This document shows positions 1-64,000 of a stretch of DNA of 64,000 nt, piece after piece (the stretch's first letter is position 1; every line of letters starts with the position of its first letter). The stretch lies in contig NZ_JQMS01000001.1 of the NCBI RefSeq assembly GCF_000744835.1, positions 2,542,001 through 2,606,000 on the forward strand. The letters are read 5' to 3'. The position numbers and the translations under genes are program-made. Origin of the DNA: Flavobacterium sp. 83. Its GTDB lineage: Bacteria > Bacteroidota > Bacteroidia > Flavobacteriales > Flavobacteriaceae. Below the pieces are notes generated by a model. That model did not search any database and was not told the origin of the DNA. It saw nothing but the letters and a program-made list of their open reading frames with translations.

Positions 1-75
1 AATTTTGTGTTTAATGTTTATTGTCTTGGGTTATGAAGCATCTGAAATGCAAAATTGTTTATCTGATAACAAAAA

Positions 76-729
76 TCAATTTCTTCCACCAAAGATACTA
101 CTTCCTATTCGAACCATTGTACTTCCGCATTCAATTGCGAGTTGATAATCTCCAGACATTCCCATTGAAAGAATTGAGAATTGAGAATTGAGAATTGTAA
201 ATTGATCAAAAATTGATTGCAAATGAAGGAATTCTTTCTTGATTTGCTCTTTATTATCGGTAAATGTTGCCATTCCCATTAGTCCTACAATTCGAATATT
301 TTTCATTTCCTGAAATTCATTTGAAGATAGGAGCGAAGCTAGTTCTTCCTCGTCTAGACCAAATTTTGTTTCTTCTTCGGCGATATACATTTGCAATAAA
401 CAATCAATAACCCGATTATTTTTTTGTGCTTGTTTATTGATTTCCTGCAATAATTTTAAACTATCTATTCCATGAATCAAACTTACAAAAGGTGCCATAA
501 ATTTGACTTTATTGGTCTGAACGTGACCAATCATGTGCCATAGAATGTCTTTGGGCATTTGTTCCCATTTATCGGCCATTTCCTGAATTTTGTTTTCACC
601 AAAAATCCGTTGACCTGCTTCATAGGCTTCCATTAAATCAGCAACAGGTTTGGTTTTTGAAACCGCAACTAAGGTTACATGTTCGGGTAAAGTAGATTTT
701 ATTTTAAGAAGGTTTTTTGCTATTGACAT
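76..729 (-). CDS. yggS: YggS family PLP homeostasis protein
   Basis: Cytosolic pyridoxal 5'-phosphate binding protein of the YggS/PROSC family, which buffers free PLP and has no known catalytic reaction. The PLP lysine is K25 in VAVSKTKP. Family blocks FGENKIQE (about 43) and WHMIGHVQTNK (about 64) follow, and the phosphate-binding C-terminus reads GMSGDYQLAI then VRIGSSIFG. The length of 217 aa is normal. It starts one base after the stop of the upstream dehydrogenase gene, so the two are co-transcribed. An odd stretch just before GMSGD (residues about 177-188) is encoded by a tandem 7-bp repeat, so that loop is probably expanded compared with relatives. Confidence 0.93.
   Translation of the reverse strand: MSIAKNLLKIKSTLPEHVTLVAVSKTKPVADLMEAYEAGQRIFGENKIQEMADKWEQMPKDILWHMIGHVQTNKVKFMAPFVSLIHGIDSLKLLQEINKQAQKNNRVIDCLLQMYIAEEETKFGLDEEELASLLSSNEFQEMKNIRIVGLMGMATFTDNKEQIKKEFLHLQSIFDQFTILNSQFSILSMGMSGDYQLAIECGSTMVRIGSSIFGGRN
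171..197. repeat. In-gene GAATTGA heptamer tandem repeat
   Basis: Nearly four perfect copies of GAATTGA lie inside yggS. Three units equal seven codons, so gain or loss of one unit shifts the frame and three units keep it. The block encodes a loop before the conserved C-terminal GMSGD motif. Confidence 0.85.
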
Positions 730-730
730 G

Positions 731-1618
731 TTAGATAAATTGTTTAGCTATTTTCTCGGCTTTTTTATTTTCGCTATAATCGTAGAAACCTTCACCGGTT
801 TTTACGCCCATTTTTCCAGCACGAACCATATTTACTAATAATGGGCAAGGGGCATATTTTGGATTTTTGAATCCGTCGTACAGCACGTTCAAGATTGCCA
901 AACAAACATCTAAACCAATAAAATCGGCTAGTTGTAAAGGTCCCATTGGATGACCCATTCCTAGTTTCATAACGGTATCAATTTCATAAACTCCCGCCAC
1001 TTTGTGGTATAGCGTTTCAATAGCCTCATTAATCATTGGCATCAAAATTCTATTAGCAACAAAACCTGGATAGTCATTAACTTCAACAGGCGTTTTTCCT
1101 AATTTCTCGGATAAATCCATGATGATTTTAGTCACTTCGTCACTCGTATTGTAACCACGAATGATTTCCACCAATTTCATAATTGGCACCGGATTCATAA
1201 AGTGCATTCCAATAACGCGCTCCGGATGTGCTACAACAGCTCCAATTTGTGTAATGGAAATGGAAGAAGTATTGGTTGCCAAAATCGTATTATGCGAACA
1301 AGCGTCGTTTAATTGTTTGAAAATATTCAGTTTCAATTCAACATTTTCTGTAGCTGCTTCAATCACTAAATCTACGCCTACAACGCCATCTTTGATATCT
1401 GTATAGGTGATTATATTGGTAATTGTTTTTGCAATATCTTCTTGGGTTATGGTTCCTTTTGCCAGCATTCGGTCTAAATTAGCAGCAATAGTTGCCATTC
1501 CTTTATCTAAAGATTTTTCTGAAACATCAATCAATTTTACGGTAAAACCGCTTTGTGCAAAAGTATGGGCAATTCCGTTACCCATTGTTCCTGCTCCTAT
1601 TACAGCTATTGTTTTCAT
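731..1618 (-). CDS. 3-hydroxyacyl-CoA (3-hydroxybutyryl-CoA) dehydrogenase
   Basis: NAD-dependent oxidation of L-3-hydroxyacyl-CoA, used in fatty acid or butyrate metabolism in the cytosol. The N-terminal Rossmann fold starts immediately with MKTIAVIGAGTMGNGIAH, and the catalytic region carries the family block HFMNPVPIMKLVEI. The C-terminal helical domain contains PGFVANRILMPMINEA. At 295 aa it is a stand-alone HADH/PaaH/Hbd-type protein, not the fused FadB form. I chose the ATG at 1618 because the glycine-rich loop must lie near the N-terminus; an in-frame ATG seven codons upstream (1639) lacks family support. It lies downstream of the Gfo/Idh gene and one base upstream of yggS. Confidence 0.92.
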   Translation of the reverse strand: MKTIAVIGAGTMGNGIAHTFAQSGFTVKLIDVSEKSLDKGMATIAANLDRMLAKGTITQEDIAKTITNIITYTDIKDGVVGVDLVIEAATENVELKLNIFKQLNDACSHNTILATNTSSISITQIGAVVAHPERVIGMHFMNPVPIMKLVEIIRGYNTSDEVTKIIMDLSEKLGKTPVEVNDYPGFVANRILMPMINEAIETLYHKVAGVYEIDTVMKLGMGHPMGPLQLADFIGLDVCLAILNVLYDGFKNPKYAPCPLLVNMVRAGKMGVKTGEGFYDYSENKKAEKIAKQFI

Positions 1619-1636
1619 TGGTATATTGTTTAAAGT

Positions 1637-1690
1637 CAAAAAGTTTAAAGTTTAAAGTACAATTGAATCCTTTAAACCTTAAACTTTGAA
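1637..1690. repeat. AT-rich inverted repeat between genes
   Basis: Imperfect inverted repeat: an AAAGTTTAAAGTTTAAAG-type left arm and a CTTTAAACCTTAAACTTT right arm around a 12-base loop. It sits in the spacer between the oxidoreductase and the dehydrogenase, where it could cause partial termination or stabilise mRNA. Confidence 0.6.
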
Positions 1691-1703
1691 AGTATTTTTT
1701 AAT

Positions 1704-2669
1704 TTATTTTTTAAAACAATCGATAATTTGGTATGCCACTCTTAGCGCTTCGGTTGCTTGTTCTAATGTTACAACAGGAGTAGTATTATTGTTGATAGCA
1801 TCAGCAAATGATTCTAACTCGTCAAGAATAGCATTGTTTTGTTCCACATCAGGATTGGAGAAATAGATTTGTTTTTTTACTCCTTCAGCATTTTGTAAAA
1901 TGATATCAAAATCACCAGGAATTTCAGGAGCGTCTTTCATTTTTACCACTTCACATTTCTTTTCTAGGAAATCAACTGAGATATAGGCATCTTTCTGGAA
2001 GAAACGTGATTTACGCATGTTCTTCATCGAAATTCTGCTTGCCGTTAAATTAGCTACACAACCGTTTTCAAATTCGATTCGGGCATTAGCAATATCTGGT
2101 GTTTCACTTATAACTGAAACACCACTGGCATTGATGTTTTTTACTTTAGATTTTACAACGCTCAAAATAGCATCAATATCATGAATCATTAAATCCAGCA
2201 CTACAGGAACATCCGTACCACGAGGATTGAATTCCGCCAAACGATGCGTTTCAATAAACATAGGATTCTCGATCATGTTTTTAGTAGCGATAAATGCGGG
2301 ATTAAAGCGCTCAACATGACCAACTTGTCCTTTGATATTGTATTCTTTGGCTAAAGCAATTATTTCTTCAGCTTCCTCAACAGTTGTAGAAATGGGTTTT
2401 TCAATAAAAACGTGCTTTCCTGATTTGATAGAAACTTTAGCACATTTGTAATGAGAAAGGGTAGGAGTTACGATGTCTATAACATCAACAGCATGAATTA
2501 GTTTGGCTATTGTATCAAATTGTTTGTAGCCAAATTCAGAAGCGATTTTGGCACCATTTTCAAGATTTTCATCATAAAAACCAACCAATTCATATTTTTC
2601 TGATTGTTGTAATAAACGCAAATGTATTTTTCCTAGATGCCCAGCACCTAATACTCCAATTTTCAGCAT
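1704..2669 (-). CDS. Gfo/Idh/MocA family oxidoreductase
   Basis: Predicted NAD(P)-dependent sugar or inositol-type dehydrogenase. An N-terminal Rossmann fold (GVLGAGHLGKIH, residues 5-16) is followed by the catalytic EKP motif at residues 90-92 (FIEKPIST). The middle holds HVERFNPAF and VLDLMIHDIDAIL, typical of the C-terminal alpha/beta sheet domain. The length of 321 aa fits the family. The substrate cannot be read from sequence. It is the first gene of a likely three-gene minus-strand unit with the dehydrogenase and yggS, with a -7 type promoter box 17 bases upstream of its ATG. Confidence 0.88.
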   Translation of the reverse strand: MLKIGVLGAGHLGKIHLRLLQQSEKYELVGFYDENLENGAKIASEFGYKQFDTIAKLIHAVDVIDIVTPTLSHYKCAKVSIKSGKHVFIEKPISTTVEEAEEIIALAKEYNIKGQVGHVERFNPAFIATKNMIENPMFIETHRLAEFNPRGTDVPVVLDLMIHDIDAILSVVKSKVKNINASGVSVISETPDIANARIEFENGCVANLTASRISMKNMRKSRFFQKDAYISVDFLEKKCEVVKMKDAPEIPGDFDIILQNAEGVKKQIYFSNPDVEQNNAILDELESFADAINNNTTPVVTLEQATEALRVAYQIIDCFKK

Positions 2670-2685
2670 AATTATGTAATTTGTA

Positions 2686-2693
2686 CAAAAATA
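2686..2693 (-). promoter_or_regulatory. -7 promoter box of the Gfo/Idh gene
   Basis: On the minus strand this reads TATTTTTG, a match to the Bacteroidetes -7 consensus TAnnTTTG, just upstream of the start at 2669. No clear TTG box was found at the usual distance. Confidence 0.55.
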
Positions 2694-2763
2694 GCAATAA
2701 AATGATTAATTTATTATTGATAGTGAACAATTATTTAATGTATTTTAAATTCAATTTTCAACA

Positions 2764-2793
2764 TTTGAAATTAGAAATTGTTTTCTATTTTTG
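2764..2793 (+). promoter_or_regulatory. Promoter of pcm (TTTG-N18-TATTTTTG)
   Basis: Consensus Bacteroidetes promoter: TTTG at 2764-2767, an 18-base spacer, and TATTTTTG at 2786-2793. It overlaps the first codons of the longest possible pcm frame (a TTG at 2778) and therefore argues for the downstream start at 2814. Confidence 0.75.
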
Positions 2794-2813
2794 CCAAAAT
2801 AAAATATAAAATT

Positions 2814-3455
2814 TTGAAAGACACAGCCAAACATCAAGGACTTCGGAATCAGTTAGTAAGCACTTTGGAACAAAAAGGGATTACTGATAAAAATGTTCTG
2901 GCTGCGATAAAAAAAATCCCAAGACATTTGTTTTTAAATTCCAGTTTTGAAGATTATGCCTATCAAGATAAAGCTTTTCCTATTGGCGCAGGTCAAACTA
3001 TTTCTCAACCGTATACAGTCGCTTTCCAATCTCAATTATTAGAAGTTAAAAAAGAGCATAAAATTTTAGAAATTGGAACAGGTTCAGGGTATCAAACCGC
3101 TGTTTTGTGTACTATGGGAGCAAAAGTATTTAGCGTAGAAAGACAAAATGAATTGTTTAAACAAACGTCTAATTTATTTCCAAAATTAGGTATTCGTCCC
3201 AAACATCTTTCTTTTGGTGATGGATACAAAGGGTTATCAAGTTATGCTCCTTTTGATAGTATTATTGTAACTGCGGGAGCTCCATTTATTCCCCAGCCTT
3301 TGATGGCGCAGTTAAAAATAGGAGGAAGGTTGGTTATTCCGTTAGGAGAAGAGGTACAAATTATGACTTTACTAATCAGAAAAAATGAAACACAATTTGA
3401 AAAACATGAGTTTGGGGAGTTTCGATTTGTTCCCTTATTAGAAGATAGAAATTAA
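2814..3455 (+). CDS. pcm: Protein-L-isoaspartate O-methyltransferase
   Basis: Transfers a methyl group from SAM to isoaspartyl residues so that damaged proteins can be repaired in the cytosol. The SAM-binding motif I is LEIGTGSGYQTA, preceded by the family signature GAGQTISQPYTVAFQ. A post-motif IIVTAGAPFIPQPL and a C-terminal GGRLVIPLG are present. There is no ATG at the N-terminus. I chose the TTG at 2814 (KDTAKHQGLRNQLV follows), because a consensus promoter covers the codons upstream and the KDTAKH start matches relatives. The protein is then 213 aa. A strong hairpin terminator follows the gene. Confidence 0.9.
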   Translation: MKDTAKHQGLRNQLVSTLEQKGITDKNVLAAIKKIPRHLFLNSSFEDYAYQDKAFPIGAGQTISQPYTVAFQSQLLEVKKEHKILEIGTGSGYQTAVLCTMGAKVFSVERQNELFKQTSNLFPKLGIRPKHLSFGDGYKGLSSYAPFDSIIVTAGAPFIPQPLMAQLKIGGRLVIPLGEEVQIMTLLIRKNETQFEKHEFGEFRFVPLLEDRN

Positions 3456-3461
3456 TACTGA

Positions 3462-3485
3462 AACCCGCTAAATAGCGGGTTTTTT
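3462..3485. terminator. Terminator between pcm and the fic gene
   Basis: Hairpin AACCCGCT-AAAT-AGCGGGTT followed by a T run on the + strand. It lies between convergent genes and overlaps the stop codon of the fic gene. Confidence 0.9.
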
Positions 3486-4533
3486 ATTGACCAATAATAC
3501 TTAGATAACGTTCTAAGCTTTCTTTTTCCATTTGAGCTATAAACAGTAAAAAATCTTCCTTATTATTTTTAGTTTGTGCTGTTTCCAGTGCTTGGTAATA
3601 TTGCATTCTACTTTCATAATCCCCTTTTATATTGGCGATGATATAACCATGTTGCAACAAAATCAAGTTCATCACCAAGCGTGAGGTTCTGCCGTTTCCA
3701 TCTATAAATGGATGGATAGTGACTAAGCGTTCGTGCATTTCAGCAGCTAAAAGAATAGGGTGAAGACTATTTTTATTGGTTTCAAACCAAATGAAAAAAT
3801 CTTCCATTTCTTTGGCAACTAGAAAAGGTTGCGGAGGCATATGACTGCTTCCCTGTATCATCACTTGGACTTTTCTATAACGACCTGCATCTTCCGGATG
3901 GATTCCTCTTAAAATAAGATTGTGAATAGAAAGCACTTCTCGTTCATTTATGGAAGTGTTTTTTTGCATCAAATCTTTGATATAAGCAATCGCTTCCTGA
4001 TGATTAATGACTTCAAGATGTTCTCGCATACTTTTACCCGAAATTGTCAAACCTTCATTGATAACCAAATCAGTTTCCCGAAGCGTCATGGTGTTTCCTT
4101 CGATACGATTACTTTCAAAAGTATATTCTAGTTCCAATGCCTGAGCAATACGATAACTGTCAAACGCTCTGAAAGAATCTAATTTTTTCTTCAAGGAATC
4201 TATTTCATCTAGAATGTTTTGTAATGTTGTAGATAGCTTTTTCTTAGCAACTTTACTTTGGTATCTTATTTCTTCCTCTGCAACCTGTAATGCTTTTAAT
4301 GCAAATTCATCTTGACCTATTTCATAAAGAATTTTTTCTTTAAGCCAAGCTACCATTATTGTTTCTAAATCTATTTCAAGTAAAGCTGCTAGTTTTATAA
4401 CTTGATCTCTAGTAGGTTTTCTAGTACCACTTTCAAATTTACTGATTAAGGCTTGATCAATTCCTAAAAGTTGAGCCACTTCTCTTGTCTTGAGCCCTTT
4501 TTGTTCTCTTGCATTTTTGAGTAGTGTTTTCAT
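3484..4533 (-). CDS. HTH-XRE plus Fic domain protein
   Basis: Fic domain AMP-transferase with its own DNA-binding domain. Residues 1-60 are an XRE-type helix-turn-helix (TREVAQLLGIDQALISKFE). The catalytic Fic motif HPFIDGNGRTSR lies at 274-285, with all canonical residues. An inhibitory-helix motif SNRIEGN lies at 141-147, ahead of the Fic core, which is the class II auto-inhibited arrangement. A long alpha-helical linker (80-120) joins the two parts. A palindrome overlaps the promoter of its own gene, so autorepression is likely. The target protein is unknown. It has no obvious antitoxin neighbour; the inhibitory motif is internal. Confidence 0.9.
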   Translation of the reverse strand: MKTLLKNAREQKGLKTREVAQLLGIDQALISKFESGTRKPTRDQVIKLAALLEIDLETIMVAWLKEKILYEIGQDEFALKALQVAEEEIRYQSKVAKKKLSTTLQNILDEIDSLKKKLDSFRAFDSYRIAQALELEYTFESNRIEGNTMTLRETDLVINEGLTISGKSMREHLEVINHQEAIAYIKDLMQKNTSINEREVLSIHNLILRGIHPEDAGRYRKVQVMIQGSSHMPPQPFLVAKEMEDFFIWFETNKNSLHPILLAAEMHERLVTIHPFIDGNGRTSRLVMNLILLQHGYIIANIKGDYESRMQYYQALETAQTKNNKEDFLLFIAQMEKESLERYLSIIGQ

Positions 4534-4549
4534 TTTATAAAAATGTTTT

Positions 4550-4569
4550 AAATTGTCTTGACAAATTTA
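4550..4569 (-). promoter_or_regulatory. fic gene promoter with palindromic operator
   Basis: The minus strand reads TAAATTTG (4562-4569), a -7 box. Overlapping and just downstream is the palindrome TTGTC-TT-GACAA (4553-4564), flanked by A/T symmetry. The position and the HTH in the product suggest an autoregulatory operator. Confidence 0.6.
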
Positions 4570-4617
4570 GTCATTTTATTTTGATAAAAAAATATAATTT
4601 TAGACTTAAAATTATAT

Positions 4618-5070
4618 TTAAAATGATTTTTTTATTCTGTCAAGGTCGCGTTTAGTATCTTGTTCTTTTAACGATTCGCGCTTGTCATACGTTTTCTTTC
4701 CTTTACAAAGACCAATTTGTAGTTTAGCCATTCCTTTTTCATTAGTGAATAATTTCAAAGGAATAATGGTTAGACCTTTAGCTTGAACGCTTTTGATTAA
4801 TCCTTTCAATTCTCTCTTATTCAAAAGCAATTTACGTTCGCTTCTGGCTTTGTGATTAAATTGATTGCCAAAGGTATATTCTTCAATATAGGTATTTATT
4901 GCAAAAAGCTCGTTGTTACTAAATTCACAAAAACTCTCTGTAATGTTTGCCTTTCCTAATCGAATGGATTTAATTTCAGTTCCTGCCAAAACAATTCCAG
5001 CTGTAAATGTCTCGATTATCTCGTAGTCGAATTTGGCTCTTTTATTGTAGATATTTATTGTTTTCAGCAT
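4618..5070 (-). CDS. smpB: SsrA-binding protein SmpB
   Basis: RNA-binding partner of tmRNA in trans-translation, which rescues stalled ribosomes. The family OB-fold start is visible (NKRAKFDYEIIETFTAGI, then LAGTEIKSIRLGKANI), as is the C-terminal helix KGKKTYDKRESLKEQDTKRD, which contacts the ribosome. The length is 150 aa. It is a single gene with its own promoter, divergent from the VF530 gene. The ssrA gene itself is not in this window. Confidence 0.96.
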   Translation of the reverse strand: MLKTINIYNKRAKFDYEIIETFTAGIVLAGTEIKSIRLGKANITESFCEFSNNELFAINTYIEEYTFGNQFNHKARSERKLLLNKRELKGLIKSVQAKGLTIIPLKLFTNEKGMAKLQIGLCKGKKTYDKRESLKEQDTKRDLDRIKKSF

Positions 5071-5077
5071 AGGAATA

Positions 5078-5108
5078 CAAAGGTAGAAACAAATCTACGA
5101 AACACCAA
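5078..5108 (-). promoter_or_regulatory. smpB promoter
   Basis: On the minus strand: TTG at 5106-5108, a 20-base spacer, and TACCTTTG at 5078-5085, an exact TAnnTTTG. The ATG at 5070 follows after seven bases, so the leader is very short. Confidence 0.7.
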
Positions 5109-5135
5109 TTGTTTTTATATAAATACTTAAATTTG
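5109..5135 (+). promoter_or_regulatory. VF530 gene promoter
   Basis: TTG at 5109-5111, a 16-base spacer, and TAAATTTG at 5128-5135 (exact TAnnTTTG). The ATG at 5140 is only four bases further on, which suggests a nearly leaderless mRNA. It is back to back with the smpB promoter. Confidence 0.6.
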
Positions 5136-5139
5136 CAAA

Positions 5140-5370
5140 ATGGAAAATTCAAAATCAAAAGACCCTTTACACGGAATAACGCTTCAGAAAGTTGTAGAGC
5201 AATTAGTGGCTTATTATGGATTTGATACTCTGGGAGAGCTTATTAAAATTAAATGTTTTACAGATAATCCAAGTATAAAATCCAGTCTTACTTTTTTGAG
5301 AAAAACAGATTGGGCTAGAAAACAAGTAGAAGACTTATATGTGAAATCATTACCTAAATTTTCTAACTAG
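5140..5370 (+). CDS. VF530 (DUF2132) family DNA-binding protein
   Basis: Small 76-aa protein of the VF530/DUF2132 family, described as a four-helix DNA-binding fold of unknown role. Family blocks are easy to see: DPLHGITL near the N-terminus, IKCFTDNPSIKSSLTFLRKT in the middle, and DWARKQVEDLY at the C-terminus. It is single and divergent from smpB. Confidence 0.88.
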   Translation: MENSKSKDPLHGITLQKVVEQLVAYYGFDTLGELIKIKCFTDNPSIKSSLTFLRKTDWARKQVEDLYVKSLPKFSN

Positions 5371-5373
5371 ATT

Positions 5374-5925
5374 TTAGTTTAATTTATAAGAAATCATAAC
5401 TCCTCCGCGATAGGGTAACCATTCTCCACTTTTGTTGTAATCTATAGCTTTATCGTAACGTACATTAGTATCAACTGAATATCCTTTGTAAAAACCTTGA
5501 TGAGAACCTCCTCCAAGGTAAAAATCCAACATAAATTTAGCATTGATTTTTTTTTGGTATCCTAATGTTGCTCCTATCATATAACCAAAGCCATTTTCAT
5601 ATTCATGATCTTTTATATGAGTTCCTTTAGATACTTTATATATAGATCCTCCTATATTTGCACCAGCATAAAATCCATTAAATTTTTCTTTAAAAAAAAA
5701 GCGATATTCTGGAGTAATGGTTAGGAATTCATAAGGCAACCCATCTATTGATTTCCAAGGAGAAACTAAAATATCAAATTGGAAAGTAGATTTTTTCCCA
5801 ATACTAGTTTCAATTCCTATGTTAGGTACAGCAACCAAAGCTGTTAGTGCATTTACCTTAGCGTAGGTTTGACTTTGTAAATGAATTGAAAAGATAAGAA
5901 TTGAAAGTACTAATAATTTTTTCAT
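5374..5925 (-). CDS. DUF3575-like outer membrane beta-barrel protein
   Basis: Secreted 183-aa protein with a signal peptide (MKKLLVLSILIFSIHLQSQ). The rest shows alternating beta strands and the DUF3575-like blocks NIGIETSIGKKSTFQFD, TITPEYRFFFKEKFNGFYAG and NIGGSIY, as expected for a small outer membrane barrel. It ends in an aromatic/hydrophobic strand (GGVMISYKLN). Function unknown. The -7 box TATATTTG lies upstream at 5970-5977 (minus strand). It is convergent with the VF530 gene, with only three bases between the stop codons. Confidence 0.75.
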   Translation of the reverse strand: MKKLLVLSILIFSIHLQSQTYAKVNALTALVAVPNIGIETSIGKKSTFQFDILVSPWKSIDGLPYEFLTITPEYRFFFKEKFNGFYAGANIGGSIYKVSKGTHIKDHEYENGFGYMIGATLGYQKKINAKFMLDFYLGGGSHQGFYKGYSVDTNVRYDKAIDYNKSGEWLPYRGGVMISYKLN

Positions 5926-6041
5926 GATAAAGTTTCCAAGTGCTTTATAAAAGCATTTTATTTTGGCTGCAAATATAAAGATTATTCTTTCAAATATATT
6001 TATAATTTAATTTATGCAAATGTAATATTAAAATATCCGGG

Positions 6042-6593
6042 CTATATTTTATTCAAAATGGAATAAATAACGGTATCTAAAAAGCGTCCTTCGTAGAATT
6101 CATTTTCCTTCAAATGGGCTTCTTTTATAAAACCGTTTTTTTGTAATACTTTTTCTGAACCAAAATTTTCAGGATCAATTATCGCTTCAATAGAATGGAG
6201 TTTCATTACATTAAAGCCATAATTTACAACCTCTTTTACAGCTTCCGAAATAATTCCTTTTCCATTAAATTCAGGAAGTAGCATATAACCAATTTCGGCG
6301 CGAAAATTTTCTGGTTTTATTCGATAATGACCAATAATTCCAATCAGTTTTGGGTTGTCTTTTAATGTAATTGCCCAATTGATGCCTTCGTTATTTTCAA
6401 TTTTAGCATCAATCATTGCTATGTGTTCCACGGCATCTTCAAGCGTTTTTACTAATGGTCTCGGAATGTATTTCATCGTTTCCGGATTTGAGCGTAAAGA
6501 GAAAATTTCATTAACATCGTTAGTATTAACGCGTCTTAATACAATACGTTCCGTTTCTAGTATTGGAAATGGATTAAAATTTAGCATTAACAT
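6042..6593 (-). CDS. GNAT family N-acetyltransferase (RimJ/RimL type)
   Basis: Acetyl-CoA dependent acyltransferase. The N-terminal ILETERIVLRRV is the RimJ/RimL type start. The acetyl-CoA loop region is EIGYMLLPEFNGKGIISEAV, and the C-terminal part is LHSIEAIIDPENFGSEKVLQ then NGFIKEA. The substrate is unknown. Two Met codons are possible (6593 or 6587); the second gives MLNFNPFP and fits relatives slightly better. It begins 19 bases after the stop of the aldose epimerase gene, so the two are probably one operon. Confidence 0.88.
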   Translation of the reverse strand: MLMLNFNPFPILETERIVLRRVNTNDVNEIFSLRSNPETMKYIPRPLVKTLEDAVEHIAMIDAKIENNEGINWAITLKDNPKLIGIIGHYRIKPENFRAEIGYMLLPEFNGKGIISEAVKEVVNYGFNVMKLHSIEAIIDPENFGSEKVLQKNGFIKEAHLKENEFYEGRFLDTVIYSILNKI

Positions 6594-6612
6594 ATTGTGC
6601 TCTTTTTATAAA

Positions 6613-7464
6613 TTAAAGAATTTCGATAGTAAATTGAGAATCGAAAGTTTCATTTTCATTCAAAATTTGTATGCCTTCTTTTTCAAATATATTTCCCGAA
6701 TTTTCGCCAGTATCCGAATAGCCAAACCAAGGTTCAATGCAAAGAAATGGAGCTTTCATTTTTGTCCAAATTCCTAAACTTGGGAAATCCTCAAAATTGA
6801 CTTTTAAGAATGGTTTTTTATTTTCTAAAATAGTTAATGATTTAGATTCTAATGTTTTGAAAATTAAGGCATCATTTTCGAATAATTGGTAAGTCAATGG
6901 AATTTGTCCTTCTTGGGTTTCCAGTTTTTTTGTTTTATTTGAAATCAAATCATTTTCAAGAAGATAATATTGTAAAGGTTCTTCTTTTTCAAATTGAATG
7001 GAATAATTATCAAAATTTCCTGGTAAAGCGAATGCAGGATGTGCTCCAATAGAAAATGGAATTTGTGAATTTCCTTTATTTATAACCTTGTATGCAACGC
7101 TTAGGTTGTTTTTTTCTAAAGTATAAATAATTTGTAATTCAAATTTGAATGGATATACTTTTAGTGTTTCTTCAGAAGATTGTATCGAAAAAGTTGCGCT
7201 GTTTTCCTTTTTGTCAATTAATTCAAATTCCATTTCTCTGGCAAAACCATGGCGGGATAAGTGGTATTCTTCCCCATTGTAGTGAAAAGAATTGTTTTTC
7301 AGCGTACCCACAATCGGAAATAGAATAGGAGAATGTTTTCCCCAAAAATCAGGATTTCCTTCCCAGACATATTCCTTATTCAAGTTGTCTTTTAGAGAAC
7401 ATAATTCAGCACCGAAGTTGTTTATTGTAGCGGTTAAAAATGTGTTTTTAATGACTGTTTTCAA
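6613..7464 (-). CDS. Aldose 1-epimerase family protein
   Basis: Galactose mutarotase-like protein, 283 aa, interconverting sugar anomers. Signals are the N-terminal LTATINNFGAELCSLKD, the block YVWEGNPDFWGKHSPILFPIVG, HGFAREMEFEL with a candidate catalytic His, GAHPAFALPG with the second His, and the C-terminal FLCIEPWFGYSD. The pattern is closest to the LacX/YeaD-like branch of the family, so the true substrate may be a hexose-6-phosphate or an unusual sugar. First gene of a two-gene unit with the GNAT. Confidence 0.88.
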   Translation of the reverse strand: MKTVIKNTFLTATINNFGAELCSLKDNLNKEYVWEGNPDFWGKHSPILFPIVGTLKNNSFHYNGEEYHLSRHGFAREMEFELIDKKENSATFSIQSSEETLKVYPFKFELQIIYTLEKNNLSVAYKVINKGNSQIPFSIGAHPAFALPGNFDNYSIQFEKEEPLQYYLLENDLISNKTKKLETQEGQIPLTYQLFENDALIFKTLESKSLTILENKKPFLKVNFEDFPSLGIWTKMKAPFLCIEPWFGYSDTGENSGNIFEKEGIQILNENETFDSQFTIEIL

Positions 7465-7709
7465 AGCAGTTTCTATTTAAATTTAAATTGTAAATATATT
7501 TTAAAATTTGTTCAAAACTATAAATTAATTAAAATCTATATTATTTAATTGTTAGGTTTTTAATAAATTATTTTTTTGTTATAATGTGAGTTATTTTTCA
7601 TTTATTTGTTATAATATTTATTCAGAATTTTTTTTTTGATGTAACAAAAGTATTACCCTTTATACTTATTGTTAATCAAACATATAAAAAAGTAAAAATC
7701 AATCAAATT

Positions 7710-9962
7710 ATGAAAAACAATTTCATTAAAGCTACCTTTTGTTTAGCTTTTATTTGTGGAGTTTCCTCGCTTCAGGCACAAGATACCAAAGCAAATGTTT
7801 CAAAGTATGATTATCATGATGCCTTTGCACCAGGATTTTATACAAAAAATGGAACAGAAACACGTTCTGCAAGTGGTCAACCCGGTTATAAATACTGGCA
7901 AAATAGAGCTGATTACCAGTTGACAGCTATTCTAAATGATAAAAACAGTGAAATTACTGGAACTGAAACGTTAACTTATACCAACAATAGCCCGGATAAA
8001 TTGGCTTTTCTTTGGATGAACGTTGACCAGAATTTATTTAAAAAAGATTCTCGTGGAATTGCAGTTATTCCTGTAAGCGGAAGTCGTAATGGAGCAGATG
8101 GAGAAGATTTTGACGGAGGTCATAAAATAAAATCTATCAAAGTTATTGCTACTGTAGGAGGAAAGACTATTGAAAAGGAAGCGAAATTTACTATAGTAGA
8201 TACGCGTATGCAAATTATTTTGCCACAAGAATTAAATGGTAACGGTACTTCAATTAAAGTAAAAATTGACTTCTCTTATATTTCACCAAAATATGGTTCA
8301 GACAGAACAGGAGTTTTAGATACTAAAAATGGTAAAATTTTCACTATTGCACAGTGGTATCCTAGAATGTGTGTGTATGACGATGTAAAAGGCTGGAACA
8401 CGCTACCTTACATAGGCGCAGGTGAGTTTTATTTAGAATATGGAGATTTTGATGTGGCTATCACTGCACCGGCTAATCATATTGTAGTTTGTTCAGGTGA
8501 TTTGCAAAATCCATCAGAAGTTTACACAGCTGAACAACAAAAACGTTGGGCACAAGCTGCTGCAAGTGACAAAACGGTTATGATTCGTACAGCTGCAGAA
8601 GTTACCAATGCAAGTTCTAGACCTGCAGGAAAAGCTACTTTGACATGGAAATTTAAAATAAAAAATTCAAGAGACGTTGCATTTGCATCTTCAGCTGCAT
8701 TTATTATTGATGCTGCCAAAATTAATTTGCCAAGCGGAAAAAAATCAATTGCAATTTCTGCTTATCCAGTAGAAAGTGATGGTCAGGACGCATACGGTCG
8801 TTCAACAGAATATACAAAAACATCTATTGAAAATTATTCAAAACGTTGGTTTGAATTCCCTTATCCAGCAGCTACAAATGTTGCCGGTAATGAAGGTGGA
8901 ATGGAATATCCTGGTATTGTTTTTTGTGGTTGGGAATCTAAAAAAGAGGATTTGTGGGGAGTAACTGATCACGAATTTGGGCACGGTTGGTTTCCTATGA
9001 TTGTAGGTTCAAACGAACGATTATTTGCTTGGATGGACGAAGGATTTAATACATTTATTAATTCGTTGAGTTCAGTTGATTTTAATAACGGAGAATACAA
9101 ACAGCCAGTTTCAGATTTGCATCGTTCTTCAAAAATGCTTACTAATCCTGATTTGGAGCCTGTTTATACAGCACCAGATGGATTGAAAGAAGCTAACTTA
9201 GGTATTTTAGCGTATTACAAACCGGGTTCAGGTCTTACGATGTTGCGTGAGCAGATATTAGGAAAAGAACGTTTTGATTATGCTTTTAGAACATATACAG
9301 AGCGTTGGGCTTTCAAACATCCAACACCAGATGACTTTTTTCGTACCATGGAGAATGTTGCAGGTGAGGATTTAAACTGGTTTTGGAGAGGTTGGATCAT
9401 GAACAACTGGCGTTTTGACCAAGCGGTTTCTAAAGTGAAATATGTAAAAAATGATCCTGCTAAAGGAGCTATTATCACTGTAGATAACTTAGAAAAAATG
9501 CCTTTTCCTGTTATCATGGATATTAAATCTAAATCAGGTAAAGTAACTAGAGTTACGCTTCCAGTAGAAATATGGGAACGTAATAAAAGTTGGTCTTTCA
9601 AATCGAATACAACTGAAGAAATTGAATCTGTAACATTAGATCCAGCACATGTTTTTCCAGATGCTAATACGGATAATGATACTTGGACTTCTGGTAAAGG
9701 GGAATTAGAGAAAGATATAATCTTAGATGCTTATTTAGGGGTGTTTTCAAGTAAACAAATTCCTGTAAAACTTGTTTTTTCTGAGGAAAACGGAGTTCTT
9801 GTTGGAAAATCTGAAGGTCAGCCAAATTTAAGTTTTACACCTTCAGGAAAGGATAAATTCTTGGCTAATCAAGTTGGACTTACCATTCAGTATAATGAAA
9901 ATAAAAGTGAATTTACATTGGAAGTAAATGGACAAAGTTTCTTGTTTACAAGAGATAAATAA
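7710..9962 (+). CDS. Secreted M1 family zinc aminopeptidase
   Basis: Zinc metallopeptidase of family M1, predicted to cleave N-terminal residues from peptides outside the cytoplasm. A signal peptide is present ([21 protein letters not shown] then QAQ). The zinc site is HEFGH (421-425) with the third ligand E444 in WMDEGFN. The substrate-binding stretch [16 protein letters not shown] replaces the classical GAMEN loop. A C-terminal beta-rich region follows the catalytic domain. The length of 750 aa is normal for Bacteroidetes members. It is a single gene with a convergent terminator at its end. Confidence 0.93.
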
Positions 9963-9982
9963 TTTAAAAATACGATTTACAA

Positions 9983-10011
9983 AAAACGCCAACTGTGAAG
10001 TTGGCGTTTTT
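9983..10011. terminator. Bidirectional terminator between M1 peptidase and aguA
   Basis: Stem AAAACGCCAAC / GTTGGCGTTTT with a 6-base loop and A/T runs on both sides, between convergent genes. Confidence 0.9.
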
Positions 10012-10044
10012 TTATTCTTTATGTTTAAAAGTAAATCTTTAGTA

Positions 10045-11091
10045 TTATTCTGGAATTTGTTGACTTAAACAATGTAAAGTTCCAAAACCCCAAATAAAAT
10101 CAGTAGCACTTATTCCGATAATTTCTCTATCAGGAAAACATTCTGCAAGTATGTTCAACGCTTTTCGGTCATTACTGTCGTTAAAAGTAGGAACCAAAAC
10201 ACAATTGTTCAAAATCAAGAAATTGGCATAACTGGCTGGCAATCGCAAGCCGTCAAATTCTAAACGTTTTGGCATTGGTAAAGCAATAATTACAGGTGAT
10301 TTACCATTTTCCAATTTGGCATTTTGCAAGCGTTTTAAATTGTCTTGCAATGGTTTGTAGTTATTATCCGTTGGATCTGTTTCTACAATAGTCACAATCG
10401 TATCTTCGTTTACAAAGCGGCATAAATCATCAATATGACCGTGTGTATCGTCGCCTTCAATTCCATCACCTAACCAAATCACATTGGTAATTCCAAGGTA
10501 TTCCTTGAAAACCGCTTCGTAATCTACTTTCGTAAAATTTGGATTCCGAACCTGAATATCAGGATGCATCAAACATTCTTCTGAAGTCAGTAAAGTTCCT
10601 TTTCCGTTACTGTCAATCGCTCCGCCTTCTACAATTACAGGTTTTCCTTTATACATGACTTGAGTCACAGGAATATTTAGAAATTCGCCTACTTTCGCTG
10701 GAACAAATTTGTCTAATTGAATGTTTTTATACTTCGCCCAGCCATTAAAATTAAAGTTTAAAGCTTCTCTTTCGGTTCCGTTTTTTACAATAATCGGCCC
10801 CGAATCACGCATCCAACTTCTATTGGTTTTATGAATGATATAAGAAATATTTGCTAGTTCAACATGAGCTGTTTCCAGCATCGTATTGACTTTTTCTTTT
10901 TGGTTTTCATCGGCAACCACTAAAAAAACAGTTTCGAAAGTGGCTACTTTTTTGATGAACTCCACAAAAGCCCATTGAACCGCTTCGTATTTTCCTGGCC
11001 AGTCTTTTCCGTTGTGAGGAAAACACAGTAAAATTCCTTGTTGCTTTTCCCACTCAGCAGGGAATCTTCTATTGTTGGTCGTACTCATCAT
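10045..11091 (-). CDS. aguA: Agmatine deiminase
   Basis: Hydrolyses agmatine to N-carbamoylputrescine and ammonia. It belongs to the peptidylarginine-deiminase fold. Family blocks are FPAEWEKQQGILLCFPHNG at the start, SWMRDSGPI, VEGGAIDSNGKGTLL, EGDDTHGHIDDLCRFV, and the catalytic cysteine in FGTLHCLSQQIPE near the C-terminus. The start is MM (11091 or 11088); the first ATG overlaps the stop of the upstream amidohydrolase gene by one base (TAATG), so translation is coupled. Together the two genes make putrescine from agmatine. Confidence 0.95.
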   Translation of the reverse strand: MMSTTNNRRFPAEWEKQQGILLCFPHNGKDWPGKYEAVQWAFVEFIKKVATFETVFLVVADENQKEKVNTMLETAHVELANISYIIHKTNRSWMRDSGPIIVKNGTEREALNFNFNGWAKYKNIQLDKFVPAKVGEFLNIPVTQVMYKGKPVIVEGGAIDSNGKGTLLTSEECLMHPDIQVRNPNFTKVDYEAVFKEYLGITNVIWLGDGIEGDDTHGHIDDLCRFVNEDTIVTIVETDPTDNNYKPLQDNLKRLQNAKLENGKSPVIIALPMPKRLEFDGLRLPASYANFLILNNCVLVPTFNDSNDRKALNILAECFPDREIIGISATDFIWGFGTLHCLSQQIPE

Positions 11092-11978
11092 TAGTCGATT
11101 GCTCTTTTTGTTATATCACCAAAAGCGTCTATTCTTCTGTCTCTAAAAAATGGCCAGTTCTGACGTACATTTTCCTGTAAATCTAAATCTACTTCGGCAA
11201 TCAGAATTTCTTCCTTATCGTGTGAGGCTTGCGCCAAAATTTCGCCTTGTGGTCCCGCAATAAACGAAGATCCCCAAAACTGAATTCCCGCCGTATCAGG
11301 TAAATATTGCTCTAAACCAATTCTATTTGCAGCAGCAACATAAACGCCATTTGCAACCGCGTGTCCTTTCATAACACTCATCCAAGCGCCATGTTGGTTC
11401 ACACCATATTCGTCTTTTTCTGCTGGATGCCATCCAATTGCTGTTGGGTAAAACAACACTTCAGCACCTTGTAACGCCGTCAAACGAGCTGCTTCAGGAT
11501 ACCATTGATCCCAACAAATTAAAGTTCCAATTTTTCCTTTTTTGGTTGGAATAGTTTTAAAACCTAAATCACCAGGTGTGAAATAGAATTTTTCATAAAA
11601 ATGAGGATCGTCCGGAATGTGCATTTTACGATACAATCCTGCTTCTGAACCGTCAGTGTCAATAATGTATGCGCTATTGTGGTAGATTCCTGCCATTCTT
11701 TTTTCGAAGAAAGGGACAATAATCACCACGCCTAATTCTTTTGCCAAAGCGCTAAAAGCAATAAATGAAGTGCTGTATAATGGTTCTGCCAAAGCAAAAT
11801 TATCTACATCTTCGCTTTGACAAAAATAATGACTGCTGTATAATTCCGGCAACGAAATCACTTCGGCACCAAGGTTTGCAGCATCGCGAACCCAACTGAT
11901 ACATTTTTTCAAGTTGTTTTCGGCAATATCATTAAGATTCAATTGAATGACTGCTATTTTGTATTTTTTGTTTGGCAT
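11091..11978 (-). CDS. aguB: N-carbamoylputrescine amidohydrolase
   Basis: Nitrilase-superfamily enzyme that hydrolyses N-carbamoylputrescine to putrescine, CO2 and ammonia. The Glu-Lys-Cys triad is visible in SLPELYSS (E), YRKMHIPDD (K) and LICWDQWYPEAA (C). I start at MPNKKYKIAVIQLN (11978), giving 295 aa, because the -7 promoter box lies at 11997-12004 and overlaps the longer frame. The gene is first in a two-gene unit with aguA. Confidence 0.94.
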   Translation of the reverse strand: MPNKKYKIAVIQLNLNDIAENNLKKCISWVRDAANLGAEVISLPELYSSHYFCQSEDVDNFALAEPLYSTSFIAFSALAKELGVVIIVPFFEKRMAGIYHNSAYIIDTDGSEAGLYRKMHIPDDPHFYEKFYFTPGDLGFKTIPTKKGKIGTLICWDQWYPEAARLTALQGAEVLFYPTAIGWHPAEKDEYGVNQHGAWMSVMKGHAVANGVYVAAANRIGLEQYLPDTAGIQFWGSSFIAGPQGEILAQASHDKEEILIAEVDLDLQENVRQNWPFFRDRRIDAFGDITKRAID

Positions 11979-11996
11979 GACTAAAATTTTAGACTG

Positions 11997-12004
11997 CAAA
12001 AATA
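11997..12004 (-). promoter_or_regulatory. -7 promoter box of aguBA
   Basis: The minus strand reads TATTTTTG, 18 bases upstream of the chosen aguB ATG. It excludes the longer in-frame start at 11999. Confidence 0.6.
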
Positions 12005-12258
12005 GTGAATTTTATAAAGAGTAGAAAATAGGGGTACTGTGTTTTTTTGGTTTAAAATAGTCTTGAATTTCTTATTTTGATTTTTTTATAACGACTCCAA
12101 AGTTGGGAGACTTCGGAGAGCAGTGAAAAAATTAATATAAAATTGGCATTAACAAAGTCAAGGAGGTTTTATTTTTGTATATATCATATTATAGCTAATA
12201 AAACGGGTTAAGTTTTGCTACGATACAGTAATTTGTAATTCATTAAATTTTTACAATT
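12005..12258. other. Intergenic region with hairpin and + strand -7 box
   Basis: AT-rich spacer between divergent genes. It holds a small hairpin (CTCCAAAGT at 12095-12103 and ACTTCGGAG at 12110-12118) and a + strand TATTTTTG (12170-12177), which may serve the 93-aa gene downstream with a leader of about 80 bases. Nothing else is recognised. Confidence 0.5.
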
Positions 12259-12540
12259 ATGACAGAAGAATTCAAAATAATCGATAAAGAAGACATCGCT
12301 CTTCTTAAATTTCCGATAGCAGATGTTCTTGACGATATTGATGAAATAAAAACAAGAATAAGTGATATCAATCGAGCGTTATCGTTGGGTAATTTAGAGC
12401 ATTCAAAAATTAAAATTTTCTTTGAAGATGATGAATCCAAAAAAATAGTAGATACTACCGTTTGGGGTGTTACAGACAAAAATGTGATGTTAAAACAAGG
12501 TGTGATGATTCCAATTCACAGGATTTATAAGTTGTTTTAG
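12259..12540 (+). CDS. Conserved-looking 93-aa acidic protein, unknown
   Basis: Not assigned to a named family. The 93-aa product is acidic, with no signal peptide or membrane segment. The N-terminal half is helical (MTEEFKIIDKEDIALLKFPI then DVLDDIDEIKTRISDINRAL) and the second half looks like a small beta unit ending IPIHRIYKLF. A -7 box lies about 80 bases upstream and codon use is like the neighbours. The segment that follows contains a group II intron remnant rather than a partner gene. Confidence 0.7.
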   Translation: MTEEFKIIDKEDIALLKFPIADVLDDIDEIKTRISDINRALSLGNLEHSKIKIFFEDDESKKIVDTTVWGVTDKNVMLKQGVMIPIHRIYKLF

Positions 12541-12651
12541 TGCAGTATTCTTTACTTATTTCTTACCACTACAATTACCCTGCAAAGGCTGAAGAAGAAA
12601 GGCTATCAAACTATGTTGGAAATTTACATGTAACTCAACCCATCACTTTGC

Positions 12652-12733
12652 GAACCGCCATATACGAGACCCATACGTACGGTGGTTTGAGAGGCGCACT
12701 CCGTCAGTTTCTGGCGGAGCCGTCTACTCGATT
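12652..12733 (+). mobile_element. Group II intron 3' end remnant (domains V-VI)
   Basis: The first ~34 bases begin GAACCGCC and end ACGTACGGTGG, pairing as a domain V hairpin with the characteristic CG bulge near ATACGTACGG. A second hairpin (about 12693-12724; CTCCGTCAG against CTGGCGGAG) and the tail CTACTCGATT match a domain VI with a bulged A and a 3' splice boundary. No intron reverse transcriptase and no 5' half are present, so this is a truncated or degenerate copy. It ends 12 bases from the stop codon of the adjacent helicase gene. Assignment is by pattern memory. Confidence 0.6.
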
Positions 12734-12744
12734 ATGCACAGTCT

Positions 12745-15700
12745 TTATTTTTCGGTTATGTTTGGTATAAATTTTTGAATTATATTCCACTCATTTTCGT
12801 AATTTTTATTATTAGTTTGTTTTCCATTTGCATTAAAACTTTCGTATGTTAACCTATTAATTTCGTCAGATATGTTTTTTGGAAATACTTTATATTCAAT
12901 ATTTTCAAAGCTTTGATAAATTACTTTATAGCCTTGCAAATGTAATTGTTCTCTATTTGAAATATTTTCGGTTTTATGAGCTTTAAAAATTATTTCTTTT
13001 CCTTTATTGAATTTTAACCCAATAATAGTATCATCTTCAATAAGTTTTAAATATTGAATTTTGGCGTTTGGATTTTTACCATTTGAATAATTATAATCAA
13101 TTCTTTTATCCAACAAAGTCTTAACATAAACTTTATTAATATGACCATTATCGTAGCATTGCAATAAATATCCGTTTCTATATTTTTTACTAATTGGTAA
13201 TGAATGTAAACAAAAATCTTCGGGGTTTTCTTGTAATTTATAAGTTCCGTTTTCAAAAAGATTAAAATATCTTAAAATTTTATCTTCTATGTTTTCATTT
13301 TCTTTTATTGTGAAAAGATTATTTTCAGTTTCAATAATTTCATCTTGCATTAAATCTATGAAAGATTTATGTTGATATGTTTTATTTGAATTTTCGATTG
13401 GTATTCTTGAATTATTTTCTTCCTCGTTTTCAAATTCATCATAATCAATTTCTTCAATAATATTTTCTTTTACTGATGGAATAAATAGTTTTACTTCGTC
13501 TTTTTTTGTGTTTTTAGTTATGAAATTAATCATTTTTTCTATTTCATTGCTTGGATTTCTTTTGTAAGCAGAATATAAAATTCTGTATACTTTCCAGCCA
13601 ACTCTTTCTAAAAATTCTTGTCTTTCAATGTCATAAGCAACATCTACAGGCAAAGAGTGGAAAGGGTCTCCATCGCATTCAATAGCAACTCTTTTACCAT
13701 TATTATGAACTACTAAATCGAGTTTGAAATTTACATATGATTGCTTATTTGTTTTATGGTTATAATAGGTTTCATCTTCTTTAACTTTGTATTGAGGCTC
13801 AATATAACTAAATCCTTTTCCAATTAATTCAATTGCAATATCGTATTCAAACCAACTATCAAATGGAGTAGGAGTATTATGTAAGTTTCTAATTTCATTA
13901 GAGTAATCCAATTTAAGTTCTCCTATTGGTTTTACTTCTTCATAGAAGAAATTTAAAATTCTATTTCTAAAATCTTTTGAACTTAAATGTTCGGTTTTAA
14001 CAGAATGAAATAAAATCATCTGTTCTTTTGCTCTACTTAATGCAACATTAATTTTTCGTGAGTCATCTCCATTTTCTTGAATAATTGCTCTAGGCTTTGC
14101 GTTCTCATTTTTATTTAATTTCTCAAAATCTAAAGCAACTCCAAGTGAAACCAGCATTACATCTCTTTCGTCTCCTTGAAATTTAGGAGAGTCCTCAATG
14201 ATTAATTTATGCTTATCAATTTTTTCTTTACCAAATTCATTTGCTAATTCTTCTTTTATATCTTTTAACTTTTCAGTATGTTTGGAAGAGCCTAAACTTA
14301 CAACACCAATTGTTTTATTGGAGTATTTATCATCTGTTAAAATGTTTTTTAAATAGGATTTAATTTGCTCAATTTCTCTGGAGACAATTTGTTCTTCGGT
14401 GAAAGCACCATCAATAAAAACAGGAATTTTTGGAGGAAGTCTATTCCCATTAATCTGTTTCAATGGTCGTAATGTGTTATTGTAAAAATTGAATTTTGAA
14501 AATTCAATTAGTTCTGGAACACAACGAAAATGTTCCTTTAATTGAAGGTTTGCGGTTCCTGCTATCATTTTAGCTAAAGAAAATAGACTATTATCGCTTT
14601 TTATATGAATAATTTCATCTTTTAAAAAACTTAAATGTTCATTTTTTATTGATATAAATGAGTCGCCATCTACTCCAGTTAAACTAGTGGGTGAAGTTTG
14701 CTTATCATCACCAACAATAATCATATTTTCAGTATAATAACCGAGTAATAAACTATTAAAATCTAATTGACTCGCTTCATCTACAATAATACAATCAAAA
14801 ATTTCGGGTTCACTACCAACTGAATTTAAAACATCATTAAATTTCATAACCCAACAAGAAAGTTTTTTACTAATTGCAATACTATTCTTTCTTGTTAAAA
14901 TTTGATATTTTGTTTTTTCCTTTAATGTTCTTTCGCTTTCACTTAAATTATATTTATATTGATTTAGAAGATTTATATAATCATTAATTTCATTTTCATC
15001 AAATTTATTTCTAAAATTATCTTTTGCTAAATCAAATAATATTTCACATTTAGTTTTATATATTTTTTCGTTAATTTTAGATAAAAATTCTTTAGTATTT
15101 TGAATATCAATAAATTCATTTGTAATTAAATAAGAATTTGCGTTAGCAAATTCAAAATTTTCTTTAGTTATAAATTCAAATGAAATTTCATTAATTTTTT
15201 CAAATGTTAAGGGTAAAACTACTTTTAAATAATCTATTGAATCAATAAATTGTTTTTCTAAATTCAGTTGGTTATTAATTTCTTCAAGTTTTACAAAAAG
15301 ATTTTCAAAAACATCCTTATCAGCAATTTCCTGAATCGGCAATAGATTTTCAAAGTCTTTTTTGATTTTTGAATTCTCAAGAATTAAACTTATTTCTGCT
15401 AAAGAATTATAAAGACTTTTAAATTGAAACTCAAATTTTTTCAATTTCTCGAAATCATCTTCACATTCAATTGCTTTTTCGGTTAATTCTTCTATCTCAA
15501 ACTTATCAATATTTACAAATTTTGAAAATTCTATTATATTAGTTTCAGATTGAATTTTTTTAACAATTTCATTATTTCGTTCTACTTTTGAAATAGTTTC
15601 TTTTAAAATTTCTAATTTTGATTCAATGTCAGCTTTATCATCATATTCAAATGAATAGCCACTGGTTTTTAATAAATTGAAATTTTTATTTATTAAACAA

Positions 15701-17232
15701 ATAGTCTCAATGAATTCCTTGAGTTTTGTAATGCTTCTTTTTGTATTTGTTTTTACTCCGTTAATTGTTATGTCTTCTAAATAAGAAACTTTCTTAAATT
15801 TAGATTCTAATCGTTTAAAAAAACCAACTTTCTCATCGCTAATAAATGAAAAATAAGTTTCAATATCTAAAAGATATTTTGTTTCATTATTAACTATGTC
15901 CGAAAATGTTACATTTGTTGTAATCTTTCCTATTTGAGGTATTTGTTTTATTTTATTTAATAAAACATCAATATCATTTTGTTTTTTTAAAACAATTTCT
16001 ACATTAGAATATGTGCTTAATGTTTCAATTATTTTAGACAAATCAATGCTTAAAAATTTTACTTTTAAATCTTCTTTTATTTCTAAATTATTACTTAATC
16101 TATCAATATTTTTTTTAATTTCTAGAAATTCAAAAAAATTATAAGTTTTTAATTGTTTGTAAATTTCGTTTAAGTCAAAATCAACAATTTGAATATAGTT
16201 TGTATTAAGATTTTGGTATTTTTTGTAATTGGATATTGAGTTTTTTAATTTATCAAAATCATTTAATTGCTCTCTTGATAAATTGTCTTTTATCCAATTC
16301 CATTCTTTAGAATCTTTCTTTTCAATTTTATCAACTATCTGATATGCTCGTAAATTTGAGAAAGTTTCATTAATAGTTATTTCATTATACTCTTTCTCTA
16401 AAGCATTTATTATTTTAGATTTCAAGTTTACATAATCACTTTTTAAATTGTTTAAATCTTTTATTTTTGATTCAATATTTAAATAGAAATTATCTGTTAA
16501 AATACTTGAGATTTTACTAATACTGTTTTCTAATGAAAATCTATTTTTGTTAGTTTCTAATTCAATTTTTGTAAAAATTAAATCGTCAAATGTTTCTGGA
16601 ATTTTGTCTAAAAGCGATTCAAGAGCTTTGTCTGTTTGAGCAGTTACTAAAACCCTTTTTCCTTGTGCTAGAAGTGAACATAAAATATTTACTATAGTAT
16701 GAGATTTTCCAGTGCCTGGTGGACCGGTAACTACCGTTAATCTGTTTTTTAAATAGTTCTCATAAATTTGTTTTTGTTCGTTGTTATATGGTAATGGAAA
16801 AAAAACAGAAAAATCTTCTTCAGCATTTAGTGAATTTGCATTTTCTTTGTGATTTTCATATAAATCATCAATGAAGTAATTAGATTTCGGATATGAATTA
16901 TTGTGTTCAATATCGGGATTCCTAATTAACAGATTTAAAAGTTTTGATTCATTTTCATTTTCTGTATTATAATCAATAATTGAATCTGTAAGTTTTTCGA
17001 AAAATCTTGGCTTTTTTATTTTGAAATTTATTGCAGGTGAAAATGAAATTTTAAAGAAATCTTCTTTATAAAAATCGCTTTGCGGTTTTAATATAGAATC
17101 TTGAAATTCAGAATTATCAGAAATTTTCTGAATTGATTTTGAAATTAATTTTTTCAAATCGTCTTCGTAGATGAAATCACAGCCAAATTCTAATACTTTA
17201 GATTCAAAACTATCAACGATATTACTTAAAAT
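12745..17232 (-). pseudogene. SF1 helicase with C-terminal Vsr-like nuclease, 3' part
   Basis: C-terminal part of a giant UvrD/Upf1-like helicase interrupted by an IS. The segment from the TTG at 17157 encodes 1470 aa. Walker A GPPGTGKS is at 145-152, then a long coiled-coil insertion (about 200-800), Walker B IIVDEASQLDF, GDDKQTSP, and motif VI NVALSRAKEQMILF. A C-terminal endonuclease follows (FKLDLVVHN then VAIECDGDPFHS, then RQEFLERVGWKVYRI), as in Vsr/MTES_1575-type nucleases. The helicase-Vsr order resembles Hhe-type and other helicase-nuclease defence proteins. Removing the IS and one target duplicate restores a single frame with the 5' part (1711 aa in total). Whether the 1470-aa piece is still made is unknown. 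Confidence 0.85.
17226..17232. repeat. Target site duplication TTAAAAT, left (IS copy 1)
   Basis: TTAAAAT abuts the left end of the IS and is repeated exactly at 18231-18237. Confidence 0.9.
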
Positions 17233-17272
17233 ACCCGTTGGGTGTAATTATTTGAAGTAAAAAATATTGATT

Positions 17273-17330
17273 AGATATTGGTCAAGATACTGAAATTCAG
17301 TATCTTGAAGTCGTCAAACAACCAATATCT
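17273..17330 (+). promoter_or_regulatory. Stem-loop abutting the transposase start codon
   Basis: Two-part stem: AGATATTGG (17273-17281) pairs with CCAATATCT (17322-17330), and TCAAGATACTG (17282-17292) pairs with CAGTATCTTGA (17298-17308). The base of the stem touches the ATG at 17331. In a transcript entering from outside, the start region would be buried, a design known in other IS elements to prevent expression by read-through. The same structure is at 52126-52183 in copy 2. Confidence 0.65.
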
Positions 17331-18215
17331 ATGTCAAATATAGTAAAAAATTATTTTAGAGTTTTAGAAGTTATAAGTTCTTTGAATATTGCATTTAATA
17401 CAGAAATTCGAGCTGGAAGAAAGTTTAAAATGTCTGATTTAGAAGTAGTTGCTTTAAGTTTAACATCTGAATTTATGTCTATTGACAGTGAAAATTCATT
17501 TTTTAATCAGTTGCAAAATGGACAAATTTCTAATCTAATTGAACGAAGTCAGTATAATAAGAGAAGGAAAAAATTATTCCATTTTGCTGAAGAAATCAGA
17601 CAACATTTATATTCAAAATTCACAGAATTTGAGAACTATTTTGTTGTTGATAGTATGCCACTTGAGATTTGTAAAATGGCTCGTCATAATAGGATTAAAA
17701 TTTGTAAGGGTGATTTTCAGACTGCGCCAGATAAAGGTTTTTGTGCATCACAAAACTCTTGGTTTTATGGTTACAAACTTCACGGAGTTTGTACTGTTTC
17801 TGGGGTTTTTCAATCAATAGATATTACAAAAGCAAGTGTTCACGATGTACATTTATTAAAAGATTTAAAATATCAAATGTCTGATTGTGTGCTTCTTGGA
17901 GATAGAGGTTATTTGTCTTCACCATTACAATTAGATTTGTTTGAAACAGCAAATATAAAATTAGAAACTCCAATGAGAATCAATCAAATTGGGTATAAAA
18001 AACAACCCTACATATTTAGAAAATCAAGAAAAAGAATAGAGACATTATTCTCTCAATTGTGTGATCAATTTATGATTAGACGAAATTATGCTAAATCTTT
18101 TCAAGGTTTTAAAACAAGAATTTTAGCTAAAATAACAGCATTAACTTTGGTACAATTCATTAATAAATTTATTTTTGAAAGACCAATAAACAATATTAAA
18201 ACACAAATAATCTAA
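17331..18215 (+). CDS. IS982 family transposase, copy 1
   Basis: 294-aa DDE-type transposase. The catalytic core begins at YFVVDSMPLEICK (first Asp), continues with GYKLHGVCTVSGVFQSIDIT and VLLGDRGYLS (second Asp), and ends with RKRIETLFSQLCDQF (Glu). The N-terminal region (FKMSDLEVVALSLTSEFM) is the usual IS982 helical domain. It is identical in protein sequence to copy 2, with no frameshift, so it is likely active. Its start is flush with a stem-loop. Confidence 0.95.
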   Translation: MSNIVKNYFRVLEVISSLNIAFNTEIRAGRKFKMSDLEVVALSLTSEFMSIDSENSFFNQLQNGQISNLIERSQYNKRRKKLFHFAEEIRQHLYSKFTEFENYFVVDSMPLEICKMARHNRIKICKGDFQTAPDKGFCASQNSWFYGYKLHGVCTVSGVFQSIDITKASVHDVHLLKDLKYQMSDCVLLGDRGYLSSPLQLDLFETANIKLETPMRINQIGYKKQPYIFRKSRKRIETLFSQLCDQFMIRRNYAKSFQGFKTRILAKITALTLVQFINKFIFERPINNIKTQII

Positions 18216-18230
18216 TTGCACCCAACGGGT

Positions 18231-18885
18231 TTAAAATATCTTTTTCAATAGGAGTGTTGTTTAAGAAAAAGAAGTCAGAATATGGATTGTCGGATTCTGA
18301 AAACTTGATTTTTATTTCATTATTTGAATTAATATCCAAGTTTAATGGAAAATGAAATAAATGTTGATTTACTTTTGAAATATTTTTGTTTTGATTATTT
18401 TTTGAGAATTGTATTAAAGCCAAGCTTAAGACAATTTCTAAATTTGAATCATTTTTAATATCATTATAAGCTCTATAAAATTTTGAATAAATTGATTTAT
18501 TTTTTTCAAATGCTTTTATTTTATCAATTTCAACTTTTCCTTTTTCACTATTTTGAAAATAAATAAGTTCTTCATCGTCATTATTGATGCTTGAAAATTT
18601 ATTTTTTGCTTCATCAAATTCTATAATTTCCAAAAAATCATTTGGAATCTTAATAATTGGTTTTTTTGGTTTTGCAAGTGAGAATATTATCGATTGTTTT
18701 TCGAAGTTTGCTAAAAAGATATTTGCTAAATTTGAATTACAAATGTCGGACTTTACTAATTCTTGAATTTCATCTATCCAAACAAAATTTGATGATAAAC
18801 TTTTAGACAAAACATCTTTAACTCCTCTTTCAAGAAGTTTTTTGTATTCTTTTAGAAAAGTAATGTATTGATTTATAACACTCAT
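18231..18885 (-). pseudogene. SF1 helicase gene, 5' part cut off by IS982
   Basis: N-terminal 216 codons or so of the large helicase-nuclease gene, starting MSVINQYITFLKEYKKLLE. The native frame runs to NTPIEKDIL, then runs into the IS. When the IS and one TTAAAAT copy are removed, the frame continues ILSNIVDSFESKVLEFG and joins the 3' part through DDLKKLISKSIQ. No catalytic motif is in this piece; it is the N-terminal accessory domain. Immediately upstream lies the proposed left end of the integrative element. Confidence 0.85.
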
Positions 18886-18956
18886 TAATTTTTAAATTTT
18901 GATATTTTCAAATATATAATTTTCTTTTCTACGGTTCGGTGCGGTAAGATTGTGCT

Positions 18957-18969
18957 TAACTTGTATATA
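18957..18969. other. Candidate attL core (TAACTTGTATATA)
   Basis: 13-bp sequence repeated exactly and in the same orientation at 49189-49201, about 240 bases beyond the integrase gene. It lies 72 bases upstream of the helicase start codon and just left of the first cargo gene. Confidence 0.55.
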
Positions 18970-19030
18970 TCTTCTTAACGCCTATAAGGAGTTGTATTTA
19001 TTGGTACTCTTTAATTTTTAAAACCATCTA

Positions 19031-19051
19031 GTACAACATAAGTACAACAAA
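19031..19051. repeat. Left GTACAACA double box (integrase arm site?)
   Basis: GTACAACAT, two bases, GTACAACAAA. A near-identical double box (GTACAACAT, three bases, GTACAACAAA) lies at 49057-49078 by the integrase. Such paired short repeats near each end are typical of arm-type recombinase sites. Confidence 0.5.
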
Positions 19052-19543
19052 TCAGAATACTTTTATTTGACTATAGATCCCAATATTATTAAGCTGTGCT
19101 TGGCGGTTCATCGTTTGATACTCTGCTAGCTTACCACAATAATATTGTTGGGTTGCTTTAGCATACCCATTTTGTAAAAGTAATTCATTTAAACATAATC
19201 CACTAGGCAAAATTACATACCCTAATTGTCTGTTCCAGTAGTCGTAATAGTTCTCCTGTTCCGTAATGATTGTTACAACCGTTTTAGGCGGTGCAACCGA
19301 CAAAACGAAGTGCAAGGATTGCAAACCAAATTGGAGTAATAATTGAGCAGGTAAACTGCTTTTTTCTTCGTCCTCTTTCATCTTCCTATTTAGTTTTACT
19401 TCTGGTGCATCCAAGCCATAAAGTCGGATTTCTTTTTTCATTTGAGTGAAACGATTGCAAATGATTATGCTATCTCCGTCAAGCACTTCTTCAATTTGCC
19501 AATGGGTTTCCACTATGTACGGTGCTTTTGCGTTGTATTGCAT
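19052..19543 (-). CDS. Staphylococcal nuclease-like (thermonuclease) protein
   Basis: SNase-fold endonuclease, 163 aa from MQYNAKAPYIVETHW. The Ca-binding and catalytic signature is clear: VLDGDSIIICNRF, then EIRLYGLDAPEVKL (the Arg and Glu of the active site), then YYDYWNRQLGYV with the second Arg. No signal peptide is visible, so it probably acts inside the cell or leaves by lysis. A longer frame to 19576 exists, but the chosen Met is closer to the domain. It is the leftmost gene of the proposed integrative element, divergent from the phage-like cassette. Confidence 0.88.
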   Translation of the reverse strand: MQYNAKAPYIVETHWQIEEVLDGDSIIICNRFTQMKKEIRLYGLDAPEVKLNRKMKEDEEKSSLPAQLLLQFGLQSLHFVLSVAPPKTVVTIITEQENYYDYWNRQLGYVILPSGLCLNELLLQNGYAKATQQYYCGKLAEYQTMNRQAQLNNIGIYSQIKVF

Positions 19544-19640
19544 TGATTTACAGTATTTTAAGTTATTGATAATCAAAGATAATCATTGAAATTTGTCATA
19601 TGAATTTTATCTAATTATTAATCCATTAAAACTTAAAAAA

Positions 19641-20444
19641 ATGGCAAGACAGAAAGGTGTTATCAAGTATGTTGGAACTCTTGGAGATATCCGACATTTT
19701 AAAATTAAAGGTCAAGAAGGCTACTTTGCCGGAATGGTTGGTGGTCCAACTGGTGACCAAGTACTCTCAGCTCCAGAGTTCGAAAGAACTCGTGAGAATA
19801 TGAACGAGTTTGGCGCTTGTGCCAAAGCCGGGAAATCGGTTCGTACTGGTTTATCTCAAGTGATGAAACAAATGGCGGACAGCCAAGTAACTGGAAGATT
19901 GACTTCTATTATGAAGAAAATCAACCTTGAAGACCAAACGGAAGCCAGAGGTTACCGTAAAATTGAAATCACAACACAAAGAAATTACTTAAAAGGTTTC
20001 GAGTTTGACAAAAACTCTTCTTTCAATGGTATTTTCAACGCTCCTTACTCATTAACTCATACAGTTGATAGAGAAAGCGGAGAGTTTGTTGTTGATGCTT
20101 TTAACCCAGCGAATTTGGTTAATGCTCCATCTGGTGCAACTCACTTTCGTTTGATTTCTTCACTTTCAGTAGTGAGTGATTTTGAGTATAATGCTACCAC
20201 AAACAGCTATGATCCTATGGATGCAGCATTGAATGAGGTAAACGATATTCAATACAGTCCTTTCTTGGATTTGTACGCTCCAGTTCCTGCCACTACAATT
20301 GTTGCAACTTTACCTGGTGGAGTTCTACCAACGGTAAACACCACAGTTTTGCAGTGTATCGGAATTGAGTTCTACCAACAAGTGGGACCAAATTACTACT
20401 TGTTCTCCAGTGGTAATTGCTTGAAAGTTGAGGATGCTTTTTAG
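19641..20444 (+). CDS. Conserved Bacteroidetes mobile-element protein (MARQKG type)
   Basis: 267-aa protein starting MARQKGVIKYVGTLGDIRHF, a start I recognise from many Bacteroidetes genomes next to DUF5675 genes, but with no assigned function. The N-terminal third is basic and helical (RTRENMNEFGACAKAGKSVR then TGLSQVMKQMAD), and the rest looks beta-rich. No signal peptide or membrane segment. The ATG at 19641 is chosen over an upstream TTG-type frame because MARQKG is the family start. It leads a four-gene + strand cassette and is followed by a strong terminator-like hairpin. Confidence 0.75.
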   Translation: MARQKGVIKYVGTLGDIRHFKIKGQEGYFAGMVGGPTGDQVLSAPEFERTRENMNEFGACAKAGKSVRTGLSQVMKQMADSQVTGRLTSIMKKINLEDQTEARGYRKIEITTQRNYLKGFEFDKNSSFNGIFNAPYSLTHTVDRESGEFVVDAFNPANLVNAPSGATHFRLISSLSVVSDFEYNATTNSYDPMDAALNEVNDIQYSPFLDLYAPVPATTIVATLPGGVLPTVNTTVLQCIGIEFYQQVGPNYYLFSSGNCLKVEDAF

Positions 20445-20456
20445 AAAAACCTTCCG

Positions 20457-20487
20457 AAAATCCCTCACCAAAAGTGAGGGATTTTTT
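20457..20487 (+). terminator. Hairpin terminator after the MARQKG gene
   Basis: Stem AAATCCCTCAC / GTGAGGGATTT with a short loop and a T6 run. It separates the first cassette gene from DUF5675, which starts 26 bases later. Confidence 0.85.
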
Positions 20488-20512
20488 GTTTAATCTCAAA
20501 TCTATCAAGACT

Positions 20513-20965
20513 ATGGAAAGTAAAATAATAAGAGTAGCCCAGGGCAAAGAAAGCACATTGAGCCAATTGTACATTAACGGAATATTTCAATGCTATTTGT
20601 TAGAGGATAAAATAAGAGAAGTAAAAATAGCTTCTCAAACTGCCATTCCAAAAGGTGTTTTTAATTTGAAGTTGAACACTCACGGAGCTAAAAATGTGGA
20701 TTACAAAAAAGCATTTGGAAAGCTTCACGAAGGAATGATTGAAATTACTGGTTTGCCAAACTTCAGCTTTGTTTATATCCATACCGGAAATACTATCAAA
20801 GAAACTGCCGGGTGTCCGCTTTGTGGTTTTGGTTTCCAATTCGTTGATGGCAATTTTCAAGTTACTCAAAGTGTTGCAGCTTACAAAATGATTTATCCAA
20901 AATTGGTAGCACTGGCAAAAGTTGAAAACAATGTAATAACTATTGAAAATAATTTTCAATTCTAA
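20513..20965 (+). CDS. DUF5675 family protein
   Basis: 150-aa protein of the DUF5675 family, found in phage and mobile-element contexts of Bacteroidetes. Blocks seen: QGKESTLSQLYINGIFQCYL then LEDKIREVK, AIPKGVFNLKLNTHG, LHEGMIEITGLPNFSFVYIH and GNTIKETAGCPLCGF. The conserved His and Cys (HTGNT, AGCPLC) could be an enzyme site, and a cell-wall or lysis role is often suspected from neighbours, but no activity is established to my knowledge. The ATG at 20513 is chosen; the longer frame crosses the terminator upstream. Confidence 0.85.
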   Translation: MESKIIRVAQGKESTLSQLYINGIFQCYLLEDKIREVKIASQTAIPKGVFNLKLNTHGAKNVDYKKAFGKLHEGMIEITGLPNFSFVYIHTGNTIKETAGCPLCGFGFQFVDGNFQVTQSVAAYKMIYPKLVALAKVENNVITIENNFQF

Positions 20966-20977
20966 AAAGGCCAAAAA

Positions 20978-21241
20978 ATGGAAAATATCAACATCATCGC
21001 TACACTTTTTGGAACGTTAATCACCTTGTTACTCTCGATTGTGGCTTATTTTATCAAGCAATTACACACTGATTTCAAGAGTATGGAGAAAGATTTGATT
21101 GAAGTAAAAACGATGGCTTTAATCATCAAAACAGAGTTCAAAAGTGGTAACGATTTATTGAACCAGAAAGTAGAATACATCGAAAAAAGAGTACACAATT
21201 TAGAATTATCAATTTTTAAAAATCCAGATTATGAAAAATAA
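20978..21241 (+). CDS. Small one-TM coiled-coil protein (XhlA-like?)
   Basis: 87 aa. One membrane segment near the N-terminus (IATLFGTLITLLLSIVAYFI) is followed by a charged helix with heptad character (TDFKSMEKDLIEVKTMALII then LNQKVEYIEKRVHNLELSIF). This resembles the small haemolysin/XhlA-like accessory proteins that sit next to holins in phages. The 3' end overlaps the next gene by 11 bases. Function inferred only from architecture and position. Confidence 0.65.
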   Translation: MENINIIATLFGTLITLLLSIVAYFIKQLHTDFKSMEKDLIEVKTMALIIKTEFKSGNDLLNQKVEYIEKRVHNLELSIFKNPDYEK

Positions 21242-21473
21242 CAAAATGAATTTAGTAGAAAGAACCTTGGCACCAACCCCAAAATGGTTTAAAATTCTTC
21301 GCACTGTCGGAATTGCTTTGGCAAGTGTTGGCGGAATTATCATCGCTTCGCCTATTGCCTTACCTGTTGGATTGGTTTCGGCTGCTGGTTACTTGGTTCT
21401 GGGTGGTAGTATTATTTCAGTAGTTTCTCAAACTGCTGTAAAATCGGAAGAAGAACCGAAAATAAATCCTTAA
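21231..21473 (+). CDS. Holin-like two-TM protein
   Basis: 80 aa with two hydrophobic segments (ILRTVGIALASVGGIIIASP and LVSAAGYLVLGGSIISVVSQ) separated by a short turn, a basic start, and an acidic tail (KSEEEPKINP). The start may be the ATG at 21231 or the ATG at 21246 (MNLVERTLAPTPKWF), which matches similar proteins I recall. The size and topology fit a class II-like holin, and it lies directly after DUF5675 and the one-TM protein. No experimental support is known. Confidence 0.65.
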   Translation: MKNNKMNLVERTLAPTPKWFKILRTVGIALASVGGIIIASPIALPVGLVSAAGYLVLGGSIISVVSQTAVKSEEEPKINP

Positions 21474-21494
21474 AATCGGTTGAAAACAACGTTG

Positions 21495-21522
21495 AAAGCT
21501 CCATTTATTGGAGCTTTTTTTG
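21495..21522 (+). terminator. Terminator of the phage-like cassette
   Basis: Stem AAAGCTCCA / TGGAGCTTT with a 4-base loop and a T7 run, 22 bases after the holin-like stop codon. Confidence 0.9.
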
Positions 21523-21627
21523 TTTTTAGCAGTCAATAAAAGTAGATTGCTTTGCTTTTCTTCGATTTATTTAAGTGGTGCAATCATATTGCACTTATGC
21601 GTTGGTTTGCTTGGGAATAAGGTGCAA

Positions 21628-21660
21628 TCAATCCTAGTCCAGTTGGACCAGGATTGTTTT
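21628..21660 (+). terminator. Second hairpin with T-rich tail
   Basis: Stem CAATCCTAGTCC / GGACCAGGATTG with a 4-base loop, then TTTTATTTT on the + strand. A backup terminator that meets the convergent DUF6943 gene. Confidence 0.6.
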
Positions 21661-22081
21661 ATTTTCTACAATAACGGTATAAAATGGCTCGACGGATGTC
21701 ATTTATGAGCATCATATCCTCTTTGTATTGTTTTTCTTTTTTCTCCAGAAGTTTGAGAGCTGCAACATTTTTTTGGTGCTGCTCGTGCTCCACCATCATT
21801 AAACTGGCTTGTGGATTGAATTGTTTTTTGAAATCTGGAAGACGCAAAAACGAAATAACCGAACCTACTAAATACTGATGCCAGAATTTTGTTTGCCATA
21901 AACTATATGCAATGAAAAAAAGGCTTTCGCAGTCCTCTTCGTTTTGAAAAATGATAACAAAACTGTTAGTAAATGGCGTTTTTTGTGGCTTTCCGCTGTT
22001 CATCCCTTTGTTAAGTATGAATAAATGGGGTTTTGTGTAAACGGTGTCTTTTCGGTGGGTCTTGATGATGAAATTTAGCAT
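21659..22081 (-). CDS. DUF6943 family protein
   Basis: 140-aa protein that I recognise as the DUF6943 type common on Bacteroidetes mobile DNA. Blocks: IIKTHRKDTVYTKPHLFILN, KGMNSGKP, NSFVIIFQNEEDC, SLWQTKFWHQYLVGSVISFL, and a lysine-rich C-terminal coiled coil (LKLLEKKEKQYKEDMMLIND). No enzymatic motif. Its position between the phage-like cassette and the hairpin array suggests it belongs to the same module. Function unknown. Confidence 0.75.
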   Translation of the reverse strand: MLNFIIKTHRKDTVYTKPHLFILNKGMNSGKPQKTPFTNSFVIIFQNEEDCESLFFIAYSLWQTKFWHQYLVGSVISFLRLPDFKKQFNPQASLMMVEHEQHQKNVAALKLLEKKEKQYKEDMMLINDIRRAILYRYCRK

Positions 22082-22225
22082 AACATTCGGCTTTAAAAAT
22101 GGGTTAGATTTTCAATTTTCCACAGGGTTTCGGTTGAAAGACCAATGTGCTTCGCTACGCTCCGCCCATTAAATTTTTCAAAAGAAAAAAAAGGAAAAAA
22201 AAGAAAGCCATTCGTTCAAGTGGAA

Positions 22226-22375
22226 GGTTTCAAAAAAGCAAGTTTTTTTGATAAAATACTACCCGATACATCATCGGAAGTGTGGACGTGAAGGCGGAAT
22301 TGAATGTTTATGCGAACCGTTATGGGTGGAGATTTTATCAAAAACCGGAGGCTTGAACTTGCTTTTTTGTAAACC
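22226..22375 (+). repeat. Hairpin 1
   Basis: Left arm GGTTTCAAAAAAGCAAGT plus TTTTTTGATAAAAT (from 22226) pairs with ATTTTATCAAAAA plus ACTTGCTTTTTTG (to 22375); the right arm carries a 12-base bulge. Purine/pyrimidine-rich flanks (22185-22205 and 22391-22420) could extend the stem. Confidence 0.7.
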
Positions 22376-22497
22376 TGGAACTTACCTTTGCTCTCTTTTT
22401 TTTTATTTTTTGTTTTGATTTCATTAACCAAACGTCATCGTATAATCGGAAGCTTTGCTAAGGAATGGGAGTTGATTTGGAATAGGATGGTTTTCGG

Positions 22498-22580
22498 AAA
22501 GTGTGTGGATTTTTAAAACAGAAAAAAGAAATATAAAATCCATTCCAATTATTTTTCTGTTTTAAAAATCCATACTCTTT
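22498..22580 (+). repeat. Hairpin 2
   Basis: Arms 22498-22526 and 22552-22580 match as reverse complements at 27 of 29 positions. One mismatch is G.U and one is U.U. The loop is 25 bases. Start AAAGTGTGTGG and end CCATACTCTTT parallel hairpin 4. Confidence 0.85.
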
Positions 22581-22591
22581 CTTGGATTTGA

Positions 22592-22673
22592 TTTTGTGGG
22601 TATTGAAAATCACTTTACAGAGGGTTTTAATTTTATAGTACAGGTTTTCAAGTGATTTTCAATACTTACAAAA
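22592..22673 (+). repeat. Hairpin 3
   Basis: Arms beginning TTTTGTGGGTATTG (left, 22592-22614) and ending CAATACTTACAAAA (right, from 22650) match at all but two positions, and both exceptions are G.U on the + strand. The loop is about 35 bases. Followed by ACAATG as in hairpin 5. Confidence 0.85.
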
Positions 22674-22716
22674 ACAATGAAAAAATAATACCGAGTGCGA
22701 TGGGGCAGTAGCGCAG

Positions 22717-22908
22717 GCAAGTGTGTGGTTTTTTATTTGCTTACTAGGGTGTTTTTGATTGCTTTAGTGGAAAAGCTGGTGCCATTGACTTGAAAGAAAG
22801 ACAATGCTTCGGGCTGGTCAACTTTATATTTAGTAACGGTATGGCATCGGCTTTTCCGCTGAAGCAATTACTTCGGGTTTTCTGGCAAATAAAAAACCAC
22901 ACTCTTGC
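22717..22908 (+). repeat. Hairpin 4, two nested stems
   Basis: Outer arms 22717-22740 and 22885-22908 match at 23 of 24 positions (one U.U). Inner arms 22758-22785 and 22841-22868 match at 24 of 28, and all four exceptions are G.U pairs on the + strand. The outer stem ends match hairpin 2. Confidence 0.88.
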
Positions 22909-22921
22909 TGGCTTCTCTTGA

Positions 22922-23004
22922 TTTTGTGGGTGTTGCAAATTGCTTATTCCTATGTCGTTAATGTTAGAAATGGAGGTTATAAGCAATTTGTGACACTCAC
23001 AAAA
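22922..23004 (+). repeat. Hairpin 5
   Basis: Arms 22922-22947 and 22979-23004 match at 23 of 26 positions; the three exceptions are all G.U on the + strand. The loop is 31 bases. Paralogue of hairpin 3 (shared TTTTGTGGGT start and CACAAAAACAATG end). Confidence 0.88.
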
Positions 23005-23120
23005 ACAATGCAAATACTTACCGCTTTAAACATCAAGTTGCTAAAAACAGTTACCGCAAACGTTCTTGAAAGTAGGTAGTTAGGAAAAATTTTCTATGAA
23101 ATTGCGAAGGTTCTTAAAGA

Positions 23121-23195
23121 CAGTGGCGAAGGACGGCTTTTTTTATTGCAGGCCGGTGCGAGGAAGCAATGAAAAAAGCTGTCCTAGAGCCACTG
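23121..23195 (+). repeat. Hairpin 6
   Basis: Arms 23121-23149 (CAGTGGC start) and 23166-23195 (GCCACTG end) pair through CAGTGGC, a small internal loop, AGGAC-GCTTTTTT and ATTGC, with two G.U exceptions. The loop is 16 bases. Confidence 0.8.
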
Positions 23196-23216
23196 GCAAG
23201 CGCGTTGGGTGTGGCG

Positions 23217-23315
23217 GCTGTTTTACATAAATGATATTATAGCTTCATTGCAAAAACCAAAAAAACAATATAAAAGCTTTGTAATGAACTATAATACTCA
23301 ATTATGTAACACAGC
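23217..23315 (+). repeat. Hairpin 7
   Basis: Arms 23217-23251 (GCTGTTTTACATAA start) and 23281-23315 (TTATGTAACACAGC end) pair over about 34 positions with two single-base bulges, two mismatches and one G.U. Confidence 0.75.
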
Positions 23316-23321
23316 TTGGGG

Positions 23322-23391
23322 AAAAAAATTACTGGCGCAAGTTGCGAAGCGTACGTGTTTTTGTTCCAAAAACTGTGACAGTAATTTTTTT
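23322..23391 (+). repeat. Hairpin 8
   Basis: Perfect 13-bp arms AAAAAAATTACTG (23322-23334) and CAGTAATTTTTTT (23379-23391), weakly extended outward. The 44-base loop is richer in GC. Confidence 0.65.
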
Positions 23392-23480
23392 TGGAGCGTT
23401 GGCAAAGGAGTGGCAACTGAAATGTAAATCGTCCTTTTACCACCAAACTTTTAGGGGTTTTCTTTTAAATACAAAGTTGA

Positions 23481-24116
23481 TTAGAAAAGAGAATTTTGAT
23501 TTAGGTTTTTAGCAACCAAATTTACTTCGTAAGGAAAAGCAAACTCTTGTATTGGTTGATTTTCTAACCATTTAATTTCGTCTTCTTGTTTTAATATTAT
23601 TGGCATCCGCTTTTTAATATTGTGTATTTCTGCCATTAAAGGATTGGCTTCTGTGGTAACAATAGTATAGGTTTTTTTAATTTCTCCGGTAATTGTATCT
23701 GTCCATTCTGAATATAATCCTGCGAATGCAAACAGATCATCATTAGCAATTCCAATTTCAAATTTGTTTTTATTTTTTCCTTTACTATCTAGCCATTGCC
23801 ATTCATAGAAACCATTAGCAATAACAAGACAACGTTTGTTTACAGAATTTCTGAAAGAAGGTTTTTCGTCAACTGTTTCTATTCTTGCATTAAGAGTGAA
23901 TTTTTTGATTTCATCATCTTTGGACCACGAAGGAATTAAACCCCAATTATAATGTGTAATGATTTTAGGACTTTCATCTATTATTATTGGAGATAATGGA
24001 TAATCAAAACCATTGATGTTTTCTTGAGGTTTGAATATAGCAATATTGTCAATTTTAGCATCAAATCTATTTTCAACTTCAATAGCTTCTTTGGATTGTT
24101 TGGAATGGAAACACAT
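23481..24116 (-). CDS. SRAP (HMCES/YedK) family protein
   Basis: SOS response-associated peptidase-fold protein that, in known members, forms a covalent bond between Cys2 and abasic sites in single-stranded DNA. Cys2 is present (MCFHSK). Other family residues: NARIETVDEKPSFRNSVNKR with the conserved Asn, Arg and Glu, CLVIANGFYEWQW, and the catalytic His in AEIHNIKKRMPIIL. Length 211 aa, a typical single domain. It begins ten bases after the stop of the GHKL-nuclease gene, so both are one transcript. This suggests a DNA-repair or DNA-protection role coupled to that ATPase. Confidence 0.93.
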   Translation of the reverse strand: MCFHSKQSKEAIEVENRFDAKIDNIAIFKPQENINGFDYPLSPIIIDESPKIITHYNWGLIPSWSKDDEIKKFTLNARIETVDEKPSFRNSVNKRCLVIANGFYEWQWLDSKGKNKNKFEIGIANDDLFAFAGLYSEWTDTITGEIKKTYTIVTTEANPLMAEIHNIKKRMPIILKQEDEIKWLENQPIQEFAFPYEVNLVAKNLNQNSLF

Positions 24117-24126
24117 AATTTATTAA

Positions 24127-26151
24127 TTATTTAAAAAGTTTATCAAAAAAAGGACTATGCCTATTATTTGAAAAATTTAATAATTGTCTAAAAGTCAATA
24201 CCTCAATATGCATATTTAGTTCAGGTTCAATCTTATAATAAGTACCAAAAGGCGTAGTTTTCCAACCTTTACCTGTGTTATATTCGATTAATTGATTTGG
24301 AATTACATCTAAAATGATAAATCCAAATTTTGGAGTTGTTGTTCTAATAACGACTTGGTTTCCTTTGTAGTTTTTTTTGTTAGGCTGATAAAGAAATTCG
24401 TCAAAATATGGTTCAATTAATTCGGAATATTGCCATCTATAATCACTTTTTCTTTTTTGATGAGCTATATCACCAGGTCTTTTAAATTCAAATATTACCA
24501 TTGAATTAACTTCTCCACTATTTTTGTCACCAAAACTAATAGGATTATCAAACATTTGTGGATTATTAACCAAGACTAAATCAAGTTCTTTTCTGCTATT
24601 TTTTTGAGAATATGATGTTATTGATTTATCAGAAGCTATAAACTTATATGTTATAAATCTTTCATCTAAAAGCCAAAGATTATGATTTTCATAATCTAAT
24701 TCATTATTTGTTAAACCTAAAGGAAAAATTAAATTGTGAACATCCTCTTCAAGCTTATAGTTTCCATTTTCATCAGCATCTAAAAACTTGTCAAACAAAT
24801 CCAAAATTGCTTTTCTTCTTGTCATATAATCTGCTAAACTATCTACGTCATATGAGGTTTTCTCTTTTATGTTTTCAATAATTTGACTAATTACCTCTTC
24901 GTTTATTGATTTATTATTGATGAACCTTTGAATGTTTTCTTCAACATTTTTTCTAGCAGTGTATGATATTTTATAAAGATGTTCTTCAAGTTTATCTTCT
25001 GTTAAATTAGGTGGAATTGATTTTAATACATCAGGATTTTTTAAAAAACTGTTATATCGTGGTGCCTTATGAGAAATGTATGCTTTTACTTCACTAACAT
25101 TTTTCTCTTTAGCTTCTCTAACAAAATTTTCATATTCTAATTCTATAATTTCAGATAGTTTACTTTCAATATCCTGAAATGTTACAATATTGGAATTTTT
25201 AAAAATTAAATTCTCATCTTCCTTTGGTATTTTAAAACCATTTCGTGTTTTATAAACATTTTGATTTAAATAATCTGAAACTAAATAAATATCTAAAAAG
25301 TAGTAAGTATTATTTTGTATTAAAGGATAGCAAAAAATGCTATTAATATTTTTTAAATTTCTAGCATTTCCTACAGTTCTGTTATTAGCACAATAATATA
25401 GATAATTGTTTTTACGGTTACCTTCTTTAGGTGTTTTCGTAATATATAGTTTGAATTTATAATCTTCTAATTCAAAATTCCTCTCATTTTCTTTAGAAAC
25501 TTTTGCAAATAATTCATTAATTATAACACCGGAATTATCTTCCTTATCAATAATGGAAATATTAGGTAAAGAATTATTTAAATAATAAATAAAGCAATGT
25601 TGCATTATGGTTTCTGCAATTTCCTGAACCGATAGAGCTGATTTTTCTACTATAAATTCATTATTACAATTATTAATTTCAACGATGGTTTTATATTCTT
25701 CTTTGGTATTTTCGTCTAAACTTATCTCTTCAATTTCATTATTTGTTGTGAATTTAAATTTTCTATTAATCCACTTTTGATTTTCAAAATAATTACTATT
25801 TACATTATATTCTTCAAATGCAGCTAATACAGTAAATCTACCTACGCCTTTACAGCCAAATTCAATATTAGATTGTGAAAATGGAGTTTCAAATGATTTG
25901 TAATTTTTAGTATTAAAACCAATACCATTATCAATAATTTTAAATGTTTTGATAGTCTTTAGATTTTCAAAGTTTAATTCTCTTGGGTAAGCACCCCTTT
26001 CAATTTGAATTTGAATTTTCCTTTGATCTACTGGTAAACTTGATTGTTGTAGGCTAATTATTGAATTCACAACACATTCTAGTAAAGGTAAAAGAACATC
26101 ATCTTGCGACAGTTCAACAGTTTCAACAATATTTTTTACTGGGACAATCAT
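24127..26151 (-). CDS. GHKL ATPase fused to PD-(D/E)XK-like nuclease domain
   Basis: 674-aa protein. The N-terminal GHKL ATPase (Hsp90/MutL/MORC fold) shows the N box with E25 and N29 (LLECVVNSI), G1 D74-NGIGF, and G2 GCKGVGRFT (from about residue 99). The middle (250-500) is helical and unassigned. The C-terminal region carries D524 in ELDLVLV and E555-F-K557 in VIFEFKRPG, the spacing of a PD-(D/E)XK nuclease, reminiscent of Shedu-type domains. I know no named system with this exact pair. It is first in a two-gene unit with the SRAP gene and has its own promoter with a palindrome. The nuclease call is motif-based. Confidence 0.8.
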   Translation of the reverse strand: MIVPVKNIVETVELSQDDVLLPLLECVVNSIISLQQSSLPVDQRKIQIQIERGAYPRELNFENLKTIKTFKIIDNGIGFNTKNYKSFETPFSQSNIEFGCKGVGRFTVLAAFEEYNVNSNYFENQKWINRKFKFTTNNEIEEISLDENTKEEYKTIVEINNCNNEFIVEKSALSVQEIAETIMQHCFIYYLNNSLPNISIIDKEDNSGVIINELFAKVSKENERNFELEDYKFKLYITKTPKEGNRKNNYLYYCANNRTVGNARNLKNINSIFCYPLIQNNTYYFLDIYLVSDYLNQNVYKTRNGFKIPKEDENLIFKNSNIVTFQDIESKLSEIIELEYENFVREAKEKNVSEVKAYISHKAPRYNSFLKNPDVLKSIPPNLTEDKLEEHLYKISYTARKNVEENIQRFINNKSINEEVISQIIENIKEKTSYDVDSLADYMTRRKAILDLFDKFLDADENGNYKLEEDVHNLIFPLGLTNNELDYENHNLWLLDERFITYKFIASDKSITSYSQKNSRKELDLVLVNNPQMFDNPISFGDKNSGEVNSMVIFEFKRPGDIAHQKRKSDYRWQYSELIEPYFDEFLYQPNKKNYKGNQVVIRTTTPKFGFIILDVIPNQLIEYNTGKGWKTTPFGTYYKIEPELNMHIEVLTFRQLLNFSNNRHSPFFDKLFK

Positions 26152-26188
26152 TTTGATTTTTGTATTTATTATTTCAATAATTCAATTT

Positions 26189-26214
26189 CAAATATACACA
26201 ACTTATTATAAGTT
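26189..26214 (-). promoter_or_regulatory. Promoter and palindrome before the GHKL-SRAP unit
   Basis: The minus strand carries TATATTTG (26189-26196), an exact -7 box. Directly upstream is a perfect 15-base palindrome AACTTATTATAAGTT (26200-26214), which overlaps the end of umuC. It is placed where a repressor would block the promoter. Confidence 0.55.
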
Positions 26215-27465
26215 AATATTTATGATTTCATTAATTCTAGTAGTATAGCACTTTGATAGTTTTTCTTGTTTCATTCTCCATTGTCTGCCGACTGATTGAG
26301 TGGCAAACTTTACTTTGTTAGTACCGTAACTTTTATTCATTTTATCAATAACGCTCATTAATGGTTGGTGTTTTGGATTTGATATATTAAATAAAGATAA
26401 TTGAGTTTCGTTGTTTGGAGTTAATCCCATTACTATAACACCTGCTTTTTTATAATGAAATCCTTCTTTGAAAATGGCTTTTAGTCCTATTTGAGCGTAA
26501 TGGTTCAGTTCTATTGTTGAATTGGTTGGGAAGTCAGTATTTATTATGATGTTTCTTGAATATTGTGGTTGGTCTTTACGAAAATAGTTAGTATGTACAA
26601 AAACCATAATCATATTGCAATGGCTGTTTTGCTTTCTTAATTTTTCTGAACAAGAAGCTGTGAAAGTTGATACTCTTTCTGAAATATCTTCCAATTTTGT
26701 AAATGGTTTTTCAAATGATCGTGTTGTAGCAATCATCTTTTTACTTTTTGGCTGCTCTAAATCTAAAGTTGGTTTACCTTGTAATTCGTGCTTTAACCTT
26801 AATCCCACTACTGCCATTTCTTTACGAACCCATTCATCAGATAGTAACGTAAATTGATATGCGTTGAAGATATTTTTGGCTTGTAATCTTTTTGCGTGCT
26901 TTCTTCCGATACCCCAAACATCTTCTATTTTAGTCCATTTAAGGGCTTTAATTCTTTTTTCTTCATTGTCTATTGTGTAAACACTTTGGGTTCTCTCAGG
27001 GTACTTCTTTGCTATTTTATTAGCTACTTTGGCTAATGCTTTGGTTGGTGCAAAACCTATACTTACTGGAATGCCCGTGCCTTTTGTAACTGTTCGCTGC
27101 ATATCTAAACCGATATTTTGCAAATCAAATAACTCAAATCCTTTGAATTTTAGGAAAGCTTCGTCAATACTATAAATTTCAATTTCTGGTGAATACCTCG
27201 TTAGAATATTCATAACCCTTGAACTCATATCACCATATAAAGCATAATTTGAAGAATAAACAAATACATTATTGGCTTCAAAGATATTTTTATATTCAAA
27301 TGCTGGAGCACCCATTGGAATACCTAATGCTTTTGCTTCGTTTGAACGTGCAATAACACAACCATCATTATTAGAAAGTATAACCACTGGTTTATTTCTT
27401 AAATGAGGTTCAAATACTCTTTGACAAGAAGCATAGAAATTATTACAATCAACTAATGCAAACAT
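26206..27465 (-). CDS. umuC: Translesion DNA polymerase V subunit UmuC
   Basis: Y-family polymerase, 419 aa from MFALVDCNNFYASCQRVFEP. The catalytic acidic residues are in ALVDCNNFYASC and in YSIDEAFLKF; the finger/palm block is PVVILSNNDGCVIARSNEAK. The helix-hairpin-helix region ALKWTKIEDVWGIGRKHAKR and the C-terminal little-finger domain follow. The ATG overlaps the umuD stop (TAATG), so translation is coupled. Longer upstream frames overlap umuD and are not needed. Cargo umuDC is common on mobile DNA and supports mutagenic repair. Confidence 0.95.
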   Translation of the reverse strand: MFALVDCNNFYASCQRVFEPHLRNKPVVILSNNDGCVIARSNEAKALGIPMGAPAFEYKNIFEANNVFVYSSNYALYGDMSSRVMNILTRYSPEIEIYSIDEAFLKFKGFELFDLQNIGLDMQRTVTKGTGIPVSIGFAPTKALAKVANKIAKKYPERTQSVYTIDNEEKRIKALKWTKIEDVWGIGRKHAKRLQAKNIFNAYQFTLLSDEWVRKEMAVVGLRLKHELQGKPTLDLEQPKSKKMIATTRSFEKPFTKLEDISERVSTFTASCSEKLRKQNSHCNMIMVFVHTNYFRKDQPQYSRNIIINTDFPTNSTIELNHYAQIGLKAIFKEGFHYKKAGVIVMGLTPNNETQLSLFNISNPKHQPLMSVIDKMNKSYGTNKVKFATQSVGRQWRMKQEKLSKCYTTRINEIININL

Positions 27466-27914
27466 TAAAAATATTTTATGGAATTTATTACTATACCCCA
27501 AATAACAAAATCATTTTCGGGAGTAACTTTTATAGGCTTATAGTCTTCGTTTTCAGCTATTAGCCAAAAAATGTTTTCTTCTTTTTTGATACGTTTAATT
27601 GTAAACTCACCATCAATTTGACAGATTGCAATTCTTCCGTCTTGTGGCTCCAAACTTTTATCAATGACTAATAAATCACCATCAAAAATTCCAACATTTT
27701 TCATTGAATGACCTTTTACCTTTGCAAAGAAAGTAGTGTCTTTATGTTTAATTATATGTTTATTTAAATCAATTGACAACTCTATAAAATCATCTGCTGG
27801 AGATGGAAATCCTGCACTAATTCCTGTGTCAAATAAAGGCAATTGTAATTCCGTGGAATAATCCGGGATGTAAAATTCGAATGTGTTTGTATTGTGTAGG
27901 TTTCTCAATTTCAT
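27465..27914 (-). CDS. umuD: UmuD/LexA-type S24 peptidase
   Basis: 149-aa UmuD-like protein. The self-cleavage site is Ala-Gly in TGISAGFPSPADD, the catalytic Ser is in KGHSMKN, and the Lys in FTIKRIKK. An N-terminal arm of about 35 residues precedes the cleavage site, and no helix-turn-helix is present, so it is UmuD rather than LexA. UmuD' is the active partner of UmuC. A symmetric element sits inside its promoter. Confidence 0.92.
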   Translation of the reverse strand: MKLRNLHNTNTFEFYIPDYSTELQLPLFDTGISAGFPSPADDFIELSIDLNKHIIKHKDTTFFAKVKGHSMKNVGIFDGDLLVIDKSLEPQDGRIAICQIDGEFTIKRIKKEENIFWLIAENEDYKPIKVTPENDFVIWGIVINSIKYF

Positions 27915-27918
27915 TTAA

Positions 27919-27954
27919 CAAAATTAGAAAACTAAAGTTTCATTTAGTGCAAAA
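27919..27954 (-). promoter_or_regulatory. umuDC promoter with palindromic operator
   Basis: On the minus strand: TTTTG at 27950-27954, a 23-base spacer, and TAATTTTG at 27919-27926. Inside the spacer is the inverted repeat ACTAAA-6-TTTAGT (27931-27948). This is a likely repressor site; the ATG follows only four bases after the -7 box. Confidence 0.6.
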
Positions 27955-28060
27955 CGGTGTAAAATAGTTATTAACGAAATGAAGCAAACAAATACGTGAG
28001 TTTAGGAATACTTGGACTAAACGAGGGTTTTGTGCAGATGAATGAGGTAATGACTATTTA

Positions 28061-28825
28061 TTATTTAAAAACTTCATTTAATACTGAAGCTAAACGAAGA
28101 CCTGCTTTTAAGAGTTGATTTGCGATAACTGTAGCATTTTTATTTACATATTCATCAGAAACAATATGGCCACTGAAATTGTATATTTCATCTAAGTTGC
28201 TTCTTGATTGAGTAGCCCATTCTGAAACATTTATATATTGGATATTTTTTATTTCAGTTGATGAGAATTTATTTGATTTTAAACAATCCTGTAACGTGAT
28301 ATCTTTGGCTTTGATAATACCACTATCAAAAAATGAATGCAGATTTGTACCATTACCATTATAGTTTATTTGCATAGTATTTCCGCCTTTGTCTTCACTA
28401 TATCCAACGTGGAGTGGTTGGTGTAAATCCCCAATTAAATGAAATAAAATACAAAGCTTCGTTTTTACTTCATCCTTGGTAAAATTTTTATAATTCTTTA
28501 AATCATTTATAGTATTTGTAAGTACAGATAATATATTATTTCCTGGATTAACTTTTACAATGGATCCTTTTTCGAAATTTACATAATGATATGGTTTCAT
28601 ATAATCGTAAGAATGGTCGTCTCTCATATTATCCATCCAATTAGAAGCGTCTTCAATTGACATACCATCAAGATATTTTAAAAGATTTGATTTGGCATTT
28701 GCATCTAAATAGTTAAAAGCAACTTCTGCTACAATTGAATGACCTTGTTTACCCCAAGCAAAAGATTTAGCTGGTAATATTATTAGAACAATAAGTAAAG
28801 CAATGAATTGGTATGTATTTTTCAT
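28061..28825 (-). CDS. Secreted S1/P1 nuclease family protein
   Basis: Zinc-dependent nuclease for single-stranded DNA and RNA, 254 aa. A signal peptide ends at KSFAWGKQGH; the mature protein starts with Trp, whose amino group is a zinc ligand in the family. Other ligands: GHSIVAEVAF (His), DNMRDD (Asp), YHYVNF (His), HLIGDLHQPLHVG (His, Asp, His) and the block GGNTMQINYNGNGTNLHSFFD (about 20 residues, split here by eye into G-rich and NLHS parts). The stop of the upstream endonuclease I gene abuts its ATG, so they are one operon. It probably degrades external nucleic acid. Confidence 0.93.
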   Translation of the reverse strand: MKNTYQFIALLIVLIILPAKSFAWGKQGHSIVAEVAFNYLDANAKSNLLKYLDGMSIEDASNWMDNMRDDHSYDYMKPYHYVNFEKGSIVKVNPGNNILSVLTNTINDLKNYKNFTKDEVKTKLCILFHLIGDLHQPLHVGYSEDKGGNTMQINYNGNGTNLHSFFDSGIIKAKDITLQDCLKSNKFSSTEIKNIQYINVSEWATQSRSNLDEIYNFSGHIVSDEYVNKNATVIANQLLKAGLRLASVLNEVFK

Positions 28826-29878
28826 TTATTTTAAAATAATTTTGTAAGTATTCGAGAAATTATCATTAGTAAGTTTTATAAAATATAAGCCTTTGGAATT
28901 GTTTGAAATATCAATTTTATCTGTTGTAATGTTTGTTTTAATATTTTGTCCGATGGTGTTATAAATTGAGTAGGTAAAACTATTATTGTTTGGATTAGAT
29001 ATATAAATATAGTCTGTTGTTATTGTTGGATAAACAACGATTTGGCTCAATGAGTTTTGTTCAATTGAAAGTAGTCCCCAAGTTTCGTTTGCTGGTGGAC
29101 CATTCCAGATTGCAGTAGCTAAATATGGGTTGTCGATGAAGGGATTTCTATTACCTTGTAAAGTATTGAGAATATTGTTTCTGTTTAACTCGTATTGGGA
29201 AACCGGATCTTCTGTATTCCATTCCAAGAAAATATTAGGCATATCGCCAAAAGTTGAAAAAGATGTGCTTCCTGCTCCAATGTTAGTTGCTAAGCATTGT
29301 GTTGGGTAACGCACATACATATACATCATCATTCGGGCAATATCTCCTTTCCATTCATCGCCAGGATACCAATTTCCATTAGATAGAACAGCTGCATTAC
29401 CATTTCCATCATCGTATATTCTATTACTCCTTAAACTATTTAATTGGCTGTCAATAGCTCTTAAATGGTGTGCATCTGAACCCGCTAAATCAAAACCCAA
29501 ATTAGGTGTTCCAAGTGAACGAGCATAAGTGTGTTCTCTAACCCAAAGTCCATTACAGCTGCTTGTATGACATTGTGCATTTTTATCTCTTGTTCTGTCA
29601 TTGATTAAATCTGTATCAGTATCATTATATCCATAAACAAGCAAAATATTGTTACTGTTATTAGGGTCTAAATCAGTTTGTGATAAAGCATCCCAAACAT
29701 CAGTAGTTCCGGTTGCCGTGTATGGTAAATTTATGGTATGAGTATTTGTAATAAGGGTAGTTAATTGATTTTTAAGGTTATTACCAGTTTGGGAAAAATC
29801 TAATGAACTATAATATGCTGGGATTTGAGCAAGGCATATAAAGGGAAGTAGTAATAGAAAAAGTAATTTTATTTTCAT
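28826..29878 (-). CDS. Secreted endonuclease I with type IX sorting tail
   Basis: 350-aa extracellular DNase. A signal peptide (MKIKLLFLLLLPFICLAQ) is followed by an endonuclease I domain with RTRDKNAQCHTSSCNGLWVR, EHTYARSLG, DAHHLRAIDSQLNSLRSNR and GDEWKGDIARMMMYM. Residues 275-350 form a type A C-terminal sorting domain (VVYPTITTDYIYI then NNSKGLYFIKL and YKIILK) for the Bacteroidetes type IX system. It is co-transcribed with the S1/P1 nuclease. Secreted nucleases are unusual cargo next to a defence cluster. Confidence 0.93.
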   Translation of the reverse strand: MKIKLLFLLLLPFICLAQIPAYYSSLDFSQTGNNLKNQLTTLITNTHTINLPYTATGTTDVWDALSQTDLDPNNSNNILLVYGYNDTDTDLINDRTRDKNAQCHTSSCNGLWVREHTYARSLGTPNLGFDLAGSDAHHLRAIDSQLNSLRSNRIYDDGNGNAAVLSNGNWYPGDEWKGDIARMMMYMYVRYPTQCLATNIGAGSTSFSTFGDMPNIFLEWNTEDPVSQYELNRNNILNTLQGNRNPFIDNPYLATAIWNGPPANETWGLLSIEQNSLSQIVVYPTITTDYIYISNPNNNSFTYSIYNTIGQNIKTNITTDKIDISNNSKGLYFIKLTNDNFSNTYKIILK

Positions 29879-29913
29879 AGCCTTTTGATTTAGGAATGTA
29901 TTGATAGAGAATG

Positions 29914-30147
29914 CTATAATTTAATCCTGTTAAGGTATTTGTCTAATAATTCACCGTGTTTGAATGTCTTTTTGTAAAGAATTTTATTGTTTTTCTGGTC
30001 GTAATATACTTCAACAAAGAATTCATTTATTGCATACAGATTTATTGCTATACCTTCTTTGATGAATTGGTCAACTAAAACACCAATTTGCCAAGTAGTA
30101 TTGTATTGTTCCTCTTCTGATAGTCTTGAAAATTCGTAGAGTTTCAT
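29914..30147 (-). CDS. Small 77-aa conserved-type protein, unknown
   Basis: 77 aa, MKLYEFSRLSEEEQYNTTWQ at the start, then a predicted sheet (INLYAINEFFVEVYYDQKN) and a basic C-terminus. I recall similar small proteins on Bacteroidetes mobile elements, without function. It follows the HNH gene by 35 bases on the same strand. Its first residues (MKLYEF) resemble those of that gene (MKLYDF), which may reflect a duplicated start region. Could be the last gene of the defence cluster or a separate small gene. Confidence 0.7.
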   Translation of the reverse strand: MKLYEFSRLSEEEQYNTTWQIGVLVDQFIKEGIAINLYAINEFFVEVYYDQKNNKILYKKTFKHGELLDKYLNRIKL

Positions 30148-30182
30148 TTTCTAATAAATACAAATTTTAATAAATTTATTGA

Positions 30183-30995
30183 TTATTTTTTTAAATATTT
30201 TGTAACGTATGGATTGCCAATATTTATTAATTCATCTTTATATTTTTCAACAAAGGTTGCAATTTCGTGAACAGATCTTTTCTTTTGAAAATTTACAGTA
30301 TGTCTTTCGTCAATGTTTGAATGACAAAGAGTGCATAAACATTGTAGATTTTCTCGTTTGTTAATCAGTTTATTACCATTACGATGATGAACTTGAATAA
30401 ATCTTTGGTCAAATTTATTTTCGATTTTTATTGAGCAATTATTACAGGTAAATTCATTTTCAATTCTAAATTTCTTGCTTATTTCTTGCCAATCTTTTAC
30501 ATAACCAAACATATCTAGTTCGGCATCATTAATTGGCTCATCATCTTGTATATCGAGCAAATCGAAGAACCCTTGTGTATTTTTGTAATCAGTAATTCTA
30601 GCAGCATTTCTGCAATAATTACATAAACTAAGAATTACATCTTTATATATTTTTGAAGTTCCTCTTTGTTGAACATCAACTATATTTGAATTGCTCCAAT
30701 AATAATGGCCGTGAAATCTATTTTGGTTTTGTTGTTGAATAATTGTTTGACAATTTGAAATATGGAATTTAGGAAAATCATACTGTTCAACATCCGCTAC
30801 TTTTATATACATATAGCCCTTATGTTCAACACCATTGATTTTTAAATAAATCCCATCTTCCTTAAAAGTAATATTACCCTTCTTTTCTTCCTCTGAAAAG
30901 TCTTTTCGAACAATTTCAAAACGACTTTCTGTGACTTCTGGAAAATTTAAGAAATCAAGTTTTTGTGATAATTTTTTAAAGTCATACAGTTTCAT
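30183..30995 (-). CDS. HNH endonuclease, ZorE-like position
   Basis: 270-aa protein with a C-terminal HNH nuclease: C184xxC187, then VHHRNGNKL (H203, H204), RENLQCLCTLCHSNID (N216, C221xxC224) and R/H at 231-232. An extra C125xxC128 may bind metal. The N-terminal half (1-120) is unassigned and could be the target-binding part. Its ATG overlaps the stop of the ZorB-like gene by four bases (ATGA), so the three genes are translated together. ZorA-ZorB-HNH is the gene order of type II Zorya, where ZorE is the HNH effector. Assignment is by domain and order. Confidence 0.82.
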   Translation of the reverse strand: MKLYDFKKLSQKLDFLNFPEVTESRFEIVRKDFSEEEKKGNITFKEDGIYLKINGVEHKGYMYIKVADVEQYDFPKFHISNCQTIIQQQNQNRFHGHYYWSNSNIVDVQQRGTSKIYKDVILSLCNYCRNAARITDYKNTQGFFDLLDIQDDEPINDAELDMFGYVKDWQEISKKFRIENEFTCNNCSIKIENKFDQRFIQVHHRNGNKLINKRENLQCLCTLCHSNIDERHTVNFQKKRSVHEIATFVEKYKDELINIGNPYVTKYLKK

Positions 30996-31708
30996 TGTTT
31001 CATTTGTTTTAAAACTTCATCAACTAATATTTCACTAGTAGTTACAATCTTAAACTCAACTCTTCTTGATTTTACAATGTCAATTTTATTCTTAGAGATA
31101 AAAGTTAGTTTATTATTGTTATCTAAGGTTCTGCCATAAGACAGTCCATTTGCAGTAATCCAAAACTGTAATACTTGCTCTTTTTCTGGCGAAAGGTTTT
31201 TGTAATAAGGAAGTCTTCTAAGAAACTGAAGTACATTTCTTGACCGATCTTGCGAAAGTTTAATATTATCAATGTAAGGGTCATCTGTTTCGTGAATTGG
31301 AATATTATTCGTGTGCCCTTCAATTCTAATTTCTGCTATTTTATCTTTATACTTATTTTGTAATACAATTGAAAAATATTTAGGAAAAAAAGAAGTTAAT
31401 ATTTGTTTGAATTTTGGTGTTATATCAGATTTTCCATCATCAAATAGTACTTGAGGGTTTGTGAATTTAATAGATAAATCTTTATCTAACTCTAAATCCC
31501 ATTTTCTGAAATCATTTTTGAATTCTTCATTTAAGTCTTTGTATAAGCTCTCCTTTGTTTCTTTGTATTCCTTGAAGATTTTGTCTTGTTCATTTTTTTG
31601 GAATTGAACTAAACCCATATATGCAATTGAAATAAAAAGAAAAACAACCATTAAAACAGTCATTAAATCTGCATAAGGGATCCAGAAATTATCTTTTTTA
31701 TTAGCCAT
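30992..31708 (-). CDS. ZorB-like MotB/OmpA-domain protein
   Basis: 238 aa. A single N-terminal membrane helix (about 15-34) contains the channel Asp D14 at its edge (PYADLMTVLMVVFLFISI). An extracytoplasmic linker follows, then an OmpA-like peptidoglycan-binding domain (about 85-235) with IEGHTNN (129-135) and IKLSQDRSRNVL (149-160). This is the MotB/ZorB architecture, which pairs with a MotA-like protein to form a proton-driven membrane motor. The ATG overlaps the ZorA-like stop by one base (TAATG). Confidence 0.86.
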   Translation of the reverse strand: MANKKDNFWIPYADLMTVLMVVFLFISIAYMGLVQFQKNEQDKIFKEYKETKESLYKDLNEEFKNDFRKWDLELDKDLSIKFTNPQVLFDDGKSDITPKFKQILTSFFPKYFSIVLQNKYKDKIAEIRIEGHTNNIPIHETDDPYIDNIKLSQDRSRNVLQFLRRLPYYKNLSPEKEQVLQFWITANGLSYGRTLDNNNKLTFISKNKIDIVKSRRVEFKIVTTSEILVDEVLKQMKQ

Positions 31709-33138
31709 TAGTTTTTATTTGATGGAACGAAACGTTGAATACATAAATCTAGATTGTTCAATGTGTCATTTAATCGTTCATAAAACTCATTATTGATATT
31801 TGACAAATCTTCTCCTAATTGTTTACTTACATTACTCATAATCGTTACTGATTTGTTCATTTCCTTTCTATAGTTTTCCCAAACATCACTTTTAAAGTCT
31901 CTGAATTCTTCAAGTTTTACAATTATTATATCAGCACTCTCCTTGAAATTTCTTTCTGTTCTTACCCAATCATTTAATTTGTTTGTAGTTTCCTCAAAGC
32001 TATCTGTGGTTTCTTTTAATGTATCAATAGTAGAGACAAGATTATTTGTAATTTCTGAAAACTTATTGTCTGAAATCATTACTTTTTCTAATGTTTCTAC
32101 AAGATTGACCAACTTACTGTTGTCATCAATTAATGATTTAGAATTTAAGGCTACTTCAGATAAAGTTTTAGATGAAATATCAAACAGCTCTGTTGTTTTT
32201 TGAAAATTGTCTGTTAGTTTTTTAATTTGTTCTTTGTTGTCTTTTTGCCAATCATTCATACTTTGGACACTTTTATTTAATTCTGCAAAGTTTTCTTGAA
32301 CTAATCTATTAATCAATTCACTCATTTGCTTGTTAAATTGTTCAGTAACATTTTTCATTACATCAACCAATGCTTCTGTATTATTTTTGGACATTAATTC
32401 TGAAAATTCATCAAACTTTTTGACAATGAATTTGTTATTGCCACTCATTGCATCAATTATCTCTTTGGTATTTTTATTTGATTTTTCTCCAATCGATTTA
32501 CTTTCATCCCTAAGTAATTTAAATTGTTCTTTTAATTCAATTCTTGAGTTTTTTGTATTAGTGTTTAACTCAGTTAAATTTTCATTTTCTATTTTGTGAT
32601 TACCAGTAACTAATTTATTTAGTGAAATAATTTCTCCTTCTAAAGATGTTAATTTAGCTGCTACTTTTTCTTCTAAGTTTTTTTCAATCGTAACTATTAG
32701 ACTTTCCTTAAATTGAATGATATTTTGATTTAATGCATTTATTGCTGCTAATTCATCAGTATGTTTTACTGGTCGATTTGGACTTTCTTCAATTTCTTTT
32801 TGAATTAATGCATTCCATTTTTGAAATATTATCAATCCAATAATTCCTGCCATTGTAGCAATAAAAGCAATTTTTAAACCTCCGAGTAATTGAGGAATAC
32901 TACCTTGAATATCTGTAGTGTCAAAATTCCAAATACCGATAGTGATCCCTAAAGCTGTACAGAAAATACCAAGTGTTGGAAATACTGACGGAATTATATC
33001 AAAGATGTATGAATTATTCCAAAAATTACCTTTTTGTTTATCGTCATTAAGTTGAAATCGCTTGTAGCGATTATAATAAACTATTGAAAATGTAGACCAG
33101 ATTGCAAAGATTATTAAGGCGATTGATATTTCTAACAT
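31708..33138 (-). CDS. ZorA-like MotA/TolQ/ExbB protein with long coiled-coil tail
   Basis: 476 aa. Three predicted membrane helices lie in the first ~130 residues (ISIALIIFAIWSTFSIVYY; FPTLGIFCTALGITIGIW; LKIAFIATMAGIIGLIIF), with the MotA/ExbB-like signature GGLKIAFIATMAG. The remaining ~340 residues are a long charged coiled coil extending into the cytoplasm, the hallmark of ZorA compared with MotA or ExbB. It leads a tightly coupled set with ZorB-like and HNH genes. In known Zorya, the motor senses phage at the envelope and passes a signal along the tail. Confidence 0.85.
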   Translation of the reverse strand: MLEISIALIIFAIWSTFSIVYYNRYKRFQLNDDKQKGNFWNNSYIFDIIPSVFPTLGIFCTALGITIGIWNFDTTDIQGSIPQLLGGLKIAFIATMAGIIGLIIFQKWNALIQKEIEESPNRPVKHTDELAAINALNQNIIQFKESLIVTIEKNLEEKVAAKLTSLEGEIISLNKLVTGNHKIENENLTELNTNTKNSRIELKEQFKLLRDESKSIGEKSNKNTKEIIDAMSGNNKFIVKKFDEFSELMSKNNTEALVDVMKNVTEQFNKQMSELINRLVQENFAELNKSVQSMNDWQKDNKEQIKKLTDNFQKTTELFDISSKTLSEVALNSKSLIDDNSKLVNLVETLEKVMISDNKFSEITNNLVSTIDTLKETTDSFEETTNKLNDWVRTERNFKESADIIIVKLEEFRDFKSDVWENYRKEMNKSVTIMSNVSKQLGEDLSNINNEFYERLNDTLNNLDLCIQRFVPSNKN

Positions 33139-33194
33139 TTTAAAATATTTTTATTAATAGTAAGGTTTTTGTATGATTAAAATCAAGAAATTAA

Positions 33195-36176
33195 TTAATG
33201 TTCGCCATCAAGCCAGTATGTTTTTACTTTGTCATCAATTTGGCGGTATTTAACACCAATTTTATGGAAATGTTTTATTGCACAATCAATTTTCCTTTTC
33301 TCGTTAGGAAATTGTAATAGATTTGCGTTCATTGTACCTTTTGTTTCTCGAACTAGATTTATTGATGTTTTGCCTTTCTCGTCCAAACGGATAACACCCC
33401 AATCAGGATTATAATTACCAATGATTTTAGGTATTTTGATTTTGAAAGTTGTTGGAAATTTGAAATACCCAACAATGTTACCGTTTTCATCATCCGGAAT
33501 TACTTGATTTGCAATAAAGCGTTGTTCTACATCACTATCAGTTTGGATAAGATTATATAGTGAATTTTGAGAACCATCAATAAGTTCTTTTTGAGCAAAC
33601 TCTTTTGATTTTGGGAATACTTCATCATAATCATATTCTTCAAGCTCGTCCAAGAGTTTGTATTCGATTTTGGCTGCTATGTGGTCTGCCAATTGTTGTC
33701 GAATTGTTTCAATGAATACCGATGCAAAACCTTCTGGGTTTCTGAAAATATGTTGTTTTGTTTCGGGCTTTACTCCTTTGAAAATGTCTAGAATTGTTGG
33801 TCTAGTAATACCTAAAACTTTACTGGTTCTGTCTATTAAATTAAAAATTGGATAATTTGTTTGTGCTTCTTGTCTTGTAATGTTACCCGTAGAATGGCCA
33901 GTATTGTCACTAATAGTATGTGTTTGCCCGATGATTAATTGTTCTCCATTACCAAAGTGAACTATTGCATCTGACTTGTATTCTTTAATTTCAACAATTT
34001 TAAAACCTTTTAATCGAGGATCTAATTTTCTGCCAAAATCGTAATCTTTTTTATACCAAGCACCGGTGATGTTTTTATTTACACCATCTGTATCTGATAT
34101 GATTAAATCAATTTGAGCTAAACCAACAGAAACCTTATTAAGTTTTAAATGTAATTCTGTAATGATAAATTTACCTCTTGTAATAATTATTTGAGTTTCG
34201 GGAAACTTTGTATTTGGGCTGTTTAGTTTTAGAATACATTCCTCTATTAAACTTTCTGTATCAATGTTAATGGTATATTCTGTTTTTTTCGAAAGTATAT
34301 CCCAAAAAGCTTTGAAGTCTGCCGAATTGAAGACATTATCATTTCTGATTGCTTTTCCTTTCCTTGTTGAAGAAGGTTTGTTAGGAGCAATATCTCCATT
34401 ATCTCGATATTCTCTTTGAAGCTCGTTGCAATAATCTTCGTAATGCTCGTTTGCAATAACAGTAAGAATATTTACGCCTTCTTCTTGAACTCTATCGCCA
34501 TCTTGATTGACAGACAAACGAAGCCCACGACCTATTTCTTGTCTTTTACGAGTTTCTGAATTAGCAGAATTTAAAGTGCATATTTGAAAAACATTTGGAT
34601 TATCCCAACCTTCACGTAAAGCAGAGTGAGCAAAGATGAAAGATACTTTTTCATTGAAGTTTAGTAGCACTTCTTTGTTTTTCATAATTAGTGCATAAGC
34701 AGCTTTTTCAGCTTCTTTGTCGTCTTTGGATTTGGCACTGTCTTCAATTGCTGTATCAGTATATGCTTCGGTAGTTTTATTGATTTTCTTTTTGGCAAAA
34801 TATCCTTGACGAACTTCAGAAGGATTTAGTTTTTCAAGGTTTTTATCTAAATATTTGAGTTTATTGAAAGCATCATCAAATAGTTTTTTGATAATACCAT
34901 CATCTTGAACATAGTTATCCACTTTATCGATGAAAAATAAACTCAATACTTTAATACCTTTTTTTCTTAAAGAGTTTTGTCTTTCGATGTGGTAGCGGAT
35001 AGTTTGTTCGATTTGTACACGGAAGATTTCAGTTTTAGAAAGTGTAATTCCTTGCGTTTTATTGTTGCTTAAAACACTGCCATTTGAGAATTGTACTTCT
35101 TGTGTTCTTGTATTAATATCTTCTACAATGAAGCCCTCAAATGCAGGATTTTTAGTTTTATCGAATAGATTATCATTCTTTTTTAAAGTAATGGTTTTTA
35201 ATTGTTTTGCACCATTAACCATACAATGTGCCTTTACCGTAGCTTGAATGCTTGTGGCTGTTCTTACTATTTCTTCGATAATTAGACTTAAATCAGTATC
35301 ATTAAGATTGTGCTGTTCTGTTACACCCTCAACTTGAATTTTTTTAACTAAATTGAGTTTAAAAGCATCAACAGGACTTAAACGATAAATAAGATTAGGT
35401 TTAACCTTTGGAGTTGCTGAATAGTTTATTGCAAAAAGTGGATTGAAGGAACGTAAAGCTTCTCGACTTTTAGTTGATTGATAATTTTGACTTTCATCAA
35501 GAATGAAAATAGGTTTAGTTTCCTGAATGTATTGGTAAGGAAGTTTTTCTCCAGGTATTTTTTCAGTTGGTTTATAAATATTGTTTGATTTACCATTAAA
35601 AGCATCAATAGTCATAATCATAATATTGATGTATGGATTTATAGCAAAATCTTTAACTCTTCCTATTTGTTGACCATCATATTTGATTGCGTTAACTGTT
35701 GTATTGCCATAGAGTGTTTTGAAATGTTCTTTTGTAATTTCAATAGATTTGAAAACACCCTCAAAGATTGCAACACTCGGAACCACAATAATATATTTAC
35801 GAAAACCGTACTTTTTATTTAGTTCTAAAATTGTTTTTAGATAAGCATAGGTTTTACCTGTTCCTGTTTCCATTTCTACGGTGAAACAAGGAAAACGATG
35901 TGTATTATAACCGCCTAAATCTAACATTGGACCATCATCAATATCAAGACCAATATTTGGATTTAGTTCGTTATGATCCTGAACAGCTTGAAGATTTTCA
36001 AGCAACCAGTTTTCTTCAAGATTGTAATAAGGTTCAATATTTGGTGCAATTTCACTACTGAACTCATTGACAACCAAGTTTTGAGAAAAGCCGTCAAAAA
36101 GGTTTACAACACTATTTACTGCAATGTTTTGATGTTCTTGATTACTCTCAAACTTTAATTTAATATTTTTTGCCAT
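33195..36176 (-). CDS. Type III restriction enzyme Res subunit
   Basis: 993 aa, the ATP-dependent helicase and nuclease subunit of a type III restriction system. Walker A is EMETGTGKTYAYL, the DEAD-type box is FILDESQNYQS, and later helicase motifs include FIFAHSALREGWDNPNVFQI and QEIGRGLRLSVNQDG. The C-terminal PD-(D/E)XK nuclease has NPDWGVIRLDE then VRETKGTMN. Full length for the family. It starts nine bases after mod. No frameshift or missing motif is seen. Confidence 0.95.
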   Translation of the reverse strand: MAKNIKLKFESNQEHQNIAVNSVVNLFDGFSQNLVVNEFSSEIAPNIEPYYNLEENWLLENLQAVQDHNELNPNIGLDIDDGPMLDLGGYNTHRFPCFTVEMETGTGKTYAYLKTILELNKKYGFRKYIIVVPSVAIFEGVFKSIEITKEHFKTLYGNTTVNAIKYDGQQIGRVKDFAINPYINIMIMTIDAFNGKSNNIYKPTEKIPGEKLPYQYIQETKPIFILDESQNYQSTKSREALRSFNPLFAINYSATPKVKPNLIYRLSPVDAFKLNLVKKIQVEGVTEQHNLNDTDLSLIIEEIVRTATSIQATVKAHCMVNGAKQLKTITLKKNDNLFDKTKNPAFEGFIVEDINTRTQEVQFSNGSVLSNNKTQGITLSKTEIFRVQIEQTIRYHIERQNSLRKKGIKVLSLFFIDKVDNYVQDDGIIKKLFDDAFNKLKYLDKNLEKLNPSEVRQGYFAKKKINKTTEAYTDTAIEDSAKSKDDKEAEKAAYALIMKNKEVLLNFNEKVSFIFAHSALREGWDNPNVFQICTLNSANSETRKRQEIGRGLRLSVNQDGDRVQEEGVNILTVIANEHYEDYCNELQREYRDNGDIAPNKPSSTRKGKAIRNDNVFNSADFKAFWDILSKKTEYTINIDTESLIEECILKLNSPNTKFPETQIIITRGKFIITELHLKLNKVSVGLAQIDLIISDTDGVNKNITGAWYKKDYDFGRKLDPRLKGFKIVEIKEYKSDAIVHFGNGEQLIIGQTHTISDNTGHSTGNITRQEAQTNYPIFNLIDRTSKVLGITRPTILDIFKGVKPETKQHIFRNPEGFASVFIETIRQQLADHIAAKIEYKLLDELEEYDYDEVFPKSKEFAQKELIDGSQNSLYNLIQTDSDVEQRFIANQVIPDDENGNIVGYFKFPTTFKIKIPKIIGNYNPDWGVIRLDEKGKTSINLVRETKGTMNANLLQFPNEKRKIDCAIKHFHKIGVKYRQIDDKVKTYWLDGEH

Positions 36177-36185
36177 AGTGAACTA

Positions 36186-38084
36186 TTAAATAGTTTTGAT
36201 TAAACCTTTGTCTTGAAGTGTAACTTTGTCCTTGTCTGAAATAGCATTGTCAAGGCAGATAAAAATATCATTGTCTGATAACTCCAATGATTTGATAGTG
36301 TTGTCATCTATATTATCATCAAGGCAAACTAAAAGTTTATGTTCGCAAAAATCTGAACAAACTTGTGTAATTTTATTATGCTTGTAAGTATCAATTACTT
36401 CTATTTTGCTGTCCAATGGAAACCCTTCAATTAGTAAAATTTCAGAAAGTAAATTTTCGGGTTGCCAATTATCAACTAATGGTGAAGTGTTACTTTCAAA
36501 TAAATTTTCTAATTCTTTAATGTCTGTTCCAATATAATTTTTCCAAGGTTTATAATTTGAATTTTGTAATTTGTAATATTTAAAACCATTGTCATTCAAT
36601 GATTTTTTCGGCAATCGTTCAATAGATTTCTTTAGTCTAGCACAAGTAATATCAGCTAAAGTTTCATATCCTAACTTAATTGCTATTTTACCGCAATCAT
36701 CACTTTTGTTTAATTTATCTGGTATCTGTACTAAAATAAAATTTGCAGACTTAACTGCATCTGAATTATTGTATCGATAAATTGCATCGCCTAATGAACC
36801 AGAACCTGCAAAAAAATCTAGACAGATAGCATCATCATCACTAATTACAGGAGAAAGTAATTCAATTAATAATTTTGTTGGTTTTGGAAAATCAAAAACT
36901 TTTTCATTAAATAAATCTAAAATTTCATTACTGCCACTTTTTGTTGTAATACCATCAATAATTGATTTAGGATGTAAAGTACTTTTCTTTTTTTGATATT
37001 GAAGAACACCATTTGATTTAAAGTAAAATTTTTCTAGTTTTTGCCCCTTTTGATCAATTACTTCATCACCCTTTAACCAACTTTGAATTTGATCTTTCAT
37101 TGTCCAAGCGGCTCTTAATTCTACATCGTTTTTTAATTTGCCATTATGACACTCAAAAACACCATTTATAACTTCAACTGTTTCGCCACTTCCAAACTTA
37201 TCAGGAAATATCTTATTTTCACATTGAAATTCTATACCAGAAGGGAATTTAATATTTGATACAGGGTTTTTTGTACTGGGTCTTTTAATTGCTCTATCAC
37301 CTATAACTGTATCACCATAAAAATCAAAATATTTAAAACCCTCTTTTGATTTTACATATGCTAAAACATATTCGTGTTCAACTGTATAATGTCCTGAAGA
37401 AGTTCTACCACTTTTCCAAATTAATTGTGCTAAAAAATTCTCTTCACCAAATATCTCATTACATATATTTCTTAAATTATAAATTTCATTATCATCGATT
37501 GAAATAAATATTACTCCATCATCCTTTAATAAATTTCTCGCTAAACGCAATCTAGGATACATCAATGTTAACCATTTACTATGATATCGCCCATCAGCTT
37601 TGGAATTTATTGAAATTGGTTTTGCTTCTTCATCTAGTTGACCAGTACGTTTTAAATATTCATCAATACTTTCAGTAAAATTATCTTCATATACAAAATC
37701 TTTGCCTGTATTATAGGGAGGATCTATGTAAATCATTTTTATACGATTTGCATAACTTTTTTGGAGTAATTTTAATACTTCTAAATTTTCTCCTTCTATA
37801 AAAATATTATTTGTATTTTCTTCATTAATACCTTTACCAATGCAAGGTATTAGGGTTCCTAAACTTGGAGTACTTGCAATTTTACGAGCTTCTCGTTTTC
37901 CTGGCCAAAATAAACCGAAATGTTCAGCATTTGCATTTTCATCATCAATAAAATCCCCTAAAGCTTCTTTTAAAGTTTCCCAATTTATATTCCCATCGTC
38001 GAAAGCTTCTGGAGCGATTTTTTTTAATTGTTCTATTCTTTCTGCTTCAAAATGAAATGACGGTTTTAATTTTTCTATTGACAT
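36186..38084 (-). CDS. Type III DNA methyltransferase Mod subunit
   Basis: 632-aa adenine-N6 or cytosine-N4 methyltransferase. Motif IV is IYIDPPYNTGKDFVYED, and motif I is LDFFAGSGSLGDAIYR; the order IV-before-I is the beta class, as in type III Mod. The stretch between them (about 200-390) should contain the target recognition domain. It pairs with Res and modifies the recognition sequence. A 34-base gap separates it from the RecB-like nuclease gene upstream. No phase-variation repeat was seen at its start. Confidence 0.94.
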   Translation of the reverse strand: MSIEKLKPSFHFEAERIEQLKKIAPEAFDDGNINWETLKEALGDFIDDENANAEHFGLFWPGKREARKIASTPSLGTLIPCIGKGINEENTNNIFIEGENLEVLKLLQKSYANRIKMIYIDPPYNTGKDFVYEDNFTESIDEYLKRTGQLDEEAKPISINSKADGRYHSKWLTLMYPRLRLARNLLKDDGVIFISIDDNEIYNLRNICNEIFGEENFLAQLIWKSGRTSSGHYTVEHEYVLAYVKSKEGFKYFDFYGDTVIGDRAIKRPSTKNPVSNIKFPSGIEFQCENKIFPDKFGSGETVEVINGVFECHNGKLKNDVELRAAWTMKDQIQSWLKGDEVIDQKGQKLEKFYFKSNGVLQYQKKKSTLHPKSIIDGITTKSGSNEILDLFNEKVFDFPKPTKLLIELLSPVISDDDAICLDFFAGSGSLGDAIYRYNNSDAVKSANFILVQIPDKLNKSDDCGKIAIKLGYETLADITCARLKKSIERLPKKSLNDNGFKYYKLQNSNYKPWKNYIGTDIKELENLFESNTSPLVDNWQPENLLSEILLIEGFPLDSKIEVIDTYKHNKITQVCSDFCEHKLLVCLDDNIDDNTIKSLELSDNDIFICLDNAISDKDKVTLQDKGLIKTI

Positions 38085-38118
38085 AGTATTATAATTATGA
38101 AATGTAAAATTTATGATT

Positions 38119-38961
38119 TTAACTTTGTGGGTTTTCTGGTATTGTATTAATTTTTTCTAGGTTTATTGATGCGTTGATGAATTCTTCTTGGTCTGCATCG
38201 GAACCGTAATCTTCGTAATATTTTTTGAAACTCATAGTAGTGCCACGGTTCAACTTTGTTGCATATTCACGGAAAGAAGAGCAAGAGAAACGAGCGTCAC
38301 AGTTACGACAAACACGAGTTGCAAATTTACTATTAGTTCCCTCTACCTTTTTATCTAAAATATCTACTGGTGGTGGAGTGAAACAATGTTTTTCGATATT
38401 ATCTACTACTAAAGCAAAATCTAAAATTGTTTCTTTTACATTATCCTCAATGTATGGTATTTCGATAATTGGTTCCCATTTATCTAATTCTACTTGCATA
38501 CGAGCTGTATTGCCAGTGAAATTTGCATCTTTAAGAGCTGCCGGAATGACTGTACTTATCACGGCTGTATGGTCTAACGGATTTCCACGAAGGTTTTCCC
38601 AAATGTGTGCATATACATTGAGTTGTTTTTCGTAAAGTTCTTTATTTGCAGTAACGAATTCCGGGTCGTGTGTTTTAATGTCATACATCCAAACTTCGTC
38701 TTCTTCACGAACAATATCAACTATACCCTCGATAGTAAAACTTCTTCCTTCTGGTGTTTTTTGGTCAGGTAATGTTAGTTTTACTTCTGTATCTGTTACT
38801 CTAGTTGCTACTTCTTTGAGTTTTCGGAAATAAAATAATACTTGGTTAAAAGCATCTTTTTGAGTTGCTTCGGTAAGTGAATGCCCTCCTTCAAGTTTTA
38901 GTAACTCGTAGTTTTGTGCAAATATTTCTTGAATTTTTAGTTCTATATCTTGGTCGGTCAT
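38119..38961 (-). CDS. RecB/Cas4-like PD-(D/E)XK nuclease
   Basis: 280 aa. The nuclease core is EGIVDIVREEDEVWMYDIKT (Asp, then D-x-K) followed by YEKQLNVYAHIWEN with the conserved Gln. C-terminal cysteines C-x2-C-x5-C (CRNCDARFSC) and an upstream KHCF suggest an iron-sulphur site like Cas4 or AddB. The gene overlaps the stop of the UvrD-like helicase by one base (TAATG), so both are made together and may form an AddAB-like helicase-nuclease. The first half lacks the long AddB helicase-like region, so it is not AddB. Confidence 0.86.
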   Translation of the reverse strand: MTDQDIELKIQEIFAQNYELLKLEGGHSLTEATQKDAFNQVLFYFRKLKEVATRVTDTEVKLTLPDQKTPEGRSFTIEGIVDIVREEDEVWMYDIKTHDPEFVTANKELYEKQLNVYAHIWENLRGNPLDHTAVISTVIPAALKDANFTGNTARMQVELDKWEPIIEIPYIEDNVKETILDFALVVDNIEKHCFTPPPVDILDKKVEGTNSKFATRVCRNCDARFSCSSFREYATKLNRGTTMSFKKYYEDYGSDADQEEFINASINLEKINTIPENPQS

Positions 38962-41552
38962 TATGCAGTAGTTTTATTTCTTTGGTTAATCAATAAATGA
39001 TGCAAATCTTCAATAGTTTGATGGACTAACGAACCAAAAAACATTGTTTGAGAACGAGAAGGTACAAAACCATATTTTCTGAAAATCATATAGTTTCTTG
39101 GACATTTTGAATATAAAAGATAATCGGAAGTGTAACTATAACTTTTACCTAAATCTTCTTTTACTAATGCAGCTTCAGGAACTTTGTTTAAATCAAAATC
39201 AGGTATTTTGTGTAAAGGATAATTACTGAAAATGTTTTTGAAAATTTCTGTAGCGGCTGAACCGTGAGTGTATTGTGGAAGCACTAACAAGTTTTGAGCA
39301 CGAGAAAGAGCCACATAAAACATACGCATATTATCAAAATGTGAAATTTTGTCAAGCGGTTCTCCCTCTTTATTTAAAATGGAACGTACAATGATTTCTT
39401 TTTGGTCTGCTGCTTGTTCACGTTTGAAAACTGCCCCTAAAACCACTACAGGAAATTCTAACCCTTTGGATTGATGTATTGTTAAAAATGGAACTCTACC
39501 TTTTGGAAATGGGTCGTCTGCATCTTCATATTCGCTTTCACCTAATCTTTGAAGTGCATAAATGTATGATGCAAAGAAAGTTCTAACAAATTTCTCTTCT
39601 GAAAGGAAAGAAGCTGTTAGCAATGTACCATATTCATCCATAAAACGTGAAAGGTATTGCGAAAGTAGACCAAGGTTGCATATTGGCCCTTCATCTGTAC
39701 CATCTTCTGCAAGAAGATACATATCACGGAAATGGCGAAAGCCATTTAGTTGATAAAAAAGGTCAAGTATAGTCCAGTCTAACGATGTTGTACGATTGAT
39801 AATGTAATCAATGGAATAAGACTTATTGTCTTTTTCTTTTAACTCAACAACAGTTTTGAAATAGGAATTGGTTAAGTTTTTCTTTGCTTTTATTGATAGT
39901 TTTGGTGTTTCGGCAAAATCTCTAATCATTGATATTTTGAATGGTTCTTTTCTGTCCCATTTTTTCTTATTGATTAAATTTAGTAGTAAATTATAGTCTT
40001 CTAATGCTACTTTTATTTCTGCTTTTTTATCTGTTACATATTCTTTTAGAAGATTGTCTTCTTTCATAAGGTCGTCTGCATAACTCATACATTCTATCAT
40101 CCAGTTACGGAACTGAATTAGATTTTGGCTACTTGTATTGCCATAATGAGGACGATCAAATATTTTAAGCATTAATCCAAAAATTGCTTTTGCTTCATCA
40201 ACTTGGACAAAACTTCTTGCTCTTGGTGCATAAACCGGAATTCCTAATTCTTCGAAAGCATCAGAAAAACCAGTAACCCTTGTACTTCCTTTTAGATATG
40301 GGAAAAGAAAAGCACATTGATTGTAATCTTTGATTTTACCTGTTCGTTTTAAATCAAAAACTAATTGAGCGACTTCTTTGTAAACATTCTCGGCTTTGTC
40401 TCTGGTAGAAACAATTACTGAAGGTTCAACATCAGAACTGTGAGCTTTTATTATTTTATCATTTACTCTAAAATGAGTGCCTAATTTTTTTGGATTTTCC
40501 CAGTTTGTTTGTTCAATAAAGTGTGTGTACAAGTCAACAATTTTCTTTCTTGAACGGTAATTAATATCTAAATCTATCCGTTTTGGTTTTTTGCCGATAT
40601 TGGTTAAACATCTGTCTTCAAACTCTACAAGGTTCTCAACTGTTGCTCCTCTGAAACGATAAAGTGCTTGGTCGTCATCACCAACTACACAAATATTTTT
40701 TGAGCCACTAGATAAAGCAAAATATAACTTTTCTTGAATAGCATTTGTATCTTGATACTCATCAATGATTATGTGTTTGAAAACATTTCCAGAGTTTGCA
40801 AAGTTTTGAATTGCTGTGTAGGCTTCTAATTGTAAAAGTGAAAAATCAACTTGTTTTGTATAAGAGTTTAATTGAAGTGAATTTAGATAATACTCGTACA
40901 TTTTTAGTAATGACTTTAGAACTACATCACTTGTTTTTATTGTTTTAGGGTCTAAATTTTCTTCTGAAAAACGATTGAATAATGCAATACAAGCTGTAAC
41001 CGCTAAGTGTCTTGAGTTTATTTCTCTGCCTTGAAGGTATTTTGTGATTGCGTTTTGTGCTATTTCATCGTCTGCAAAACCTCCAGCTGTCCAAAGTTCA
41101 GCCCAAAAATGTTTATTGTAAATTTTGAAATATTGTGAAAGTGTGTCCATCAGAATAGGTGCATTTTTTCTTGCTCCACCTTCCGAAAACCTTCTATCTG
41201 TTATAAGTGATTGACAAATTGAATGTACTGTTCCAATAGACATTTTGGAAATATCGAAAGGTTTTCCAGTAACATTAGTTACTATACCCAACAATGTTCT
41301 TAAACCATCTTTTAATTGAAGTGATGCCTTTTCTGTAAATGTAGAAAGGAAAATGTCTTCGGGTTTAATATTATGAAAAACTATTAAATTTAATGTTCTC
41401 CAGAGCAAAACTCTAGTTTTGCCTGATCCTGGACCAGCAGTTAAAAATAATGGACCATCGATGTGAAGAATTGCATCACGTTGACTATCGTTGGGAGTAA
41501 ATCCTTTGATAGCCCAAAGCTCTTCTATTGTTGTTGGTTTATATGCCATCAA
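38961..41552 (-). CDS. UvrD-like SF1A helicase
   Basis: 863-aa 3'-5' DNA helicase. Motif I is TAGPGSGKTR (38-47), motif II IIIDEYQDTN (261-270), motif III GDDDQALYRFRG (291-302), motif V FLTIHQSKGLEFPVVVLG and motif VI MRMFYVALSRAQNLLVL. After motif VI about 90 residues contain SKCPRNYMIFRKYGFV, a segment often found in RecB-like proteins (SYTSDYLLYSKCPRNY), but the nuclease motif is on the next gene. Three bases separate it from the TPR-peptidase gene. It differs from housekeeping UvrD by sequence and context. Confidence 0.93.
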   Translation of the reverse strand: MMAYKPTTIEELWAIKGFTPNDSQRDAILHIDGPLFLTAGPGSGKTRVLLWRTLNLIVFHNIKPEDIFLSTFTEKASLQLKDGLRTLLGIVTNVTGKPFDISKMSIGTVHSICQSLITDRRFSEGGARKNAPILMDTLSQYFKIYNKHFWAELWTAGGFADDEIAQNAITKYLQGREINSRHLAVTACIALFNRFSEENLDPKTIKTSDVVLKSLLKMYEYYLNSLQLNSYTKQVDFSLLQLEAYTAIQNFANSGNVFKHIIIDEYQDTNAIQEKLYFALSSGSKNICVVGDDDQALYRFRGATVENLVEFEDRCLTNIGKKPKRIDLDINYRSRKKIVDLYTHFIEQTNWENPKKLGTHFRVNDKIIKAHSSDVEPSVIVSTRDKAENVYKEVAQLVFDLKRTGKIKDYNQCAFLFPYLKGSTRVTGFSDAFEELGIPVYAPRARSFVQVDEAKAIFGLMLKIFDRPHYGNTSSQNLIQFRNWMIECMSYADDLMKEDNLLKEYVTDKKAEIKVALEDYNLLLNLINKKKWDRKEPFKISMIRDFAETPKLSIKAKKNLTNSYFKTVVELKEKDNKSYSIDYIINRTTSLDWTILDLFYQLNGFRHFRDMYLLAEDGTDEGPICNLGLLSQYLSRFMDEYGTLLTASFLSEEKFVRTFFASYIYALQRLGESEYEDADDPFPKGRVPFLTIHQSKGLEFPVVVLGAVFKREQAADQKEIIVRSILNKEGEPLDKISHFDNMRMFYVALSRAQNLLVLPQYTHGSAATEIFKNIFSNYPLHKIPDFDLNKVPEAALVKEDLGKSYSYTSDYLLYSKCPRNYMIFRKYGFVPSRSQTMFFGSLVHQTIEDLHHLLINQRNKTTA

Positions 41553-41555
41553 AAG

Positions 41556-43523
41556 TTAAATATTAATTTTTTTAGCCATTTCGAACTCTTTACCAAAATC
41601 TAATCCCAAGTGCTGTACTTGTTCCGGCATAGCCAATGCCCAAGAAACATAGTAAAAAGCCAAGACTTGATTACCGGAAAAGCGTTTGTTGTTTATGCTT
41701 GAAATGATGTAATCTTTTTTGTTGGGGTCAATTCCTTGTGTTCCTAACATTGCGATTTCGAAAGCAGCTTGTTTTATGTCAGAAGCTCCTTTTTCTTTGA
41801 AATGTTTTAAAGCTTCGACCATAAACATCACGATAGCCATATTGGTACCGATTTCTTCTTGGTGTTTTTGGAATTTTTCCATTTCTCTTTTTTGAAATGG
41901 GTCTTCTGGTTCCTCCAATCCGAAAGGGTCTTGTTGTAATTTATTTAAGAAATCATCGATGCTGTTTTTACTCTCGAATTTTGCTTCGCTTTCGAGTTCA
42001 AAGAATGTATCTAAACTAAGGTCTTGCGCCCAATGTTTTACTAACTCGTATTCTTCACCTGGTTTGCGATCTTCACGGTATTCGATAAATTCTTTGTAGA
42101 ATGTTTCTGCAAGCTTTAGTTCTGCCTGAGTTGGCTTAAAATCCTGAATAGTATCAATGCCAAATAATTCTTTGAACTGCATCGCGTTAACCAAACTGAA
42201 AGTTCTTGTTTTGGAGATTACCTCTTTGGGAGCAATGTCTAGAATTCTTTCGTCAGTAACTGCTTTTATGGCATCTTGAAGCATACCAAATAATGATAGA
42301 AATTGGTATGGTCTTAGTTCTGCATATTCTTTGTACAGAAAATCTTCGATGAATACATCGATAGGAGTATTGTAGGTTTGCAAGTTTAAGCCACTGAATA
42401 TACTTTCAATGAAAAAGTCAATCGTGGATGGGTCTTGTATTTTAAATTTTAAGTTATTGATTGCCGCAAGTATAGTGTCAATAAAATTGTTTTTGTTTTG
42501 TTGAGTTGAAATGAATACTTGGTTTAAGTTTTCTTTTCTCGCTTGGTTAACAAAATCTAAATGTACCAATTCGTGCATTACTAAATGCTCTACTGCCGGA
42601 TAAGTACTTTTGTATTTTACTATGTGTTTGTTACGGTTGTATCTTTCTGCAATTTCTACTTTGGCTGCTGTTTTGATTTCATCATCAGCATAAATGTCTA
42701 TTTCAGTTCCACCTTCTGCTTCCAGTTGGCTACGGTATTTGAAGAATATTTTTTTACCATCAAAATCACCGGCTATTACCTTGGCGACTTCAAATGCCTG
42801 TTTTACTGCATTTTGATATAAGGCATCTTTTTGAGTTGAAAATTTAATTGCTTGTAAAGTACTGTAGAAAGCAGAATGTAGGTCGTTTTCTGATTGTGCA
42901 ATTAACGAAAGAATGAAATGCGCATTAGGGTACTTTTCGTTTAATTTGATTGTTTCCCAAGCGTATTTTTTAGCTTCTTCGAGTTTGTTCTCTTGAAATA
43001 GTAAATAGGCAATGTTTGCCAAGGTAATATGATCCGCTTTGTTTGCCAGTATTGCTTGATCGTAATAAATCAAGGCTGTTTTTAAATCTTTCTTGTGTTT
43101 GGCGAAAATATTACCCATCATCAGTAATCCCCAACCGTTTGAGGAATTCCAACGTAGGGCGTCAATCAATGCGTTAATGGCTTCGTCTTGGTCACCTTGT
43201 TCGGACAGTATTTGCCCCAAAATTCTATGAAATTCAGAATTGGAAGGATTTTTTTGAATGAGTTTCTCCAGGATAATTTTGGCATCGTCAAACTTTCCTT
43301 TTTCGCATAATGCTACTGTTTTATTATAATCGGCATCCTGAGTTATTATGTATTCTGTATCGACATCGATAGTTACAATACCATCTTTTATGGAAACCTT
43401 TGGCACAAAAGGACCATAGGTGTAGTATTTTTGGATTGCATTGATGATTTCCTTTTCACTGGCATTCTCCAACTCTGGGAAGATGGTGTATAGAAAATCG
43501 TTTATTTTATGAACTATTTGCAT
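41556..43523 (-). CDS. TPR protein with HEXXH zinc-peptidase motif
   Basis: 655 aa. Residues about 65-230 are tetratricopeptide repeats (FDDAKIILEKLIQKNP; ILGQILSEQGDQDEAINALI; LANIAYLLFQENKLEEAKKY). Residue 317-321 HELVH in VMHELVHLDF is a zinc-peptidase HExxH; a glutamate in FLYKEYAELRP could be the third ligand. The C-terminal part (450-655) is helical and unassigned. It is the first gene of the cluster, followed after three bases by the UvrD-like helicase. A metallopeptidase with TPRs tied to a helicase and a nuclease is unfamiliar to me; it may act as a sensor-protease. The motif assignment is clear, the function inferred. Confidence 0.82.
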   Translation of the reverse strand: MQIVHKINDFLYTIFPELENASEKEIINAIQKYYTYGPFVPKVSIKDGIVTIDVDTEYIITQDADYNKTVALCEKGKFDDAKIILEKLIQKNPSNSEFHRILGQILSEQGDQDEAINALIDALRWNSSNGWGLLMMGNIFAKHKKDLKTALIYYDQAILANKADHITLANIAYLLFQENKLEEAKKYAWETIKLNEKYPNAHFILSLIAQSENDLHSAFYSTLQAIKFSTQKDALYQNAVKQAFEVAKVIAGDFDGKKIFFKYRSQLEAEGGTEIDIYADDEIKTAAKVEIAERYNRNKHIVKYKSTYPAVEHLVMHELVHLDFVNQARKENLNQVFISTQQNKNNFIDTILAAINNLKFKIQDPSTIDFFIESIFSGLNLQTYNTPIDVFIEDFLYKEYAELRPYQFLSLFGMLQDAIKAVTDERILDIAPKEVISKTRTFSLVNAMQFKELFGIDTIQDFKPTQAELKLAETFYKEFIEYREDRKPGEEYELVKHWAQDLSLDTFFELESEAKFESKNSIDDFLNKLQQDPFGLEEPEDPFQKREMEKFQKHQEEIGTNMAIVMFMVEALKHFKEKGASDIKQAAFEIAMLGTQGIDPNKKDYIISSINNKRFSGNQVLAFYYVSWALAMPEQVQHLGLDFGKEFEMAKKINI

Positions 43524-43961
43524 TAATTATTTGCTTGTTAAGATGTCTAAATTATTATTGAAATGCCATCCTTTTTTACCCCTTTTACAGAAGGCTTATT
43601 GTACTAAGAATAGTATTTTTTCAATAACGACGTAAATATATGAAAAAGCAAATCAAAGTTATTTGAGGAAAGCCGTAAACGGAGGAAAATAAGTGAAAAA
43701 AAGTGAAAATAAATTTAGGGCAAGGAGGGTAAGGTAATTTGGAGTAAAAGATATTTAATTTTTTTATAAAATAAAAAACGGTTTTAAGTGGCTGTTCGAG
43801 TGCAAAGTGAAACGAATACTTTATTATTTTACACTGATATGGTCTTATGTTACCCGATTGTTTGAGAAGAAAAAAAACAAAAAATGTTTGTGGTGTTTTT
43901 TGGTTACCCTGCCTGCCCTGTGAAAATGATGTAAATCGAAGTATTAGAAAGTAGGTAAAAT
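43524..43961. other. Intergenic region upstream of the defence cluster
   Basis: About 440 bases without a gene. It should hold the promoter of the minus-strand cluster; a weak box (TATTTACG on the minus strand, near 43630) is possible but not exact. Inside are AGGGTAAGGTAA (about 43730) and its rough inverse TTACCCTGCC (about 43904), which could be replication or regulatory sites for the primase gene next door. Nothing else is recognised. Confidence 0.4.
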
Positions 43962-43990
43962 AAAAAAAGTGGAAACGCTAGTTTTCCACT
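43962..43990 (-). terminator. Terminator of the primase/VapE gene
   Basis: On the minus strand: stem AGTGGAAA / TTTCCACT with a short loop, then a T7 run, 25 bases after the stop codon. Confidence 0.85.
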
Positions 43991-44014
43991 CTAAAAATGA
44001 TGATTTTTTTTTGT

Positions 44015-46108
44015 TTATTCTTCAACCACTTTGTTTCTGTTGTCAACGTCTTCCCAAGTGTTTTCTATTAAAGCGTACACAGCTATACCGTTCTTTTTTA
44101 AGCGAATGAAGTTGTGTTTTTTTAATGCTTTGCCTAACTTGTTTATTGTGCCATCAGTGATGTTTATTTTAGCTTTTTCAGCAAGTTTAGCTGCTATTTG
44201 AGAAGCATTTAGGAAAACATTAGCCTTTTCTCTTTCGCAAGGTTCAAACCACGTTAAAAGCAATTCTTCTTCTGGACTGTGAAGTTGGTATTGTTCGTTA
44301 TTTTCGGTGATGTTTTTGATTTCTTCCTGGTCGAACCAATATCTAAAGCCACTTTTGAAAAGAAATAACGCTTGTGAAAATGCCATATTGATATCTACAT
44401 TGTGCTGGTATTTGATGCCTTCTAACTCAAAACAAAGAAACCTTCTGCTTCCTGTACTGTCGTTTAAGAACTGTGCTGTATTGACACTTCCTGCGAACGA
44501 TGCCCTTCTGGGCATTGTTTCGTTGTTGTGTCCGTAGGCTTTTCTCATTCTGATTTGGGTTTTTGTAATGATTTCTTTGAGTGATCCAATTTCAGAACGG
44601 TTTAAATTTTCGAGCTCGTCCAAGTTGATTAACATACATTCTGAAAGCTGCACCAATGTATCTTTGTTGTTTGGGTTTATGGTTCCGGAAAATAGATATT
44701 CTTTCAAAGGTTTCGGTACAAGCTTTTCAACCCACGTTGTTTTTCCTAATCCTTGTTTGCCACTGAACACAATAACGGTGTGATTGATTACTTTATCATC
44801 GAGAACACAACCGACCATTGCGACCAACCATTTTTTGAAACATTGTTGCCAAAGGTCTTGTTTTGTAGTTGTGATTGTGTTGGCTAATTCGGTAATGTAA
44901 TCGGTCTTTTCATCATAAGAAGGTAAATTGAAAAAGTAATCTTCAAAAGGGTTGAACAGCACACAAAAATCAGAATAAAGCAAGTTTCGTAGTGAAGATA
45001 AATTTGTTTTAATTCGACCTTTTAAACATTCTCGAAGCATTGAATTTTCAATAAAATCATTCATCACATTCCACTTCTTTTTACCGAAATATTGGAACTC
45101 TAACTTACCTGAAACCATATTATGACGAAATACATATCTTGTTGATAAAAACAACTCTAAACGGTCAATTTGGGTTGGTTTTGGTTTGTCTTCGTCGTCT
45201 TCATCCTCTATAATAGTTGTTGGTTTTTCTGTTTTTTGTGTTTGGATTTTAGGAGCTTCATATTTCTCATTTTTGCCAAACTCGTGACTATTTCCGTAAG
45301 CACTGTTTACTGCTTGTGTTACTTCTTTTTCATCATATCCAAAGTCTGTTAGAATATATCCCAGAGCTTCTTGCAATGCTACTCCTTTACGGTTTAGATT
45401 ACACGCTAGTTGGTGCACGAATACGTTGCGACTACCATTCACAAATTGCACTTTTTTTTCAGTAAAATTTACGCAATGGTTGTAGATTGCATCGGTATTA
45501 ATAACAATTGTTGGTTCTGTTCTTTTAAACTCCCTCTCGATGTTAGCTTTAGGTTCTTTTTCTTGTTCTGTAGCACTAAATATTTTTGCGTTTTCATTGT
45601 AATAAAGGTTTTCATCATAAGAATAAAAGCATAGTCTGGTTAAGTCTTTGCCTGATTTGTCTATTTCCAGTTTTAAAATTGCCTCATAATGTGCTTGTAC
45701 CAATAGGAAAGCTTCTTTGTGATTGGCTTTATCTGAATTGATTTTTACTAGAATTTTTAATCCGTTACCTGATGGACTGATGAAACTGGCAAATGTGAAT
45801 TCACTTTGATTGGCCAAATGCTTTGCATTTTGCAAATCGGCAGCACTTAATTTGTCGATGTCCAGAATAATACAATTTGAATAATTCGCAAGGAATTCCA
45901 ATTTTCGACCTCCAACAAACTTTCCTGAAGGCGTGAATGCTGGAAGTGATTTCTTGGCTTTGTTGTATGCTTCTGTTTTGTTTTCGGCAAGTGATTTACG
46001 CAAGTAAATAATGCCGGGTTTGTACTTTCCTGTTTTGATTTCTTCTAAAATTGTTGAGATTGTTTTGTGTTCTACAACCTCGTTGAAGTTTTTAAAGACT
46101 GTTACCAT
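44015..46108 (-). CDS. Primase-like (BT4734/VirE-N) plus VapE helicase-like protein
   Basis: 697-aa replication protein of integrative elements. Residues 1-190 form a VirE N-terminal/BT4734-type primase-like domain (NCIILDIDKLSAADL; ASFISPSGNGLKILVKI). The C-terminal half (about 400-650) is a virulence-associated E ATPase: Walker A FSGKQGLGKTTWVEKL, MLINLDELENL (Walker B), PRRASFAGSVN and GSRRFLCFEL. This design resembles P4-type primase-helicases. It follows the HTH gene and a 30-aa microprotein. It should let the excised element replicate. Confidence 0.88.
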   Translation of the reverse strand: MVTVFKNFNEVVEHKTISTILEEIKTGKYKPGIIYLRKSLAENKTEAYNKAKKSLPAFTPSGKFVGGRKLEFLANYSNCIILDIDKLSAADLQNAKHLANQSEFTFASFISPSGNGLKILVKINSDKANHKEAFLLVQAHYEAILKLEIDKSGKDLTRLCFYSYDENLYYNENAKIFSATEQEKEPKANIEREFKRTEPTIVINTDAIYNHCVNFTEKKVQFVNGSRNVFVHQLACNLNRKGVALQEALGYILTDFGYDEKEVTQAVNSAYGNSHEFGKNEKYEAPKIQTQKTEKPTTIIEDEDDEDKPKPTQIDRLELFLSTRYVFRHNMVSGKLEFQYFGKKKWNVMNDFIENSMLRECLKGRIKTNLSSLRNLLYSDFCVLFNPFEDYFFNLPSYDEKTDYITELANTITTTKQDLWQQCFKKWLVAMVGCVLDDKVINHTVIVFSGKQGLGKTTWVEKLVPKPLKEYLFSGTINPNNKDTLVQLSECMLINLDELENLNRSEIGSLKEIITKTQIRMRKAYGHNNETMPRRASFAGSVNTAQFLNDSTGSRRFLCFELEGIKYQHNVDINMAFSQALFLFKSGFRYWFDQEEIKNITENNEQYQLHSPEEELLLTWFEPCEREKANVFLNASQIAAKLAEKAKINITDGTINKLGKALKKHNFIRLKKNGIAVYALIENTWEDVDNRNKVVEE

Positions 46109-46111
46109 TGA

Positions 46112-46204
46112 TTAGGTTTTAAAATTATTTTTCAAGATTAGAAGTTTCCCTTTTGTGACTGGTATGCAATCACAACTTTCGCAAGTTCCGTTACACTCTT
46201 TCAT
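46112..46204 (-). CDS. 30-aa Cys-rich microprotein
   Basis: Small gene: MKECNGTCESCDCIPVTKGK then LLILKNNFKT. Four cysteines lie in C-x3-C-x2-C-x-C, enough for one metal site. The ATG comes one base after the HTH gene's stop, and its own stop lies three bases before the primase ATG, so it sits exactly between the two as part of one operon. There is no signal peptide. It may be a metal-binding regulator or chance coding; the tight fit favours a real gene. Confidence 0.5.
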   Translation of the reverse strand: MKECNGTCESCDCIPVTKGKLLILKNNFKT

Positions 46205-46205
46205 T

Positions 46206-46487
46206 TTATCTTCCTTTGAAAGATTTGTTGTAATGCTCTGTAAGGAGCTTTTCAACATCAGAAAGTTTGTAGTAGATTTTGTTTCCAACTTGACTAAATG
46301 AAATTTTACCTTCGTCTCTCCAGGTTTGAGCTGTACGTTTTGAAATTTTCATCAGAAGAAGAAATTCTTGATTGTCAAGAAAGGTTTCTTTCTTTGGGTC
46401 AGCCTTAATTGAGATTTGGCTTTGAATTGTGTCTAATTTGCTCATTAGATCTGTGAACTGGTCTTTTGTGAAGATAATTGCATCCAT
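46206..46487 (-). CDS. HTH (excisionase-type) DNA-binding protein
   Basis: 93 aa from MDAIIFTKDQFTDLMSKLD. A MerR/Xis-like winged helix is seen in FLDNQEFLLLMKISKRTAQTW then DEGKISFSQVGNKIYYKLSD, the usual form of Bacteroidetes element helix_turn_helix_17 proteins. An N-terminal helix precedes it. A longer frame to 46517 exists. The gene lies in the usual order integrase, unknown protein, HTH, primase, and probably controls excision or replication. Confidence 0.88.
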   Translation of the reverse strand: MDAIIFTKDQFTDLMSKLDTIQSQISIKADPKKETFLDNQEFLLLMKISKRTAQTWRDEGKISFSQVGNKIYYKLSDVEKLLTEHYNKSFKGR

Positions 46488-46576
46488 TTTTAAAAGTTTT
46501 AAATTGTTATGGTGCAAATGTGAGAAGTTGTAAAAAGTCCAAAAGTCCTGAAATGGTCTTTCAGGACTATTTTGTT

Positions 46577-47485
46577 TTAGAGCATTTTGTCGATGTCTAT
46601 TCTTTTGTGGGGTTTCGGACGTTTTTCGGTTCTTGAAGGAGTGAGTATTGTTTTGACTGTTTCAGGACTTATATCTTTTCCATCTTTGTCAAGATAAGAA
46701 TTTACGATAATTGCCACCATATCATTAACCGAACCATCAAGGATTGATTTACCATCCACAAATAGTTCTCTCAGAAACTGATAATGAATATCAATAAACT
46801 GGTTTAAATTGCAATTGATTTGCATTTTTTTGAAAGGCATTTGAATGCCTGCGTTGTGATTTTGAGCTTCTTTAATTGCCGTTTGTATTTTTTGTAAGGC
46901 ATAAATATTCTCTATTTCTTTGGTGCATTGTGCATCATAAAACGGTGTCTTTTGATTGATAAACTCAATATTGGCTTGTTGGTATTCAAACATTTCTTTG
47001 GTTAACAACAATATTTTTTGATTGTCATCATTGATTTTTTCGAGCTGCTTTTTTATCTCATAAAATGAAAAATAACGGTCTTCACTTTCGGCATTAATGA
47101 ATTTTTTAGGTGTTTTTACAACTGGTTCTTTTACGCTCAAAGATTGCAGCTCTGTTCGTTTTTTTTCGATTAAAATGTACAACTTATTGTATCTACTCAT
47201 AGCCGTTTTGGAGCTGAAAAAGGCTTCATTATTGGCTAATAATTTTTCGAGTTTACATATCCATATTTCCGGGTTCTTCACCTGGTTGAATTGATAATCG
47301 ATAAATGCAGGAAATTGAGATTGTTTGAGTTCTAGAATTTTTGCAATTAAAGCATTGCAATAGTTTTGAATGTTGATTTTGTCTTCAATGATTATATCAA
47401 ATAAAGGATTTTTGGCTAGAGCCGAAGGCACTGCCAATAATTCTACAAACGGAGCTGTTTGCATATTTTGATCCTTTGAATTCAA
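46577..47485 (-). CDS. 302-aa protein of integrative elements, unknown
   Basis: No recognised domain. Helix-rich and lysine-rich, with charged stretches (NKLYILIEKKRTELQSL, FYEIKKQLEKINDDNQKILL) and an end KRPKPHKRIDIDKML that is strongly basic, suggesting nucleic-acid contact. A block near 220-260 (MPFKKMQINCNLNQFIDIHY then LRELFVDGKSILDGS) looks like the one conserved in Bacteroidetes mobile-element proteins between the integrase and HTH genes. Likely an element maintenance or regulatory protein. Confidence 0.7.
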   Translation of the reverse strand: MNSKDQNMQTAPFVELLAVPSALAKNPLFDIIIEDKINIQNYCNALIAKILELKQSQFPAFIDYQFNQVKNPEIWICKLEKLLANNEAFFSSKTAMSRYNKLYILIEKKRTELQSLSVKEPVVKTPKKFINAESEDRYFSFYEIKKQLEKINDDNQKILLLTKEMFEYQQANIEFINQKTPFYDAQCTKEIENIYALQKIQTAIKEAQNHNAGIQMPFKKMQINCNLNQFIDIHYQFLRELFVDGKSILDGSVNDMVAIIVNSYLDKDGKDISPETVKTILTPSRTEKRPKPHKRIDIDKML

Positions 47486-47655
47486 ATTTTAATATGTTTT
47501 TTTTGGTATTCATTTAGTATTGAAAGGTAATTAAAAGCGGTTTTTTATTGGTCGCTTTTTGGAAGTCCTAGTGTTTTCTACTAGTGTTCGTTTATCACTC
47601 GTTTCGAATGCTTTAAAAATTACTTGTTTACTCTGATGTAAAGTTATAAAATAAA

Positions 47656-47680
47656 AAAAATCCTTGTTAAAGGATTTTAG
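47656..47680 (-). terminator. Terminator of the integrase gene
   Basis: On the minus strand: AAAATCCTTT-AAC-AAGGATTTT followed by a T-rich run, 55 bases after the integrase stop codon. Confidence 0.8.
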
Positions 47681-47734
47681 TTGAAGTTATTAACAATCGT
47701 TTAATGTCAATAAAATAGACACTTAACACGTTAT

Positions 47735-48952
47735 TTAAAAAATATAGTTATCAACTGCTTTGTCCAGTTCCTCACTGATAATTTTAGCATATACCTGCGT
47801 GGTGCTGATGTCACGGTGGTCCATTAATTTAGAAACGTGCTCAATTCTCATACCATTATTTAACGCATTTGTCGCAAAACTGTGTCTTGATAAATGGAAC
47901 GAAAGGTCGAAAGGTAAATTTATTTTTGTACCCATTTTTTTCAGGTGCCAGTTTGCTAATTTATTGAAAGCTGCTGTTTGAAAATAACGTTTTGCTTCAC
48001 TGTTCAAATAGCCTTCTTTGTCCATAATAATCGGAAAGATAAAATCATCGTGATTGGCATTTACTTTTTTGTATTTTTCTAAAATATCGATAGCCACTTT
48101 TCCAATTTTGAACTGGTGTACTCTTCCAGTTTTACGAATGTGTTTGTTGATTTTATGTTCAGCTTCATTGTAATTAGAATATTGCATTTCGATAACATCA
48201 CTAAAACGCAATCCTCCGGCATAAATAGAGAAAAGGAATAAATCTCTCCACATCATAGCTTTTTTCCCTTCTATGAGCTTTAAATTGGTTAAAGCATCAA
48301 TCTGTACTTTATTAAGAAATAATCTTTTAGATGAACTGATTTTGAGGGTTATTTTGCTAAAAGGAAACATCGTTTCGGGAATTACTTCTTCACGAATAGC
48401 ATCCCTGAATATGGTTCCGAGCACAATTATAGAAAGGCGTTGCGTTGTATCTCCGTTGCCTAAAGTATCTCCTAAATGAAATTTATAGTCGTTTAATAGT
48501 GCTACCGTAATTTCATCAAAATATACATCCTTTGTTCCCATATATTTTTCAAATTTATCAACCTGAGAGGTGTATGCTCTGTAAGTGGAATAAGAAACAG
48601 TACTTTTGATTTTCTCTAATCTCTTTCTGGCATATTCAAAAAAGTTTGGCACTTCTTTTCCCTTTATGGCTTCTTTGAGTTTTTTAACCGATACCGTTTT
48701 TATTTTACGTTCCATATCGGCAACCTGACCTTCGGCATCTGCAATCTTTTGAGATAATGCAGCATTCATCCTGGCACTATTGGAATGGTTCTTTTTTACT
48801 TTCTGCTTTACTTCATCCCACTCGTTCTCTTTTAGCTTCACTCCAGCAGTGATAAATTTCGTTTTTCTATCTTTTATAATTCGGATATACAAAGGGCTGT
48901 GTCCTGTTTGGTCTACCTGATGTGTTCTTAAAATTAGTTTTACTGATGCCAT
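47735..48952 (-). CDS. Tyrosine recombinase (integrase)
   Basis: 405-aa phage-type integrase. Residues 1-90 are the Bacteroidetes arm-binding domain (LILRTHQVDQTGHSPLYIRI), then a SAM-like core-binding domain, then the catalytic domain: Arg in YAGGLRFSDVIEM, HLSRHSFATNAL (H-x-x-R), MDHRDISTTQVYAKI (His and the Tyr nucleophile). It lies at the right end of the proposed element, about 240 bases from the candidate attR. It is not an integron IntI. Confidence 0.95.
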   Translation of the reverse strand: MASVKLILRTHQVDQTGHSPLYIRIIKDRKTKFITAGVKLKENEWDEVKQKVKKNHSNSARMNAALSQKIADAEGQVADMERKIKTVSVKKLKEAIKGKEVPNFFEYARKRLEKIKSTVSYSTYRAYTSQVDKFEKYMGTKDVYFDEITVALLNDYKFHLGDTLGNGDTTQRLSIIVLGTIFRDAIREEVIPETMFPFSKITLKISSSKRLFLNKVQIDALTNLKLIEGKKAMMWRDLFLFSIYAGGLRFSDVIEMQYSNYNEAEHKINKHIRKTGRVHQFKIGKVAIDILEKYKKVNANHDDFIFPIIMDKEGYLNSEAKRYFQTAAFNKLANWHLKKMGTKINLPFDLSFHLSRHSFATNALNNGMRIEHVSKLMDHRDISTTQVYAKIISEELDKAVDNYIF

Positions 48953-49056
48953 AATAATAGGATTTTAGAAATGTTATACTACTTTTGTAAATTAATGCAA
49001 ACGAGTGAAAGTATTGTAAATAAAGGGTTTTCAATTGGGTGCATCGTGATACGAAG

Positions 49057-49078
49057 GTACAACATTGGGTACAACAAA
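49057..49078. repeat. Right GTACAACA double box (integrase arm site?)
   Basis: GTACAACAT, three bases, GTACAACAAA; partner of the left box at 19031-19051 in the same orientation. Confidence 0.5.
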
Positions 49079-49188
49079 ACAAGTATTTCGTTGCTTTTTG
49101 TTGCTTAAAATTGCATTGTTCATTTTTATAAAGTCAATGAATACAACACTTTAAGTGCAATTGGGAGGGTTGAATGAAAAGTTGTAGA

Positions 49189-49201
49189 TAACTTGTATAT
49201 A
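49189..49201. other. Candidate attR core (TAACTTGTATATA)
   Basis: Exact copy of the 13 bases at 18957-18969, beyond the integrase gene. Together they delimit about 30.2 kb. Confidence 0.55.
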
Positions 49202-49395
49202 AGCGAAAAAAACCTTCGCCAATCTACCCATTTTTGGTTGTATATACGAAGTTTAGTTTCGCTTTATATTTTCTCAAATATATAAAAATTTTTCTTACAA
49301 ATTAGTAAGCAACTTTTTTATTCCAATATGATTTATAACAGATTCTAAACTTTAATAAAGCACTTTTTTCGAAAATTTTATTCTGGAAAAAACTC

Positions 49396-49467
49396 GTTGT
49401 CAAATAGCCCCGATGGGAGCAAGTATCCCACGCTTTTGGGCGTGGATACTGCGGACAGCGGGACAAC
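49396..49467 (+). ncRNA. Flavo-1-like structured RNA
   Basis: The sequence ATAGCCCCGATGGGAGC, a variable hairpin (AGTATCC and GGATACT arms, ACGC/GCGT inside), then GCGGACAGCGGGA is the pattern of the Flavo-1 RNA motif common in Flavobacteria, as I remember it. GTTGTC and GACAAC close the outer stem. Function of the motif is unknown. It sits 195 bases beyond the proposed attR, so the element landed beside it. Confidence 0.65.
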
Positions 49468-49511
49468 TCGTCTTGAAAAATTAGAAATGTTCTGCTCCTA
49501 ATAAAGCGAAA

Positions 49512-49540
49512 AAAACACCAGCCTTTCGACTGATGTTTTC
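49512..49540 (-). terminator. Terminator of the DUF808 gene
   Basis: On the minus strand: AAAACATCAG / CTGGTGTTTT with a short loop and a T7 run, about 50 bases after the stop. Confidence 0.75.
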
Positions 49541-49586
49541 CTAGTTTTTTAATTATTTATACAACTAAAGTGTATTTAATTGTTGC

Positions 49587-50456
49587 TTACTTTTTGGCAA
49601 TGATTTTTTTGAACAGCGTAACAATTCCCAAAACAATTCCTCCAATTACAAGGCCGATTAAAAATTCGGTTACAATGGAAGGTAATTGGGGTAATACGCC
49701 ATGTAAAAAACCGATATTGTGTACAAATATACCACCTGCTACTAACAGTAAGGCGATGGTACCTATAAAAGATAAACTTTTGATGACTTTTGGCAGTGCT
49801 TTTACTAATATATTACCCAATTTATTTGTAAAACTTTGTTCTCTAGTATTTAATTGAATTAGTTTTAGACCTGCTTCATCCATTCTTACAATTAGTGCTA
49901 CAATCCCGTAAACACCAACTGTTGCTAGTATTGCAATGATGGAAACAACTAGGATTTGTGATAAAATAGGTTTTCCTATAACGGTGCCGAGCGCAATAAT
50001 TACAATTTCTACTGATAATATAAAATCAGTCACTATTGCTGATTTTATTTTTACTTTTTCTAAAGTCAAAATTTCTTCTTCGGTCATTGGTTCCAAAGAA
50101 ATTTCGTGTTTTGAATTTTCGTGCGGGAAGAAGTATTCGTATATTTTTTCGGCACCTTCGTAGGCTAAATAAAGTCCTCCAAGCACTAAAATTATGATAA
50201 CTGCTACCGGTAAAAATGCGCTCAACAAAAAAGCGATGGGTAAAATGATTGCCTTATTGAGCAGAGAACCTTTTGCAATTGCCCATAATACCGGAAGCTC
50301 TCGCGATGAAACAAATCCGGAAGCTTTTTCGGCATTTACTGCCAAATCATCACCTAAAATACCAGCCGTTTTTTTGGCGGCAAATTTACTCATTACGGCA
50401 ATATCATCCATGATTGCTGCGATATCATCCAGTAGTGCGAAAAAACCTGATGCCAT
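49587..50456 (-). CDS. DUF808 (YedI-like) membrane protein
   Basis: 289-aa inner membrane protein of the DUF808 family. The start MASGFFALLDDIAAIMDDIA is the family hallmark, and GILGDDLAVNAEKASGF with ELPVLWAIAKGSL follows. Several membrane helices (AFLLSAFLPVAVIIILVLG, IVIIALGTVI, ILVVSIIAILATVGVYGIV, IGTIALLLVAGGIF) and an acidic cytoplasmic loop are visible. The role is unknown; transport has been suggested for the family. Single gene. Confidence 0.92.
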   Translation of the reverse strand: MASGFFALLDDIAAIMDDIAVMSKFAAKKTAGILGDDLAVNAEKASGFVSSRELPVLWAIAKGSLLNKAIILPIAFLLSAFLPVAVIIILVLGGLYLAYEGAEKIYEYFFPHENSKHEISLEPMTEEEILTLEKVKIKSAIVTDFILSVEIVIIALGTVIGKPILSQILVVSIIAILATVGVYGIVALIVRMDEAGLKLIQLNTREQSFTNKLGNILVKALPKVIKSLSFIGTIALLLVAGGIFVHNIGFLHGVLPQLPSIVTEFLIGLVIGGIVLGIVTLFKKIIAKK

Positions 50457-50616
50457 TTAATTTATTTTAAGAACTGCGCGACTTTTGGCATTGTTACACC
50501 AAAATTTAACCATGCAGTTTTGTTTGTTTATTCCTGCGAAGCTAAAACTTTTTTATTTACTCTATTTATAAAATGGGTGAATTTTTAGTTAATATTCACC
50601 CAAAATCTTTCTGTAT

Positions 50617-50643
50617 TTGTAGTACTGTTTTTATTTACTTTTG
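50617..50643 (+). promoter_or_regulatory. osmC-family gene promoter
   Basis: TTG at 50617-50619, a 16-base spacer, and TACTTTTG at 50636-50643 (exact TAnnTTTG). The ATG follows at 50655. Confidence 0.6.
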
Positions 50644-50654
50644 GAATAAAAAAA

Positions 50655-51125
50655 ATGATGGGATTCAAACATGTATTTAAAGCTAAATTAGATTGGTTTT
50701 TTTCTAAAAACGAAGCGGCGAAGTATACAAAAAGTCATACTATAACTATTGATGGTAAGTCTGTTCTAAATGTTTCGGCAGCTAAAGCTTTCAAAGGAGA
50801 TCCTGCTTTGCACAATCCTGAAGACCTGTTATTGAGTAGCGTGGTTTCCTGTCACATGATGTCTTACTTGTATCTTTGTAAACAAAATGATATTGAGGTG
50901 GTGTCTTATACAGACGAAGCGGAGGCAACTCTTGAAGTTTCAGCCGACGGTAGCGGACGCTTTATTGCCATTACTCTAAATCCGAAAGTTCGTATTACTA
51001 ACAAAGAAAAAATAGTTGAGGCACTTAGCTTGCATAAAAAAGCTAACCAACTCTGTTTTATAGCCAACTCGTGTAATTTTCCAATTCTGCATTGTCCAAC
51101 TTGTGAAATTGAAGCTCTCGATTAA
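50655..51125 (+). CDS. OsmC family peroxidase-like protein
   Basis: 156-aa OsmC/Ohr-fold protein, a thiol-dependent hydroperoxide reductase family. The two redox cysteines are in SSVVSCHMMSYLYLC and KANQLCFIANSCNFP. The start may be the first or second ATG (50655 or 50658). A conserved block PALHNPEDLLLSSV precedes the first Cys. It lies alone, with a consensus promoter close upstream, and is convergent with the HAD gene. Confidence 0.92.
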   Translation: MMGFKHVFKAKLDWFFSKNEAAKYTKSHTITIDGKSVLNVSAAKAFKGDPALHNPEDLLLSSVVSCHMMSYLYLCKQNDIEVVSYTDEAEATLEVSADGSGRFIAITLNPKVRITNKEKIVEALSLHKKANQLCFIANSCNFPILHCPTCEIEALD

Positions 51126-51146
51126 AGAGTTGCATTGTTAATTTTT

Positions 51147-51794
51147 TTATAAAATCTCAATTAAATCAGAAGGTTGGTTTAATATATATTTAGCTCCATT
51201 TGAAAGCAATTCTTCTTCGGGTCTATAGCCCCATGAAACCCCTACAGCGAACATATTAGCATTTGTAGCCGTTTGCATATCAATACCGGAATCTCCTATA
51301 AAAATGATTTCTTCGGCTTTTAGGCCAAAGCTTTTACTAATTTCCATTGTTTTAAACGGATTTGGTTTTTTTAGCGCTTCTGTTGTCAAACCCACTATTG
51401 GATTAAAATAATCAGGAAATAGGGTTGCTGTAATTTCCTTTGTCAGGTCATCAGCTTTATTAGAGAATACGCTTAGTTTTATATTGCGGGATTTTAATTC
51501 GTCTAATAATTCAAATATCCCATCATAGGCTTTTGTTTTGCACGTACAATTATCACGATATATAGCAACCATCAAATCGTAACACTGATTAATTTGTGTT
51601 TCATCATTATGTGTTGCAGGCATGGCTTTACTGACCAAATTTCTGAGGCCACTACCAATGAAATATTGATAAGCATCATAACTGTGAGTAGGGTAGTTGA
51701 GACTGATAAGAACGCTGTTCATAGCATCTGCAATGTCTTCCAGTGAATTTACCAATGTTCCGTCTAAATCAAAAATAATTCCTTTAAATGCCAT
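51147..51794 (-). CDS. HAD family phosphatase (phosphoglycolate type)
   Basis: 215-aa HAD hydrolase. Motif I is IIFDLDGTLVNSLED, motif II SVFSNKADD, and motifs III/IV KKPNPF with IIFIGDSGIDMQTA. The cap domain sits between motifs I and II, as in phosphoglycolate phosphatase (gph), but the substrate cannot be fixed. Single gene; its start is followed upstream by about 290 bases of non-coding DNA. Confidence 0.9.
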   Translation of the reverse strand: MAFKGIIFDLDGTLVNSLEDIADAMNSVLISLNYPTHSYDAYQYFIGSGLRNLVSKAMPATHNDETQINQCYDLMVAIYRDNCTCKTKAYDGIFELLDELKSRNIKLSVFSNKADDLTKEITATLFPDYFNPIVGLTTEALKKPNPFKTMEISKSFGLKAEEIIFIGDSGIDMQTATNANMFAVGVSWGYRPEEELLSNGAKYILNQPSDLIEIL

Positions 51795-51963
51795 TTTTCA
51801 TTTTTATAGGAATCGAAAAAGTCAGCATTTCGATTCTAGTTTGGATATCATGCCCAAAGATAGGATATTGTTTTTTTTCTTTTTGTGACTTTTAAAAATT
51901 TATAGTTGCTTGCCTTTGTTAGTGTTTACGTGCGAGATTCACCTTGTTTCTATATTTTTAGCC

Positions 51964-51997
51964 AAGTTTAGCGTAATGGATACGGAGTGCTAAACTT
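51964..51997. repeat. Small inverted repeat upstream of IS copy 2
   Basis: AAGTTTAGC (51964-51972) and GCTAAACTT (51989-51997) around a 16-base loop, in the 290-base spacer before the IS. No gene or clear promoter is seen in that spacer. Confidence 0.6.
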
Positions 51998-52085
51998 CGC
52001 AAATTAAAAGTATTGTTTTATTTACATTACTGTCACAGAGCGTTCTGAAACCAGAATTAATAGATAATAAAAATCTTATTTTTTA

Positions 52086-53083
52086 ACCCGTTGGGTGTAA
52101 TTATTTGAAGTAAAAAATATTGATTAGATATTGGTCAAGATACTGAAATTCAGTATCTTGAAGTCGTCAAACAACCAATATCTATGTCAAATATAGTAAA
52201 AAATTATTTTAGAGTTTTAGAAGTTATAAGTTCTTTGAATATTGCATTTAATACAGAAATTCGAGCTGGAAGAAAGTTTAAAATGTCTGATTTAGAAGTA
52301 GTTGCTTTAAGTTTAACATCTGAATTTATGTCTATTGACAGTGAAAATTCATTTTTTAATCAGTTGCAAAATGGACAAATTTCTAATCTAATTGAACGAA
52401 GTCAGTATAATAAGAGAAGGAAAAAATTATTCCATTTTGCTGAAGAAATCAGACAACATTTATATTCAAAATTCACAGAATTTGAGAACTATTTTGTTGT
52501 TGATAGTATGCCACTTGAGATTTGTAAAATGGCTCGTCATAATAGGATTAAAATTTGTAAGGGTGATTTTCAGACTGCGCCAGATAAAGGTTTTTGTGCA
52601 TCACAAAACTCTTGGTTTTATGGTTACAAACTTCACGGAGTTTGTACTGTTTCTGGGGTTTTTCAATCAATAGATATTACAAAAGCAAGTGTTCACGATG
52701 TACATTTATTAAAAGATTTAAAATATCAAATGTCTGATTGTGTGCTTCTTGGAGATAGAGGTTATTTGTCTTCACCATTACAATTAGATTTGTTTGAAAC
52801 AGCAAATATAAAATTAGAAACTCCAATGAGAATCAATCAAATTGGGTATAAAAAACAACCCTACATATTTAGAAAATCAAGAAAAAGAATAGAGACATTA
52901 TTCTCTCAATTGTGTGATCAATTTATGATTAGACGAAATTATGCTAAATCTTTTCAAGGTTTTAAAACAAGAATTTTAGCTAAAATAACAGCATTAACTT
53001 TGGTACAATTCATTAATAAATTTATTTTTGAAAGACCAATAAACAATATTAAAACACAAATAATCTAATTGCACCCAACGGGT
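52086..53083 (+). mobile_element. IS982-family insertion sequence, copy 2 (998 bp)
   Basis: Same 998-bp length, ends and protein as copy 1. The target duplication here is 9 bp (TATTTTTTA at 52077-52085 and 53084-53092), against 7 bp in copy 1. It is inserted in intergenic DNA and no gene is broken. Confidence 0.95.
52184..53068 (+). CDS. IS982 family transposase, copy 2
   Basis: 294 aa, identical to the copy at 17331-18215, with the same DDE residues (VVDSMPLE, LLGDRGYLS, KRIETLFSQL) and the same stem-loop abutting the ATG. The intact frame and the sequence identity indicate recent movement within this genome, with either copy able to supply transposase to both. Confidence 0.95.
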   Translation: MSNIVKNYFRVLEVISSLNIAFNTEIRAGRKFKMSDLEVVALSLTSEFMSIDSENSFFNQLQNGQISNLIERSQYNKRRKKLFHFAEEIRQHLYSKFTEFENYFVVDSMPLEICKMARHNRIKICKGDFQTAPDKGFCASQNSWFYGYKLHGVCTVSGVFQSIDITKASVHDVHLLKDLKYQMSDCVLLGDRGYLSSPLQLDLFETANIKLETPMRINQIGYKKQPYIFRKSRKRIETLFSQLCDQFMIRRNYAKSFQGFKTRILAKITALTLVQFINKFIFERPINNIKTQII

Positions 53084-53158
53084 TATTTTTTATTAAATTC
53101 TAAAGAAATACAATTAGATTTGTGAGCAGTAAATGAGATAAATCTTCAATAAAATTAC

Positions 53159-53722
53159 ATGAGAAAAATATATTACACTCTTTTTTTGTTCTTTTTAGTA
53201 TTTAAAATTTCTAGTCAAAATGTACAAGTAGATATCATAACCAAGCAAAATGACACTATAAAAGAATTCAGATTAAAAAAGGATTATTCATTTGAAAATT
53301 CAATGGTGTTGGATTTAGAAAAAAAACTAGTTGTTGTTAATGTAAAAGGTGAAAAAAAAGAGTTTTTGCCCAATGAATTAAAATCTTTTAGTTTTACAAG
53401 AGAGAATAAACGGGTTGAGTTTATTAATATTGATGATAATGTATTTGGATTAGTAATGTATTCCAATAAATTAAAATTATTAAAGGTAATAAAACCTGGT
53501 TATACAACTGTCAATATTTATGTTATTGTAAGGCCAAATAATAGCAAGCCATCATTTATGGAAGCTATGGGGCTAGGCAGGCTTATCTCTAAAAAAGTTA
53601 TTAGCCGTGAAATTACTGATTGTCCAAGTGTATTAGAAAAGGTAGAAAATAAAACATTAAAAATTAGTGGAGAAGAAGGAGTTGTAGAATTGATAAAAGA
53701 TTATGAATCAAGCTGTTTTTAA
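53159..53722 (+). CDS. Secreted 187-aa protein, unknown
   Basis: Not recognised. A signal peptide (MRKIYYTLFLFFLVFKISSQ) precedes a beta-rich, lysine-rich mature part (VDIITKQNDTIKEFRLKKD; VVVNVKGEKKEFLPNELKSF). Its form recalls small Flavobacteria periplasmic proteins that begin with a similar SSQ cut and have an elongated beta fold. The C-terminus has two cysteines (TDCPSV and ESSCF), a possible disulphide. It has a bidirectional terminator at its end. Confidence 0.7.
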   Translation: MRKIYYTLFLFFLVFKISSQNVQVDIITKQNDTIKEFRLKKDYSFENSMVLDLEKKLVVVNVKGEKKEFLPNELKSFSFTRENKRVEFINIDDNVFGLVMYSNKLKLLKVIKPGYTTVNIYVIVRPNNSKPSFMEAMGLGRLISKKVISREITDCPSVLEKVENKTLKISGEEGVVELIKDYESSCF

Positions 53723-53760
53723 TTTTATTTATAAATAAAAATTTTCTTGTATAAAATAAA

Positions 53761-53797
53761 AAGACTTCACAGGTTTGATTCTGTGAAGTCTTTTTTT
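53761..53797. terminator. Bidirectional terminator before clpB
   Basis: Stem AAGACTTCACAG / CTGTGAAGTCTT with an 8-base loop and T7 on the + strand, A-rich on the other side, between convergent genes. Confidence 0.9.
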
Positions 53798-53812
53798 ATT
53801 AGAATTGGATGA

Positions 53813-56416
53813 TTAATGCACTAATTCGCTTTGATTCCTAAAAACCAGTTTACCATCAAAAGCATCGATTAGAACGATACTGTCTGTAGTTATTTTTCCT
53901 GATAGAATTTCTTTGGATAATTCATTAAGCACATCTCTTTGAATTACTCTTTTAACCGGTCTGGCACCAAATTGCGGATCGTATCCTTTCTCAGATAAAT
54001 AGGCAATAGCTTCTGGAGTTGCATCCATCGTGATGCCTTGCTGCGCTAACATTTTAGTTACACTTTTCAGTTGTAATCCTACAATTTGAGCAATGTTTTC
54101 ATTGGTTAACGGTGTGAACATCACAATTTCGTCAATACGATTGATAAATTCAGGACGTACCGTTTGTTTTAACAATCCCAGTACTTCCACTTTTGCAGCT
54201 TCGGTTGCGGCTTCCACACCTCCTTTTAAATTCTCAAATTTATCTTGAATAATCTGGCTTCCCATATTAGAAGTCATGATGATAATTGTGTTTTTAAAAT
54301 CGGCTAAACGTCCTTTGTTATCTGTCAGACGTCCTTCATCCAAGACTTGTAATAAGATGTTGAACGTATCCGGATGCGCTTTTTCAATCTCATCCAATAA
54401 GATTACGGAATAGGGTTTTCTACGAACGGCTTCGGTCAATTGTCCACCTTCATCATACCCTACATATCCTGGAGGCGCACCGACCAAGCGGCTTACGCTG
54501 TGTCGTTCTTGGTATTCGCTCATGTCAATACGGGTCATCGCATTTTCATCGTCAAACAGGTATTCGGCCAGAGCTTTTGCCAATTCGGTTTTACCAACTC
54601 CTGTTGTTCCAAGGAATAGAAAGGTTCCCACCGGTTTTTTCATATCTTGTAATCCAGCACGGCTTCTGCGCACGGCATCACTCACGGCTTGAATGGCTTC
54701 TTCCTGACCTACAACTCTGTGATGCAGTTCATCTTCCAGTTTCAATAGTTTTTCTCTTTCGCCCTGAAGCATTTTCATCACTGGAATACCTGTCCATTTG
54801 GCCACGACTTCAGCAATGTCTTCACGGGTCACTTCTTCTTTTATCAACGAAGTTCCGGATTGGTTTTCTTGTAATTCCTTCAGCAAAATATCTAAACGTT
54901 CTTGCGCTTCCTTGATTTTACCATAACGAATTTCGGCAACTTTTCCATAATCGCCTTCACGTTCGGCACGCTCTGCTTCGTATTTGAAATCCTCAATCTC
55001 AGTTTTTACGGCTTGAATATTATCGACTACATCTTTCTCTGATTTCCATTTGGCGTAGATTTCGTTGCGATCTTCTTTGAGATTTGCCAAATCCATGCCT
55101 AGGATTTTGAGTTTGCTTTCGTCTTTTTCGCGTTTAATGGCTTCAATTTCAATTTCCAATTGCATGATTTTTCGATCCAATACATCGAGTTCTTCGGGTT
55201 TCGAATTGATTTCCATACGCAATTTTGAAGCTGCTTCATCCATTAAATCAATAGCTTTGTCCGGTAGAAAACGGTTGGTAATGTAGCGTTGTGATAATTC
55301 TACGGCTGCTATAATTGCATCGTCTTTGATTTGGACTTTATGATGGGTTTCGTATTTTTCTTTGATTCCACGCAAAATCGAAATAGCACTTTCAGTATCC
55401 GGTTCTTCGACCATTATTTTTTGGAAACGTCTTTCGAGTGCTTTATCCTTTTCGAAATATTTTTGGTATTCGTCTAATGTGGTTGCTCCAATAGCGCGCA
55501 GTTCTCCACGAGCCAAGGCCGGTTTCAAGATATTTGCAGCATCCATAGCACCTTCGCCACCTCCTGCGCCTACGAGTGTGTGAATTTCGTCAATGAATAA
55601 AACGATATCACCTTCGGCAGAAGTTACTTCTTTTACCACGGATTTCAATCGCTCTTCAAATTCTCCTTTGTATTTTGCACCGGCAATCAACGCTCCCATA
55701 TCAAGCGAATAAACGATTTTATCTTTCAAATTGTCTGGAACATCTCCATCTACGATTCGGTGGGCTAATCCTTCGGCAATGGCAGTTTTTCCCACACCGG
55801 GTTCTCCTACTAGCATGGGATTATTTTTAGTTCTACGAGTTAAAATTTGCAATACCCTGCGAATTTCCTCGTCCCGACCAATAACGGGATCCAGTTTTCC
55901 AGAACGTGCGAGTTCGTTTAGATTTTTGGCATATTTATTTAATGAATTGTAGTTTTCTTCAGCAGAAGCAGAAGTTACACGTTCTCCTTTTCGCAATTCT
56001 TCTATTGCGGCTTTCAATCCTTTTCCAGTAACACCCTGATCTTTTAATATTTGGGCAGCCTTGGTTTTTGAATCAAAAATTGCTAAAATCAAATGCTCTA
56101 CGGAAACGAATTCATCATTCATTTTCTTTGCAATAATTTCCGCTTCGTTCAACGTTGTGTTTGCGGTTCTGGAAAGCATAATTTCGCCACCAGAAACTTT
56201 TGGAAAACTCTGAATTGTGCTGTCCAATATTTGAAGAAAAAGAGGAACATTCACGTTCAGTTTTTTCAAAATAAAAGGAGCCACATTTTCATCGACTTCA
56301 AAAATAGCCTTGAAAATATGTTCGTTTTCTATTTGTTGCTGTCCTTGGCTTTGCGCCAATTGTTGCGAAAGCTGAATGGCTTCCTGGGATTTGATAGTAA
56401 ATTTATTTATGTTCAT
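53813..56416 (-). CDS. clpB: ATP-dependent chaperone ClpB
   Basis: Disaggregase that works with DnaK to rescue aggregated proteins after heat stress. 867 aa from [18 protein letters not shown]. An N-terminal repeat domain is followed by AAA+ 1 (Walker [14 protein letters not shown], Walker [14 protein letters not shown]), the ClpB/Hsp104 middle coiled coil (about 405-530: [16 protein letters not shown]), and AAA+ 2 ([32 protein letters not shown]). A longer frame to 56461 adds 15 codons without family support. Single gene with a downstream terminator. Confidence 0.96.
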
Positions 56417-56561
56417 GATGTTATATTGTTTTGTGGTTATTTGACTAACTTTGCGAATCAATATTCAATATATATTCCAATACAATAATACAGACAAATT
56501 GACAGAAATTTCATGATTTTTATCATGTTTTAAAGTCAAAATGTCTTAAAACAAGACAATT

Positions 56562-56951
56562 ATGAGTTTTTTTAAAAATATGTTCAACAGTTCAGAAGAA
56601 AAAGATTCAAACGAAAACAAAATCAACTGGAATGAACTAACCGATTTAGGGCAACTAAGTGAAATTATCGAGATTTCAAATGAAAAACCGGTAGCCATTT
56701 TCAAACATAGTACACGTTGCAGCGTCAGTAGGATGGCACTTAAACAGTTTGAAAATGAGTTTAATAGCTCAGATAAAGTTACGCCTTATTTTTTAGATTT
56801 AATAGCACATCGCGATATTTCTAATGAAATAGCGAATCGTTTTGGAGTTACACATCAATCCCCACAATTAATTTTAATTAAAGATGGAAAAGCCATTTAT
56901 AACGTTTCGCACAGTGATATTGATGCGGAGGAGTTGGGAAAGAAGGTTTAA
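56562..56951 (+). CDS. ytxJ: YtxJ-type monothiol bacilliredoxin
   Basis: 129-aa thioredoxin-fold protein of the bacillithiol redox system, thought to remove bacillithiol from protein thiols. The active site is IFKHSTRCSVSRMAL, with one cysteine (T-R-C-S-V-S-R). The C-terminal HQSPQLILIKDGKAIYNVSH is the thioredoxin cis-Pro region. A leading acidic tail (1-30) is variable. Bacteroidetes make bacillithiol, so the context fits. Divergent from clpB, sharing the stress theme. Confidence 0.92.
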   Translation: MSFFKNMFNSSEEKDSNENKINWNELTDLGQLSEIIEISNEKPVAIFKHSTRCSVSRMALKQFENEFNSSDKVTPYFLDLIAHRDISNEIANRFGVTHQSPQLILIKDGKAIYNVSHSDIDAEELGKKV

Positions 56952-56978
56952 GTCAATAGTTTAAATTTAAGATATTTA

Positions 56979-57012
56979 AAAAATCCATTCGTTGCTGCGA
57001 ATGGATTTTTTT
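56979..57012. terminator. Terminator (ATCCATTCG stem), copy 1
   Basis: Stem AAATCCATTCG / CGAATGGATTT with a 6-base loop and a T-run. The same stem plus the preceding GTTTAAATTTAA block recurs at 59531-59590. Confidence 0.85.
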
Positions 57013-57027
57013 GGTTTGGATGAAATT

Positions 57028-58188
57028 TTAAAATTTCCCTCCAGATCCTCCACCACTAAAATCGCCACCACCAAATTTCATATCGGATTTTTGGGTAATT
57101 TCTGGTTTCAATCCGAGCTGTGAAATGATTACTGCTTCGGCATTCATAAAAGCATTTGCATTAGTAAAACGATCTGGTCGGAATGTAATTCCAGTCGCAT
57201 TATTTTTTATTTTTTTTATCGTAAAATAGGTGAAAGCAAATAAGAATAATCCTCCCATAGTCAAGGCGATTCCGATGGGTAAAAATGCATAGTAAAAACG
57301 AATGGTATAAATAGAGAATGCTATTGCCAGTAATCCTATCCAAAGCATTATGCGGTCTTTTTTTAATAAAGAATATATAAGATACACTAGAGGAACAATA
57401 ATTGTGAAGATGTAAAAGAATAATGCAAAGGGAATATCACTTTTTGGAGCAATCTCTGTACCAAGTAATACAACCGAAAGTTCGCGCACTACCAAATAAT
57501 TCCCCGCTAAATAAAATAGAATAAGGCTAAAACTATTGGTTAACAAAATCCCTTGGTGATAAAAAAAAGTTGTTGTTTTTTTTAGAACTAGTTTACTAGA
57601 AAAATAGATGCTTGCCGAAAATAATAACATTATAAATGGTAAAATGGTTTTTCCTAAAGTACCTAATTCAAATACTGCATAAATCAAAGTTGTTGTACCT
57701 GCCAAACATAACAGCAATGCCATTGATAAATGAACATAACGGTGATAACTTAATAATGAAGTTATTGTAATAGTTGATGCAATCAGTAAACCGTTTCCAT
57801 TTGTTGAAATCCCTATTGCTATTGCTAAAGTTAATTGTGTGCCAAGTAAAAAGGCGTCGTCAAGGCCGTAACCATAATATTTTTGTTTGGCCAAAAGTTC
57901 GGTTCCTGCAAAACCAATAATCGCATAAATATAGACTGAAAATTTAAAATTAGGATCAATTGTATCCATGCCCAAAAAGGCAAGTGAGCCGCAAATTGAA
58001 GAATATAAAAAACACCCCAATAAGAAAAAGCCAGCGCGAATTAAAGTGTTTTTCTGACTTTTTAACGTAGTTAATTCTTTAGTTGTCAGATTATATTGTT
58101 CTTTGTGTATAAAGCCAGCGGTTTGTAAAGATTTCGCTTCTTTCACTAGCAGTAAGTTCTCTAGTTCTGTTTTATCATATACGATCAT
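57028..58188 (-). CDS. Polytopic membrane protein, partner of DUF2157
   Basis: 386 aa, about nine to ten hydrophobic segments from residue 50 to 330 (for example LIRAGFFLLGCFLYSSICGS, FLLGTQLTLAIAIGIS, ILPFIMLLFSASIYF). The N-terminal 45 residues are soluble and helical. The end GGGDFSGGGSGGKF is glycine-rich. No family name is secure; its partner is a DUF2157 protein and the genes overlap by 14 bases, so the two probably form one complex. Function unknown. Confidence 0.78.
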   Translation of the reverse strand: MIVYDKTELENLLLVKEAKSLQTAGFIHKEQYNLTTKELTTLKSQKNTLIRAGFFLLGCFLYSSICGSLAFLGMDTIDPNFKFSVYIYAIIGFAGTELLAKQKYYGYGLDDAFLLGTQLTLAIAIGISTNGNGLLIASTITITSLLSYHRYVHLSMALLLCLAGTTTLIYAVFELGTLGKTILPFIMLLFSASIYFSSKLVLKKTTTFFYHQGILLTNSFSLILFYLAGNYLVVRELSVVLLGTEIAPKSDIPFALFFYIFTIIVPLVYLIYSLLKKDRIMLWIGLLAIAFSIYTIRFYYAFLPIGIALTMGGLFLFAFTYFTIKKIKNNATGITFRPDRFTNANAFMNAEAVIISQLGLKPEITQKSDMKFGGGDFSGGGSGGKF

Positions 58189-59170
58189 CAGATGTTTTTT
58201 TATTAAAATTTTTAATAAGGCGAATAAATAAGACTATAGAGGCTACGAAGTAAAAAGGTACCACAAAAAAGAAACTACTCAATAAATCAGTAAGGTCAAT
58301 CGCGACAATGATTTTGTATAAAAGGAAATTAATTCCAAAATAAGCATACAAAATGGTAAAGACAAAGATGGACACTGATTCAATTTGGTAACTCGTTGTA
58401 TAAAAATAGTAAGAGGAAATTGCTAACAGAATTATAAAGATCCCCCAATACGATGCGAATAGATTATTAATACAAGAAATACTGATTAGATGTAAAGCAA
58501 AAGTTAGGAAGATTAAATTGAAGTGTTTTTTCAGGTCGATTTTCACGCTATAAATAGACCATATAATCAATAAAAAACCTAAACCAATAGCAGAATAACT
58601 TAACGAAGCGGTATTGTGAAAATCATTACTAAGTAACGATTTCGGGCTTACCGATAAACCAATATAAGCTGCCAGGCCAGTGATTGCAATAGATAAGATA
58701 CTTTTATTGTCAAAATAATAGGCGCAAAATAATCCAATTGCTGTGGGAATCAAAGTGGCTAACCCGTAATGTGTGCCAAAAGCGGTATATTGAAATTGTA
58801 GATATCCTATGAAAATGATGCTTAAAAGTACAGCAGCAAGTAGGAGATAGTCAAATATGGGGTTTTCAAAATTGGTTTGCTGTTTTTGAAATCCAATGGA
58901 GTTTTTAAAACTGAAGTAAAAACAAATTGCAGTTACTACTAATAATAAAGTAAGAATAGCAATATGGCCAATGCTGTCAATGTTTTCATATATTAATATA
59001 CCAATGCCGGAAGTAAACAATAAAACGGAGAGGTATACCAATAATTTCAGTTCTGTATTTAATGAAAAAATATTTAAATCTCGGTGAGCAATAATTTGCT
59101 CCCTTTGCACTTTGTTGATTAATTTTTTTTCAAAAAGTTTATCTGTCGCACTTTCTTCAAATTTTTCCAT
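58175..59170 (-). CDS. DUF2157 domain membrane protein
   Basis: 331 aa. An N-terminal cytoplasmic part (KLINKVQREQIIAHRD) precedes a DUF2157-type membrane core starting LKLLVYLSVLLFTSGIGILI then YENIDSIGHIAILTLLLVVT. At least eight further hydrophobic helices follow. It is the first gene of a two-gene unit with the membrane protein above. Function is not known. Confidence 0.85.
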   Translation of the reverse strand: MEKFEESATDKLFEKKLINKVQREQIIAHRDLNIFSLNTELKLLVYLSVLLFTSGIGILIYENIDSIGHIAILTLLLVVTAICFYFSFKNSIGFQKQQTNFENPIFDYLLLAAVLLSIIFIGYLQFQYTAFGTHYGLATLIPTAIGLFCAYYFDNKSILSIAITGLAAYIGLSVSPKSLLSNDFHNTASLSYSAIGLGFLLIIWSIYSVKIDLKKHFNLIFLTFALHLISISCINNLFASYWGIFIILLAISSYYFYTTSYQIESVSIFVFTILYAYFGINFLLYKIIVAIDLTDLLSSFFFVVPFYFVASIVLFIRLIKNFNKKTSDDRI

Positions 59171-59365
59171 TATGGTCTTTTAAAGTTACTCTTCTCAAAT
59201 GTACATTATTTCTTTATTTTTTGATATTTGAGTATCGTAATATTTAGATCAATTGCGTTTTAATTCCTTAAAAAAACACTACAGTTATTTGTAGTGTGCT
59301 GACGAACTTAATAGTGAAATAGATATATTTTCCAAAAGAACAGGAAATCAAATCTTGTTTTGTAG

Positions 59366-59506
59366 ATCAAATATATCATTAAAATTAAGGATGAAGCAAC
59401 AAAACGATTGGACGAAATTATAGGAAACTTAACTCAAATAAATGATGAACAAATGTTTTTTGATATGGATTATTATTGGTTTCAGTACAAGCATGATTTG
59501 GTTTGA
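59366..59506 (+). pseudogene. 3' remnant of an unknown gene
   Basis: A frame open from 59366, without a start codon near, ends in DEATKRLDEIIGNLTQINDE then QMFFDMDYYWFQYKHDLV and a stop. It reads like the coding C-terminus of a deleted gene rather than random sequence. The rest of the 440-base spacer (59171-59613) holds only the terminator copy below. Confidence 0.4.
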
Positions 59507-59554
59507 TGAATACCTAATAAATTGGATAAAACCAACAGTTTAAATTTAAACTAT

Positions 59555-59590
59555 AAAAAAATCCATTCGCATCAACGAATGGATTTTTTA
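59555..59590. terminator. Terminator (ATCCATTCG stem), copy 2, end of arg operon
   Basis: Stem AAAAAATCCATTCG / CGAATGGATTTTTT with a CATCAA loop. T-runs in both directions; 24 bases after argH on the minus strand. Confidence 0.88.
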
Positions 59591-59613
59591 GTAACAACTA
59601 TTTTGGTTTTGAA

Positions 59614-60894
59614 TTAATAAGAATCTTTCATTTTCTTTTTTATGGCATCCAAACAAAGGTTGTTAATGCTTCCTTCGTGCGTATGCTTGGTTTCTTTTGG
59701 TGATTGAAATGTTCCATTTTCCAGTTGTTCGGCAACGGCTTTATAAGCATCTCTAAAAGGCATTCCCGCAACCACCATTTCATTTAAAGTATCAACGGTA
59801 AACAAATAATTGTACTTTGGGTCGGCAAGTATATTGTCTTTTACTTTGATGTCTTTGATAGAAAAAATCGCAATATCCAAACAGGCTTTCAGGTTTTGAA
59901 TCGCTGGGAACAATCCTTCTTTTAATAATTGTAAATCCCTGTGGTAGCCACTTGGAAGGTTGTTCGTAATTAAAGTAATTTCGTATGGTAAGGCTTGAAT
60001 TTTGTTGCATTTTCCACGAATCAACTCAAAAACATCTGGGTTTTTCTTGTGTGGCATAATACTCGAACCGGTTGTAAGATGCGAAGGCAAAGTGATAAAA
60101 TCAAAATTCTGACTCATGTACAAACAAACATCCATCGAGAATTTAGCCAAAGTTGCTGCCACGCTACTCATAGCAAAAGCCACTGTTTTCTCTGATTTTC
60201 CTCGGCTCATTTGTGCGGCAACTGAATTGAATTTTAAAGTTTCAAAACCTAATTCCTGTGTCGTGAATGTTCTGTTGATAGGAAATGAACTTCCGTAACC
60301 TGCAGCTGATCCTAATGGGTTTTGGTCTACAATTTTCAAAGCTGCATTCAACATCGTAATATCATCAATCAAAGTTTCAGCGTAGGCGGAAAACCACATC
60401 CCAAAAGAAGACGGCATTGCAATTTGAAGGTGCGTGTATCCTGGCAATAAAACATTTTGGTGTTTATCTGCTGATTCCATTAGCAAATCAAAAAGGCTTT
60501 TTACTTGCTCTTTCAGCTCTTTAACGACATCTTTCAAGTATAAATTAACATCTACCAAAACTTGGTCGTTACGAGAACGGGCGGTATGAATTTTTTTTCC
60601 GGCGTTTCCCAATTTTACTGTAAGTAAATATTCGATTTTGGAATGTACATCTTCAAAGCTGTCTTCGATTTCGAATTTTCCGTTTTCAGCATCTTTTATT
60701 ATTTCTTCCAAAGCTAAAACCAAAGAAACGGTTTCGGAGTCTGTTAAAAGACCGATTTGTCCCAGCATTTTAGCATGTGCAATAGAACCTAATGCATCAT
60801 ATTTTGCCAGAACTAAATCCAGTTCTCTGTCGTTTCCAACGGTAAAATGTTCAATTTGCTTATCGGTTGGTATTCCTTTTTCCCAAAGTTTCAT
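59614..60894 (-). CDS. argH: Argininosuccinate lyase
   Basis: Last step of arginine synthesis: argininosuccinate to arginine and fumarate. 426 aa, fumarase/aspartase superfamily. Motifs: HTARSRNDQVLVDVNLYL, the acid-base region LPGYTHLQIAMPSSFGMW, NPLGSAAGYGSSFPI, and the signature TTGSSIMPHKKNPDVFELI. The order argF', argB, argE, argH is seen in many Bacteroidetes. It lies 69 bases after argE with a palindrome in between. Confidence 0.96.
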   Translation of the reverse strand: MKLWEKGIPTDKQIEHFTVGNDRELDLVLAKYDALGSIAHAKMLGQIGLLTDSETVSLVLALEEIIKDAENGKFEIEDSFEDVHSKIEYLLTVKLGNAGKKIHTARSRNDQVLVDVNLYLKDVVKELKEQVKSLFDLLMESADKHQNVLLPGYTHLQIAMPSSFGMWFSAYAETLIDDITMLNAALKIVDQNPLGSAAGYGSSFPINRTFTTQELGFETLKFNSVAAQMSRGKSEKTVAFAMSSVAATLAKFSMDVCLYMSQNFDFITLPSHLTTGSSIMPHKKNPDVFELIRGKCNKIQALPYEITLITNNLPSGYHRDLQLLKEGLFPAIQNLKACLDIAIFSIKDIKVKDNILADPKYNYLFTVDTLNEMVVAGMPFRDAYKAVAEQLENGTFQSPKETKHTHEGSINNLCLDAIKKKMKDSY

Positions 60895-60922
60895 AGGTGT
60901 ATTTTTTTTGTATCGTATTATC

Positions 60923-60950
60923 GTAGGGACAAGTCGCGACTTGTCCCTAC
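60923..60950. repeat. Perfect 28-bp palindrome between argE and argH
   Basis: Two 14-base arms (GTAGGGACAAGTCG / CGACTTGTCCCTAC) meet without a loop. It resembles dispersed palindromic repeats found in many Flavobacteria intergenic regions. It lies inside the operon. Confidence 0.85.
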
Positions 60951-60963
60951 TTGTTCGTACATA

Positions 60964-62034
60964 TTATTGTTTGAAAAAATCAGTTAGTATTTTGATATAC
61001 AACTGGATTCCTTCTTCTATTTCGTTTATAAATATAAATTCATCTGCAGAGTGTGACCGCAGAGTTTCGCCAGGTCCTAATTTTAAGGATTGACAACTCA
61101 AAACCGATTGATCCGAAAGGGTAGGCGAGCCATATGTGGTTCTTCCCAATGCGATTCCGGCTTGCACTAATCCGTGTGCAACAGGAATTGATGACGCGTT
61201 TAAATGCATCGAACGCGGATTAATTTCAGCGGTTAAATGTTTTCTTACGGTATCTAAAATTTCCTGATTATTGTAGCAATCATTCACCCTGATATCGACA
61301 ACCAAATGACATTCAGCAGGAACTACATTGTGTTGTTTTCCGGCAGCCACTTGTGTTACGGTCATTTTTACGGGACCTAAAACCTCCGATATTTTTTCGA
61401 ATTGAAAGCTGTTAAACCATTCGATAACGGGAATCGCATTGTAAATTGGATTGTCCGGATTGTTGTGTGCGGCGTGACTGGCGGTACCTTTTACGATGAC
61501 ATCGAGTACCAATAAACCTTTTTCGGCTACGGCCAATTGCATCAAAGTAGGTTCCCCCACAATGGCACATTCCAGTTCCGGTAAATGTTTTAAAACGCTG
61601 TTTAATCCATTTTTTCCGCTGCTCTCTTCTTCGGCTGAAGCGACCATTACAATATTGTAAGGCAGGTTTTCATTCGAATAAAAATGTACAAAAGTGGCTA
61701 AAAGCGAAACCAAACAACCTCCCGCATCATTGCTTCCCAGTCCAAATAATCTACCCTCTTTTACGATGGCTTCAAAAGGATCGTTAGTATAGCCTTGGTT
61801 TGGTTTTACGGTATCGTGGTGTGAATTCAGTAAAAGCGTTGGTTTTTTAGCGTCAAAATGTTTATTGAAAGCCCAAACATTATTATTCTCTCTTTTGAAA
61901 GGGATGTTGTTTTGTCTAAACCAATTTTCTATTAAAAGGGCTGTTTTATCTTCTTCACTAGAAAATGAAGGCGTTTCAATCAATGCTTTTAATAGTGCAA
62001 TCGCTTCTTGTGTAAGGATTTCTATACTCTTCAT
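60964..62034 (-). CDS. argE: M20 deacylase (N-acyl-ornithine/citrulline deacylase)
   Basis: 356-aa M20 family metallo-hydrolase. First zinc ligand in LLLNSHHDTVKPN, then GLGSNDAGGCLVSLLA, catalytic and bridging acids in ASAEEESSGKNGLN, further ligand IVGEPTLMQLAVAEKGLLVL, and a dimerisation domain about 180-290. In Bacteroidetes the partner transcarbamylase uses N-acylated ornithine, so this enzyme probably removes the acyl group from N-acyl-citrulline. Its place between argB and argH supports this. Confidence 0.9.
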   Translation of the reverse strand: MKSIEILTQEAIALLKALIETPSFSSEEDKTALLIENWFRQNNIPFKRENNNVWAFNKHFDAKKPTLLLNSHHDTVKPNQGYTNDPFEAIVKEGRLFGLGSNDAGGCLVSLLATFVHFYSNENLPYNIVMVASAEEESSGKNGLNSVLKHLPELECAIVGEPTLMQLAVAEKGLLVLDVIVKGTASHAAHNNPDNPIYNAIPVIEWFNSFQFEKISEVLGPVKMTVTQVAAGKQHNVVPAECHLVVDIRVNDCYNNQEILDTVRKHLTAEINPRSMHLNASSIPVAHGLVQAGIALGRTTYGSPTLSDQSVLSCQSLKLGPGETLRSHSADEFIFINEIEEGIQLYIKILTDFFKQ

Positions 62035-62041
62035 ATTTTAT

Positions 62042-62100
62042 TTGCCACAAAGGCGCTATTTTTTGCTACGAAGACACAAAGACACAAAAAATTTAATTCG
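62042..62100. repeat. GACACAAA-type short repeats
   Basis: The spacer between argB and argE contains GCCACAAAGG, AAGACACAAAGACACAAAA and GTGTAAGTTTGTG, low-complexity repeats common between Flavobacteria genes. Confidence 0.6.
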
Positions 62101-62130
62101 TGTAAGTTTGTGAAATTCGTATTTAACTTT

Positions 62131-62916
62131 TTATAGTTCTATACTCGTGTACAATGCCGTTTTATCTTGTAACATCCTGTGATGACCAATTTTTATTTTT
62201 TGAACTCCTTTGGATAAACTATTGAAACAGTTGTCTAATTTAGGAATCATACCGGAATGTATCGCTTTTTCGGATTTCAATTTGGAATATAATTCTTGAT
62301 TGATGTTTTCAATTACTGAAGAATCGTCTTCGGCATCATATAAAACGCCAGGTTTCTCGAAGCAATAATTCAAAGTTACATCAAAAACTTCCGATAAAGC
62401 AATTGCTAATTCGCTTGCGATAGTATCAGCATTTGTATTTAATAATTGCCCTTTTCCATCGTGTGTGATTGCACAAAATACAGGAACTATACCAGTTGAA
62501 AGTAATGTTTCCAATAATTGTGTATTTACTTTTTTGACATCGCCCACAAAACCATAATTAATGGTTGGGTGGTTTCTTTTATCTGATTGAATTAAGTTTC
62601 CATCAGCGCCAGAAAAGCCCATTGCATTAGTTGAATTTGCTTGTAATTGAGCAACAATATTTTTATTAATTTGACCTGCATAAATCATTACGACTACATC
62701 TAGCATAGCGGCATCAGTAATGCGTCTTCCATCAATCATTTGTGGAACTAAACCAATACTTTCGGCCATTTTAGTAGCTGATTTTCCTCCGCCATGAACG
62801 AGTACTTTATATCCTTCAATTTTAGAAAAATCAGATAAAAATTGTTTTAACTCCATTGGATTATCAATGATGTTTCCTCCGATTTTTATTAGGGTTAACG
62901 GTTTTTTATTTTCCAT
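62131..62916 (-). CDS. argB: N-acetylglutamate kinase
   Basis: 261-aa amino acid kinase that phosphorylates N-acyl-glutamate. The glycine-rich LIKIGGNII and VLVHGGGKSATKMAESIGL begin it, then the substrate block DGRRITDAAMLDVVVMIYAG and NALAI-type NADTIASELAIALSE. It overlaps argF' by 11 bases, indicating coupling. Bacteroidetes variants may accept N-succinylglutamate. Confidence 0.94.
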   Translation of the reverse strand: MENKKPLTLIKIGGNIIDNPMELKQFLSDFSKIEGYKVLVHGGGKSATKMAESIGLVPQMIDGRRITDAAMLDVVVMIYAGQINKNIVAQLQANSTNAMGFSGADGNLIQSDKRNHPTINYGFVGDVKKVNTQLLETLLSTGIVPVFCAITHDGKGQLLNTNADTIASELAIALSEVFDVTLNYCFEKPGVLYDAEDDSSVIENINQELYSKLKSEKAIHSGMIPKLDNCFNSLSKGVQKIKIGHHRMLQDKTALYTSIEL

Positions 62917-63853
62917 TTTCCAATATTTTTTGCAATACTAATTGTGCGGCATAGGTTCTATTGTTGGCTTGTTCGATAACAATTGAATTTTCGCTGTCGA
63001 TTACTTCATCAGTAACAATTACATTACGTCTTACAGGCAAACAGTGCATGAATTTAGCATTATTTGTCAGCTTCATTTTATCGGCAGTTACGGTCCAATT
63101 TGGGTCGGAATTAGTAATTTGACCATATTCCTTGTAATTGCTCCAGTTTTTGGCATAGATAAAATCGGCATTTTCAAAAGCTTTATCTTGATCATATTCA
63201 ATCTTGGAATCTTTCGTTATTTCAGGATTCAATTCGTACCCTTCAGGATGTGTAATGACAAAATCAGCATCTTGCAATTGCATCATTTGTACAAAAGAAT
63301 TAGCAACAGCCTGAGGTAAAGCTCTAGGATGTGGTGCCCAAGTTAAAACTACTTTTGGTCTGTGTTTAGTTTTGTGTTCTGCCATAGTGATGGCATCGGC
63401 AAGTGATTGTAATGGATGTCCTGTAGCACTTTCCATATTGACAATAGGCACAGTGGCATATTTTAAGAAACCCATAAGAACGGTTTCGGCATTGTCTTTT
63501 TCTTTATCTATTAATCCGGCAAAAGCTCTAATGGCAATAATATCACAATATTGAGAAACTACTTCAGCAGCTTCTTTAATATGCTCAGAAGCCCCTTGAT
63601 TCATGATAGCTCCATCTTCAAATTCAAGTGTCCATCCTTCGCTGGTAAAATTCATTACCATGACATTCATTCCTAAATTCAAAGCTGCTTTTTGTGTACT
63701 CAAACGCGTTCTTAAACTGGAATTAAAAAACAACATTCCTAAGGTTTTATTTTTTCCTAGTTTTTTGTTTTTAAGTGGTTTTTTCTTGATTTTTAATGCT
63801 TGTTTCACCCATATATCGAGTAAATCTATGTTTTGTATGGAGATGTAGTTCAT
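62906..63853 (-). CDS. argF': N-acyl-ornithine transcarbamylase
   Basis: 315-aa carbamoyltransferase of the AOTCase/SOTCase family rather than true OTCase. Carbamoyl-phosphate site FFNSSLRTRLSTQKAALN, HPLQSLADAITMAEH, WAPHPRALPQAVANSFVQM, and FMHCLPVRRNVIVTDEVID. At the position that sets acetyl versus succinyl specificity (Glu in Xanthomonas AOTCase, Pro in Bacteroides SOTCase, as I recall) this protein has Ser89 in MNQGASEHIKE. It replaces argF in arginine synthesis. Confidence 0.93.
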   Translation of the reverse strand: MNYISIQNIDLLDIWVKQALKIKKKPLKNKKLGKNKTLGMLFFNSSLRTRLSTQKAALNLGMNVMVMNFTSEGWTLEFEDGAIMNQGASEHIKEAAEVVSQYCDIIAIRAFAGLIDKEKDNAETVLMGFLKYATVPIVNMESATGHPLQSLADAITMAEHKTKHRPKVVLTWAPHPRALPQAVANSFVQMMQLQDADFVITHPEGYELNPEITKDSKIEYDQDKAFENADFIYAKNWSNYKEYGQITNSDPNWTVTADKMKLTNNAKFMHCLPVRRNVIVTDEVIDSENSIVIEQANNRTYAAQLVLQKILENGK

Positions 63854-63855
63854 TG

Positions 63856-63884
63856 TAATTATGAATTATGAATTATGAATTATC
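63856..63884. repeat. TGAATTA heptamer tandem repeat upstream of argF'
   Basis: About three to four TGAATTA/AATTATG units just upstream of the argF' start, similar in length and composition to the heptamer in yggS. Confidence 0.7.
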
Positions 63885-63926
63885 AATTGTCAAAAAATCT
63901 AACAATCTAAAAATCCAATATTCGAA

Positions 63927-64000
63927 TTAAGTTATTTTCGTAAAAGGTATTTCGTTTTTTAAAGCTTTCAAAATAAAGTTGTCTTCTAATCCATTGACAA
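63927..64000 (-). CDS. 3' end of a gene upstream in the arg operon (partial)
   Basis: The last 23 codons, VNGLEDNFILKALKNEIPFT then KIT and stop, enter from the right edge on the same strand as argF'. The gap to argF' is 73 bases. Too short to identify; argD or another arginine/proline gene is likely from operon order in relatives. Confidence 0.4.
   Translation of the reverse strand, partial: VNGLEDNFILKALKNEIPFTKIT

Follow-up and report, generated by a model that had tools for sequence, protein, structure and literature searches.

Large structured RNAs are few in bacteria. OLE and HEARO work with a protein encoded nearby, and in type III toxin-antitoxin systems RNA repeats lie upstream of, and co-directional with, the gene of a toxin with a ToxN-like endoribonuclease fold. 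Integron cassettes, handled by the IntI integrase, have attC sites with boxes at the site ends. GOLLD and ROOL are described, in a passage of PMC12286853 that also names the OLE and HEARO RNAs, as large, elaborately folded non-coding RNAs whose function is still unknown. For the phage ICP1, a passage of PMC7567579 reports ORF-less transcribed space of ~0.8-1 kb beside the lysis genes and, for the PLE satellite island, an abundant non-coding transcript.

Here we analyse an array of long hairpins in a 64,000-nt stretch of the Flavobacterium sp. 83 genome (the window). We consider it probable that the array is a large structured RNA, made from a + strand promoter 3' of hairpin 1 and working with the product of the neighbouring DUF6943 gene as a ribonucleoprotein (Table 1). 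For the array there are a protein gene that is always its neighbour, a likely promoter, a covariance model and dozens of homologues in alignment, and some carriers are in culture, such as the type strain of Flavobacterium aquatile with two copies (L128 and L129). The element is not described in the open-licence PMC papers searched, in which we also found no mention of DUF6943.

The array resembles GOLLD and ROOL in being a large folded non-coding sequence tied to mobile DNA, here beside a lysis-like cassette, as the original prediction had stated, which holds DUF5675 and two small proteins. The further suggestion of a giant RNA of the phage type is not supported: Rfam gives no match in the window at gathering score. 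With E allowed up to 5 it gives 56 in 22080-23480, none to GOLLD, ROOL or HEARO and most to microRNA precursors (best E 5.7e-5, all far below gathering scores). A known RNA family for the array is therefore rejected, in line with the original prediction, which had been unable to name one. In five homologous loci, Rfam at gathering score finds only CRISPR repeats, in locus L185, and the boundary motif has one sub-gathering match (E 2.6). Whereas GOLLD and ROOL belong to phages and prophages, often near tRNA islands, nothing among 50,697 phage and 72,556 plasmid records matches the array at the DNA level, there is no tRNA gene in the window, a protein gene lies alongside every full array copy checked, and the structure is a row of long hairpins rather than a complex fold. 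The exact hairpin-1 pattern has no match in IMG/VR, and DUF6943 protein was absent from the phage and plasmid records searched; we reject the array as a phage or plasmid element. P250, a protein of the module, was likewise absent from the phage records searched. IMG/VR holds four distant DUF6943 matches, one boundary-motif match and one P250 match, with nothing found for the 87-aa cassette protein; one of its contigs (L227) has a P250 relative with DUF6943 facing it, and the array only as a hairpin-1-like match.

Like OLE and HEARO, the array is a large structured sequence near the gene of a proposed partner protein; unlike them, it diverges from that gene, it has no Rfam match, and we saw no sequence or fold link between DUF6943 and their partners. 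The likeness to ICP1 and PLE is by description only, a gene-free space of similar size beside lysis or lysis-like genes, whereas the array is found in the chromosomes of Flavobacteriaceae and its hairpins are conserved and covary. Integrons offer a parallel in the conserved folded site of ~85 nt at the ends of exchangeable cargo, but the boundary motif lacks inverted attC end boxes (by eye) and the constant neighbour is DUF6943. A type III toxin-antitoxin order was considered and set aside, as the folded strand and the promoter-like motif are divergent from DUF6943.

Table 1. Coordinates of the island-like module, the hairpin array and neighbouring features in the window
Feature	Position	Strand	Remarks
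Whole island-like module	18957..28052	.	Sharp left edge to end of boundary motif
SNase-family nuclease gene	19052..19576	-	PF00565, E 1.5e-11; cluster in 21/101 mapped sequences
P250 gene, 250-270 aa family	19641..20444	+	Without Pfam or NCBIfam match
DUF5675 gene, lysis-like cassette	20474..20965	+	PF18925, E 1.3e-25
Small protein, 87 aa	20978..21241	+	N terminus hydrophobic by eye; cluster in 21/101 sequences
Small protein, 80 aa	21231..21473	+	Hydrophobic by eye; cluster in 47/101 sequences
DUF6943 gene	21659..22081	-	PF22105, E 4.7e-56; divergent from proposed RNA
Hairpin 1	22186..22411	+	Between DUF6943 start and proposed RNA start; also beside DUF6943 in genomes without the rest
Promoter-like motif TTG ... 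TACCTTTG	22359..22390	reads +	3' edge of hairpin 1
Proposed structured RNA, hairpins 2-9	22396..23449	+	Start placed from the motif; 3' end provisional
Hairpin 2	22497..22581	+	28 pairs, formed in 96% of cells; double-change cells 163 vs 53.9 shuffled
Hairpin 3	22588..22677	+	Seen in window scans; core repeated in hairpin 5
Hairpin 4	22716..22909	+	Inner stem 22758-22868 counted as hairpin 6; covariation fold
Hairpin 5	22918..23008	+	Paralogue of hairpin 3; covariation fold
Hairpin 7	23121..23195	+	Loop conserved too; basis of covariance model
Hairpin 8	23216..23316	+	Covariation fold
Hairpin 9	23321..23392	+	Inner part swapped between homologues, complementarity kept
Cargo genes: SRAP, 674-aa protein without Pfam match, UmuC-like, S24-peptidase (UmuD-like)	23481..27914	-	
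Boundary motif (RE), 85 nt, covarying stem	27968..28052	+	63 matches in 54/101 sequences

The original prediction had reported, from the letters of the window, at least eight hairpins in about 1.3 kb with arms matching at 82-96%, about 13 G.T and no A.C odd pairs in hairpins 2-7, two paralogous units and no credible gene, and our recount confirms this description. A strand-neutral scan finds nine inverted pairs in 22082-23449, against a mean of 0.035 and a maximum of one in 200 first-order Markov resamplings; an inverted-repeat search of 21500-24500 gives seven pairs with arms 81-96% complementary; and the odd pairs in the arms of the nine window hairpins number 12 G.T, 0 A.C and 4 other. Direct repeats of 28 nt (86%), common to hairpins 3 and 5, and of 20 nt (90%), common to hairpins 2 and 4, make units 2+3 and 4+5 paralogous. 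Locus L185 (2531-4530), which has CRISPR repeats at 1-425, holds three tandem copies of the hairpin 2+3 unit with a period of ~319 nt. With a minimum of 60 aa, the only ORFs that lie entirely or largely within hairpins 2-9 are of 89, 72 and 69 aa. We reject the array as coding sequence: comparison of the window with 60 homologues gives 1922 gap runs, of which only 153 are multiples of three, and an ORF of at least 75 aa across hairpins 7-8 is present in just 11 of 101 mapped sequences. Conservation extends over a unit that begins at the DUF6943 start (22081) and ends at ~23449.

A DNA search of 100 whole genomes close to the window yields relatives that are complete or almost so, at 68-89% identity; a single genome has three of them. 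The similarity extends into the DUF6943 gene in all 16 such loci fetched. Scanning named genomes for DUF6943 gives at least 551 relatives among 595 stretches; the best 80 of these, and so the closest, were taken on, nearly all from Flavobacterium or related Flavobacteriaceae. Upstream of the gene, 67 of the 69 loci with at least 1300 nt show one strong inverted repeat or more and 65 show the array 3' end; on its other side, any strong inverted repeat occurs in 4 of the 80. Our alignment of 61 arrays consists of the window and 60 of these loci, leaving out 11 with less than 1300 nt upstream, 4 without a 3'-end match and 5 outside 1100-1500 nt, and in it hairpin order and spacing are conserved.

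For covariation we picked 45 diverse arrays and used 34, the other 11 being omitted for output size only. Over 214 consensus pairs, 96.8% of cells are paired, compared with 88.7% (sd 0.2, max 89.3) in 200 shuffles, and 592 double-change cells stand against 183 (sd 12, max 216), a test that is inflated by the relatedness of the arrays; with partners slid, a control that favours a predicted structure by construction, 49-56% of cells are paired. In hairpin 7, aligned without six of the 34 arrays in which it deviates, pairing is 98.3% against 91.0% shuffled and double-change cells are 50 against 12.3, and 0 of 500 shuffles reach either value. Despite the bias of these controls, we take the covariation as convincing because the effect is large and several separate hairpins show it. 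Covariation thus shows that the + strand fold is conserved, with compensatory changes and constant order in dozens of homologues, which supports the original claim that a + strand nucleic acid is folded and under selection. Covariation that exceeds the shuffled and slid controls, together with the lack of a coding pattern, agrees with what is generally asked of a large structured non-coding RNA. Hairpin 3, clear in the window, is absent as a helix from the consensus fold of the 34 arrays. The covariance-model search recommended with the original prediction is productive: a model of hairpin 7 matches 48 of 199 genomes of the genus. Across the family it matches 7 of 299 sampled genomes, three strongly, including the window's own genome; we regard the four that score 24-27 bits as chance matches, since no gene of the module lies next to them. 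The own genome has one other array match, degenerate and beside the same cassette; this second copy (L056, G000:C1:3486458-3490112) comprises the equivalent of 18945-21599, array fragments and a boundary motif, without DUF6943.

The + strand is the folding strand. RNA folding of 22450-23448 gives -357.6 kcal/mol on the + strand (z -16) and -277.1 kcal/mol on the - strand (z -14; 20 shuffles), so that energy, strong on both strands, does not by itself choose between them, and the counts of G.U and A.C pairs decide. Consensus energy over 61 arrays is -129.7 kcal/mol for + and -51.5 kcal/mol for -; because G.U is permitted in that prediction, we also counted odd pairs in two strand-neutral ways. 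When G.T and A.C are both scored as mismatches, the inverted repeats detected contain 329 G.T, 16 A.C and 264 other odd pairs in the 61 arrays, G.T exceeding A.C in 59, with two ties and never below; helices common to the + and - folds contain 280 G.U, 24 A.C and 241 other (as distinct states, 44, 15 and 71).

G.T pairs are tolerated in RNA and DNA alike, and it is the promoter-like motif that bears on which of the two is folded. TAnnTTT[GA] occurs at the motif column in 54 of 61 arrays, the next best + column having five and the - strand at most four; TTG lies upstream of it in 32. The full TTG..TAnnTTTG is present in 30, whereas 60 block-shuffled controls give a mean best column of 6.8 and none reached 32; in such controls the best column reached 50 rows in 10 of 60 runs for the short form TAnnTTT[GA] and in 1 of 60 for the form with upstream TT[GT]. 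A passage of PMC6847099 gives the Flavobacterium promoter consensus as TTTG / TANNTTTG, revised to TAHHTTTG. The conserved promoter-like motif is suggestive, though not proof, of RNA rather than single-stranded DNA. Because the motif is conserved on the + strand just after hairpin 1, an RNA holding hairpins 2-9 would likely start near 22396.

DUF6943, which the original prediction had missed, adjoins every one of the 16 complete or almost complete arrays that were fetched, and is ~1 kb away and divergent at all 32 checked strong loci of the RNA-model search. These 32 comprise 29 from the genus search (80 matches there) and three from the family search; 13 helped build the model, six are otherwise among the best 80 DUF6943 loci, and 13 are new to both. 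The link is one-way: half of the DUF6943 genomes are without the array, eight of the 16 found in a sample of 60 showing only hairpin 1 and/or the array 3' end. Hairpin 1 alone stands beside DUF6943 in several genomes (matches within query 20-291), and no full array was found on the sequence examined of ten loci with DUF6943 27-47% identical or of four viral-contig DUF6943 loci. Hairpin 1 thus seems to accompany DUF6943 over a wider range, whereas hairpins 2-9 seem tied to a single DUF6943 branch. DUF6943 and array distances correlate (Spearman 0.47 over 60 loci, reached by 0 of 300 permutations), whereas distances of P250, the nearest long gene past the small ones, follow neither the array (-0.03 over 53 loci) nor DUF6943 (0.04). 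Adjacency explains the correlation in part, but the array and its DUF6943 gene move together as a unit, and the adjoining cassette is exchanged.

The DUF6943 structure model (pLDDT 92.9) matches no solved chain at E <=0.001 and weakly resembles target-recognition domains of restriction enzymes. Its first four Foldseek matches (E 0.054-0.30) and its first six by Z (7.3-6.0, values that may reflect only a common arrangement) are restriction-modification chains, mostly specificity subunits, and no sequence match backs the fold likeness. With HsdS (PDB 1yf2, 1ydx and 3okg; PacII and BsaXI chains) it would share a target-recognition-like domain and a long helix, but it is single and half-sized (140 aa), the likeness is weak, and no methylase or nuclease gene recurs with DUF6943 on the map of 101 sequences. 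ToxN is not named among the 50 structure matches listed in each of two tables, though DUF6943 may yet have a ToxN-like fold.

The array is part of a recurrent module. On the map of 101 sequences, which are not all independent (at least nine of L037-L056 are places also among L107-L186), an SNase (21) or a tyrosine recombinase (17) is followed by P250 (89), DUF5675 (62 + 21, two clusters), small hydrophobic proteins, DUF6943 facing them (98), the array and the boundary motif. Long colinear matches to the module occur in L037, L039, L042 and L051. Its left edge is sharp in 16 aligned rows (two places among them fetched twice) and so is its right edge where the boundary motifs are aligned. In SNase-type copies the first bases shared at the left edge (window 18957-18960) are (T/C)AAC in 16 of 16 rows while the preceding flanks differ, possibly a target preference. 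We found no empty island site, the right flank being only partially matched, in 10 of 39 relatives; and a tRNA linkage is rejected, with a tRNA in only 4 of 52 homologous loci scanned. The name DUF6266 was not confirmed for P250, a family without Pfam or NCBIfam match, and is not used here; no mention of DUF6266 was found in the open-licence PMC papers searched. The P250 model is poor (mean pLDDT 61, with a beta-rich C-terminal half), its structure matches are weak and mixed, and we make no claim of a virion protein. The 87-aa protein has weak matches to PHROGs of unknown function (best E 3e-4).

Also overlooked originally was the boundary motif, which lies 4.5 kb to the right. It has sharp edges, nearly invariant flanks and covarying columns 31-63, 36-58 and 38-56; the pair 31-63 is C-G in 13, A-T in 23 and T-A in 11 sequences. 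Among 79 sequences with the array 3' end, it is on the array's strand in 51 and was not found in 28. It lies within 150 nt of the array in 38 of the 51 (mode 27 nt) and further away in 13, including the window at 4517 nt. Because array and motif are so often close, the window genes at 23481-27914 are most readily taken for cargo lying between these two parts, which adjoin each other in most other copies, a point that the original prediction had missed too. Other copies carry a second boundary motif after their cargo, and cargo families reappear in varying combinations.

We propose that a promoter just 3' of hairpin 1 would yield a + strand RNA of ~1.05-1.2 kb, with which the DUF6943 product would form a ribonucleoprotein, its domain, target-recognition-like by model, perhaps binding the constant bases of the repeated hairpins. 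The pair may serve island upkeep, most likely through recognition of the boundary motif, which usually stands close to the array where both occur and also follows cargo. A bolder version, to which we give little credence, is that an RNA with repeated docking hairpins, mostly running into the boundary motif, guides cargo insertion or exchange there, as an RNA-directed cassette platform of Bacteroidota.

The main rival is that the array acts as folded single-stranded + DNA, exposed during island replication or movement, and that a recombinase or replication protein reads hairpins and boundary motif in the manner of integron attC sites or single-strand origins. This is unlikely but deserves weight: one and the same strand folds in array and boundary motif, in both with covariation, the motif is sharp-edged and follows cargo whose families occur in varied combinations, and a tyrosine recombinase is found in 17 of the 101 mapped sequences. 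However, a promoter-like motif points into the array, the mapped stretch of most copies is without a recombinase, and we know of no single-strand site as long as the array. Conservation of the loops divides: in hairpin 7 the loop is as conserved as the stem (0.85 and 0.86), beyond the need of a bare hairpin signal, whereas the other six hairpins measured are more conserved in the stem than in the apical part.

Two further readings were weighed. As the array lies directly upstream of DUF6943, and hairpin 1 alone is kept beside that gene in several genomes, it could be a cis-acting element (operator, cruciform or long leader) controlling DUF6943; yet a leader would read from the - strand while folding is selected on the +, a double-stranded site would give no strand bias, and hairpins 2-9 reach ~1.3 kb upstream in conserved order. 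We find cis control by the whole array improbable; for hairpin 1 alone it may well hold. Selfish palindromic repeats, self-spreading and gathered here by chance, would fit the paralogous units 2+3 and 4+5 and the three 2+3 copies of L185, but are hardly credible: mobile palindromes would share no fixed order, whereas order and spacing are kept in the 61 aligned arrays with compensatory changes, the own genome has its one other, degenerate match beside the same cassette, and the array is linked to DUF6943 at 32 of 32 checked loci.

If the array is a structured RNA working with DUF6943, its function bears on the upkeep and exchange of islands, because the modules, in which the hairpin 7 model matches 48 of 199 sampled genomes of the genus, hold defence-like and metal-efflux-like cargo (by eye). 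The cargo of four loci (L045, L111, L142 and L155) includes a 93-94 aa ORF whose start resembles, by eye, the first RuvC motif of Cas9 and which adjoins a gene with a weak UPF0489 match. The window module itself adjoins defence genes, since Zorya type II ZorA/ZorB-like genes, then type III restriction and methylase genes and a UvrD-like helicase, occupy 30992-43523. On the other side, 12745-17157 encodes a 1470-aa helicase with an MTES-type nuclease domain and PADLOC matches to PDC-S37 and Hhe.
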